DNA from: Candidatus Saccharimonadota bacterium
GTDB taxonomy: Bacteria; Patescibacteriota; Saccharimonadia; Saccharimonadales; Saccharimonadaceae
DNA length: 37,487 nt
NCBI GenBank assembly: GCA_017519305.1
Contig: JAFWSN010000008.1
Location: 1-37,487, forward strand
Direction: 5' to 3'
Under the pieces are notes generated by a model that had not been told where the DNA came from, did not search any database, and saw nothing but the letters and a program-made list of their open reading frames with translations. Shown piece after piece: positions 1-37,487 of this stretch (the stretch's first letter is position 1; each line of letters opens with the position of its first letter). The translations under genes were made by a program, and so were the position numbers.

Positions 1-245
1 CAGATGACTCTACCGTCCGCAAGATTGTCCTCCTCTACAACGATAAATACACAGACAACCTAGCAGATACAGACATCATCCCATACCAAGAAGGTGGTGA
101 AGATGAAGAGAAAGAACCACCAGTACCAGAAACCGGTGTGACGAAATCCATGAACACTCTCGCTACCATCGCTCTTCCAACCGTAACTATGGCTACCATC
201 TCCGTCTTAGCTGGTGTCCTTATCTACAGGAAACGTAGGAGCTAA
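1..245 (+). CDS. C-terminal part of a sortase-anchored surface protein (5' end outside window)
   Basis: The open frame runs in from the left edge (first full codon at 3) and ends in TAA at 243-245, leaving about 80 residues. Near the end is an acidic stretch (GGEDEEKE), then PPVPETG, a hydrophobic segment of about 20 residues (roughly STVLA-type, ending GVLIY) and the basic tail RKRRS. This order (PxTG motif, membrane span, positive tail) is the cell-wall sorting signal that sortases cleave, so the protein is probably displayed on the cell surface. What the missing N-terminal portion does cannot be seen. Two terminator-like hairpins follow directly. Confidence 0.8.
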   Translation, partial: DDSTVRKIVLLYNDKYTDNLADTDIIPYQEGGEDEEKEPPVPETGVTKSMNTLATIALPTVTMATISVLAGVLIYRKRRS

Positions 246-263
246 ACCTACATCTAAAGGGAA

Positions 264-296
264 CTAAAATCTGCCGAAAACCTCGGCAGATTTTAG
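264..296. terminator. Perfect 14-bp inverted repeat, probable terminator of the surface-protein gene
   Basis: CTAAAATCTGCCGA (264-277) and its exact reverse complement (283-296) flank a 5-nt loop AAACC. The A/T-rich outer part gives a T-run on both strands, so it could act in either direction. Confidence 0.7.
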
Positions 297-301
297 TGAG
301 C

Positions 302-320
302 AGCAAGCGTTGCTTTTTTT
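302..320 (+). terminator. Second Rho-independent terminator, overlapping the tRNA promoter
   Basis: AGCAA (302-306), loop GCG, TTGCT (310-314), then six Ts (315-320). The right arm and first T double as the -35 box of the tRNA promoter. Confidence 0.65.
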
Positions 321-338
321 GCAAAAATTTAGTATAAT
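310..338 (+). promoter_or_regulatory. tRNA-Lys promoter
   Basis: TTGCTT (310-315), a 17-nt spacer and TATAAT (333-338) place the start of transcription near 345, about 7 nt before the mature tRNA. The -35 box lies inside the right arm of the preceding terminator. Confidence 0.7.
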
Positions 339-351
339 AATCAAAGATTCT

Positions 352-428
352 GGTCCGGTAGCTCAGTTGGTTAGAGCACGAGCCTCTTAAGCTTGGTGTC
401 GAGGGTTCGAGCCCCTCCCGGATCACCA
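352..428 (+). tRNA. tRNA-Lys (anticodon CUU)
   Basis: A full cloverleaf can be drawn. The acceptor stem is 352-358 with 418-424 (one G-U pair), the D stem GCTC/GAGC (361-364, 374-377), the anticodon stem CGAGC/GCTTG (379-383, 391-395) and the T stem GAGGG/CCCTC (401-405, 413-417) with loop TTCGAGC. The anticodon loop CTCTTAA carries CTT at 386-388, which reads AAG (Lys). The discriminator base is A425, and CCA is encoded at 426-428. Confidence 0.95.
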
Positions 429-453
429 CGAATAAAAGAAGACCCAAAGGGTC

Positions 454-867
454 TTATTTTATTTCAAAATTTTCCGTCTTCAAATCGCAATAATATCTGC
501 CACTTTTCGCCGTAAATTTTAGAACGCAGTAATCCGGGTCGGTCACGCCGCCCTTATAAAACATCGTGTCGCCGCGACGCCAGATCATATTCTTGGTTTC
601 TTGGTCCGTCAGAACTTCCATTTTGCCTTTTAGCATCACGCCAACATATTTGATTAGCCCTTTGTGATAAAAGTAAATACTGGCTTTCGGGTTTTTCTTG
701 TACTGCGCTACGCGCATAGACGAAGTGTTGGTCGAGAAATAAAACTCTTTCAAACCCACCATTTTTCGAGGGCGAAGCATCGCCTTTATATTAGGATAAC
801 CTTCATCGTCAACAGAGCAGACAAAACTTACTTTTTGTCTATGAATAAATTTTTCTAAATCAATCAT
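454..867 (-). CDS. Pyridoxamine 5'-phosphate oxidase-like (general stress protein 26 type) flavin split-barrel protein
   Basis: The 137-residue protein has the layout of a PNPOx-like split barrel. An N-terminal strand pair (SFVCSVDDEGYPNIKAM) is followed by the FYFSTNTSSMRVAQYKKNPKA region that usually contacts FMN phosphate, and by the ASIYFYHK strand. These small proteins bind FMN or a related flavin, or heme; the substrate cannot be told from sequence. The start ATG overlaps the stop of the TfoX-domain gene as ATGA (864-867), so the two are translated as a coupled pair. Length is normal for the family. Confidence 0.8.
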   Translation of the reverse strand: MIDLEKFIHRQKVSFVCSVDDEGYPNIKAMLRPRKMVGLKEFYFSTNTSSMRVAQYKKNPKASIYFYHKGLIKYVGVMLKGKMEVLTDQETKNMIWRRGDTMFYKGGVTDPDYCVLKFTAKSGRYYCDLKTENFEIK

Positions 868-1157
868 TTACTTAGTCCTTCCACGGTTGCATAAATAATC
901 TCCGCCAACCTTTCGCGGTTGTCCACGTCTTCAACTAGATACATCGGTTTAGCGCCGTCGTAGGGAATCGCTTCCGGCATACCAAACTCAGAATTCGTCG
1001 GCACAATTTTTACCAGCAAGCGGTCGTCATAAATTCCGCCGAACAAAACTCCGTCTAAGTATAATAAGAATTCAACCATCATCGGGCGGCAAAAAATCTC
1101 CGGCAACCCGGAAAGTTGTTCCAAAATAAAATCACGATAATCAGCAGAGCTTGCCAT
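864..1157 (-). CDS. TfoX N-terminal-domain protein
   Basis: The 97-residue protein matches the stand-alone TfoX N-terminal domain: SGLPEIFCRPMMVEFLLYLDGVLFGGIYDD has the order expected of the family (the usual R-P-M-F-G-G pattern is loose), followed by YLVEDVDNRERLAEII. The domain is named after the competence regulator TfoX/Sxy, but single-domain versions like this have no established role. A longer open frame extends to 1370, but I chose ATG 1155-1157 because AAGGAG precedes it at normal spacing and the divergent promoter lies just beyond. It is coupled to the flavin-barrel gene through ATGA. Confidence 0.8.
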   Translation of the reverse strand: MASSADYRDFILEQLSGLPEIFCRPMMVEFLLYLDGVLFGGIYDDRLLVKIVPTNSEFGMPEAIPYDGAKPMYLVEDVDNRERLAEIIYATVEGLSK

Positions 1158-1174
1158 GTTAATCTCCTTTCCAC

Positions 1175-1199
1175 AATTATACACTGCTCGTGTATAATT
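1175..1199. promoter_or_regulatory. Divergent promoters inside a 10-bp palindrome
   Basis: AATTATACAC (1175-1184) and GTGTATAATT (1190-1199) are perfect reverse complements with a 5-nt centre. Each arm holds a TATAAT -10 box, the plus-strand one at 1193-1198 for the LiaF-like gene and the minus-strand one at 1176-1181 for the TfoX-domain gene. Good -35 boxes are not evident. The symmetry could also be an operator that controls both genes. Confidence 0.6.
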
Positions 1200-1215
1200 A
1201 TAGAAAAGGAGAATT

Positions 1216-1920
1216 ATGAACAAATTAAGAGCAATCATTTGGGGGCTCGCGATTATCGCGCTCGGCGTGATTTTCGGCGGCAACGCACTAGGATTATTTA
1301 ATATCGATTTCTTTTTCGATGGCTGGTGGACACTTTTCATCATCGTGCCAAGTGCAATCAGCTTGATCACCGAAAAGGGAAAACTCGCCAGCTTGGTAGT
1401 TTTGGCAGTTGGTATTTATCTACTTCTCGCTGCGCAAAACGTCTTCTCGTATGATGTGGCTTGGAAAGTAATCGTGGCAACCATTTTGATCGTGGCCGGC
1501 CTCGCTATTATTTTCAAAAGCTTTTGTCGCGGCAACAACGACAAAGAAGTCGAGAAAAAAGTTCAGGATCTCGAAAACGACAAAGCCATGGATTCCCAAA
1601 CCGCAATCTTCTCGGGCAGCGACCGTGTTTATAACGGCGAAGTTTTCTCCGGCTCCAATCTCGTAGCCGTATTCGGTGGCGTTGAGCTAAACCTCATCAA
1701 CGCTAAATTCGAAAAAGACACCGTCATCAAAGCCTTCTGTCTTTTCGGCGGTATCGACATCAAAGTCCCAGAAGACGTCCAGGTCAAAATCAAATCTGGC
1801 TTCATCTTTGGCGGCGCTTCCGACGACCGCAAAGGCGAAACCGGCAAAAGCAAATACACCATCTACCTCGACGCCAACGGCGGCTTTGGTGGGATTAGTG
1901 TAAACGATAAGAAGAAATAA
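1216..1920 (+). CDS. LiaF/YvqF-like membrane protein with C-terminal beta-repeat domain
   Basis: The 234-residue protein begins with about four membrane helices within residues 1-100 (first LRAIIWGLAIIALGVIF). A charged linker (EVEKKVQDLENDK) then leads to a soluble domain with repeated G-[GS]-x strands, such as VAVFGGVELNL, CLFGGIDIKV and FIFGGAS. That pattern is the LiaF C-terminal domain, known from the LiaFSR cell-envelope stress system of Firmicutes, where LiaF restrains the sensor kinase. No liaS/liaR partner is nearby, so an envelope-stress role is inference. AAAAGGAG precedes the ATG. Transcription starts in the divergent palindrome. Confidence 0.8.
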   Translation: MNKLRAIIWGLAIIALGVIFGGNALGLFNIDFFFDGWWTLFIIVPSAISLITEKGKLASLVVLAVGIYLLLAAQNVFSYDVAWKVIVATILIVAGLAIIFKSFCRGNNDKEVEKKVQDLENDKAMDSQTAIFSGSDRVYNGEVFSGSNLVAVFGGVELNLINAKFEKDTVIKAFCLFGGIDIKVPEDVQVKIKSGFIFGGASDDRKGETGKSKYTIYLDANGGFGGISVNDKKK

Positions 1921-1938
1921 CTCTTTACTATATTAGTA

Positions 1939-2535
1939 TTATTCGTACGAATCTATAGGAAAAATACTAGCAATAAATTTATTGTAGACTGGATTATGGG
2001 GGAGACTTGCAACACATATTGCAAGTGGAATTCGCTCTTCCGGAAGCCTATAATGGTTCGGGTCAGTCATCGAAATCTTATTAGCAGTATTATTTCCCAT
2101 TTTAAAATCAACTCTTCGGCGCCCCGCATCGTCTCGGTATATGTATAAATCTGTAGCCAAGAAAATTGTTAATGAATTTTTTGGGTTTCCAACGAAAATA
2201 CTAGACATGCTTCCGAAAAATGAATGGGGCATTTTTCGGAAGATGCTTTTTAGTTGATTGATATTTATGGTATCGACTTTTTCTGGACAATCATATAAGC
2301 AGTTTTCTACATGGTTGCCGAGCGGACACGGGCGCAAGTCAACCTCAATTATGTCGAGTGGCTCAAAAGGGAAATCCTCATCCAATATTGAATTTCCATT
2401 TTCATCAGCGACTAAGCGAACCCATCTGAAAGAGTTGTCGGCACCGCGTATTATACCAGCAACGCATTTCCCATAGTTTATCCCGTCGTCCCGTCGTTTA
2501 TGCGATTTGGTTAGGATTAAAAACTTTGTTCTCAT
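1939..2535 (-). CDS. Probable dual OB-fold protein, third gene of a DUF488 trio
   Basis: The 198-residue protein starts MRTKFLILTKSHKRRDDG. It has an N-terminal half of short beta strands (GKCVAGIIRG, RWVRLVAD, FEPLDIIEVDL), a Cys cluster (C70, C79, C83) and a C-terminal half ending PLAICVASLPHNPVYNKF. From memory this resembles the dual-OB-containing proteins found beside DUF488 genes; I cannot confirm it without a profile search. The ATG at 2533-2535 overlaps the TGA of the upstream DUF488 gene (ATGA), with GGTGAT ahead of it. A longer open frame to 2604 would overlap that gene heavily and is not favoured. OB folds suggest nucleic-acid or nucleotide binding. Confidence 0.55.
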   Translation of the reverse strand: MRTKFLILTKSHKRRDDGINYGKCVAGIIRGADNSFRWVRLVADENGNSILDEDFPFEPLDIIEVDLRPCPLGNHVENCLYDCPEKVDTININQLKSIFRKMPHSFFGSMSSIFVGNPKNSLTIFLATDLYIYRDDAGRRRVDFKMGNNTANKISMTDPNHYRLPEERIPLAICVASLPHNPVYNKFIASIFPIDSYE

Positions 2536-2978
2536 ATATGAATCACCTTGATGTCGTTCGGAAATTCTTTTTCTAATTTTTCTGCCAACAGTCTTCGATG
2601 GCAATGTTCCGGCGTTGCTTCGCTACACAGAATGCACACACTCTCGTAATTTTCAAAATCCCTTAAGAAATCTTTATATGTTCCTCGGTTTTCCTGAATA
2701 GCCAAATATTGTTTCTCGTATTGCTCCCAACTTATTTTTTTGTCTCGCCAATCTTTTAGAAGCTCTTTTGTTGGTGCAAAATCTGGCCTATAAATATAGC
2801 TTATGTTTCCAATTTCCTTAAGGAAATATTTTAAATCGTCAGCTTTTGTAAAACCCGCTAATTGTGACGTATTGTTAATTCTAGTGTCAATTAAAGCGCC
2901 GACAGAACGTGCTTTAAGTGCTCCGAAGAATTCTGCTGCACTTTTTTGAGTAAAGCCAATTGTGTAAAGAATTATCAT
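2532..2978 (-). CDS. DUF488 protein (short form)
   Basis: The 148-residue protein carries the DUF488 hallmarks: LYTIGFTQK at the N-terminus, ALIDTR at 28-33 (the family's DxR), and CSEATPEHCHR at 118-128, where the C-S-E and CHR residues form the conserved putative active site. The reaction catalysed by DUF488 is not established. The start overlaps the stop of the longer DUF488 gene (2975-2978), and the stop overlaps the start of the likely dual-OB gene, so all three are probably made together in fixed ratio. It is only distantly similar to its upstream paralogue. Confidence 0.85.
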   Translation of the reverse strand: MIILYTIGFTQKSAAEFFGALKARSVGALIDTRINNTSQLAGFTKADDLKYFLKEIGNISYIYRPDFAPTKELLKDWRDKKISWEQYEKQYLAIQENRGTYKDFLRDFENYESVCILCSEATPEHCHRRLLAEKLEKEFPNDIKVIHI

Positions 2979-3682
2979 TTATATCCTAATACTTCCTCTC
3001 GAGTCCATCCTATCCTCGAGTTAATTATGCGATAATAATTATTAATATCTTTTAAATACTGACTTGGATCATCAGTAAAAAATGATGGCGATTTTGCGGC
3101 GATTATTTTTTCTTTCATCTCTTGTTCGAGACTATTTAGCTTTTTCTTATGCTCCAGTTCGTTGGTTATTGTTTCGACCATGCGTTTTTCCAAGTCAGCC
3201 TGAGATTCATCTTTTGTATCTGGAACTATATGTTCGATAGCGAAACCATAATCGTTGAATAATACCCGAGCCACCATGATAGCTCGGTGACAGTTCATCG
3301 GGTCTTTTTCGGAGCACATGATAACCGGCGAAAAGCCCTTATCTACTATAGCAATCATATTATTGACACCGTTTTTGAACTGTGTAGATCTAGCAAAGAT
3401 GTCGTAATCAATTCTCATATTTTGTCCGTCAAATTTAGAATAAAAAACGTTATTTTTCTGTTTGGCTCCAAAATATTCTGCGTAATTTCTATATTGTACG
3501 CCATGCCTTAACAATATTTTTTCAAACCACTCTTTGTTGTAGCCATTAAATTGTGCAGAATACGGGTTGCTCCTGACGTCTATCAAAACATCTATCCCCC
3601 GTTTTTTTAACTCAGAAATTAATAGTTCCGGGTTGTTCCCGTAGCCAGAATAGCCAATAGTGTAGATTAGGCGCGTCGACAT
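2975..3682 (-). CDS. DUF488 protein (long form)
   Basis: The 235-residue protein has IYTIGYSGYGNN at the N-terminus, VLIDVRSNPYS at 32-42, and CSEKDPMNCHR at 123-133, all diagnostic of DUF488. Beyond the domain is a charged helical tail (about 165-235) containing ELEHKKKLNSLEQEMKEKI, likely coiled coil, which the short paralogue lacks and which may bind a partner. A TATATA box at 3689-3694 (minus strand) sits 6 nt before the ATG, so the trio may also have its own leaderless promoter in addition to read-through from mrr and the zinc-ribbon gene 24 nt upstream. Confidence 0.85.
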   Translation of the reverse strand: MSTRLIYTIGYSGYGNNPELLISELKKRGIDVLIDVRSNPYSAQFNGYNKEWFEKILLRHGVQYRNYAEYFGAKQKNNVFYSKFDGQNMRIDYDIFARSTQFKNGVNNMIAIVDKGFSPVIMCSEKDPMNCHRAIMVARVLFNDYGFAIEHIVPDTKDESQADLEKRMVETITNELEHKKKLNSLEQEMKEKIIAAKSPSFFTDDPSQYLKDINNYYRIINSRIGWTREEVLGYK

Positions 3683-3705
3683 CTTAGTTATATATAATCA
3701 TATTT

Positions 3706-3966
3706 TCATTTTTTCTTCCAACGTTTCAAAGTAGGGAACACCTTTGAGCAGTATTCTTTCATTTGTTCGTTGGTCATACCGGCTTGCTCACCGAACTGTG
3801 AACATTTTTCGATATATTCCTCCATCGAACAGTCGTCAAGAAATTCACCTTTGTCGTAGCACCATTTGCAATAATCTTCGTTGATGCTGCCGTCTTTGTT
3901 GGTGCCAAGCAAATCTTCCGACGTAAGTGGCATTGCACAACTTTGACAAATTTTAGTGTTTTCCAT
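3706..3966 (-). CDS. Small putative zinc-ribbon protein
   Basis: The 86-residue protein begins MENTKICQSCAMPL and holds CxxC at 7-10 and CKWC at about 33-36, the four-cysteine zinc-binding pattern of the 'putative zinc ribbon' family (Pfam Zn_ribbon_2). The rest is helical and ends KRWKKK. Its molecular role is unknown. GGAGGTTAAAC directly precedes the ATG, an unusually strong Shine-Dalgarno site. It lies 20 nt after mrr and 23 nt before the DUF488 genes, so it belongs to the same transcript. Confidence 0.8.
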   Translation of the reverse strand: MENTKICQSCAMPLTSEDLLGTNKDGSINEDYCKWCYDKGEFLDDCSMEEYIEKCSQFGEQAGMTNEQMKEYCSKVFPTLKRWKKK

Positions 3967-3986
3967 GTTTAACCTCCTTGATTAAA

Positions 3987-4910
3987 TTACGCCAAAATTT
4001 CATTTTCTTCGCTTTTGTAGAAATCATTAAGCTCGTAGGTTTGAACCGGCTCAAGGAATAATTCGTATTTAATAATAAGCCTGACCAGTTCATCGCCATC
4101 AATTAAAGTAATAGGCGAGCCTTCGACGGCAGCCCTTCTTGCGGATACGGTAAATCTGCTATTTGTAATGAAGATTCCGTAATCAGCTTGGTTTTTATTC
4201 ATAGCGCCAAGGAAACGATCAATCTCTGGTGAAGAAACATCGCCAGTGTTGTATCGCTTACACTGGATCACTACGCGCGTAGTTCTAAAATCATTAGAAT
4301 CGCGATGATAACCGAAACCATCAATCCCGCCGTCATTACTGATACTGATGCCTTTTTCCGTAAAGTCAACGCCCATTTCCTTTAACAAAGCACGAGAAAA
4401 TGCTTCGAACTTGCCTGGCGACATTTTAGCTATCGAGTCCAAGAGCTTTGCTTTAAGATTTTCGTTATAAATTTCTTGCGCAGAAGATTTTTCAAGTTTA
4501 GTCGTGTCACCAGCTTCTTCTTGCTGCTTTTTAGCTTGGTATTCCTCGTGTTTATCTTTCCAGTATTGTTCACTGACACTATAGACATCTTTTTCTACAT
4601 CAAAATTCGTAAGATTTAGATTGATGCCTTTTTCGGTAAGTGCAATTTTGCCATTGTTCTCGATGAGGCCAGCAATAATTAAATTCTTGATAGCAAAGTT
4701 GAATTTGAAGAGAAATGGGTGATATGAATTCTGGGTCTGTTTGCTGATCCGTTCACATTTCATGAATTTCGCAATGCCGTCATCGCGGTCAGATAGAGCT
4801 TCTTTAATTTCGGCACGAGACATAGCGCGACTGTATTCCTTGAGAATCTCAAAGATTTTTTCGACTAAATATTTTTCTTGTTGTTGTGCAGACATCTCGG
4901 ATATGTCCAT
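3987..4910 (-). CDS. mrr: Mrr-type restriction endonuclease
   Basis: The 307-residue protein has two domains. Residues 1-105 form a winged-helix N-terminal domain (Mrr_N), followed by a charged helical linker to about 150. Residues 155-285 are the Mrr catalytic domain of the PD-(D/E)xK superfamily, with GGIDGFG (D197), VVIQCKRY (Q216-C-K218) and the later GIFITNSRFT. Such enzymes usually cut modified DNA (type IV restriction), but Mrr-like proteins can also serve other DNA-processing roles. It sits downstream of hsdR, after its own TATAAT (about 4970, minus strand), giving an untranslated leader of roughly 50-60 nt. Confidence 0.9.
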   Translation of the reverse strand: MDISEMSAQQQEKYLVEKIFEILKEYSRAMSRAEIKEALSDRDDGIAKFMKCERISKQTQNSYHPFLFKFNFAIKNLIIAGLIENNGKIALTEKGINLNLTNFDVEKDVYSVSEQYWKDKHEEYQAKKQQEEAGDTTKLEKSSAQEIYNENLKAKLLDSIAKMSPGKFEAFSRALLKEMGVDFTEKGISISNDGGIDGFGYHRDSNDFRTTRVVIQCKRYNTGDVSSPEIDRFLGAMNKNQADYGIFITNSRFTVSARRAAVEGSPITLIDGDELVRLIIKYELFLEPVQTYELNDFYKSEENEILA

Positions 4911-4970
4911 AAATCACTCCATTTCTGCGGCCAACAAAACAACAATTGGTCGCGTTATTACTAGAATATT

Positions 4971-5040
4971 ATAACATCGCCGACCCTTCTTTTGTCGCGA
5001 CTCTACAAATTTGTGCTGCGTCATTCGTTAGCGATGTTAT
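4971..5040. repeat. 10-bp inverted repeat spanning the hsdR-mrr junction
   Basis: ATAACATCGC (4971-4980) recurs as the exact reverse complement GCGATGTTAT (5031-5040). One arm overlaps the mrr -10 region and the other lies in the last hsdR codons. The 50-nt gap makes a simple terminator unlikely. Confidence 0.4.
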
Positions 5041-8000
5041 TGCATTTTAGCTCAGCCTGCTTGATCACGGTTGAAACAGCCTTTTCGCTTTTGTTGGGCG
5101 GGTAATTATATTTAATGAGTAGACGTTTAATTTGCATTCGCATGTGAGCCTGTGAACTGCGTTTAATATCCCAGTCCACAGTCATATTGCTGTTAACCAC
5201 CTCAACAAGCTCTTTGGCGATTTGAACTAATGTTTCATCTTTCATCAATTCTTTCACCTCCGGATCATCACCGAGTGCGTCAAAGAATGCAACTTCTTCC
5301 GGAGATAAATCATAATTGCTCTTACGGATAAGTTCTTTGTCAATATCCTGCTTTAGTTCAATCATTTGCTGGATGATTTTTTCAATATCAGTCACTAACG
5401 TGCGGTTGTTGTAAATATCAACAATCTTTTTGAATCTTTCCGAGAACTTCTGTGACATTACGTAGTTCGCGCGAGCAACTTCTTCGATGTATTGCTTGAG
5501 AGCTTTCTTCAAAATTTCTGCCGCAATATTTTTGTTTTCCATAGCGGCCAGGCGCTGCAAAATCTGGTTACTTAAAAGATTAAGCTCGTGGCCATGCAAA
5601 ATTTTTCCAACCTGAATAAGTTCATCGTCCTGAATTGCTTGTTGTAACATTTCTGCTACATCGCGGTTAATATCGGAAACGTCTAGCTTGCCATTGACCA
5701 GGGTTAACTTATTAATAAATGAGCGCACGGAGATGATAAACATTGACTCCCATCTGTCGTCGAATGTAATTGAGCCGGTAGAAATCGAGTAGAGATTCTT
5801 TACGTCGCGCGCGTGGTGCATGAATTTATTTTTCGTGTCTTCGTCTTGCAAAATGAAGTTTGCGGCCTTATTTAGTAACTGGTATTTCCCAATATTATCC
5901 AACGAGTTGTAATTTGAATAGTCTAAACCATGCAATAAATTTCTTATAAGTTCGATTTTATCGCGGAGAACTTTTACGACCTGCTCGGAATCTACGATCT
6001 TACCTTGGTCGCGTTTCGTATAGGTACTAAGCGCTTCAAGAAGCCATTTCTTAAGTCCGATATAGTCTACGATAAGACCGCCGGTTTTGTCTTTGTAAAC
6101 GCGGTTAGTGCGCGCGATAGCTTGCATTAAGTTATGCGCTTTCATTGGTTTATCGACATACATCGTGCCTAGACATGGAACATCAAAACCAGTCAGCCAC
6201 ATATCAACTACGATCACAATCTTAAACTCGGAGTTAGGATCCTTAAATAATCTCTCGCGTTCATGCTTGTCGCTCTTGCTACCAATTGCAAGCGCCATTT
6301 CTTCGGAGTCCTTATTGCTTGGTGTCATGACCATATAGACTTTGCCTTTAAGTTCTGGTCTTAACTCAAGAATCTTTTTATACATCGTAAATCCGCTATT
6401 GCGAGAGTAGGCAACAATCATAGCTTTGTTTGCAACAAGATCTTTGCGGCTTTCGTAATGATTTAAGATGTCTTTTACGATCATTTCTAGGCGGTCTGGA
6501 TCTTCGATAACTTGCGAAATGTGCGTCATCATTTGTTTTGAGCGAGCGATCTTTTCTTCGTCCGCTAAGCCTTCGTTTTCGATCGTGTCATAGTAAGCGT
6601 CGATTTCTTGAAGGATTTTATCGTTCAGGCCAACCTTTGCCATGCGCGCTTCATAAGTAATTGGAACTGTAGCGCCATCGTCGATAGCCTGCGTCATATC
6701 GTAGACATCGATAATGTCTCCAAAGACGTTAGACGTCGAATGGTCTTTGTTTTCAATTGGCGTTCCAGTAAAGCCAACATATTTCGCGTTTGGAAGGGCA
6801 TCATGGAGATACTTTGCGGTACCATATTTCTCAACCGCAATCATTTTCTCCATATCGAGTTTCGTCGTAGCATCGATGCCGTAGTGGCTACGGTGTGCCT
6901 CATCGGCGATAACAATGATATCGTCGCGCTCTGATAGCAGGCCGGTTTCTTCTTCGAACTTCTGAAGGGTAGTAAAGATGATGCCGCCTACTTGTTTATT
7001 CTCGAGGCGTTCGATTAAGTCTTTTCTGCTTTCAACATGTTCTGGTTTCTGGCGGAGATATTCCGAACATTTAGCAAATGTTTCATACAACTGATCGTCT
7101 AAATCGTTGCGGTCCGTTACTACTACGATGGTCGGGTTATTTAGGCGCTTAATCATGTTGGCAGCATAGAATACCATCGAAAAACTCTTGCCAGAGCCTT
7201 GTGTATGCCAGAACACCCCAATACGGCCGTCGCCGGTCGTTAGAGTGCGTTCTACGGCCTTTTTAACGCCATAATACTGATGGTATGCCGGCAGGATTTT
7301 AGTGTCTTCCTGGTAAAGTATGAAATTGCCGATCAGATCAAGCAGAGTTTCGCGCTTTAGTAGGCCATGGATCATTGGCTCTAGCGTATTTAGATTTTCT
7401 GGAGTGTCATTAATGCCGGTCTTCTTCCAGTCCGAGAAACGCTCCCATTTACATGTAATTGTGCCAGCCCTTGCCGTTACACCATCGGAAGCGATAAGAA
7501 TTTGGTTATAATAGAATAGGCTCGGAATATGGATTTTCTTGTAGTTGTTGAGCTGATTGTATGCGGCTTCTGGCGTCGTGTCTTCTTCGTCACGCGTCGC
7601 GCTTTTAAGCTCGATCACGACGAGCGGCATACCGTTGATAAAGATGATGATGTCTGGGCGCTTTTCGCTATGCTCAATGATCGTATATTGGTTTACGACT
7701 AGGAATTCATTATTGTCAATATTATCGTAGTCGATTAATCTTACGGTCTTATAATCTACGCCATGGTTAGTATATTCGGGAACTTTTACGCCTTCATGAA
7801 GCATGCGACTGAATTCCTGATTATTGCGGATGAGATTATTCTGGTCTAGGTTCTTGATTTTGCGAATTGCTTCAGAAATAGTGCTTTCTTGTAGATTTGG
7901 ATTAAGTCTAGAAAGAGAGTTTTCTAAATGAGAAAGAAGAAGCACGTCGTGATAATCGCGTTCAATTTCTTCGCCTGGTTGGTAATCGTAACCTTGACTT

Positions 8001-8050
8001 TGCAAGGTTTCGATAATCATTTTTTCTAATGCTTCTTCGTTGAAATTCAT
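5021..8050 (-). CDS. hsdR: Type I restriction enzyme, R subunit (HsdR)
   Basis: The 1009-residue protein is full length for HsdR, the DNA translocase and nuclease of a type I system. The N-terminal nuclease core has D133 (RPDIIIF) and the E-L-K signature at 147-149 (VVIELKSA). The SF2 motor follows, with HTQGSGKS at 282-289 (motif I), VTDRNDLDDQ (Ia) and IADEAH at 381-386 (motif II); GFTGTPIE and the ARTNRVYKDK region are motifs III and VI. The C-terminal third is helical and docks on HsdM/HsdS in known complexes. ATG 8048-8050 is preceded by ATGGAG. The gene starts 14 nt after the unrecognised gene. Confidence 0.97.
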   Translation of the reverse strand: MNFNEEALEKMIIETLQSQGYDYQPGEEIERDYHDVLLLSHLENSLSRLNPNLQESTISEAIRKIKNLDQNNLIRNNQEFSRMLHEGVKVPEYTNHGVDYKTVRLIDYDNIDNNEFLVVNQYTIIEHSEKRPDIIIFINGMPLVVIELKSATRDEEDTTPEAAYNQLNNYKKIHIPSLFYYNQILIASDGVTARAGTITCKWERFSDWKKTGINDTPENLNTLEPMIHGLLKRETLLDLIGNFILYQEDTKILPAYHQYYGVKKAVERTLTTGDGRIGVFWHTQGSGKSFSMVFYAANMIKRLNNPTIVVVTDRNDLDDQLYETFAKCSEYLRQKPEHVESRKDLIERLENKQVGGIIFTTLQKFEEETGLLSERDDIIVIADEAHRSHYGIDATTKLDMEKMIAVEKYGTAKYLHDALPNAKYVGFTGTPIENKDHSTSNVFGDIIDVYDMTQAIDDGATVPITYEARMAKVGLNDKILQEIDAYYDTIENEGLADEEKIARSKQMMTHISQVIEDPDRLEMIVKDILNHYESRKDLVANKAMIVAYSRNSGFTMYKKILELRPELKGKVYMVMTPSNKDSEEMALAIGSKSDKHERERLFKDPNSEFKIVIVVDMWLTGFDVPCLGTMYVDKPMKAHNLMQAIARTNRVYKDKTGGLIVDYIGLKKWLLEALSTYTKRDQGKIVDSEQVVKVLRDKIELIRNLLHGLDYSNYNSLDNIGKYQLLNKAANFILQDEDTKNKFMHHARDVKNLYSISTGSITFDDRWESMFIISVRSFINKLTLVNGKLDVSDINRDVAEMLQQAIQDDELIQVGKILHGHELNLLSNQILQRLAAMENKNIAAEILKKALKQYIEEVARANYVMSQKFSERFKKIVDIYNNRTLVTDIEKIIQQMIELKQDIDKELIRKSNYDLSPEEVAFFDALGDDPEVKELMKDETLVQIAKELVEVVNSNMTVDWDIKRSSQAHMRMQIKRLLIKYNYPPNKSEKAVSTVIKQAELKCNNIANE

Positions 8051-8064
8051 TTTTTACTCCATTT

Positions 8065-8859
8065 TTATAATTCACTACTTCTCATTTTGTTTAAATCATA
8101 ATTAATGGTTGATGGTCTAGGCTTATGTAGGTCGTAAACTGTAAGCTGTGGAAGAGGAAAGAATCCTTGAGAGGTTTTAAGCAATTTATATGGAGTCAGC
8201 CAAAGAAGATAGTCTATGCCTTTATCATAAAAACACTTTAATAATTCTTCATCAATAAAGAAGAGATGCGGCCTTCCGGGGACCGATTGCTCTACGATTG
8301 AAGTGTCGTCCGTTTGATTCTTTGTCTCAAAATATGCCGTAGATTCATCGAATACGACAAATATTATTTCGTAGCCTGGATGGTTCTGTTTATATGAAGA
8401 AATACTATCGATGTGTTCACTTATGACACGTTTATAGTTGTTTGAATATAAGGCAAAATTATGGTCTTCTTCTGTAGGTAATCCAGTATTCCCGATTATG
8501 GTTACCTTTGCATTAGGTGCGGCTGCAAGAAGCCCGCTTCGTTCTATCTCGTTATATATATCACGTTCATGTTTCATTGATGGATTATAAAGCTTTCCTC
8601 GTCTATTGGATCTTTCTGTATCGTTTACGCGCATAATATCCATCATTAGTTTGAAGCTATCGCAGTAAAAATCCGGAGGATTATTGGTATTTTTTGAATT
8701 ATCCACCCATTTTGCCCAGTTTTTCTTAGCTTTAATTTTGTTTAATACGGAAACCGCTTTCTCTGATTCTATGGGAAAACAAATCTCTGCATCATTTAAA
8801 ATTTGCAGCTGTTCAATTATATCTATTTCATTGTCCGCAAACATTCTGCCTTTACTCAT
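8065..8859 (-). CDS. Uncharacterised protein encoded between hsdS and hsdR
   Basis: I do not recognise this 264-residue soluble protein; it has no signal peptide or membrane segment. The N-terminal 50 residues are helical, then comes PPDFYCDSFKLMMDIMRVND (an acidic patch seen in some nuclease-like folds), RGKLYNPSMKHERD, a beta strand KVTIIGNTG, and EIIFVVFDESTAYFE, a hydrophobic strand ending in D-E-S. The tail ends DLHKPRPSTINYDLNKM. ATG 8857-8859 is chosen because AAAGGTG (8866-8872) is then a well-spaced ribosome-binding site; the GTG nine bases upstream is part of that site. Its position inside the M-S-X-R operon implies an accessory role in the restriction system. Confidence 0.8.
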   Translation of the reverse strand: MSKGRMFADNEIDIIEQLQILNDAEICFPIESEKAVSVLNKIKAKKNWAKWVDNSKNTNNPPDFYCDSFKLMMDIMRVNDTERSNRRGKLYNPSMKHERDIYNEIERSGLLAAAPNAKVTIIGNTGLPTEEDHNFALYSNNYKRVISEHIDSISSYKQNHPGYEIIFVVFDESTAYFETKNQTDDTSIVEQSVPGRPHLFFIDEELLKCFYDKGIDYLLWLTPYKLLKTSQGFFPLPQLTVYDLHKPRPSTINYDLNKMRSSEL

Positions 8860-8872
8860 ATCGTTCACCTTT

Positions 8873-10021
8873 CTAGATATTTATCTCTCCAGACATAAGT
8901 TTTGGGAGAAGAGCATCGCGCAAATGTAAGAGGGATTGCCTTTGAGAATTATTACAGATTATTTTTTCTAGCAGTGGCCTGAATGTCTCATCTTGTTTCT
9001 TTAATTCGTGTTCACTCGGAATTAGCACTTTCGAAAGGCTAAGTTCTTTTCTTTGGATATGGCCCATAGTAGTTGCCTTGCCCTTTGCTATATTTATAAA
9101 TCGCTCAAGATGTTTTTTTGTCCAAAAATAATAAAACCATTTTGGATATTCATCTGACGTCACTTTAAAGATATGTTGGTTGAGGCCTGCAACTTCACCG
9201 TCCCATATTTTTATGCACAAAGTACCAGACCAGGCAAACAAAACATCTCCCGGAAATACCGTATATTCTTCCTTTAATTCACTTGTACATCTCTCTGTAT
9301 CCTTCGATATGCCAGAGTTCATTTCCTTAATTTTTACAACTGGTAATCCTAAATCATTGTCTCCTGGACGGAATTTTTGCATAGCTAACCCGTTCGTATA
9401 TTTTGCAATTTCATCCAAGCCAACCGTAGCAATTGGCTTCATATTATCTATCCAGTTGTTAAAATGGCTTTGAAGTGTATTCTCAATTGTACAATTCTCG
9501 CAATTAATTAACTCGATTTTTTGGTCGAGAGCGGAGAGGATGCGGACGATTCTTTTCTGAGTTTCTAAATCATAAACAGGAATCATCAATTCTCTGATTG
9601 TTGCCATTGGAACTGTTGGTTGAGTGCTACCATGTGCATAATTAACCATCTGTAGTCTAAATTCATGACTTTTCATACACTGAAATAAAAATTCAGGGTC
9701 AATAGCATTTCGATTTGGGGTTATTTTAGCCACGTTCGGCGCAAGATGGTACTTTCCTTCCTCTAATATTTGTGCTATTTCGCCAATAGTTCCTGTATAT
9801 GAGAGAACGATGTCATACTTATGGAGCTTGCTTCTGGGCAGTATTTCTGATGATTCTTTAGAAATACGCTTTACGTCATTAAGTACGAGCCGCCCGTCTT
9901 TTAAATTTAACGCACGGATAGCTATTATTTCTCCATTATTGGTATATTTTATATGTTTAGTGAACTCAAATCCGGCTAATTTCGTTACATTGGCCACCTC
10001 ACCGAGCTTTTTATATTCCAT
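8873..10021 (-). CDS. hsdS: Type I restriction-modification specificity subunit (HsdS)
   Basis: The 382-residue protein has the two-half architecture of HsdS. The first target-recognition domain starts EYKKLGEVANVTKLAG and the first spacer helix holds LSALDQKIELINCEN (about 160-180). The second recognition domain (about 195-345, with FPGDVLFAWSGTL) is followed by a second helix ending LRDALLPKLMSGEI, the usual HsdS C-terminus. It sets the DNA sequence bound by the methylase and restriction complexes. ATG 10019-10021 overlaps hsdM by 11 nt and has AGGTG at good spacing; the GTG at 10033 lies within that site. There is only one hsdS and no sign of inverted partial copies. Confidence 0.93.
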   Translation of the reverse strand: MEYKKLGEVANVTKLAGFEFTKHIKYTNNGEIIAIRALNLKDGRLVLNDVKRISKESSEILPRSKLHKYDIVLSYTGTIGEIAQILEEGKYHLAPNVAKITPNRNAIDPEFLFQCMKSHEFRLQMVNYAHGSTQPTVPMATIRELMIPVYDLETQKRIVRILSALDQKIELINCENCTIENTLQSHFNNWIDNMKPIATVGLDEIAKYTNGLAMQKFRPGDNDLGLPVVKIKEMNSGISKDTERCTSELKEEYTVFPGDVLFAWSGTLCIKIWDGEVAGLNQHIFKVTSDEYPKWFYYFWTKKHLERFINIAKGKATTMGHIQRKELSLSKVLIPSEHELKKQDETFRPLLEKIICNNSQRQSLLHLRDALLPKLMSGEINI

Positions 10022-11507
10022 ACCCAATCTCACCTAAAACTTTTTTAATTTCAGTGTCTAACTCGGCAGATTTTTTCATTTGTTCAGAAAGCTCGGAAGT
10101 TAAGCGTTTCATTTTTTCTTCAAATGGCTCACCATCATCTTCGGCTTCTTTTATTCCGACATATCGTCCTGGAGTTAAAACACAATCATTTGCCTTAATA
10201 TCATCAAGCGAAGCTTTCTTGCAGAAGCCAGCTACATCATCATAATTATCGTCATTTGCGTAGGCATGATAAGTATTCGCGATCTTCATAATGTCATCTT
10301 CGGAAAGTTCGCGAAGCTTACGCGTAACCATAGTGCCCATATCGTTTGCATTAATAAAGAGAGTGTGGCCTTTTTGCTTCTTGTTACGATTTAGAATCCA
10401 AATTGAGCAAGGAACTGTTACGGTATAGAAGAGATTGGTTGGCATGGAAAGAATACAGTCTACGAGGTCGGCTTCGATGAGTTTCTTGCGGATTTCGGCT
10501 TCTTGGCCGCCAGCGGAAAGAGAACCGTTTGCTAGAATGATAGCTGCTTTACCATTTTGAGATAATTTAGACACCATGTGTTCTATCCAGGCATAATTGG
10601 CATTACCTTTTGGTGGAGTGCCGTATTTCCAGCGATAGTCATTGAGGAGTTTTTCTTGACCCCAGTCCGAAAGGTTGAATGGTGGATTGGCCATCACGAA
10701 ATCGGCTTTAAGGTCTTTATGTAAGTCTTCAGTAAAAGTATCAGCGGCAAACTTGCCGAGATTTCCATCGATAGAACGAATCGCAAGGTTCATTTTTGCG
10801 AGCTTCCAGGTGGTAGGATTCTTTTCCTGACCATAAATGGAAAGGTTATGAACGTTACCTTGGTGGCGTTGAATAAACTTTAAGGATTGGACGAACATGC
10901 CGCCAGAACCACAGGCCGGGTCGTAAACGCGACCCTCATATGGCTCGATTATTTCAACCATAGTGCGTACAAGACAGGCAGGAGTATAGAACTCGCCGCC
11001 TTTCTGTAGTTCGTTTGCGGCAAACTCACCAAGGAAGTATTCGTAAATGCGGCCAAGTAGGTCTTTTTCTTCGGCTTCTTTGGTGCCAACCTTAATGTTT
11101 GTGAATAGGTCGATAATCTCACCTAGGTTAACGTTGCGGTTGTCTGGATCGTTATAAACTTTGAATAGTACGCCTTTGAGCGTCGGGTTTTCTTTTTCGA
11201 TAGAATCGAGCGCTTTATCTAGGATCTCTCCAATATTGTAATCTTTGGCATGATCCACGAGATATTGCCAACGTGCGTTTTCTGGTACGAAGAATACGTT
11301 TTCCTCAGCATAAGCGTCACGGTCTTCTTCAAGACCTAGGCCTTCCTCTTTGAGGGCGTTATAGCGTTCATTAAAAGAATCGGAGATATATTTCAGGAAT
11401 ATTAAGCCTAGAATTAGGAATTTGTAATTGGTTACTGAAACGCCGCCGCGCATTTTATCGGCAGCTGCCCAGAGAGTCTTTTCTAGGTCTTTAATATTGC
11501 TATTCAC
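10011..11507 (-). CDS. hsdM: Type I restriction-modification DNA methyltransferase (HsdM)
   Basis: The 498-residue N6-adenine methylase is full length. Residues 1-135 form the HsdM N-terminal helical domain (LWAAADKMRGG). The SAM-binding motif DPACGSGGMF is at 196-205 and the catalytic NPPF at 274-277. It modifies the sequence chosen by HsdS so that HsdR does not cut host DNA. The start is GTG 11505-11507 with GGAGAAAA 11 nt upstream. It is the first gene of the hsdM-hsdS-X-hsdR operon and is divergent from the helicase gene across 190 nt. Confidence 0.96.
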   Translation of the reverse strand: MNSNIKDLEKTLWAAADKMRGGVSVTNYKFLILGLIFLKYISDSFNERYNALKEEGLGLEEDRDAYAEENVFFVPENARWQYLVDHAKDYNIGEILDKALDSIEKENPTLKGVLFKVYNDPDNRNVNLGEIIDLFTNIKVGTKEAEEKDLLGRIYEYFLGEFAANELQKGGEFYTPACLVRTMVEIIEPYEGRVYDPACGSGGMFVQSLKFIQRHQGNVHNLSIYGQEKNPTTWKLAKMNLAIRSIDGNLGKFAADTFTEDLHKDLKADFVMANPPFNLSDWGQEKLLNDYRWKYGTPPKGNANYAWIEHMVSKLSQNGKAAIILANGSLSAGGQEAEIRKKLIEADLVDCILSMPTNLFYTVTVPCSIWILNRNKKQKGHTLFINANDMGTMVTRKLRELSEDDIMKIANTYHAYANDDNYDDVAGFCKKASLDDIKANDCVLTPGRYVGIKEAEDDGEPFEEKMKRLTSELSEQMKKSAELDTEIKKVLGEIGYGI

Positions 11508-11550
11508 AATCGAGTTTTCTCCGCAATTAATTAGTAAAATTCTTACCTAT

Positions 11551-11559
11551 ATTATATCA
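11551..11559 (-). promoter_or_regulatory. hsdM operon promoter, extended -10
   Basis: On the minus strand TGATATAAT covers 11559-11551, a TGn-TATAAT extended -10 box with no clear -35 box. It implies a leader of about 35-40 nt that contains the GGAG site. Confidence 0.55.
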
Positions 11560-11607
11560 TGAAAACACCTCGAAACGGCCGCCAGGTATTCGATCTATCT
11601 GAGGGAT

Positions 11608-11634
11608 CACACAATCGTGCCAGAGCTTTGTGTG
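11608..11634. promoter_or_regulatory. Inverted repeat between divergent defence promoters, possible operator
   Basis: CACACAA (11608-11614) and TTGTGTG (11628-11634) are exact reverse complements 13 nt apart, midway between the hsdM and helicase promoters. A regulator site is possible; no regulator gene is adjacent. Confidence 0.35.
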
Positions 11635-11682
11635 CAGATATCGTTAAAACTTATGCTATATTTTGGCGTATAAAGTTTGTGG

Positions 11683-11688
11683 TATAAT
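11683..11688 (+). promoter_or_regulatory. -10 box of the helicase-nuclease gene (leaderless)
   Basis: TATAAT ends 9 nt before ATG 11698, so transcription should begin within about three bases of the start codon. No Shine-Dalgarno sequence is present. Confidence 0.6.
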
Positions 11689-11697
11689 TATTGCATA

Positions 11698-14600
11698 ATG
11701 TCAAGTAGCACAAACATCTCAATTAAAGACTTGGCGGCTTATTGTTTAGACTATTCTAAACTGGTCGCCGGCAATGCGAATCTTTCTAGGGGGCCTCGCG
11801 CCGAACTGGATAAAAATCTTATAGACGCCCATAATCTCATTTCTGAAATTCCCAACCAAGATGGTGAAATATTCTTTAATTTTGAATTAATAACAGGCGT
11901 AGAACATGACGTAAATATGCCTGAAAAATCAAAAACACAAGAACAGCTGGAAGCGGAAAAACGTCTACAAAAAGATAAAGAAATACTGGCTACTCTTACG
12001 GATATTAACAACAAAATAAAGACTCAAGAATATACCAAAAAAGTTATACTCGAGACCGGGATAATAAAATTTACAGCTAAGCGTGTGGATAACGGATTTT
12101 TTGGGCGAACCAAAGTTGTTGGTTCGGATGCTCCAGAAGACATCAAAACAGCACTTATCCAGGTGCCAGTAATGATCGACTTACATCCGCAAAAAAATTC
12201 TGTTGCGGTAAAAGTGACGATAACCGATCCGTATTTAAAATTCGCCATAGAGCCACTCAACAGCTTCTTAAAACAATCATACTATGATGATGTTTTTGAA
12301 CTAGTTACTAAGTTTGACGCAGAAGATAAAAACGCGATACCGGTCAGCGACACAACCCTAGAAGATGTATGGATGAAAATCAGATCGTATCTACATCTTA
12401 TGGATGCAGAAAATGTTTCTGAGACCCCGGACTTTTCTTATTGCACGATTAAACTTTCTACAAAAACGAACTATTTTCTGGCAGAGGATTTAAATATTCT
12501 TGCAAATAAAGACGATGATGAAATGGAAGAAACTTCTCTGGGGGCTTGGTCATCCGACGAAGACATGAACAATGAATACAGCGTGCACGACGATGGTCGA
12601 ACCGAAATATTTTTCCCGTTTCAGTACGACAAATATCAGCTAAAAACGTTGGGGATTATTGACAACAAAGCTTCGATTATAGAAGGGCCTCCTGGAACCG
12701 GCAAATCGCAAACCATTGCAAATATCTTGTGTCACTTGGCCGCAACTGGCAAAAAAGTCCTTTTTGTAAGCCAGAAAGACCAAGCGGTCAGAGGAGTAAA
12801 AGATAAACTTAAAACCTTAGACATACCATTTCTTTTTGGTTATATCCCAGACAGAACATCACGCCTATACACGGAAGATGACGAGCGCGATAGCGCCGTA
12901 AATATGTTAAAAAGTTTTCAGAAAACATATTTCAAGGTAGCAAGCAGCGATCAGAAAGCCCCGTTACGCATTATTCATGAAAAAGAAAATGCATATAATG
13001 ACGGGATTGAAAATGAGCGCAGCCTATTTGACTACTATAACCAGAGAAGGGCCCTCGATTATGTAAAAAACTATGCCACTTTGGGAATTAATCGCGAATG
13101 GTGGATTAAATACAATCAAGCATGGGAACAGACAAATCAGCTCAAAGATGCCGCGAATGAATATAAGAAGAATAACGCCGCTCTTATAAAAAAAGAATCT
13201 ACGGAATTAAAAGACACCGACGTCAATTATGTAGCCATAAGCGAATTTTTGTCGCAGATTCTAAAAGATTTTAATGAAATCGTTCCCGAAAGGGCCGGGT
13301 CATTCAGAACTATGTTTATCCGGAACAAGATGAACAATTCTCTAAAGAGACACGGGAAAGCAATTATTCAGGAAGTTTACCGTCAGGTTGAAGATATTAT
13401 TTTTTCTGACAATACAAAAACTGCACGACTAAGAGAGCTGCAATCGCTAAAAGATTATTTTGAAAACTGTATAACAATAAATAAAATCGCTTCATTGGAA
13501 AACGAAATGTTAGACTTGCTTGCTAGCGCCAGCATGAATCAGGAACAAGCCGACAATCTTCAATCTATTATCTCCGAAAAAGGAGAAGAGGCGGTATTTT
13601 CCGACATAAATGAATATACTGAATTAACTGAAGAGATTGACAGTATTGAACATTTTTCCGCCAATGAACTTAATCAAGAAATCAAAGAGCTTCAGAAATA
13701 TTGCAAAGGGAACGTTTGCAATTATATTCGTAATCGTATCTTGAAGCACATTGATGCTGTGAATTCTCAAAAAAGCACAAATGCGATATTGCACCGCATT
13801 GCTAATAGCCTTTCAAAAGGGAGGAAAGCATACAAAACGTTTGACAAGCTCAAGAATGGTGAAGATGGGCCAGACAATTTTAAGGTCATGTCCGAGACTG
13901 TACCGATTTGGATGATGAATTTAGAGGATGTCAATCGTATTATTCCGATGATCGCGAATGTCTTTGATTATGTTATCCTGGATGAAGCTTCTCAATGCAA
14001 CTTAGCATACTCGCTGCCGGTCATGTATCGTGCGAAACACACTGTATTCTTTGGGGATAGTCTACAGATGAGAGACACAAACACATTGTTTAAGTCAAAC
14101 CAGCAGCTTGAGGCTATTGCCAAAAAACACAAAATATCAGACTATTATCAGATTAAGGCTACCGAAGATTCTGTGAAATCCGTAATGGATATAGCAATTC
14201 TTGCCGGTTTTAAAACCGCCATATTACGTTATCACTATCGTTCGCCAAAGGAACTTATCGGATTTTCAAATACGAATTTTTATGAAGCCGTAGGACGCTC
14301 GTTGGAAGTTGTAAATGACAACATATTGACTTACAAAAATACAAACAGGGTATTAATTAATCACGTGATCGACGCACCGGATGAAAATGAAGATTCCGGA
14401 AAATGCAACTACGCTGAAGCCGAATACATTAAAGGATTAGTTGAAGAACTAAAAAGCGACCCAAGGACAAAAGATAAATCTATCGCCGTATTAACTTTCT
14501 TCAATGAGCAGGCCGAACTATTGCGTCAGTCTATCGAAGACGACGACGTTAAAGTTTCTATTATAGAAGGCATCCAGGGCGACGAAAGAGACATAGTGAT

Positions 14601-15714
14601 TTATTCTTTCGTCATAAGAGATCCTAGCGAAAAAAATCGCTATACCGCTTTAACTGGCGAAGGCGGGAATATCCGTAAAGGAGCGGCCGAGGGACGAGTA
14701 AACGTAGCATTCAGCCGCGCTAGGCTTCAAGTGCACTGTGTGACTTCATTAAAGCCAGAACTGTGGCCGGAGGGCATTTGGATAAAAAAATATCTTGAGT
14801 ATGTTGACGAGAATGGCATGCCTCAATCTCGTAATTCGACGGAAGGTCAGAGATTTGAATCCGAGTTCGAAAAAGAAGTATTTACAGCTATAGCCGAAGT
14901 ACTGGACAATCGCAGCTATTCAATGGATACGCAGGTCAAGTCTTGTGGGTTCCGCATAGATTTGGTTGTTGGCAACAAAAAAACTGGACGAAAACTCGCT
15001 ATTGAATGTGATGGCCCAAGCCACTTTGAGAATGGTGATGGTCAAGTATACGTCAAGAGCGACTGGGAGAGACAAATGGTCTTGGAGACGGCCGGATGGC
15101 ATTTTTATCGTATTTCATATTTTGATTGGATGGAAGAAAAAGAAAAAACACTGAAAGACGCACTAGAATACATTCAAAATTATCTCGACGACGGCAAAGA
15201 AAAACTATTTTCAGCTGCTGAATCAGTCAAGGCATTAAAGGCGGAAGAGGCTCTCCCGGAAGCGACCAAGAAAACTGACTACGTAACTAATTTTTCAGAC
15301 GACCCAGTTTTTCGAAAAGACGGAGACTCAAGTGATGCCGATGTGCAAAAAATTTTGAGAGAAGCTTTCACTCGTCCTACAGTCACTAATACCGTGAGCA
15401 AAACCAGCACAACTACAGCCTTGCCAAAACAACAATTTACCGTCGGTGATAGGGAGGTAAACCAGATTGAATTTGAAAAATATTTAAAGAAACATGTGGG
15501 GGGCACCATTACTATACGATATCAATCGACAAGAAAAAATAGCGCTCGGAGATGGAGGGACATAGACATGGAAAAATATGACTCTACTTACATATGGACG
15601 CGTCACGAAGACGGGTACCCTATCAGATATAGGCGTGACAGGGTTGTTGAATATAAAGATAATTCAAACCCAGACAAAACCTATGACGAAGACGAGGCCG
15701 ATTATGAAATATGA
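11698..15714 (+). CDS. SF1 helicase with C-terminal Vsr/DUF559-like nuclease and WYL-like domain (Hhe-like defence protein)
   Basis: The 1338-residue protein opens with a region of unknown fold (1-300). Next is a UPF1-type SF1 helicase: GPPGTGKS at 330-337, LDEAS at about 761-765, and VAFSRAR at about 1003-1009 (motif VI), with a long helical insertion between the first two motifs. Residues 1050-1165 form a PD-(D/E)xK nuclease of the Vsr/DUF559 type: RIDLVV (D1088), ECDGPSHF (E1103, D1105) and WHFYRIS. A WYL-like tail contains ITIRYQS and GYPIRYRRDRVVEY (about 1268-1320). The overall design resembles the single-protein helicase-Vsr defence type called Hhe, but I see no clear DUF4011 at the N-terminus. 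A defence role is inference. Confidence 0.85.
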   Translation: MSSSTNISIKDLAAYCLDYSKLVAGNANLSRGPRAELDKNLIDAHNLISEIPNQDGEIFFNFELITGVEHDVNMPEKSKTQEQLEAEKRLQKDKEILATLTDINNKIKTQEYTKKVILETGIIKFTAKRVDNGFFGRTKVVGSDAPEDIKTALIQVPVMIDLHPQKNSVAVKVTITDPYLKFAIEPLNSFLKQSYYDDVFELVTKFDAEDKNAIPVSDTTLEDVWMKIRSYLHLMDAENVSETPDFSYCTIKLSTKTNYFLAEDLNILANKDDDEMEETSLGAWSSDEDMNNEYSVHDDGRTEIFFPFQYDKYQLKTLGIIDNKASIIEGPPGTGKSQTIANILCHLAATGKKVLFVSQKDQAVRGVKDKLKTLDIPFLFGYIPDRTSRLYTEDDERDSAVNMLKSFQKTYFKVASSDQKAPLRIIHEKENAYNDGIENERSLFDYYNQRRALDYVKNYATLGINREWWIKYNQAWEQTNQLKDAANEYKKNNAALIKKESTELKDTDVNYVAISEFLSQILKDFNEIVPERAGSFRTMFIRNKMNNSLKRHGKAIIQEVYRQVEDIIFSDNTKTARLRELQSLKDYFENCITINKIASLENEMLDLLASASMNQEQADNLQSIISEKGEEAVFSDINEYTELTEEIDSIEHFSANELNQEIKELQKYCKGNVCNYIRNRILKHIDAVNSQKSTNAILHRIANSLSKGRKAYKTFDKLKNGEDGPDNFKVMSETVPIWMMNLEDVNRIIPMIANVFDYVILDEASQCNLAYSLPVMYRAKHTVFFGDSLQMRDTNTLFKSNQQLEAIAKKHKISDYYQIKATEDSVKSVMDIAILAGFKTAILRYHYRSPKELIGFSNTNFYEAVGRSLEVVNDNILTYKNTNRVLINHVIDAPDENEDSGKCNYAEAEYIKGLVEELKSDPRTKDKSIAVLTFFNEQAELLRQSIEDDDVKVSIIEGIQGDERDIVIYSFVIRDPSEKNRYTALTGEGGNIRKGAAEGRVNVAFSRARLQVHCVTSLKPELWPEGIWIKKYLEYVDENGMPQSRNSTEGQRFESEFEKEVFTAIAEVLDNRSYSMDTQVKSCGFRIDLVVGNKKTGRKLAIECDGPSHFENGDGQVYVKSDWERQMVLETAGWHFYRISYFDWMEEKEKTLKDALEYIQNYLDDGKEKLFSAAESVKALKAEEALPEATKKTDYVTNFSDDPVFRKDGDSSDADVQKILREAFTRPTVTNTVSKTSTTTALPKQQFTVGDREVNQIEFEKYLKKHVGGTITIRYQSTRKNSARRWRDIDMEKYDSTYIWTRHEDGYPIRYRRDRVVEYKDNSNPDKTYDEDEADYEI

Positions 15715-16726
15715 AACAATCATGAAAAAAATCACCGACGGTCTCACCGGTGACCCTCAAAAAGACATTCCGTATTTAATGGAACAGACCAAAAAATACA
15801 AAGATCACGAAATGGGAACAGAAATCTTGCGCGCTTGCGGACGATTAATGAGTCAGTGTGTGCCAGAAGATACAAAGGAAGAGGTTACTAAGATAATTCA
15901 AGAAAAAATAGACTTCTTTAACGATACACTGCACGAAGCTCGCGTTGCGCAGCGTGAACAAAAATTTGATGAGGCACTCACCGCAATAGAAAAAGCAGTA
16001 CACGAAATAGAAGAATTGGGTTTTTATAAGGATGATCGTGTCAGTGAATATCGTTGTTTTAATGAATTCTTTGAGGAAGTACTGTACAGAGAATACGAAA
16101 AACCTACAAAAACTTTGCGCTATCCAGATTTTCCAACTGATCAAATATATTTACAATATGGTAGCTCGTTAATTGATGCCGGTCGTCCAAAAGATGCCGA
16201 GGCTGCCCTCACTACTGCCATGCGTTGGAATCCGGCATCGGTAGACATTGCAATTGAACGCGCCGAAGCCTGTAAGCTTCAAGGCAAACTTGAAGATTTT
16301 TTCAAAATTACATTAGACAGTTTCAAATATGCATTTCGTCCAAAACAAGTAGCTAGATGTTTCCGTAACCTCGGATTTTACTTTGCAGAAAAAACAATGT
16401 GGAGGGAATCCGCGGCCTGTCTCAAATTGAGCATACAATTTGACAGGGAATCGGAAATGGCTTTTTCTGAGATACTTTATATTGAGACGACAGCAGGAAA
16501 AGATGTTAATCTGTTGCTTAGTCCAGAAGAAATTCAAGAAATTGCTAAAAAGTATAACTTCCCATTTGGTGCGCACAAAGACGTGCTCGGGTTATCGTAT
16601 ACCTATGGAGAATATTTTGCGGACAAAGGCGACGCGGATCTAGCAGAATATTGTTGGCAAATCACCTACGGCTTGACCGGCGATGAAAACATCAAAAAAT
16701 TGATTGATAATTTGCCGAAACATTAA
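15704..16726 (+). CDS. TPR-like protein coupled to the helicase-nuclease
   Basis: The 340-residue soluble protein is made of helical hairpins with TPR spacing, for example FDEALTAIEKAVHEIEELG, IYLQYGSSLIDAGRPKDAEA, AALTTAMRWNPASVDIAIER and YGEYFADKGDADLAEYCW. Such repeats usually bind other proteins. ATG 15704-15706 overlaps the helicase gene by 11 nt and has GAGG at 15694-15697. An open frame reaches back to 15578 but lies inside the helicase gene and has no better start. The tight coupling suggests it is a partner or regulator of the helicase-nuclease. No catalytic motif is visible. Confidence 0.8.
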   Translation: MKYETIMKKITDGLTGDPQKDIPYLMEQTKKYKDHEMGTEILRACGRLMSQCVPEDTKEEVTKIIQEKIDFFNDTLHEARVAQREQKFDEALTAIEKAVHEIEELGFYKDDRVSEYRCFNEFFEEVLYREYEKPTKTLRYPDFPTDQIYLQYGSSLIDAGRPKDAEAALTTAMRWNPASVDIAIERAEACKLQGKLEDFFKITLDSFKYAFRPKQVARCFRNLGFYFAEKTMWRESAACLKLSIQFDRESEMAFSEILYIETTAGKDVNLLLSPEEIQEIAKKYNFPFGAHKDVLGLSYTYGEYFADKGDADLAEYCWQITYGLTGDENIKKLIDNLPKH

Positions 16727-16730
16727 AAAC

Positions 16731-16756
16731 CCCGCACCATGCGGCGCGGGATTTTT
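16731..16756 (+). terminator. Terminator after the helicase/TPR operon
   Basis: CCCGC (16731-16735) can pair with GCGGG (16746-16750), or CCGC with GCGG at 16741-16744, followed by five Ts. A-run upstream makes it possible in both directions, which suits the convergent gene at 16773. Confidence 0.7.
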
Positions 16757-16772
16757 AAGGTGAGGCGCTAAA

Positions 16773-17399
16773 CTAAAAATTGTTATTAAACCACAGTTGA
16801 TACTTGTAATCATATCTTTTGGCGAGCCAGCAGCAATAATCAAACGACAGTAGAAATTCTTTTCGGCAAAGCGGATGCAAATCTTGGATTTGCAGTTTCT
16901 CCACGTAGGCTTTTTCGTCGTCCGAATATTGGCTAAAAGTCAGCCGATTGGCACGGTCCGGATTTTGCTCCAGCGACTTTTGGATCTTGTCCGCGCACTT
17001 TAGGCAGTCGATCTCCTCGTCGAGATTAAAAGCGTACGATATCAACGTAAAATAAAACACAATTACCATCATCAAATAAGCTACGATAAAGAAACAGTGC
17101 ATATATTCTGGTTGATGAGATAACCAACGATTCGTTACTAAAGGCGCGATACAAATCGGCAATGCCAAGAAATAAAATTTTTTCATTAAACTTAGCGATT
17201 CTTGTTTTTCTCGTTTGATTAAATGCTCCTCGTCAAACACGATGAGCGCGCCCGAGAAAGAAAAGCCCAAACTAAGTACCGTCAAAAGCTTCGTCACTAC
17301 GTTGCCGGCCAGCCAAAGCACCAACAGCCCAAACGGTATTGCCAGGATTATTGCCGCCACGATGATGCTATAAAAAATTACACTTTTCCGTTCTTCCAT
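16773..17399 (-). CDS. Membrane protein of unknown function
   Basis: I do not recognise this 208-residue protein. It has about four membrane helices: residues 7-30 (VIFYSIIVAAIILAIPFGLL), 35-55, 72-92 and 100-122. A cytoplasmic C-terminal region of about 85 residues follows, with a CLKC pair (about 133-136), the acidic QYSDDEKAYVEKLQI stretch and several aromatic residues. CLKC could be redox-active or metal-binding, but two cysteines alone are weak evidence. GGGAGG precedes ATG 17397-17399 by 7 nt, and a TATAAT box lies at 17437-17442 (minus strand). It forms a single-gene unit divergent from the glycan cluster. Confidence 0.75.
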   Translation of the reverse strand: MEERKSVIFYSIIVAAIILAIPFGLLVLWLAGNVVTKLLTVLSLGFSFSGALIVFDEEHLIKREKQESLSLMKKFYFLALPICIAPLVTNRWLSHQPEYMHCFFIVAYLMMVIVFYFTLISYAFNLDEEIDCLKCADKIQKSLEQNPDRANRLTFSQYSDDEKAYVEKLQIQDLHPLCRKEFLLSFDYCCWLAKRYDYKYQLWFNNNF

Positions 17400-17475
17400 T
17401 CTAACACCTCCCTATCAAGATGCACCCACCTCTATAATTATACCACAAACAGGGGTCCCAGGGAATTGCTAAGTT

Positions 17476-17484
17476 TGCTATAAT
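17476..17484 (+). promoter_or_regulatory. Promoter of the surface-glycan cluster (extended -10)
   Basis: TGCTATAAT (17476-17484) is an extended -10 box with no good -35. The ribosome-binding site AGGAG follows at about 17494-17498. Confidence 0.6.
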
Positions 17485-17505
17485 AATATATATAGGAGCT
17501 CAGCA

Positions 17506-19011
17506 ATGAAAAAGAATCTACTTACGAAAATCGCCAAGGCATCAATGATTATTTTGCCGTGTTCGATTTTCTTCTCATACCACCCACTATTTTATTTTGG
17601 CGCGGATAGTTTGATGCACTACGAGCTTTCGCTCGCACTCATCGCGTTGGTTCTTTTCGACATCATTGCGGCCATCTACTTAATTCTAAATCGCGAACTT
17701 CTCAAAAAAGCGCCGAAACGTTTTCTCATCGTTACCGCGCTTTTTCCAATCTACGCCACGCTCTCGATTTTGTGGTCATCTAGCAAACTCCATGGCTTCT
17801 TTGCCGCGGGCATTATTTGGGCTATCTACCTCGCCATTCACGCCTACGGCTGGGTCTACCAAGATTTATTAAAAGACAAAAAATTCACCAGCAAATTTAT
17901 CCAAATTTTCTTCGTCGTAAGTCTCATCGTTTGCGCTTTTTGCTGGCTCCAATGCATTGTTGATTTGCTAGGCGTTGGCCAGGAAGCCACACTTATGTGC
18001 ACCGGCTGCGGCTACCGCATCTTTGGCTTCCCGCATCCAAATGGTTTTATGGCTGAGCCACAATATCTCGGCGGCGTTTTACTCGCCCCGGCTTTGCTCT
18101 CGCTCTATTTGCTTGGCCAAGAATTTTCCAAAAAACGTTTGGCGCTCGCCTTCGTCTTTGCCGCGACCATCTTCCTTTCACTTTCTCGCGGCGCGATTTA
18201 CGCCTTCGCCGTGGCATCGGCCGTACTAATCGTAGCGACAATTGTTAAGCAAAAAACTGCCCGCGCTTTGTTTATTATTCCACTGCTCGCGCTCGCCTTC
18301 CTCTTCACGTTAAATGCGCAGGGTCTCTTCGCTCAATTTTCCCGCACGGACGACACTTACACTTCCGGCATCTCCAAAGTAATTAACCAATTGTCGCTCG
18401 GCAAAATCGACATTTCCGCCAAAGAATCTGACGATGCTAACACAGAAGAATCAGTAGAGAACGAAACGAACAAAAAAGATCCAGCAGCTTCGCCAGAATT
18501 TGAAGTCATTGCGAAAACCGAGCCAGCCGAAACCGCTTACTACGACGGCTACGTCGAAGCTTCCACTAACGGCCGCACCGCTCTGTTTAGAGCATCAGTC
18601 GCGCTTGCCACAGCCAGCCCGCACAACTTCCTCTTCGGCGTCGGCATCGGCAGCGGCGGCAACGCCATCTATCAAAACTATATCGACCCAGGCTTTATCG
18701 ATGACGCCAAAACCAGACAAATGATCAAAGACGCCGGCGTGGATATTCCAAGCCTCAACGTCCAAAGCGAATACGCCGAACTCTTCCTGGAATTCGGCAT
18801 CATCGGCATTATCCTCATCGTCCTTGTTGCCATCCTTTGTATCCAAAGCATCCTCGGCCACAAAGACAGAATCTTCCTGCTGACGCTCGCGGTAGCCTAC
18901 CTCGTCGCCTTCGCTTTCTGCTCCGGCCTCACCAACTCGCTCTATCTCTACCTCTTCATTCCAATCTTCTACTACGTGCTTAAGAACTACAGAACTAAAT
19001 ATGTCGGCTAA
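17506..19011 (+). CDS. O-antigen-ligase/Wzy-like polytopic membrane protein
   Basis: The 501-residue protein has 10 or more membrane helices, with a large outside loop (about 290-410) before the last helices. The loop is acidic and low-complexity in its first part (DDANTEESVENETNKKD). It then contains NGRTALFRASVALATASPHN and FLFGVGIGSGG, which fits the ligase/polymerase signature in which an Arg and a His in this loop are needed. These proteins link or polymerise lipid-linked glycans outside the membrane. It begins a run of four glycan genes, preceded by AGGAG and ending in an 11-nt overlap with the acyltransferase gene. Confidence 0.82.
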   Translation: MKKNLLTKIAKASMIILPCSIFFSYHPLFYFGADSLMHYELSLALIALVLFDIIAAIYLILNRELLKKAPKRFLIVTALFPIYATLSILWSSSKLHGFFAAGIIWAIYLAIHAYGWVYQDLLKDKKFTSKFIQIFFVVSLIVCAFCWLQCIVDLLGVGQEATLMCTGCGYRIFGFPHPNGFMAEPQYLGGVLLAPALLSLYLLGQEFSKKRLALAFVFAATIFLSLSRGAIYAFAVASAVLIVATIVKQKTARALFIIPLLALAFLFTLNAQGLFAQFSRTDDTYTSGISKVINQLSLGKIDISAKESDDANTEESVENETNKKDPAASPEFEVIAKTEPAETAYYDGYVEASTNGRTALFRASVALATASPHNFLFGVGIGSGGNAIYQNYIDPGFIDDAKTRQMIKDAGVDIPSLNVQSEYAELFLEFGIIGIILIVLVAILCIQSILGHKDRIFLLTLAVAYLVAFAFCSGLTNSLYLYLFIPIFYYVLKNYRTKYVG

Positions 19012-20041
19012 AAAACGTTTGCCATTTATCGACATTGCGCGCGCTTTTGCGATGCTGAGTATCGTGCTTTTGCACGCACTTTCCACGTCTTCGCACAACG
19101 CCGAAGTCTACCGCTTCCTCATGTGTTTCAATGTGCCGCTCTTTTTCGTTTTGTCCGGCCTCACTTTCCGCGTTAAAGAAAACGAATCCTTCTGGCAATT
19201 TTTGCGCACCAAATTCCTCCGCATCATGTTGCCATATTTTGTTTGGAGCCTGCTGTTTTTAATTCCATATTTTATTTTTGGCCGCGAAACCAGCACCGAA
19301 CTTTCACAGTCCGCTTCGTTTGATCTGGTCGGGCAACTCAAAAGCACGTTCTACGGCAACGGCGTCGCCGGCGCAATTAAACAAAATACGCCACTTTGGT
19401 TCTTGCCGGCACTTTTCTCAACCGAAGTTTTGTTCTACTTTATCGTCAAAAAAATCAAACAACCAAAATTCCAAATTCTCACTCTCGCTTTGCTCGTACT
19501 CGTTGGCTTCGGCAGCACACTTCTTCTTAAAGAAATCTATCTCCCGTGGGGAATCAACACCGCCCTCCAAATCGGCCTCTGTTTTTACGCCGGATTTTTG
19601 TTAAAAAATCACGTCGAAAAACTCAAGCTCCCGCTCGTTTTAATCATACTTCTGACCGTCGGCATCGTGGCTTACGTTTTCAACGCCAAAGAAAACATCA
19701 TTTGGTCCGACTACCTTTACCAAAATTATTTTCTCAGTCTGCTTTCCGGCCTGGCTTTTTCGGGCGTATTCATTGGCATTGCTCAGTGGATTAAACAATC
19801 TCGCCCGCTCGAATTCATCGGCAAAAACACCATGGCAATTTTGATCTTCCACAAATTATTTATCGTACTTGCGCAAACCAAACTCGGCACCGTTTCCAAA
19901 CTTTATGCCAATAGTAACATCGCCCTGGAGCTTACTATCGCAATCGCCGTCACACTCGTTGCTACGCTCGCTTCCATTGTGATCGGCCTCATCATCCGCA
20001 AAATCTTGCCACAGCTCATTGGTGAGCGAAAGATGGTATAA
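19001..20041 (+). CDS. Acyltransferase-3 family membrane protein
   Basis: The 346-residue protein has the family's opening signature FIDIARAFAMLSIVLLHALS, with the key His in helix 1, followed by CFNVPLFFVLSGLTF and TKFLRIMLPYFVWSLLF. About ten membrane helices make up nearly the whole chain. Members transfer acyl groups, usually acetyl, to surface carbohydrates. The ATG lies inside the last codons of the O-antigen-ligase-like gene (19001-19011), so the two are translationally linked. Its own last codons contain the -10 box of the next gene. Confidence 0.88.
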   Translation: MSAKKRLPFIDIARAFAMLSIVLLHALSTSSHNAEVYRFLMCFNVPLFFVLSGLTFRVKENESFWQFLRTKFLRIMLPYFVWSLLFLIPYFIFGRETSTELSQSASFDLVGQLKSTFYGNGVAGAIKQNTPLWFLPALFSTEVLFYFIVKKIKQPKFQILTLALLVLVGFGSTLLLKEIYLPWGINTALQIGLCFYAGFLLKNHVEKLKLPLVLIILLTVGIVAYVFNAKENIIWSDYLYQNYFLSLLSGLAFSGVFIGIAQWIKQSRPLEFIGKNTMAILIFHKLFIVLAQTKLGTVSKLYANSNIALELTIAIAVTLVATLASIVIGLIIRKILPQLIGERKMV

Positions 20042-20042
20042 T
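20037..20042 (+). promoter_or_regulatory. -10 box of the sugar transferase gene (leaderless)
   Basis: TATAAT overlaps the stop codon of the acyltransferase gene and ends 9 nt before ATG 20052. A second TATAAT (20046-20051) directly abuts the ATG and is too close to serve. Confidence 0.5.
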
Positions 20043-20051
20043 ATATATAAT

Positions 20052-21488
20052 ATGCGCAAGAAATCTGATTTGATTATTCGTCTAGCTTTAATTATCGGCG
20101 ATGCCGCAGCCCTCATTGCATCTTTTGCTGTGGCCTATTTTATTCGCGCCTATGTCATTTCGCAAAACCAATATTTTGTGAATTTCAATTCAGACCTTTC
20201 CGAATTCGTCTTTTCGATTATTTTCTTAATCCCGGCTTTGCTCATTATTCTTGCTGCGCTTGGTCTTTACAAAAAACGCGTCTTTATGGGTCGTTCACGT
20301 CTGCCGGAACTTGGCAGGATTTTGCTCGCTTCGGTTCTTAGTGTCGCCGCGTTGATTACCTATGGTTTTTTCGCTGAGACCAATCTTTTCCCAGTGCGCA
20401 CCATCGCGATCTTTTCTGTAGGTTTTAGTTTCTTGTTCCTTTTGATTGAGCGCAGCTTGATTCGTCTTATTGCCCATCAAATTTTCCGCAAAGATTATGG
20501 TACGCGCCGCGTTATTATTGTTGGTAACAATTCCAACACCGAGTATCTTGCTAGCTACATCGCAAGCTATCCAGAAAAATGTGGCTATCATTTGGCCGGT
20601 ATTGTGGCGAACCGTAAATACATTCCAAAAGATTTAAAAACTCATCAATACTCATCACTCAAAGAAGCTTTGAAAAAATCTCGCGCCGACGTAGTTTTCC
20701 AAACCGACGAAAAAGCCACCGAATATGTTTACAAACAGGCTATTTCAAAACATTTGTTATATTACTTTGTCCCGAGCGAAACCGCACTTTCGTCTCACTT
20801 TGGCGACATCGAGCTCATCGGCAACACGCCAGCCGTGATGGTGAAGCTCACTCCACTCTACGGCGGCGCCGCAGTAATTAAGCGCACTTTTGATATTTGT
20901 TTTAGTTTTATCGCAATTATCATCGCCGCAATTCCAATGTTGCTTACTTGGATTGCTATCAAACTTTCCGACATTAAACATTCACCAATTTATGCAGACG
21001 AACGTCTCACGCGTTACAACCGCAAATTTAAATGCTACAAATTCCGTTCAATGAAAAGCGAATATAGTGGCATGCCAGCCGAAGCAGCCTTTATCAAAAT
21101 GGGTAAACCAGAGCTCATCAAAGCCTATCGCAAAAATGGCGACTTCATGAAAAATGATCCGCGCATTACTAAAATCGGTAAGTTTATTCGCGCCACTTCG
21201 CTCGATGAATTGCCGCAACTTTTCAATATTTTGAAGGGCGACATTTCTTTGATTGGCCCACGCGCTTTGCTCCCGGGCGAGCTTCGCAATTACGGCGATC
21301 GCTCACTTATCCTTTCGGTCAAATCCGGCTTGACTGGCTTCGCGCAAGTTTCTGGTCGTCGCGATATTCCGTTTGAAGAACGCCGCATGCTCGATATTTA
21401 TTACGTTAAAAACTGGTCACTCTGGCTTGACTTGCAAATCTTCTTTAAGACAATTTTGGTGGTTATCAGAGGGGATGGCGCCAAATGA
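20052..21488 (+). CDS. Polyprenyl-phosphate sugar-1-phosphate transferase (WbaP/CpsE type)
   Basis: The 478-residue protein has four N-terminal membrane helices, a CoA-binding-like middle domain (RRVIIVGNNSNTEYLASYI) and the C-terminal bacterial sugar transferase domain. That domain contains the membrane helix IKRTFDICFSFIAI, KCYKFRSMK (about 330), NDPRITKIGKFIR, TSLDELPQLFNILKGD and SLIGPRALLPGE, then SGLTGFAQVSGR. It loads the first sugar phosphate onto undecaprenyl phosphate, starting a repeat unit for a capsule, exopolysaccharide or glycoprotein glycan. I chose ATG 20052 over an upstream ATG at 20019, which lies inside the acyltransferase gene. Confidence 0.93.
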   Translation: MRKKSDLIIRLALIIGDAAALIASFAVAYFIRAYVISQNQYFVNFNSDLSEFVFSIIFLIPALLIILAALGLYKKRVFMGRSRLPELGRILLASVLSVAALITYGFFAETNLFPVRTIAIFSVGFSFLFLLIERSLIRLIAHQIFRKDYGTRRVIIVGNNSNTEYLASYIASYPEKCGYHLAGIVANRKYIPKDLKTHQYSSLKEALKKSRADVVFQTDEKATEYVYKQAISKHLLYYFVPSETALSSHFGDIELIGNTPAVMVKLTPLYGGAAVIKRTFDICFSFIAIIIAAIPMLLTWIAIKLSDIKHSPIYADERLTRYNRKFKCYKFRSMKSEYSGMPAEAAFIKMGKPELIKAYRKNGDFMKNDPRITKIGKFIRATSLDELPQLFNILKGDISLIGPRALLPGELRNYGDRSLILSVKSGLTGFAQVSGRRDIPFEERRMLDIYYVKNWSLWLDLQIFFKTILVVIRGDGAK

Positions 21489-22606
21489 AAACCGCACCAA
21501 AAGTTGCGCTAGTTTGCGATTGGCTAACTAGTGTTGGTGGTGGGGAAAAAGTCTTGCTCGCTTTCCACGAAATGTTCAAAGACGCGCCAATTTATACTTC
21601 GAAATACAACAAGAAAAAAATCGACTGGTTTAAAGACGCCGATGTCCGTACTGGCTGGCTGCAAATTTTCCCAACTTGCTTGCGCCGTTTGGTCGGTCCT
21701 TTGCGCCAACGCTATTTTAAACATCTCGATTTATCCGAATATGACATTGTGATTTCGGTCACCGGTGCCGAAGCTAAATTTGTCCAAGCCAAAAACGGCG
21801 TGCATATTTGCTACTGCCACGTTCCAACTCAATATTACTGGGGCATGTACGACGACTACGTTAAGAATCCGGGCTTCGGTATTCTTAATCCAGTCGTGCG
21901 TTTCTTCTTCAAATTAATGGTCAAACCACTTCGCAAAGCCGACTACAAAGCCGCTCAAAAACCAGATTACTACTTAACAATTTCTGAACACGCCAAAGCA
22001 CAAATCAAAAAATACTATGGTCGTGAATCGACCATCATCGCTCCGGGCGTCGAAGTTGACGCTTTCAAAACTGCCTTCGAGAAAAACGAACGCGTCGAAG
22101 ACTATTTCATTACCACTTCGCGCCAAGTCAACTGGAAACGTCTAGACCTCGCCGTCAAAGCCTGCCAAAAAACGGGGAATCGTTTGCTGCTAATCGGCAC
22201 CGGTCCAGAACATCAGAAATTAGCTAAAATCGCTGGCGGTTCCGAAAACATTAAGTTCTTGCCAACCATGCGCAAAGAAAAACTTGCTAAATATCTTGCC
22301 GCAGCCAAAGGCTATTTGTTCCCAAGCCTCGAGCCATTCGGCATTGCGCCGGTCGAAGCTCTAGCTACCGGTTGCCCAGTTATTGCTTTTGGTGAGGGTG
22401 GTGCGCTTGATTATATTAAAGACAAAGAAAATGGTTTATTGTTCAAAGAACAAACCGTCGACTCACTTGCTAGTGCTATTAATAAATTCGAATCACTCAA
22501 ATTCGACCGCAACAAAATTTCGCGTTCGGCCGATGGTTTCGCTATGGAACGCTTCAACAAAGAAGCTGCTGATTTTATTAAACATGCTGGAAAGGCTCTC
22601 AAATGA
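21485..22606 (+). CDS. Glycosyltransferase family 4
   Basis: The 373-residue protein is a GT-B-fold transferase. The N-terminal lobe holds CDWLTSVGGGEKVLL (acceptor-side glycine loop) and HICYCHVPTQYYWGMYDDY; the C-terminal lobe holds TTSRQVNWKRLDLAVKA, LLIGTGPEH and EPFGIAPVEALATGCPVIAF (about 283-302), with the E-x7-E motif that binds the nucleotide-sugar. It probably adds the second sugar, often mannose or a related hexose, to the lipid carrier loaded by the preceding gene. The start overlaps that gene's stop as ATGA (21485-21488), and the stop overlaps ruvA in the same way. Confidence 0.9.
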   Translation: MKTAPKVALVCDWLTSVGGGEKVLLAFHEMFKDAPIYTSKYNKKKIDWFKDADVRTGWLQIFPTCLRRLVGPLRQRYFKHLDLSEYDIVISVTGAEAKFVQAKNGVHICYCHVPTQYYWGMYDDYVKNPGFGILNPVVRFFFKLMVKPLRKADYKAAQKPDYYLTISEHAKAQIKKYYGRESTIIAPGVEVDAFKTAFEKNERVEDYFITTSRQVNWKRLDLAVKACQKTGNRLLLIGTGPEHQKLAKIAGGSENIKFLPTMRKEKLAKYLAAAKGYLFPSLEPFGIAPVEALATGCPVIAFGEGGALDYIKDKENGLLFKEQTVDSLASAINKFESLKFDRNKISRSADGFAMERFNKEAADFIKHAGKALK

Positions 22607-23178
22607 TTGCTCACGTCAAAGGTGTTATCGCCGAAAAATTTAACAATGCTGTTATTGTTGATGTTAATGGCATTGGTTACGAAGTCACTCTCACCGCACT
22701 CGATTATGATGCAGTTTCTCTCGGTGATGAAATCAAGTTCTATACCTATCACAGTATCCGCGAAAACGCCGAAGAGCTTTACGGTTTTTCTAGCCTTGCC
22801 GCCAAAAAACTATTTGAACTCTTAATTTCAGTCCAGGGAATTGGGCCAAAAGCCGCTATCGCAATTCTGAGTTTAGCCGCTCCAGAAGAAGTCAGAAACG
22901 CCATTGCCAATGCCGACGCCGTCTTTGTTTCGAAGGCCAGTGGTGTAGGGAAGAAGTCTGCCGAACGTGTAATCGTAGATCTTCGCGACAAGGTTGGCAT
23001 TCCGTCTCACTATGGTGCCACCGAAGTCGTATCTACCTCTGTTAAAACTGAGCCAGACGAGGCCCTAGACGCTCTCATCGCCCTCGGTTTCCCACTGAGA
23101 GAAGCCACTGCAGCGCTCGAAAAAGTGGACCCTGCACTTCCTCTCGAAGAAAGAATCAAATTAGCCTTGAAAAAATAA
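22603..23178 (+). CDS. ruvA: Holliday junction branch-migration protein RuvA
   Basis: The 191-residue protein is normal in length. Domain I is an OB fold (MIAHVKGVIAEKF to YGFSSL). Domain II has two helix-hairpin-helix motifs, LISVQGIGPKAAIAIL (about 73-88) and SKASGVGKKSAERVIVDL (about 109-126). Domain III (about 148-191) matches the UBA-like module that contacts RuvB (ALDALIALGFPLREA). It binds four-way junctions as a tetramer. The start overlaps the glycosyltransferase stop (ATGA), so ruvA appears to be transcribed from the glycan operon. ruvB and ruvC are not in the window. Confidence 0.96.
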   Translation: MIAHVKGVIAEKFNNAVIVDVNGIGYEVTLTALDYDAVSLGDEIKFYTYHSIRENAEELYGFSSLAAKKLFELLISVQGIGPKAAIAILSLAAPEEVRNAIANADAVFVSKASGVGKKSAERVIVDLRDKVGIPSHYGATEVVSTSVKTEPDEALDALIALGFPLREATAALEKVDPALPLEERIKLALKK

Positions 23179-23231
23179 AATAACTGTGTTAAAATAACAG
23201 ATAATTGTCTAATATTAAAGGTTAATAAATC

Positions 23232-23705
23232 ATGAGTTTTTCAATTTTAAAGCAAATTGGTGACGCCCAAAAGAAGAAAGCTGTTGTTGACGTCCGTTCT
23301 GGTGACACCGTTAAGGTCACCCAAAAAATTAAAGAAGGTGACAAATTCCGTTTCCAGGTTTTTGAAGGCGTTGTAATCCGTGTCGATCGCAAAGAATCTC
23401 ACACTGCTCGCATCGTTGTCCGCAAGGTTACCTCTGGTGTTGGCGTCGAGAAATCTTTCCTTCTCCACAGCCCACTCGTTGAGAAAATCGAAATCACCAA
23501 GCGTTCAAAGGTTCGCCGCAACAATTTGAGCTACCTCAGAAAGCGCTCTGGTAAATCCGCTCGTCTCGCCGGCAAAGACTTCGATCGTGCTGCCGTTAAC
23601 GACGTTACTGTCGTCGAAGAGCCAGTCGCCGAAGCTCCTGCCGAAGAGGCTGCTCCAGCTGAAGAACCAGCTGCCGAAGCTCCAGCCGAAGAAAAAGCTG
23701 AGTAA
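23232..23705 (+). CDS. rplS: 50S ribosomal protein L19 with acidic C-terminal extension
   Basis: The 157-residue protein has the L19 core in residues 1-118 (SGDTVKVTQKIKEGDKFRFQ, FEGVVIRVDR, SFLLHSPLVEKIEI, RRNNLSYLRKRSGKSAR). It then continues for about 40 residues rich in Glu, Ala and Pro (VEEPVAEAPAEEAAPAEEPA). Typical L19 stops near residue 115. The tail is low-complexity and negatively charged, and its role is unknown. AAAGG stands upstream of the ATG, and a strong terminator follows 10 nt after the stop, so this is a single-gene unit. Confidence 0.95.
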   Translation: MSFSILKQIGDAQKKKAVVDVRSGDTVKVTQKIKEGDKFRFQVFEGVVIRVDRKESHTARIVVRKVTSGVGVEKSFLLHSPLVEKIEITKRSKVRRNNLSYLRKRSGKSARLAGKDFDRAAVNDVTVVEEPVAEAPAEEAAPAEEPAAEAPAEEKAE

Positions 23706-23715
23706 TAAGTATTCA

Positions 23716-23743
23716 AAATCACCCCGTACAGGGGTGATTTTTT
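23716..23743 (+). terminator. Terminator after rplS
   Basis: AAATCACCCC (23716-23725), loop GTACA, GGGGTGATTT (23731-23740), then more Ts. The stem is a perfect 10 bp. Confidence 0.9.
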
Positions 23744-23752
23744 GTTCGAATC

Positions 23753-23761
23753 TGCTACTAT
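23753..23761 (+). promoter_or_regulatory. Extended -10 of rnhB-yraN (leaderless)
   Basis: TGCTACTAT (23753-23761) fits TGn plus a -10 box and ends 6 nt before ATG 23768, so the first transcribed base should be the A of the ATG. No Shine-Dalgarno sequence is present. Confidence 0.55.
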
Positions 23762-23767
23762 AAATAT

Positions 23768-24745
23768 ATGGCAATCTTGGGAATCGACGAAGTTGGTCGC
23801 GGTCCGTGGGCAGGTCCGCTCGTTATTGGCGCCGTAATTTTGCCGGAGCAAAAACCAGAATGGATAGACGAACTAACCGACTCCAAGAAACTTTCTGTTA
23901 AAAAACGCGAAAAACTAAACGAGCTAATTTTAAAAGAAGCCGCCGCCACTGGACTCGGCTGGGTTTCGAGCGCTGAAATCGACGAGCTCGGTTTATCGGC
24001 ATCTTTAAAGCTTGCCGCTCGTCGCGCGGTCGAAGAAGTGCAAAAAGCCCACGTTCCATTTACCGAAATTATTATCGACGGCACGATTAATTTTCTCGCT
24101 GGCACCAAACTCGAAAACTACGTTTCGATTTTGCCTAAAGCCGATTTTCTCATCAAAGAAGTTTCCGCCGCTTCGATTATTGCCAAAGTCGCGCGTGACC
24201 ATTATATGTATGAGCTGGCGGAAAAATATCCTGGCTATGATTTTGAAAAACACGTCGGCTACGGCACCGCCGCCCACCAAAAAGCTTTGAAAGAACTCGG
24301 CCCTTGTCCGGAGCATCGCAAATCTTTCCGCCCGATTCAAAAATTGATCGGGGAATCGAGCTCAGTCGAAAACACGCCGGCGAAAAAGACGGCAAAATCC
24401 GTCACCACCAAGCAAATTGGTGACCGCGCCGAGGCTAAAGTCCGCGAATATTTAAAAAAGCATGGTCATAAAATTTTGGAGCATAATTTCAAAACTAAAT
24501 ACTATGAAATTGATATTGTTTCACTAAAAAATCATACACTGTATTTTACAGAGGTAAAATATCGTAAAAACGCTGAGCATGGTGCGCCACTCGAAAAGGT
24601 AGATTTAAAAAAGCAGAAGCAAATGAAATTCGCCGCGGAGTGTTATCTAAAAACGCACCCGGCCTATGGGGAAACCGAATGCGTTTTAGCTGCGGCCGCG
24701 GTTACGAGCCCAGACTTCAAAATCGAGGATTGGTTTACGATTTAA
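23768..24745 (+). CDS. rnhB: Fused RNase HII and YraN-family nuclease-like protein
   Basis: The 325-residue protein joins two normally separate families. Residues 1-190 are RNase HII, which removes ribonucleotides from DNA: GIDEVGRGPWAGP (catalytic D and E), ELTDSKKLS, IIIDGTINFL, KADFLIKEVSAASIIAKVARD and HVGYGTAAH. After a Lys/Thr linker (about 198-212), residues 213-325 match YraN/UPF0102, a predicted PD-(D/E)xK fold: IGDRAEAKVREYLKKHG, YEIDIVSL and YFTEVKYRK. The two genes are often neighbours in bacteria. The fusion suggests that the YraN partner works on RNase HII products or in the same repair step. The stop overlaps the convergent surface-protein stop by 3 nt. Confidence 0.93.
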   Translation: MAILGIDEVGRGPWAGPLVIGAVILPEQKPEWIDELTDSKKLSVKKREKLNELILKEAAATGLGWVSSAEIDELGLSASLKLAARRAVEEVQKAHVPFTEIIIDGTINFLAGTKLENYVSILPKADFLIKEVSAASIIAKVARDHYMYELAEKYPGYDFEKHVGYGTAAHQKALKELGPCPEHRKSFRPIQKLIGESSSVENTPAKKTAKSVTTKQIGDRAEAKVREYLKKHGHKILEHNFKTKYYEIDIVSLKNHTLYFTEVKYRKNAEHGAPLEKVDLKKQKQMKFAAECYLKTHPAYGETECVLAAAAVTSPDFKIEDWFTI

Positions 24746-26283
24746 ATTTGGCGACGCTTGCGATAAGCTACCAACACAGTAGCCGCTGCACCGAGCATAA
24801 GTACTGGTAGATAAATTGAATCGTCCGTATTTGGGTTTTCGACCTTGCCAGCATCGGAAGTATTTGGCACTGCTGGATCATCCGCATTGCCGTTTTCGTC
24901 TTCGAACGTGACTGCAATTATGAAATCATCATAATTTGGCTGAGTAACGTCGTTTGCCCCGAGCATGTATTGAGCTGGAAGGATGACATTTACGACACCG
25001 TCGCCTTTATATTTAAACTGGATGCCATTATCGAGCGTCACCACGGAACCCGGAACGGTGGCCGAATCCGCTAGGAAATCTTCCAAAGTAAAGTCTTTGA
25101 TGGTTGCGCCAGTATCGAGGCTTTCGATAGCGATATTCTTAATGTTGTATCCGTTATCTGGAGTAACTTGCAAAACATAAGGATCGCCAAAGTTTCTCTC
25201 GACGACTTGCTGGGTTGCTGAAACACTACCGCCTTTTCCGGCGAGTACATTGACGATAGGAAAAACAAGATTGAAGTCGATGATTTTTTGAGCTCCGAGA
25301 GTCCCGACGGAATCAAACGCAAAACCAGCACCAAAATTGGCTTCCATAATAAAACCAGCTTGCAGACTACGCGTAACTGCATCGTCGCTTAAATTGTCAC
25401 AAGACGAAATATTCATTCTGCTTGGCCAGATCATAGCGAGGTCTCTGCTGCCGCTAATATTGATACTGGCGCCGCTAACCGAAAAAATTCGGCGATCGAC
25501 AAAACCTTGATATGGCATTACTACCTCGGCGAAGGCTTGATCCCAAATAATGTAACCCGGGGCGGGGCAAAAAGGCATATCTAGGTCATATATTGCCACA
25601 TAAGAGTCTAGCGGAGCGCCGGAGACCGCAGTGTTTTCGTAGCTGTACACGCGGAATTCTAAATTAGATGTCTCAGCTATCTCGAGAGAACTTTCGCCAT
25701 CGGGCGATTTAGCGCCAAACAGCAGAGCAGTATAGTTAGTTTCTGGGTAATCTTCGAGAACAATAAAGGGTTCGTTGTAGCCGCCAGTAGCAATAATTTG
25801 GAAATCGAGCAACTCTCCGGTCTGAATTATTTCCACGGAGTTTTTGAAAGTTAATCTCGCGTAGTGTGAAGGTCCAGGCCGGAGACCACTATAGACCAAA
25901 GAAGTTCTGTTGCCCTGAGTGGACTTGTAGTAGATCTTTTCATTTTCGTCGTTTACTAGGATTATGGCATTTTGATCGCCATAGTAATACTCTTCGAGCG
26001 TTGCATTAGCGAGTTTGAGATCTCGGATGCGAATATCGCCCCTCTCTATTCTTCCAGAATAGAGGTTTGATAAATTGAGCTTCCAGCCATAGTCGACAAT
26101 TTCTTCGCTCGTATCGAGCTCTCCCACATTAGCGAAGTCGTCATCATCGTTTGCTACCAATCCTTCCGGCACTGCGGCGTGTACGTTAGCTGATACAACT
26201 ACCGATAAAAACATCGGTAAGACCAAACCCGCACCAAAAAGCAGGCTTGGCAAAACTTTCTTTAATCGAAAAACTTTTCCCAT
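24742..26283 (-). CDS. Secreted, membrane-anchored surface protein of unknown function
   Basis: The 513-residue protein starts with a basic N-terminus, a hydrophobic stretch LPSLLFGAGLVLPMFLSVVV and the cleavage-type sequence VHA-AVP, a signal peptide. The body is predicted beta-rich and without recognisable motifs; it includes a ring of Cys (about 240 and 295) and a final domain with QVTPDNGYNIKNIAIESL that resembles repeat modules in adhesins. The end has ENPNTDDS, a membrane span (LPVLMLGAAATVLVAY) and RKRRQI. This is sortase-like in order, but the sorting motif is PNTDD rather than PxTG, so anchoring by a transmembrane helix alone is equally possible. Confidence 0.8.
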   Translation of the reverse strand: MGKVFRLKKVLPSLLFGAGLVLPMFLSVVVSANVHAAVPEGLVANDDDDFANVGELDTSEEIVDYGWKLNLSNLYSGRIERGDIRIRDLKLANATLEEYYYGDQNAIILVNDENEKIYYKSTQGNRTSLVYSGLRPGPSHYARLTFKNSVEIIQTGELLDFQIIATGGYNEPFIVLEDYPETNYTALLFGAKSPDGESSLEIAETSNLEFRVYSYENTAVSGAPLDSYVAIYDLDMPFCPAPGYIIWDQAFAEVVMPYQGFVDRRIFSVSGASINISGSRDLAMIWPSRMNISSCDNLSDDAVTRSLQAGFIMEANFGAGFAFDSVGTLGAQKIIDFNLVFPIVNVLAGKGGSVSATQQVVERNFGDPYVLQVTPDNGYNIKNIAIESLDTGATIKDFTLEDFLADSATVPGSVVTLDNGIQFKYKGDGVVNVILPAQYMLGANDVTQPNYDDFIIAVTFEDENGNADDPAVPNTSDAGKVENPNTDDSIYLPVLMLGAAATVLVAYRKRRQI

Positions 26284-26364
26284 ATTTTCTCTCTATATTT
26301 ATTTGAGTCGTATGACCTAACTCTGTTCTCATATTAGCATAAGCAGAATTAAAAAACAACAATA

Positions 26365-26373
26365 TGCTATAAT
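26365..26373 (+). promoter_or_regulatory. Extended -10 of the zinc-ribbon membrane protein gene
   Basis: TGCTATAAT (26365-26373) lies 23 nt before the ATG. Unlike the leaderless genes, this one keeps a Shine-Dalgarno site (AAGGAG) at normal spacing. Confidence 0.6.
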
Positions 26374-26396
26374 TTTAATAGTAACAAGGAGAAAAA

Positions 26397-26723
26397 ATGC
26401 CAGTAGGTTTTATCATCTTTTTTATCATCGTAGCAATTCTTTGTGTCGCGGGTTTCGTTTTCACTTTTGCTATCATGTTTAGCCCGAAATTTAAAGCTAA
26501 ATTTATGGGCAAACAAATCGAGGCCAGCAAATACATGATTGACCAGCATAAAAACGACATCAAGAGTATCTCGGATAACGTAGCCGAAGCCACCAAAGGC
26601 GCCACCAAGACTACCGCTCGTGCCATCAAAGAAGGCTTCAAAGATACAGTTTTCTGCAAACACTGCGGCGCCGAAATCGACACCGATTCTACGTTCTGCA
26701 AATCTTGCGGAAAGAAGCAATAA
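26397..26723 (+). CDS. Small membrane protein with C-terminal zinc ribbon
   Basis: The 108-residue protein has one N-terminal membrane helix (GFIIFFIIVAILCVAGFVFTF) and a cytoplasmic region with helices (SKYMIDQHKNDIKSI, AEATKGATKTTARAIKEGF). It ends in a zinc ribbon, CKHCGAE and CKSCGKKQ, with four Cys in two CxxC pairs. Such double-CxxC tails are common in bacterial membrane proteins of unknown function. It is a single gene, flanked by its own promoter and terminator. Confidence 0.8.
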   Translation: MPVGFIIFFIIVAILCVAGFVFTFAIMFSPKFKAKFMGKQIEASKYMIDQHKNDIKSISDNVAEATKGATKTTARAIKEGFKDTVFCKHCGAEIDTDSTFCKSCGKKQ

Positions 26724-26729
26724 AAAACC

Positions 26730-26760
26730 AAATATCGCCGGGCTGCACCGGCGATATTTT
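26730..26760 (+). terminator. Terminator after the zinc-ribbon membrane protein
   Basis: A 12-bp perfect stem, AAATATCGCCGG (26730-26741) with CCGGCGATATTT (26748-26759), flanks a 6-nt loop; the stem ends in a T-run. Confidence 0.88.
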
Positions 26761-26793
26761 TGTGCAAAACTAGATTTTATATTGGGGGGGCGC

Positions 26794-26799
26794 TATAAT
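26794..26799 (+). promoter_or_regulatory. -10 box of the anchored extracellular protein gene
   Basis: TATAAT lies 33 nt before ATG 26833, with GAAAGGAAA as a ribosome-binding site between them. Directly upstream is a run of seven Gs (26784-26790). Confidence 0.55.
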
Positions 26800-26832
26800 A
26801 AATGTAAACATAATAACTAAGAAAGGAAACTA

Positions 26833-27600
26833 ATGGACAATAATAGTTCAGCTCCAATCGCAGCCCCAGCCAAAGGAGGCAAAGGCTCAGCAGTTGGCAT
26901 GGTCATTTTTGGCATTCTTGCCATCGCCGGTGTAGGGTTCGGCGTTTATGGTATGCTAAAGAAGCCAGCCGCTCAAGACCTCAAAATCCAAGTCAAAGAT
27001 TCTAGCGGTGAAATCACTACGATTGACGCCAGCAAAATCGAAAAGACCGATGGTGGCAAAACCATTACTATCACCGATAGCTCTGTTGCCGGGAATATAA
27101 TTATCAAGGACACGGATACGCACACGTACAGTATGCCACTGATTGCATGGGGTAACGGCTCCATCTATGCTCCAAGAGGAGATTATAACAGAGCGACTTT
27201 CAATGTTTCGATCAGAAATGGTGAACTTACCGACGGTTCATGCCGCGTGTATCTCTCAAACTACGATGATGCAAACCTTTATAAGGGCCAAGATTGCGCA
27301 ATTAGCGGATTCTCTGGCAAAATTGCTAAAGCCGTTTTGGCTGTTAGCGGTCAGGATGCTACAGAATCAAACACCAGAATCGTGTTCCTTATGGAAGATG
27401 GCACGGCCCAATATGTTACAACCACTGAGCTTATCGATAACGAAAATGTTACAGCCAAAAAGCTAGACATAGACGGTACGGTCGTTGATATTGTTCACGC
27501 CGGTGTAACGGAAAAAGATGCCGTCGTTGGCGGTGGTGCCACAACGCTGTTTGTCTTGTCTGATGGCAGTACGGTTAGTTTCTCCAAGTTCCTCCAATAG
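26833..27600 (+). CDS. N-terminally anchored extracellular protein of unknown function
   Basis: The 255-residue protein begins with a polar Ala/Pro/Gly stretch, then one membrane helix (about 22-42, GMVIFGILAIAGVGFGVYGM) and an outside beta-rich region with no recognised motif. That region has two Cys (about 137 and 152) that could form a disulfide, and repeated short strands such as TTIDASKIEKTDGGKTITI. No catalytic residues are evident. A structural or ligand-binding role at the surface is the most that can be said. Confidence 0.7.
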   Translation: MDNNSSAPIAAPAKGGKGSAVGMVIFGILAIAGVGFGVYGMLKKPAAQDLKIQVKDSSGEITTIDASKIEKTDGGKTITITDSSVAGNIIIKDTDTHTYSMPLIAWGNGSIYAPRGDYNRATFNVSIRNGELTDGSCRVYLSNYDDANLYKGQDCAISGFSGKIAKAVLAVSGQDATESNTRIVFLMEDGTAQYVTTTELIDNENVTAKKLDIDGTVVDIVHAGVTEKDAVVGGGATTLFVLSDGSTVSFSKFLQ

Positions 27601-27607
27601 GACAAAC

Positions 27608-27637
27608 AAAAAATAGACCCCGAGGGGTCTATTTTTT
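27608..27637. terminator. Bidirectional terminator between convergent genes
   Basis: AAAAAATAGACCCC (27608-27621) is complementary to GGGGTCTATTTTTT (27624-27637). It lies between the 255-aa protein gene and ychF and has A- and T-runs on either side, so it can serve both transcripts. Confidence 0.9.
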
Positions 27638-28631
27638 ATTTCGACACGTTAAATTTGAATTCCACTACGTCGCCATCTTGCATCACGTAAGTTTTGCCTT
27701 CAGTGCGTAGTTTGCCGGCGGCCTTCACGGCTTGCTCGGAGCCAAGCTCCTTCAAATCATCATAATTGCAAATCGATGCGGCGATAAATCCGCGCTCAAA
27801 ATCGGTGTGAATCGTGCCGGCAGCTTCCGGTGCGGTTGCGCCTTTTTTGATTGTCCAGGCGCGGCACTCTTTTTTGCCGGCCGTCAGGAACGATTGCAGA
27901 CCGAGCGTATTATATGCAGCCTTAATCAATTCGCCAAGTGCATCATCCGAAACGCCGTAGCTTTCGAGAAACTCTTTACGTTCGTTGCGGTTCATGCCGG
28001 ACATTTCTTCTTCGAGTTTTGCGTTCACAAAAATTGCCTCGGCCGGAGCGACCAAAGCGCGCAGCTTGCTTTGCAAATCCGTATCGGTTAGACCAGATTC
28101 GTCAACATTGAACATATAAATCACTGGTTTTTCGGTAAGGAATGGAATGTTTTCGTCGGCCGGATCTTTTTTGCGCTTCGCGGCGATTTTTTCTTTCGTC
28201 TCATCGTCAGCTAGTTGCAATTCGAGATTGATAATATCTATATCGTCCTTGGCCTGCGCCAAAATATCCGTTTCAACTTTGTTGTCAGCGCGCACGATGT
28301 CGTCATTTACGAACGCGCGCACTACGTGGCAAATCGCCTGGCATTCGCGAATGTGCGCGAGGAACTTGTTGCCGAGACCTTCGCCCTTAGATGCACCAGC
28401 CACTAGCCCTGCAATATCTACAAATTCCACCGTTGCCGGCACAATTTTTTCAGTCTCATACATTTTGCCAAGCACGTCCAGGCGCTCATCCGGAACTGGC
28501 ACGATGCCAACGTTTGGCTCGATGGTCGCAAAAGGATAGTTGGCGGCTAAAGCGCCGGCGTTCGTTAAGGCATTAAACAAAGTGGACTTGCCAACATTCG
28601 GCAATCCAACGATTCCGATCTTCAAATTCAT
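27636..28631 (-). CDS. ychF: Redox-regulated ATPase/GTPase YchF (OLA1 family)
   Basis: The 331-residue protein starts MNLKIGIVGLPNVGKSTLFN (P-loop), then has the Obg-type region DIAGLVAGASKGEGLGNKFLAHI (YchF has a modified G4, so it prefers ATP) and IYMFNVDES. The C-terminal TGS domain (about 250-331) contains IKKGATAPEAAGTIHTDF and TYVMQDGDVVEFKFNV. It associates with ribosomes and stress responses in other bacteria. I chose ATG 28629-28631, because the open frame upstream to 28727 has no family similarity and the -10 box TATAAT (28639-28644, minus) lies 7 nt before this ATG, which implies a leaderless mRNA. Confidence 0.95.
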   Translation of the reverse strand: MNLKIGIVGLPNVGKSTLFNALTNAGALAANYPFATIEPNVGIVPVPDERLDVLGKMYETEKIVPATVEFVDIAGLVAGASKGEGLGNKFLAHIRECQAICHVVRAFVNDDIVRADNKVETDILAQAKDDIDIINLELQLADDETKEKIAAKRKKDPADENIPFLTEKPVIYMFNVDESGLTDTDLQSKLRALVAPAEAIFVNAKLEEEMSGMNRNERKEFLESYGVSDDALGELIKAAYNTLGLQSFLTAGKKECRAWTIKKGATAPEAAGTIHTDFERGFIAASICNYDDLKELGSEQAVKAAGKLRTEGKTYVMQDGDVVEFKFNVSK

Positions 28632-28638
28632 ATCTGTT

Positions 28639-28644
28639 ATTATA
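28639..28644 (-). promoter_or_regulatory. -10 box of ychF (leaderless)
   Basis: The minus-strand TATAAT is separated from ATG 28631 by 7 nt. No Shine-Dalgarno sequence fits in the gap. Confidence 0.6.
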
Positions 28645-28686
28645 CCATAATTTACTATACAATATAAGCTATAGAGAGGAATCATT

Positions 28687-29100
28687 ATGAAAATATGTAT
28701 TTGTTGCAGCCTAAGTTTTACCGACAAAGTAAAGCAAATAGCCGAGGAGCTAGAAAAGCTCGGGTACGAAGTTTTATTGCCAAAAGGTATTTTGGTTGAT
28801 GCAATTCACCAGCCAGATTTTGATCCAGTTGCAGCAAAACATGACAACGGCTACGACGCGATTCGTGAACATTTTGACAAAATAAAAGATTCGGACGCGG
28901 TTCTGGTATGCAATTTTACGAAGAACGGTGTTGATAATTACATCGGCGCCAACACGTTTTTAGAAATGGGCTTTGCCTATTATATCGAGAAGCCTATTTT
29001 TACAATCAACCCATTGCCAGATTATAGATATATCAACGATGAAATATTGAACTTTGACGTCAAAGTCTTGAACGGCGATTTTAGCAAAATAACTGTATAA
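28687..29100 (+). CDS. Nucleoside 2-deoxyribosyltransferase-like protein
   Basis: The 137-residue protein has the family pattern: a first strand MKICICCSLSF, then the DAVLVCNFTKNGVDNYIGAN segment with the E-bearing helix NTFLEMGFAYY, and KPIFTINPLP. In characterised relatives a Glu here attacks the deoxyribose and an Asp or Asn near the start positions the base. The exact reaction cannot be assigned: many small relatives are only predicted enzymes. GAGAGGAATC precedes the ATG. Its stop TAA overlaps the TATAAT of a small downstream open frame. Confidence 0.75.
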   Translation: MKICICCSLSFTDKVKQIAEELEKLGYEVLLPKGILVDAIHQPDFDPVAAKHDNGYDAIREHFDKIKDSDAVLVCNFTKNGVDNYIGANTFLEMGFAYYIEKPIFTINPLPDYRYINDEILNFDVKVLNGDFSKITV

Positions 29101-29101
29101 T
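29096..29101 (+). promoter_or_regulatory. -10 box of a leaderless mini-ORF
   Basis: TATAAT overlaps the preceding stop codon and ends 6 nt before ATG 29108. The 17 bases from here to the second codon are repeated exactly at 31735. Confidence 0.45.
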
Positions 29102-29107
29102 CAAGCT

Positions 29108-29218
29108 ATGAACGACGGCCAAATAGAAATCCGAAATCTAACAGCCAACGACAAAAATTATAAAGAAGTCGGCACAGTTTATAACCTTAAAGAGTATAAT
29201 ATAAACCATGGAAACTAG
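29108..29218 (+). CDS. 36-residue ORF, possible GNAT N-terminal remnant
   Basis: ATG 29108-29110 opens a 36-residue frame that begins MNDGQIEIRNLTANDKN. The phrase IEIRNLTANDK resembles the first strand and helix of GNAT acetyltransferases (I-x-I-R-x-L-x-x-x-D), but the frame stops before the acetyl-CoA motif. It has its own leaderless-type -10 box and overlaps the next gene by 11 nt. It may be a decayed gene start or a small leader peptide; coding is unproven. Confidence 0.4.
   Translation: MNDGQIEIRNLTANDKNYKEVGTVYNLKEYNINHGN
29195..29200 (+). promoter_or_regulatory. -10 box of the 461-aa protein gene (leaderless)
   Basis: TATAAT ends 7 nt before ATG 29208. Confidence 0.55.
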
Positions 29219-30593
29219 CCCAAGGGTGGAAAATGAACGAGCAGGCCTCGCAGACAATAGTGCGTGGGATTCTTTGAAAGACGTAAAATTTGCTGCGTTA
29301 GATACGGAACATTCAGCCGAAAAAACAAAAGAGCAAGTGATCGACATGACGACGGCGCCAGAAGGAATTTTGGCATCAGATTTTAAGAGCGGGACGTATC
29401 TTTTTCATAGTGCAACGGTAGATGGAATAAAAGGTATTTTGGAAAGCGGGGAAATCCTTAACGCGGAAGAAATTTATGAAAGAAGAATAGCTGCCAGAAG
29501 AGAAGAGCTGGTGGCGGAGGGGAAAAACGAAGAAGAAATTGCGACGGAACTGAAGAAAGTGATGGTTAGGCACAATTCGGGCCAAGAAGGAATTTCGTGG
29601 AGCACGAACGGTATCGATGCAATGCCAGGCACGCGCGGAAGAATTGCTGGCTTCGTCGCTGCACCAGAATTAGTACTTGGCGATGACAAGCTGGTCATAC
29701 CGTCCAGACCAGCGCCATACGAACTTTTGCAAGTATCTGGCAACATAGATACGAAAGAGTTCTTTAAAACAAAGAAGCAACACGAAGTGTGGGGCTGCCG
29801 AGAATTTTCGATTGGTGAAACTGCAGCAGTAGAAAGCGGCTTGATGCGCTTCAGTATGAATATAGACCACGGTGACGAAGCGGACGAATATGGCTTTTAT
29901 CGTTCTCGTCTAAGAGAGTTTTGCGATCGTGGCGGTTTGCCGGCTGATGAATTAAGGAAACACTTCGAACTTTCGGAAGACGGACATATCAAGCTAGACG
30001 AGGACCTACATCAACAACAATTTGACGAAAACTATTTACCACCAGCAGCAGTGTTTATCCAGGCGCTTAACGATCGCGGTGATTTTAAAGGCTTGCCGCT
30101 GGAAGGCAAAAGTGTAGCCGAAGTCCTTGATGCATGCAAAGAAAACAAGAAAATACTGTCTGCCATGTTTGGTTTGGCGCGCCAAGAAAGCGAACGATAC
30201 TCGGACGCCTACGAAGCCGAACTAGGTAAAGCTAAAGGCGTAAGTGCAAAGGTGGAAGACATGTATTTTGTGACGAGCCACAAAGACTTAGATGAATGGA
30301 TGGATGTCATAAAAAAATCCGGCCATATGCCGCGTGGAATATTGTTATATGACGATGAAAAAATCGTGAAAGAAAATTTTGCATCGGATGAGAAAGGCGA
30401 TCATGAAGAAATGACCGCGGAGATTGGACGAGTAGTAGGAGCGGACAAAGAATTTTGGAGTGCGAAAATGGGTATGGATATCGCGAATATCGCTCGCGCT
30501 GGTTCAAAAGGCCAGGTCTTAAAAGACTCGGAAGTTGATCATGATATAGAAGTTAAGATGGTAAACGGCGAGCTAGGAATCTCAAAAATATGA
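29208..30593 (+). CDS. Uncharacterised 461-aa protein, possibly ADP-ribosyltransferase-like N-terminal fold
   Basis: I do not recognise a named family. Residues 62-160 read SGTYLFHSATVDGIKGILES, then GQEGISWSTN and GRIAGFVAAPE, and a later EVWGCREFSIGE. That order (L-x-H-S/T-[helix]-I-L-x-x-G, then a GIS-x-S strand, then a Glu in E-x-x) is how many ART-fold proteins such as DarT and RNA 2'-phosphotransferase relatives look, so an ADP-ribosyltransferase fold is conceivable. The middle is helical and charged, and the C-terminal 100 residues show no motif. It is translationally coupled to a methyltransferase (ATGA, 30590-30593). It has no signal peptide, so it is probably cytoplasmic. Confidence 0.6.
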   Translation: METSPRVENERAGLADNSAWDSLKDVKFAALDTEHSAEKTKEQVIDMTTAPEGILASDFKSGTYLFHSATVDGIKGILESGEILNAEEIYERRIAARREELVAEGKNEEEIATELKKVMVRHNSGQEGISWSTNGIDAMPGTRGRIAGFVAAPELVLGDDKLVIPSRPAPYELLQVSGNIDTKEFFKTKKQHEVWGCREFSIGETAAVESGLMRFSMNIDHGDEADEYGFYRSRLREFCDRGGLPADELRKHFELSEDGHIKLDEDLHQQQFDENYLPPAAVFIQALNDRGDFKGLPLEGKSVAEVLDACKENKKILSAMFGLARQESERYSDAYEAELGKAKGVSAKVEDMYFVTSHKDLDEWMDVIKKSGHMPRGILLYDDEKIVKENFASDEKGDHEEMTAEIGRVVGADKEFWSAKMGMDIANIARAGSKGQVLKDSEVDHDIEVKMVNGELGISKI

Positions 30594-31231
30594 GTACAGA
30601 AAACGAAAAGACAATTGAAGTCTACGAAAAATTTGGCGATAAATATCTTGCGCGAAACGAAGAGGCCACGAAGAATGATCCTAGAGCTAAAAAAGACGAT
30701 GCTAGACAAAAAGAATTATTAAAAACCTACGTAGAAAATTTGCCAAAAGACGCCAAAATTTTTGAGGTTGGTTCGGCCGGCGGTAGAGATGCTAAATATC
30801 TTCGCAGCCTGGGCTATGAAAACATTGCAGTCAGTGACGTGGCGAATTATTTTTTGAAAAAGTTAGAAGACGAAGGATTTACGCCTGTAAAATTTGACTT
30901 AATAAAAGATGATTTTAATGATAAATACGACTTCATATTATGCTGGGCAGTCCTAGTGCATTTCACAAAAGACGAAGCGAAAGCGGCAATTCTAAAAATG
31001 TCTGAAGCGCTTAACCCGGGCGGAAGAATCGCGTTATGTGTTAAGCACAAAGAAGGACACGAAGAAGACTGGGCAGATTTCAACGGACAAATTGGCGCCA
31101 AAAGATATTTTTCGTATTGGAATAAGGATGAGCTGGAATCCTGCATGAAAGAAAGTGGTTTCAAGAACATCGACATAAAACAACACGGCGGGGCGAGGGC
31201 CTGCTGGCTAGAATGTTGCGCCGAAAAGTGA
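30590..31231 (+). CDS. Class I SAM-dependent methyltransferase
   Basis: The 213-residue protein has motif I IFEVGSAGGRDAKYL (about 56-70), the next acidic position at AVSDVANYF and motif IV region DFILCWAVLVHF (about 109-120), then the post-motif LNPGGRIALCVKHKEG. The substrate is unknown: the domain belongs to the small-molecule/protein/RNA type and has no DNA target domain. Its start overlaps the stop of the uncharacterised 461-aa gene, so the pair probably acts on a common target. Confidence 0.88.
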   Translation: MSTENEKTIEVYEKFGDKYLARNEEATKNDPRAKKDDARQKELLKTYVENLPKDAKIFEVGSAGGRDAKYLRSLGYENIAVSDVANYFLKKLEDEGFTPVKFDLIKDDFNDKYDFILCWAVLVHFTKDEAKAAILKMSEALNPGGRIALCVKHKEGHEEDWADFNGQIGAKRYFSYWNKDELESCMKESGFKNIDIKQHGGARACWLECCAEK

Positions 31232-31238
31232 AACAAAA

Positions 31239-31244
31239 TATAAT
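31239..31244 (+). promoter_or_regulatory. -10 box of the truncated flavin-barrel ORF (leaderless)
   Basis: TATAAT ends 6 nt before ATG 31251. Transcription would also cover the pyrophosphatase gene directly downstream. Confidence 0.5.
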
Positions 31245-31250
31245 CAAAAT

Positions 31251-31373
31251 ATGAAACTTACTCTAGAACAATTAGAAAATATCAAAAGCGTGGGCACACT
31301 TATGCTTGCGACGGCCAGCAAGGATGGCGTTCCGCATTGTACTATTGTTGATCGCAAGGAATACGTAGGATAA
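31251..31373 (+). pseudogene. Truncated pyridoxamine 5'-phosphate oxidase-like N-terminal fragment
   Basis: The 40-residue frame starts MKLTLEQLENIKSVGT and contains LMLATASKDGVPHCTIVD, which matches the first two strands of FMN-binding split-barrel proteins (normally 120-150 residues). It then stops at 31371-31373, 4 nt before the pyrophosphatase start. The rest of the domain is not in any frame nearby. It keeps an intact promoter and could be translated. It looks like a gene whose 3' part was deleted so that its promoter now drives the pyrophosphatase. Confidence 0.6.
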
Positions 31374-31377
31374 AACC

Positions 31378-31713
31378 ATGGACAGCAAAGTTTATATCGG
31401 CAAAAATATTAACGTTGAAATTGATAGACCCTTTGGTTCCAAACATCCAAAGTACGGTTTTATTTATCCAGTAAACTACGGGTTTGTCCCGGGCACTGTA
31501 AGTGGCGATGGGGAAGAATTGGATTGTTATGTTCTTGGTGTTTTCGAGCCACTCGAAAATTTTTCCGGCAAGTGTATTGCGGTTATTCATCGAACCGATG
31601 ACGACGACGATAAGCTAGTCGTCGTCCCGGACGGCAAAGAATATAGCGATGATGCCATTGATGCGCTGACTGAATTCCAAGAAAAATTTTTTAAACACGA
31701 GATTATTCGCTAA
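31378..31713 (+). CDS. Short family I inorganic pyrophosphatase
   Basis: The 111-residue protein keeps the core of family I pyrophosphatases, which hydrolyse PPi: KHPKYGFIYPVNYGFVPGT, DGEELDCYVLG and RTDDDDDKLVVVPD, where metal-binding Asp residues and the final Lys of the active site sit. Compared with typical enzymes (about 160-180 residues) the N- and C-terminal extensions are missing, and the loop reads DGEELD rather than DGDPVD. It starts 4 nt after the truncated flavin-barrel frame and has no independent promoter visible. Confidence 0.85.
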   Translation: MDSKVYIGKNINVEIDRPFGSKHPKYGFIYPVNYGFVPGTVSGDGEELDCYVLGVFEPLENFSGKCIAVIHRTDDDDDKLVVVPDGKEYSDDAIDALTEFQEKFFKHEIIR

Positions 31714-31734
31714 TCCGCAGATTAGCCCAAATGT

Positions 31735-31740
31735 TATAAT
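31735..31740 (+). promoter_or_regulatory. -10 box of the 88-aa membrane protein gene (leaderless)
   Basis: TATAAT ends 6 nt before ATG 31747. The 17 bases from here to the second codon (31735-31751) repeat those at 29096-29112 exactly. Confidence 0.55.
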
Positions 31741-31746
31741 CAAGCT

Positions 31747-32013
31747 ATGAATAACGAAAAACTTGAAACTGAAATTAATAAGATTAAAGCCCGCAATGCC
31801 CGCGTCGAGCTCGACAAAAAATGGGAAACTTCTTGGACGCGCCGACTCTGCATCTGCGTTTTGACCTACGGCGTAGTTGTGGCATATTCGTTCACGATTC
31901 AGGCCGTTTCGAACGTCTTTTTGTCATCGCTCGTGCCAGTGATTGGTTTTACGCTTTCAACTTTATCTCTCGGCGGCGTGCGCAAAATTTGGGAAAAAGT
32001 AATCAAAAAATAG
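31747..32013 (+). CDS. Small two-helix membrane protein
   Basis: The 88-residue protein has a charged N-terminal helix (NNEKLETEINKIKARNARVE), two membrane spans (about 33-52 LCICVLTYGVVVAYSFTIQA and 57-76 VFLSSLVPVIGFTLSTLSLG) and a basic end (KVIKK). No family is recognised. It is followed 10 nt later by the N-formylglutamate-amidohydrolase-like gene, so the two may share a transcript. Confidence 0.65.
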   Translation: MNNEKLETEINKIKARNARVELDKKWETSWTRRLCICVLTYGVVVAYSFTIQAVSNVFLSSLVPVIGFTLSTLSLGGVRKIWEKVIKK

Positions 32014-32023
32014 GTGGCCCTAA

Positions 32024-32632
32024 ATGGCGCTCAAGTTTTCTGCCAAGATGCACAAACTCGAGACTGAGGGCTCGGACACTTATGATATTAAAATCGGCTC
32101 AAGACCAGTTATCCTAACTTCTGCTCATGGCATTGGCCAGAAAAAACGCCGCGGTTGGAAGCTGCCAGAATTTTTTACTCGTGGAATTGCTAAGTATGTT
32201 GGTGAAAAAGCGGACTGCTCGTACCTGGTTAAAAACCGAGACACCGGCGTCGACCCTAACAAAGCAAACGACGACGAATTCAAAACAATTTTACTTCAAC
32301 TTATCGAGAAGAATCATATAAAACTAGCAATCGATTTGCACGGCGCCAAACAGGATTGGGATTTTGACGTAGAAATTGGTACGCTAAATGGCCAGACCAT
32401 TGGACCAGAAATTATCGAAAAACTCACCAAGTGTCTAAACCGAAACGGTATCAAAAAAATCGCCATCGACGATCCATTTAAAGGCGGTGACATCACTAGA
32501 ACCGTTCACGAACAAGCCAGCATCGATTGTCTCCAATTCGAAATCAACCGGAGATTTCGCAGTTTGCACCGAATTACTTATATCGAAAATCTTTGCAAGG
32601 CCTTGGCGGAGTTTATCGGCGAGAATTATTGA
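32024..32632 (+). CDS. N-formylglutamate amidohydrolase-like protein
   Basis: The 202-residue protein has the family's metal- and substrate-site phrases in order: ILTSAHGIGQKK (first His), LAIDLHGAKQDWDFDVEIGT (second His and Asp) and KGGDITRTVHEQASIDCLQFEINRRF, with a late His and Glu. Relatives (HutG-type, N-formylglutamate deformylase fold) hydrolyse N-formyl or similar amide bonds. With no other histidine-degradation genes nearby, the natural substrate is unknown. AGGTGG directly precedes the ATG at good spacing. Confidence 0.8.
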   Translation: MALKFSAKMHKLETEGSDTYDIKIGSRPVILTSAHGIGQKKRRGWKLPEFFTRGIAKYVGEKADCSYLVKNRDTGVDPNKANDDEFKTILLQLIEKNHIKLAIDLHGAKQDWDFDVEIGTLNGQTIGPEIIEKLTKCLNRNGIKKIAIDDPFKGGDITRTVHEQASIDCLQFEINRRFRSLHRITYIENLCKALAEFIGENY

Positions 32633-32657
32633 CAAAGCGTTTAAGCATTAGTAGTAT
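32629..32657 (+). promoter_or_regulatory. Consensus promoter of the CmpB-type membrane protein gene
   Basis: TTGACA (32629-32634), a 17-nt spacer and TAGTAT (32652-32657) form a near-ideal sigma-70 promoter. The -35 box overlaps the stop of the preceding gene. The leader is only about 11 nt. Confidence 0.75.
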
Positions 32658-32674
32658 AAAAGTGCAAAAAACAT

Positions 32675-33325
32675 ATGAAATCAAAGACTAGTTATCGTAC
32701 AATTTTTCGCCAGTACATGGATGGCAAACTTAATCTCGAGACTTACCAAAAAGTCGGTGTGATTTTTCTAATTGTCGTGATTGCTGGGTTTATTGGTTGG
32801 ACTTATGAATTCATTTTCTATTTCTTTAACTTCGGCATGAAAGAATTCTACATGCAGGGCGGTAACTTTTTGCCATGGATGAACATTTATGCCATCGGTG
32901 CACTTGGTATTATTCTCGCGACCTACAAAATCCGCCAAAAACCATGGTTGGTTTTGTTGATTTCGATGGCCGTCACCGGGCTAGTTGAATATATCGGTGG
33001 CTGGTTCGTCTTCACATTCTTTGACGGCGCCCGCTACTGGGATTACAATACCGAAATTTTAAACTGGGGAAATATCGACGGCTTCGTCTGCTTTAGAAGC
33101 TTTATTTGCTTTGGTCTTTCGGCGCTACTCCTTATGTATGTGGTTTTGCCAAGATGTATTTATCTAGCTAAAACTATGACGCGTCGCGCCTTTATGATTC
33201 TATCGATTTCGCTTTTTTCAATCGTGATGGCCGACGAGCTCTATAACCTGCTCGCACAACATGTTTTTAATTGGCCAAACGCGATGGACTTTTATCGCTC
33301 CATCGGCCTGCATTATCAAAATTAG
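32675..33325 (+). CDS. CmpB-type putative ABC-transporter permease / membrane protein
   Basis: The 216-residue protein has five or six membrane helices. It carries the signature of the ABC_trans_CmpB family: FIGWTYEFIFYFF, GGNFLPWMNIYAIGALGII, VTGLVEYIGGWFVFTFF and RYWDYNTEILNWGNIDGFVC. The family is named for a possible permease role but has no proven transport function, and no ATPase gene is adjacent. A stem-loop overlaps its stop codon. Confidence 0.85.
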   Translation: MKSKTSYRTIFRQYMDGKLNLETYQKVGVIFLIVVIAGFIGWTYEFIFYFFNFGMKEFYMQGGNFLPWMNIYAIGALGIILATYKIRQKPWLVLLISMAVTGLVEYIGGWFVFTFFDGARYWDYNTEILNWGNIDGFVCFRSFICFGLSALLLMYVVLPRCIYLAKTMTRRAFMILSISLFSIVMADELYNLLAQHVFNWPNAMDFYRSIGLHYQN

Positions 33326-33346
33326 CCAAGCTCGCACTTGGCTAAT
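33321..33346. terminator. Stem-loop between convergent genes
   Basis: ATTAGCCAAG (33321-33330) and CTTGGCTAAT (33337-33346) form a perfect 10-bp stem with a 6-nt loop. The left arm includes the TAG stop of the CmpB gene. There is no strong T-run after it, so it may act poorly as a terminator. Confidence 0.55.
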
Positions 33347-33364
33347 TCGCTAATTTCTAGGTGA

Positions 33365-33739
33365 TTATTCTGCAGCGCAAGCACAGACGGAGTGTTTGAC
33401 GCGCTCGTGTTCCTCGGCTCTTTTAGCGTCATTCCAGCGGTTGAGGCTACCGACCAGATAGCCGGTTATGCGACGGAGTCGCTCGAATTCACCACCGAAA
33501 TATTGTCGGTGATCCTCGTAGTATTTTCGTGCAGACTGCTCGTCGCTGAATTCTTCGATTAACTGCACACCGGCTTCGACCAAACGACTCACGTGGAGAT
33601 GTTCAAATTGGTCGAACTCCTTCAAGGCTTTTTTGATAGCTTCGGCTGGCACTTTTGCGTAAGAATTCAAAGATTTTTCAAAACGCTCAAAGTCGAATTT
33701 AGTAGTATCACTTGGTTCAAAGTAGAGAATTGTTTTCAT
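33365..33739 (-). CDS. Stand-alone NrdD-type glycyl-radical domain protein
   Basis: The 124-residue protein has a helical N-terminal half without cysteines. Its end reads RRITGYL (90-95), N100, NDAK, EE and RVKH (113-116). This matches the C-terminus of class III anaerobic ribonucleotide reductase NrdD as I recall it (RRVCGYL, N-A-G-K, E-E, RVKH), with G93 as the glycyl-radical position. The catalytic barrel and the four-Cys zinc site of full NrdD are absent. The gene is preceded by two NrdR-box-like sites. It may supply or replace the radical-bearing tail of a separate NrdD, as GrcA does for pyruvate formate-lyase. AAAAGGAA precedes the ATG. Confidence 0.6.
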   Translation of the reverse strand: MKTILYFEPSDTTKFDFERFEKSLNSYAKVPAEAIKKALKEFDQFEHLHVSRLVEAGVQLIEEFSDEQSARKYYEDHRQYFGGEFERLRRITGYLVGSLNRWNDAKRAEEHERVKHSVCACAAE

Positions 33740-33772
33740 ATTTTTTCCTTTTCTTATTTATTCTGCTTATGA

Positions 33773-33802
33773 TTATAAACACTACATATAGCGTATGTCA
33801 AT
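33773..33802 (-). promoter_or_regulatory. Strong promoter of the glycyl-radical protein gene
   Basis: On the minus strand TTGACA (33802-33797), an 18-nt spacer and TATAAT (33778-33773) form a near-consensus sigma-70 promoter, with a leader of about 30 nt. The spacer is filled by an NrdR-box-like site. Confidence 0.8.
33780..33795. promoter_or_regulatory. NrdR-box-like site 1
   Basis: ACACTACATATAGCGT is a 16-bp imperfect palindrome (12 of 16 positions symmetric) close to the NrdR consensus acaCwAtATwTwGtgt. It exactly fills the -10/-35 spacer of the glycyl-radical gene, where a bound repressor would block polymerase. Confidence 0.6.
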
Positions 33803-33812
33803 ACTAAAAATA

Positions 33813-33828
33813 CACTAAATGTAGCTTT
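33813..33828. promoter_or_regulatory. NrdR-box-like site 2
   Basis: ACACTAAATGTAGCTT is a weaker copy of site 1, 33 bp away, close to three helical turns. NrdR normally binds two boxes on the same helix face. It also lies just before the divergent plus-strand promoter. Confidence 0.5.
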
Positions 33829-33851
33829 TCTGTGGAAAACTCATAAAGTGC

Positions 33852-33857
33852 TATAAT
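33852..33857 (+). promoter_or_regulatory. -10 box of the 168-aa protein gene (leaderless)
   Basis: TATAAT ends 6 nt before ATG 33864. Confidence 0.6.
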
Positions 33858-33863
33858 ATCTAC

Positions 33864-34370
33864 ATGGATATTAAAACTGCTATTGAAGGTCGCAAGTCCG
33901 CTTTCTTCAGCGCTTACGACATCACCGATAAAGATATCAAAGCTAAAATCGACGATCTTTTTGCACGTATTACCGAATTTGGCAAAACCTGCAAAGACTA
34001 CACAGATTTCGAAACTCAGTTTGCTACTTCGCCGCTGAACCAAGAATATATCAGCCTATTTACAGAGGTGGCAACGACTTCTAAGTCGAAGTTGCAGCCA
34101 GTAGACGACACGCCAAAAGACACTAGATCAGATGCCGAAATCCTTGCTGCCGAGGCAGTGGATGACGCTAGATTTGCTGTTAAAGAGGCGACATCTCCAC
34201 TTCGTCACGAAGCTTACGAAGCCAGCACTAAGGCTCTTCGTAGCACCAAAGTCGGTGACGCCCTATTTAATATCAATAACCATATTGAAACAGTTGTTGG
34301 TGTACGCAAAAATCTCAAAGATTTAAAAGAGGCCAAAGAACAGAGAAAGCAGGCAAAAAAAGATGAGTAA
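33864..34370 (+). CDS. Uncharacterised helical protein
   Basis: The 168-residue protein has no signal peptide or membrane span and is predicted helical almost throughout. It contains IKAKIDDLFARITEFGKTC in the N-terminal half, a Pro/Asp-rich hinge (PVDDTPKDTRSD, about 78-90) and a C-terminal helix ending KEQRKQAKKDE, rich in Lys and Arg. I recognise no family. The last 8 bases overlap the HD-domain gene, so the pair is probably translationally coupled. Confidence 0.65.
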   Translation: MDIKTAIEGRKSAFFSAYDITDKDIKAKIDDLFARITEFGKTCKDYTDFETQFATSPLNQEYISLFTEVATTSKSKLQPVDDTPKDTRSDAEILAAEAVDDARFAVKEATSPLRHEAYEASTKALRSTKVGDALFNINNHIETVVGVRKNLKDLKEAKEQRKQAKKDE

Positions 34371-34959
34371 AAAACCTGCTGAACTTCCAGATTACTTAAA
34401 ACTCAAAAACGCTGACATTATCTTAAAATACGGTAGTGATATCTTGAGCGACGAAGCCTTTCTCACCCAAAGAGAATATCTACAGCACGGCACGGTTTCG
34501 GTTTATGACCACGTCATTTATGTGGCCGACAAAAGCCTTAGTTACGCAAAAAAACTTCATCTTAAAGTAGACGAAAAGGCCTTGGTACGTGGCGCACTTT
34601 TGCACGATTACTACCTCTATGATTGGCATATCCACGGCGCATTTTATCGTGGACACATTATTAGGCACCCAAAAGAGGCTGCCGCCAAAGCTAAACAAGA
34701 TTTCAAAGTCTCCAAAAAAGAAGAGAATATGATCCGCCGCCACATGTTCCCGCTAACCATTACACCACCACGCTACCGCGAGGGTTGGTTGATTTCTTGG
34801 GCTGATAAAACCTCGGCCGTGAGTGAAACCCTGGGCAAAAAAGCCCGTCGCAGCAAAGCCAAAAGAGCCGCTGACAGCGCTAAGAAGGCTGCCGCCAGGA
34901 AAGCCGCTAAAGCCGAGGCTAAGGCTAAGGCTGCTCAGGCTAAAAAATCCGCAAAATAG
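34363..34959 (+). CDS. HD-domain phosphohydrolase with Ala/Lys-rich tail
   Basis: The 198-residue protein has an HD domain with H50 (YDHVIYV), HD at 81-82 (LLHDYYLYDW), H127 (IRRHMFPLT) and D148 (WADKTSA), which together form the metal site of this hydrolase superfamily. Members hydrolyse nucleotides or phosphodiesters. From residue 159 the chain is a run of Ala and Lys (KAEAKAKAAQAKKSAK) like histone H1 or bacterial histone-like tails, which suggests DNA or RNA binding. The start overlaps the preceding gene by 8 nt, with AAAAAAGATG and no clear Shine-Dalgarno site. Confidence 0.85.
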   Translation: MSKKPAELPDYLKLKNADIILKYGSDILSDEAFLTQREYLQHGTVSVYDHVIYVADKSLSYAKKLHLKVDEKALVRGALLHDYYLYDWHIHGAFYRGHIIRHPKEAAAKAKQDFKVSKKEENMIRRHMFPLTITPPRYREGWLISWADKTSAVSETLGKKARRSKAKRAADSAKKAAARKAAKAEAKAKAAQAKKSAK

Positions 34960-34966
34960 TTTCTTG

Positions 34967-34975
34967 TGCTAGTAT
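34967..34975 (+). promoter_or_regulatory. Extended -10 of the TRIC-family gene (leaderless)
   Basis: TGCTAGTAT (34967-34975) ends 6 nt before ATG 34982; no Shine-Dalgarno sequence is present. Confidence 0.55.
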
Positions 34976-34981
34976 AGGGGT

Positions 34982-35587
34982 ATGGACTTTGTGTTTTGCC
35001 TAGAGTTAATTGGGACGATAGCTTTTGCTATCTCTGGTGCGCTGGTGGCCATTGATAAAAAAATGGACATCCTTGGTGTCGCAATTTTAGGCATGACCAC
35101 CGCCGTGGGCGGAGGAATCGTACGCGATATTATTCTTGGCAATTTTCCGCCGGCCGCTTTTCAGAACCCCTTTAACGCCCTGCTCGCCATTGCGGTTTCT
35201 TTGATTATTTTCTTCCCATTCGTGCGCCGCGTGTTTGGTTTTAGAAAAACCCGCAAAGGAATTCTTTTGATGGATGCTATTGGCCTAGCGGTTTTCACCA
35301 TGCTTGGCCTGCGTGCCGGTTTCCGTTATGACAACTTTTTCCTAGCCGTCTTTGTCGGCGTTGTCACCGGTGTGGGTGGTGGCGTAATGCGGGATGTTTT
35401 CGCCGGTGAAAGGCCGCAGATTTTTACTAAATATTTCTATGCCTCTGCGGCAATTATCGGCGCAAATATCGCTGGGCTACTCTGGAGCGTTAACCATATT
35501 GCCGCCATGACTACTGGCGTTGTCGTGATCGTCGTGCTACGTCTCTTGGCCGCCAAGTTCCACTGGAGCTTACCTCACGCTAAATAA
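34982..35587 (+). CDS. TRIC-family (UPF0126) cation channel
   Basis: The 201-residue membrane protein has seven predicted helices and the internal duplication of the trimeric intracellular cation channel family. Each half carries a glycine-rich kinked-helix signature, TTAVGGGIVRDIILG in the first and GVVTGVGGGVMRDVF in the second. Bacterial and archaeal relatives form trimers that pass K+ or similar ions. It stands alone, with its own leaderless-type promoter just after the HD-domain gene. Confidence 0.92.
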   Translation: MDFVFCLELIGTIAFAISGALVAIDKKMDILGVAILGMTTAVGGGIVRDIILGNFPPAAFQNPFNALLAIAVSLIIFFPFVRRVFGFRKTRKGILLMDAIGLAVFTMLGLRAGFRYDNFFLAVFVGVVTGVGGGVMRDVFAGERPQIFTKYFYASAAIIGANIAGLLWSVNHIAAMTTGVVVIVVLRLLAAKFHWSLPHAK

Positions 35588-35596
35588 GTTTTATGG

Positions 35597-35602
35597 TAAA
35601 AT
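35597..35602 (+). promoter_or_regulatory. -10 box of the DUF2207 gene (leaderless)
   Basis: TAAAAT ends 6 nt before ATG 35609. Confidence 0.5.
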
Positions 35603-35608
35603 AAAACT

Positions 35609-37487
35609 ATGAAGAAACGTCTCTTAATTTTGTGCCAAATTCTATTATGTCTTACCGGTGTATTTTTTAGTACCCCAGCTTCCGCTGTAGATGTCGAAAA
35701 TTTCTATTTTAGCGCTTTCAACGCAGATTATTATGTTGATAAAGCCACTGATGGCACCGCCAAAATGCATGTCGTCGAAGAGCTCGTTGCTGTATTTCCA
35801 AATTCTGATCAAAACAAAGGTATTTGCCGTAGGATTCCGTACACCATCAACAAAGGTAGAATTGTCGTCATGGACGCGCCAAAAAAGAGCGATTTTAAGC
35901 TTACTAGGAATGGCCTATCCGAACCAGTCTACAGCCTCGAAAGAGAGAACGATTACTACGAAGTTTGTACTGGCACCAAAGACGATTATGTGCACGGCAG
36001 ACAAGCCTACAAACTCGAATATGATATGAAAAATGTTGCGCTTGAATTTGCAGAGGAGGGCAACACTTGGCAAGAACTTAACTGGAATACCAATGGTACT
36101 GACTGGAAGCAAAAGTTCAACGTTATCACGGCTAGGGTTCACTTCGCCGACACAAGCGTCCTCACTGGCGACGTCAAATGTTTCGTCGGTAAGCACGGCT
36201 CCATCAACCAATCTCGTTGTGAGGTCCGCAAGACCGACGATGGCTTCATCTTTGTGACCACTGGCGTCAATGCACATGAAAACCTTACCTTCTATACCAA
36301 GCTCAAATCTGGTAGCTTCGTAGTTCCGGAGCCAGACAAGAGCTACCTCATGGTAATTCTTGCGACGATCGTCGTTTTGGTTTGTCTCCTTGTCTTGCTG
36401 GTCGTTATTAAAAGATTCAAAGCTACTGCCGATAAACGCAAATATTACAACGAATACTTTGTTAACCCAGAATATTCGCCATCTAAGGACTACAGTTTGA
36501 ACGAAATGGCCGCCGTCTATATTGGTAGACTCAAAGATACCAAGGTTGCATTGCTGCTTCAGATGTTAGTTGAGAAGAAAATTGAGCTGAAAAAAGGCGA
36601 AAAGAAATTCTTTGGTGGCCAACAATGGTCAATCATCGTCAAAAATAAAGATGGCCTAGATACCGCCGAATCGACCCTGCTAAAGATTGTTAATGGCGGC
36701 GCCGACTTCAAAAAAGACGAAGAAATCGAGATCAAGAGGCGCACCGCCACTTCAAGCCTGGTGTCGCTTGGTAACAAATTTAGGAATGCCGGCATTTCCA
36801 AAGCCAAAACCGACAAGCTCGTAGATAGCAAATTCACCGGTGTAAAACTTAGTAGTGCCACTTCCATTTTTGTGGCTCTCATAATGTTTATGAGCTTCGG
36901 TATTAGCTTCTTTATGCCACTCATTGTCATCATGAGCATGACTCTGTTTAGCGATTCGTCCGAAGTCTTTTACGGTGGCAAACTATTCGTGCTAGCTAAA
37001 CCGATGCTCATCGTGATTCTGGCTAGCGTTCTTATTACCGTTGTCGTCAGCATCATCCTTTCACGCCGCGCCGCTCGCGTAAAACATCACACTATGGAGG
37101 GTTTGGCCGCTTCGCGTTATATGGATGGGCTCAAACTTTATATCGCCATGGCCGAAAAAGATCGTTTGGAATTCTTGCAAAGCGTGAAGGGCGCCGATGT
37201 TTCAGACAAGGGAATCGTCAAGATTTACGAGAAACTCTTGCCTTATGCTGCATTGTTCGGCGTCGAAAAGAGCTGGATGAAAGAACTCGAAAAATACTGC
37301 GAAATCAAAGAAATCAAAGAGCCAGATTGGTATCATGCCAATAACTTCGCGGCCTTCTATACGGTTAGCCAAACATTGCACAGCGCTTCGAATTTCGTTA
37401 GCTACTCCACCCACTATTCATCTGGTGGCGGTAGCGGCTTCTCCGGCGGCGGCGGCGGTGGATTCTCCGGTGGCGGCGGTGGCGGCG
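35609..37487 (+). CDS. DUF2207 membrane protein, 3' end outside the window
   Basis: The open frame runs 626 codons to the right edge with no stop. It starts with a signal peptide (KKRLLILCQILLCLTGVFF, cleaved after ASA), followed by an outside beta domain of about 230 residues with ICRRIPY near the start. Next are a membrane helix (about 249-272), a cytoplasmic region, two more helices (about 415-435 and 465-485) and a C-terminal part. The chain ends in a Gly-rich run (SGFSGGGGGG, repeated) that probably continues to a stop just beyond the window. This layout is that of DUF2207/predicted membrane proteins; the role is unknown. Confidence 0.85.
   Translation, partial: MKKRLLILCQILLCLTGVFFSTPASAVDVENFYFSAFNADYYVDKATDGTAKMHVVEELVAVFPNSDQNKGICRRIPYTINKGRIVVMDAPKKSDFKLTRNGLSEPVYSLERENDYYEVCTGTKDDYVHGRQAYKLEYDMKNVALEFAEEGNTWQELNWNTNGTDWKQKFNVITARVHFADTSVLTGDVKCFVGKHGSINQSRCEVRKTDDGFIFVTTGVNAHENLTFYTKLKSGSFVVPEPDKSYLMVILATIVVLVCLLVLLVVIKRFKATADKRKYYNEYFVNPEYSPSKDYSLNEMAAVYIGRLKDTKVALLLQMLVEKKIELKKGEKKFFGGQQWSIIVKNKDGLDTAESTLLKIVNGGADFKKDEEIEIKRRTATSSLVSLGNKFRNAGISKAKTDKLVDSKFTGVKLSSATSIFVALIMFMSFGISFFMPLIVIMSMTLFSDSSEVFYGGKLFVLAKPMLIVILASVLITVVVSIILSRRAARVKHHTMEGLAASRYMDGLKLYIAMAEKDRLEFLQSVKGADVSDKGIVKIYEKLLPYAALFGVEKSWMKELEKYCEIKEIKEPDWYHANNFAAFYTVSQTLHSASNFVSYSTHYSSGGGSGFSGGGGGGFSGGGGGG

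What the first reader, a model, noticed from the sequence alone, without database searches (positions are those of the whole stretch)
1939..3682. Two DUF488 paralogues and a probable dual-OB gene in a fully overlapped trio inside the defence island
Three genes overlap as ATGA twice (2975-2978, 2532-2535), implying a fixed-ratio complex. Both DUF488 proteins keep the C-S-E and CHR residues and the DxR, so both should be active, but they differ in length by 87 residues; the long one has an extra coiled-coil tail. DUF488 has no assigned reaction, and the third protein looks like an OB-fold nucleic-acid or nucleotide binder. They lie downstream of Mrr and the type I system. I infer a nucleotide- or nucleic-acid-targeting defence or modification module.
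Basis: partly seen in the sequence, partly recalled or inferred. Interest (0 to 1): 0.72.

Follow-up and report, generated by a model that had tools for sequence, protein, structure and literature searches.

The report
Imported DuOB–DUF488 operon, candidate defence PDC-M45
Three overlapping genes in a very small bacterial genome encode a probable DNA-binding protein and two sister enzymes of unknown chemistry; the same three-gene set, found across bacteria and archaea, is already listed as an untested candidate antiviral system, and relatives that are fused to DNA helicases or sit beside DNA-repair genes suggest that it works on DNA.

Summary
Window 1939-3682 (minus strand) encodes a long DUF488 protein, a short DUF488 protein and a tandem-OB protein (Pfam DuOB), joined by two ATGA overlaps. 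The trio matches PADLOC candidate PDC-M45 (subunits B, C, A), so it is a divergent member of a listed but untested defence candidate. Of the 80 nearest genomic relatives of the short gene, 68 carry all three genes together, mostly in this same B-C-A order, in many phyla including archaea. Natural A-B and B-C fusions and correlated evolution support one working unit. In this phylum the trio is nearly unique (1 of 380 genomes), AT-rich, and lies in a variable island with Mrr, type I restriction and a helicase-nuclease gene.

Mechanism remains inferred. The DuOB model resembles DNA-binding tandem-OB proteins (HIN-200, RPA, POT1). Relatives are fused or adjacent to PIF1 or RecQ helicases. The DUF488 proteins keep a Cys loop that weakly resembles the rhodanese active site. 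I favour a cysteine-dependent DNA-processing complex, probably used in defence; DNA-adduct repair is the main rival, because lone short-DUF488 genes sit beside uvrA or uvrB in formaldehyde-related operons. Linkage to restriction genes is not conserved among relatives, so the defence role is unproven.

The parts
2975..3682 (-). Long DUF488 protein, 235 aa (PDC-M45B-like); first gene of the trio; D35-x-R37, C123-x-E125, C131-H132-R133; conserved C-terminal tail about 150-217
   Evidence: PADLOC PDC-M45B 1.6e-34; Pfam DUF488 4e-18; 14 invariant columns in 61 sequences
2532..2978 (-). Short DUF488 protein, 148 aa (PDC-M45C-like, Pfam DUF488-N3a); D31-x-R33, C118-x-E120, C126-H127-R128
   Evidence: PADLOC PDC-M45C 1.1e-51; Pfam DUF488 3e-21, DUF488-N3a 5.7e-14; AlphaFold2 model pLDDT 95
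1939..2535 (-). DuOB protein, 198 aa (PDC-M45A-like): tandem OB domain, invariant C24, G27, R40, E77; predicted DNA binder
   Evidence: Pfam DuOB 2.1e-15; PADLOC PDC-M45A 5.8e-8; AlphaFold2 model pLDDT 90 whose best fold matches are HIN-200, RPA and POT1
2975..2978 (-). ATGA overlap between long and short DUF488 genes (possible translational coupling)
   Evidence: sequence; ATGA at the B-C junction is possible in 25 of 76 relative junctions
2532..2535 (-). ATGA overlap between short DUF488 and DuOB genes
   Evidence: sequence; ATGA at the C-A junction is possible in 5 of 61 relative junctions
3706..3966 (-). Zn_ribbon_2 protein, 86 aa, 23 bp upstream of the trio and on the same strand; common near LiaF in the genus, so probably not part of the system
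   Evidence: Pfam 5.9e-29; homologues beside LiaF/TfoX in trio-less congeners
3987..11507 (-). Mrr-type nuclease, HsdR, unknown 267-aa protein, HsdS, HsdM: restriction neighbours on the same strand (context, not part of the trio)
1939..17399 (.). Variable island: in the nearest congener the interval from LiaF to the wzy-like gene is 2 kb with unrelated ASCH-like genes
   Evidence: tblastn and blastn against G063 and other congeners

Best explanation
The trio is a horizontally acquired, divergent PDC-M45 operon. Its products most likely form one complex: the tandem-OB protein holds DNA, probably single-stranded or distorted, and the paired DUF488 subunits, which keep a conserved loop (Cys, then Cys-His-Arg eight residues on) plus an Asp-x-Arg, carry out a cysteine-dependent reaction on that DNA or on nucleotides derived from it. 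In this genome it most likely serves defence against incoming DNA. Shown here: family identity, conservation of the unit, natural fusions, tandem-OB predicted fold, retention of the Cys-loop residues in both enzymes, and patchy horizontal distribution. Inferred: complex formation, DNA as target, cysteine catalysis and the defence role.
For: Each protein matches its own PDC-M45 subunit model. Trio complete in 68 of 80 relatives, 56 of them in this B-C-A order. Subunit distances correlate, Mantel r 0.59-0.71 against null maxima of 0.19 or less. Natural fusions: DuOB-DUF488 (L068), long-short DUF488 (L122), DuOB-PIF1 helicase (L015, L032, L040, L044, L052) and DuOB-RecQ (L078); separate RecQ gene upstream of the trio in L024. 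Fold of the DuOB model: HIN-200 with dsDNA (4jbm, E 2.3e-4), RPA, POT1, telomere-end protein; SSB and PriB. DUF488 long profile against rhodanese: score 33.0, against 17.8 and 18.5 for two other alpha/beta families and at most 19.2 in 60 column shuffles, with the two Cys loops aligned. Patchy: 1 of 380 genomes of the phylum; GC 37.6% against 42.5% mean. Trio or DuOB-DUF488 pair beside type III CRISPR genes, CBASS or a NotI restriction system.
Against: No restriction genes of the window's type near 80 relatives; neighbours are mixed and mostly ordinary metabolic or regulatory genes; the PADLOC neighbour tally (188 families in 143 proteins) against random regions (89 in 130) is suggestive only, because one protein can match many families. 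The rhodanese link is weak (probability 27-59%), and a profile of the short DUF488 alone does not show it. No solved relative by sequence. Lone short DUF488 genes sit in formaldehyde-related operons next to uvrA or uvrB, which fits repair better than immunity.
Confidence: 0.45

Rival explanations
1. DNA-damage repair module: the complex recognises distorted or cross-linked single-stranded DNA and removes aldehyde or alkyl adducts by cysteine chemistry, working with helicases and nucleotide-excision proteins; its islands reflect mobility, not immunity.
For: Short DUF488 between uvrA and frmR in formaldehyde-related operons and beside uvrB and a formaldehyde-type repressor in Acinetobacter; PIF1 and RecQ fusions or neighbours; HIN-200/RPA/POT1-like fold; nearest related trio lies among housekeeping genes.
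Against: In those operons the short DUF488 is alone, without the long DUF488 or DuOB; trio distribution is patchy and includes CRISPR, CBASS and restriction neighbourhoods and viral contigs.
Confidence: 0.3
2. Nucleotide-level system: the DUF488 enzymes act on free nucleotides, and DuOB is a nucleotide or cyclic-nucleotide sensor that triggers them, as in abortive infection.
For: Short DUF488 pairs with DUF4326/minimal-SLOG proteins on small plasmids; weak Foldseek hits of DUF488 to CTP synthase; type III CRISPR and CBASS neighbours use nucleotide signals.
Against: No nucleotide-binding motif identified; CTP synthase hits are weak (TM about 0.45, rmsd above 7); helicase fusions argue for polymeric DNA.
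Confidence: 0.15
3. Ordinary accessory metabolic or regulatory genes with no role in DNA or defence, carried along in a variable region.
For: DUF488 is common (6 of 14 control genomes); neighbour genes are mixed.
Against: Conserved unit across bacterial phyla and archaea, natural fusions with DNA helicases, correlated evolution.
Confidence: 0.1

Closest known systems
PADLOC candidate system PDC-M45
   Same: All three proteins match their respective subunit models (A DuOB, B long DUF488, C short DUF488), encoded together as in other members.
   Different: The A subunit is divergent (5.8e-8) and gene order is B-C-A, the commonest order among the nearest relatives but not that of the three plasmid trios with A-B-C order; host is an ultra-small genome in whose phylum the trio was otherwise unseen. 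No experimental test of PDC-M45 found in the library.
DuOB-PIF1 and DuOB-RecQ helicase fusions beside DUF488 pairs in Bacteroidota and Fibrobacterota
   Same: Same B-C-A operon with the same DuOB domain.
   Different: The window's DuOB has no helicase domain and no helicase gene adjoins the trio directly; an SF1 helicase-nuclease gene lies 8 kb away on the other strand.
HIN-200, RPA70 and POT1 tandem-OB DNA-binding domains
   Same: Two OB domains in tandem in the predicted structure.
   Different: About 10% identity and rmsd 8 or more over the whole length in Foldseek; resemblance of fold only. DuOB has its own invariant Cys, Arg and Glu.
Rhodanese / Cdc25-type and PTP-type cysteine-loop enzymes
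   Same: D-x-R after strand 2 and Cys at the end of strand 4 followed by a helix; profile alignment matches both motifs.
   Different: Longer Cys loop with a second Cys-His; weak significance; no shared chemistry shown.

Membership tests
PDC-M45 (PADLOC) | DuOB-type subunit A | tested here: met
   PDC-M45A 5.8e-8, 30.7 bits; Pfam DuOB 57.8 bits, cut-off 27. PADLOC's own cut-off is not shown by the tool.
PDC-M45 (PADLOC) | Long DUF488 subunit B | tested here: met
   PDC-M45B 1.6e-34
PDC-M45 (PADLOC) | Short DUF488 subunit C | tested here: met
   PDC-M45C 1.1e-51
PDC-M45 (PADLOC) | Three genes adjacent and co-directional | tested here: met
   1939-3682, two ATGA overlaps
PDC-M45 (PADLOC) | Protects against phage | not testable with these tools
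   Needs plaque assays; no published test found
DUF488-N3a (Pfam PF22751) | Score of the short protein above the family cut-off of 27 bits | tested here: met
   Short protein 52.9 bits
DUF488-N3a (Pfam PF22751) | Same test for the long protein | tested here: not met
   Long protein 14.1 bits; it is DUF488 but not N3a
Rhodanese superfamily | Significant profile match with active-site Cys and D-x-R aligned | tested here: inconclusive
   Score 33.0 (long), 27.6 (merged), 19.8 (short); long and merged above shuffles and two control families but probability 59% or less
Rhodanese superfamily | Sulfur transfer or phosphatase activity through that Cys | not testable with these tools
   Biochemistry needed
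Tandem-OB DNA-binding proteins | Two OB folds in tandem | tested here: met
   AlphaFold2 model pLDDT 90, mainly beta; Foldseek and VIA-align top hits are OB proteins
Tandem-OB DNA-binding proteins | Binds DNA | not testable with these tools
   Binding assay needed

The most novel reading that the evidence does not exclude
DUF488 enzymes are a rhodanese-like family of cysteine enzymes that act directly on DNA, and DuOB plus two DUF488 subunits form a new DNA-processing machine, recruiting or fused to PIF1 and RecQ helicases, that attacks or repairs modified, cross-linked or foreign single-stranded DNA.
Probability: 0.25. Interest if true: 0.8.

Novelty: new member of a known kind. Interest (0 to 1): 0.5.

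Why it matters
DUF488 occurs in many genomes and has no assigned reaction. This work links a listed but untested candidate system to DNA through natural helicase fusions and a DNA-binding-type tandem-OB fold, points to testable cysteines, and offers two separable phenotypes (phage resistance, aldehyde or DNA-damage tolerance). It also shows the system in an ultra-small genome, where keeping such genes is costly.

Tried and rejected
Literature: no paper in the library mentions PDC-M45; of the 25 that mention DUF488, none has a title or abstract about its mechanism (two were opened); two papers guessed as sources of the Pfam names do not contain DUF488; the DuOB text search returned unrelated words. 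Structure by sequence: no credible PDB relative for any of the three; FOXP3 hits of the long tail are coiled-coil similarity. Fold of short DUF488: best Foldseek hits (CTP synthase) and VIA hits (CobF/CbiL Z about 9, PRL phosphatases Z 7.5-8) are near the level the tool calls common arrangements, so no fold family is claimed. An intermediate DuOB profile had grown into helicase regions and was rebuilt from domain envelopes; the counts quoted use the rebuilt one. Defence enrichment: the neighbour tally and random-region control do not give distinct protein counts, so no enrichment is claimed. Phages: DuOB was not found in sequenced phages and the short DUF488 is only weakly matched there, so a standard phage structural or replication role was rejected. 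A uvrA-like hit in L012 by phmmer was not confirmed by a domain scan of the adjacent genes.

Full report
Observation. The three ORFs and both ATGA overlaps are exactly as described. Pfam names two DUF488 proteins and a DuOB (dual OB) protein. PADLOC-DB matches each to a different subunit of one candidate system, PDC-M45: B for the long DUF488 (1.6e-34), C for the short (1.1e-51) and A for DuOB (5.8e-8). The trio is therefore not unheard of: it is a divergent member of a listed candidate. [quoted passage not shown] No paper in the library names PDC-M45.

Conservation of the unit. A scan of one genome per species with the short DUF488 profile found at least 562 relatives; among the best 80, the full trio is present in 68: 56 in order B-C-A, 10 A-B-C, one with a second DuOB, and one in which DuOB and long DUF488 are one protein (the fusion). 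The window's order is thus the commonest among its relatives. A viral-contig locus has the two DUF488 domains in one 377-aa protein. Distance matrices of the three subunits correlate (r 0.65, 0.59, 0.71; null maxima 0.14-0.19). In the concatenated tree the window pairs with L012, an unnamed bacterium (100/100), inside a supported set made mostly of Bacillota. Viral contigs carry 36 close relatives, mostly a two-gene DuOB-short DUF488 form.

Local context. The window's genome is 0.79 Mb in 11 contigs (97% complete). DuOB occurs in no other of 380 genomes drawn from the phylum, and other genomes give only weak DUF488 matches. The trio is AT-rich, 37.6% G+C against a window mean of 42.5%. In the nearest congener, the interval from the LiaF-like gene to the wzy-like gene is 2 kb with unrelated genes, whereas the window has about 15 kb there holding the trio, a zinc-ribbon gene, Mrr, a type I system and an SF1 helicase with a REase domain. 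The trio is thus part of a variable, defence-rich island in this genome.

Is the defence link general? Partly. Trios lie beside type III CRISPR genes in Allochromatium and Rhodothermus plasmids and beside CBASS in Agrobacterium; the DuOB-short DUF488 pair lies beside NotI restriction in Klebsiella. But no HsdR, HsdM, HsdS or Mrr relative was found in 1 Mb around 80 related loci, neighbour families are diverse, the closest trio sits among radical-SAM, response-regulator and aconitase genes, and the PADLOC tally against random regions is not decisive.

DNA as the target. The AlphaFold2 model of DuOB (pLDDT 90) has as best fold matches HIN-200 with dsDNA, RPA, POT1 and telomere-end proteins, and SSB-type proteins in the second look. 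All are weak over full length but consistent in kind. DuOB is fused to PIF1-type helicases in five of the 80 loci and to RecQ in one, always behind the DUF488 pair; a separate RecQ gene adjoins the trio in L024 and a UvrD gene follows the fused one in L040. Lone short DUF488 genes lie between uvrA and frmR in enterobacterial formaldehyde-related operons and next to uvrB in Acinetobacter. These converge on DNA handling but do not separate immunity from repair.

Chemistry. D-x-R, C-x-E and C-H-R are invariant in both paralogues, so both keep whatever site this is. In the short model (pLDDT 95) C118 ends strand 4 and H127 begins the next helix, as in cysteine-loop enzymes. Profile comparison of the long DUF488 with rhodanese gives score 33.0 with the two Cys loops aligned; two unrelated alpha/beta families give 17.8 and 18.5, and 60 column shuffles at most 19.2. 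A merged DUF488 profile aligns over 85 columns including the D-x-R (score 27.6, shuffles at most 15.6). This is a lead, not membership: the probabilities are 27-59%, and the short profile alone does not show it. A metal site made by C, C and H is not excluded.

Verdict. Real, conserved and horizontally mobile; already listed as a candidate; function untested. I favour a cysteine-dependent DNA-processing complex used in defence (0.45), with DNA-adduct repair the main rival (0.3).

Noticed in passing
window 11677-15714 (+): SF1-type helicase with a C-terminal MTES_1575 restriction-nuclease domain (Pfam 2e-20; PADLOC PDC-S37), followed by an overlapping TPR protein at 15578-16726; another defence candidate in the same island.
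   Followed up: partly
window 8065-8868 (-): Unknown 267-aa protein between HsdS and HsdR in the type I restriction operon; no confident Pfam, NCBIfam or PADLOC match.
   Followed up: no
L010, L155, L156 (E. coli plasmids), L008 (Acinetobacter): Lone short DUF488 gene between uvrA and frmR (or beside uvrB) in plasmid operons with formaldehyde-metabolism genes; in E. coli only on plasmids (12 of 5426 genomes).
   Followed up: partly
L157, L158 and L004: Short DUF488 overlapping or next to a DUF4326 (minimal-SLOG-like) gene on small enterobacterial plasmids: another pairing of the short DUF488.
   Followed up: partly
L031, L056, L082, L051: DuOB proteins with C-terminal Gp157-like or DUF1351 extensions; Gp157 is a siphovirus family by name.
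   Followed up: no
window 3706-3966 (-): Zinc-ribbon gene 23 bp upstream of the trio; its homologues in trio-less congeners lie near LiaF and TfoX, so gene order around the insertion has changed.
   Followed up: partly
window 28687-29100 (+): Small protein with a weak nucleoside 2-deoxyribosyltransferase match (4.6e-5, below the Pfam cut-off).
   Followed up: no
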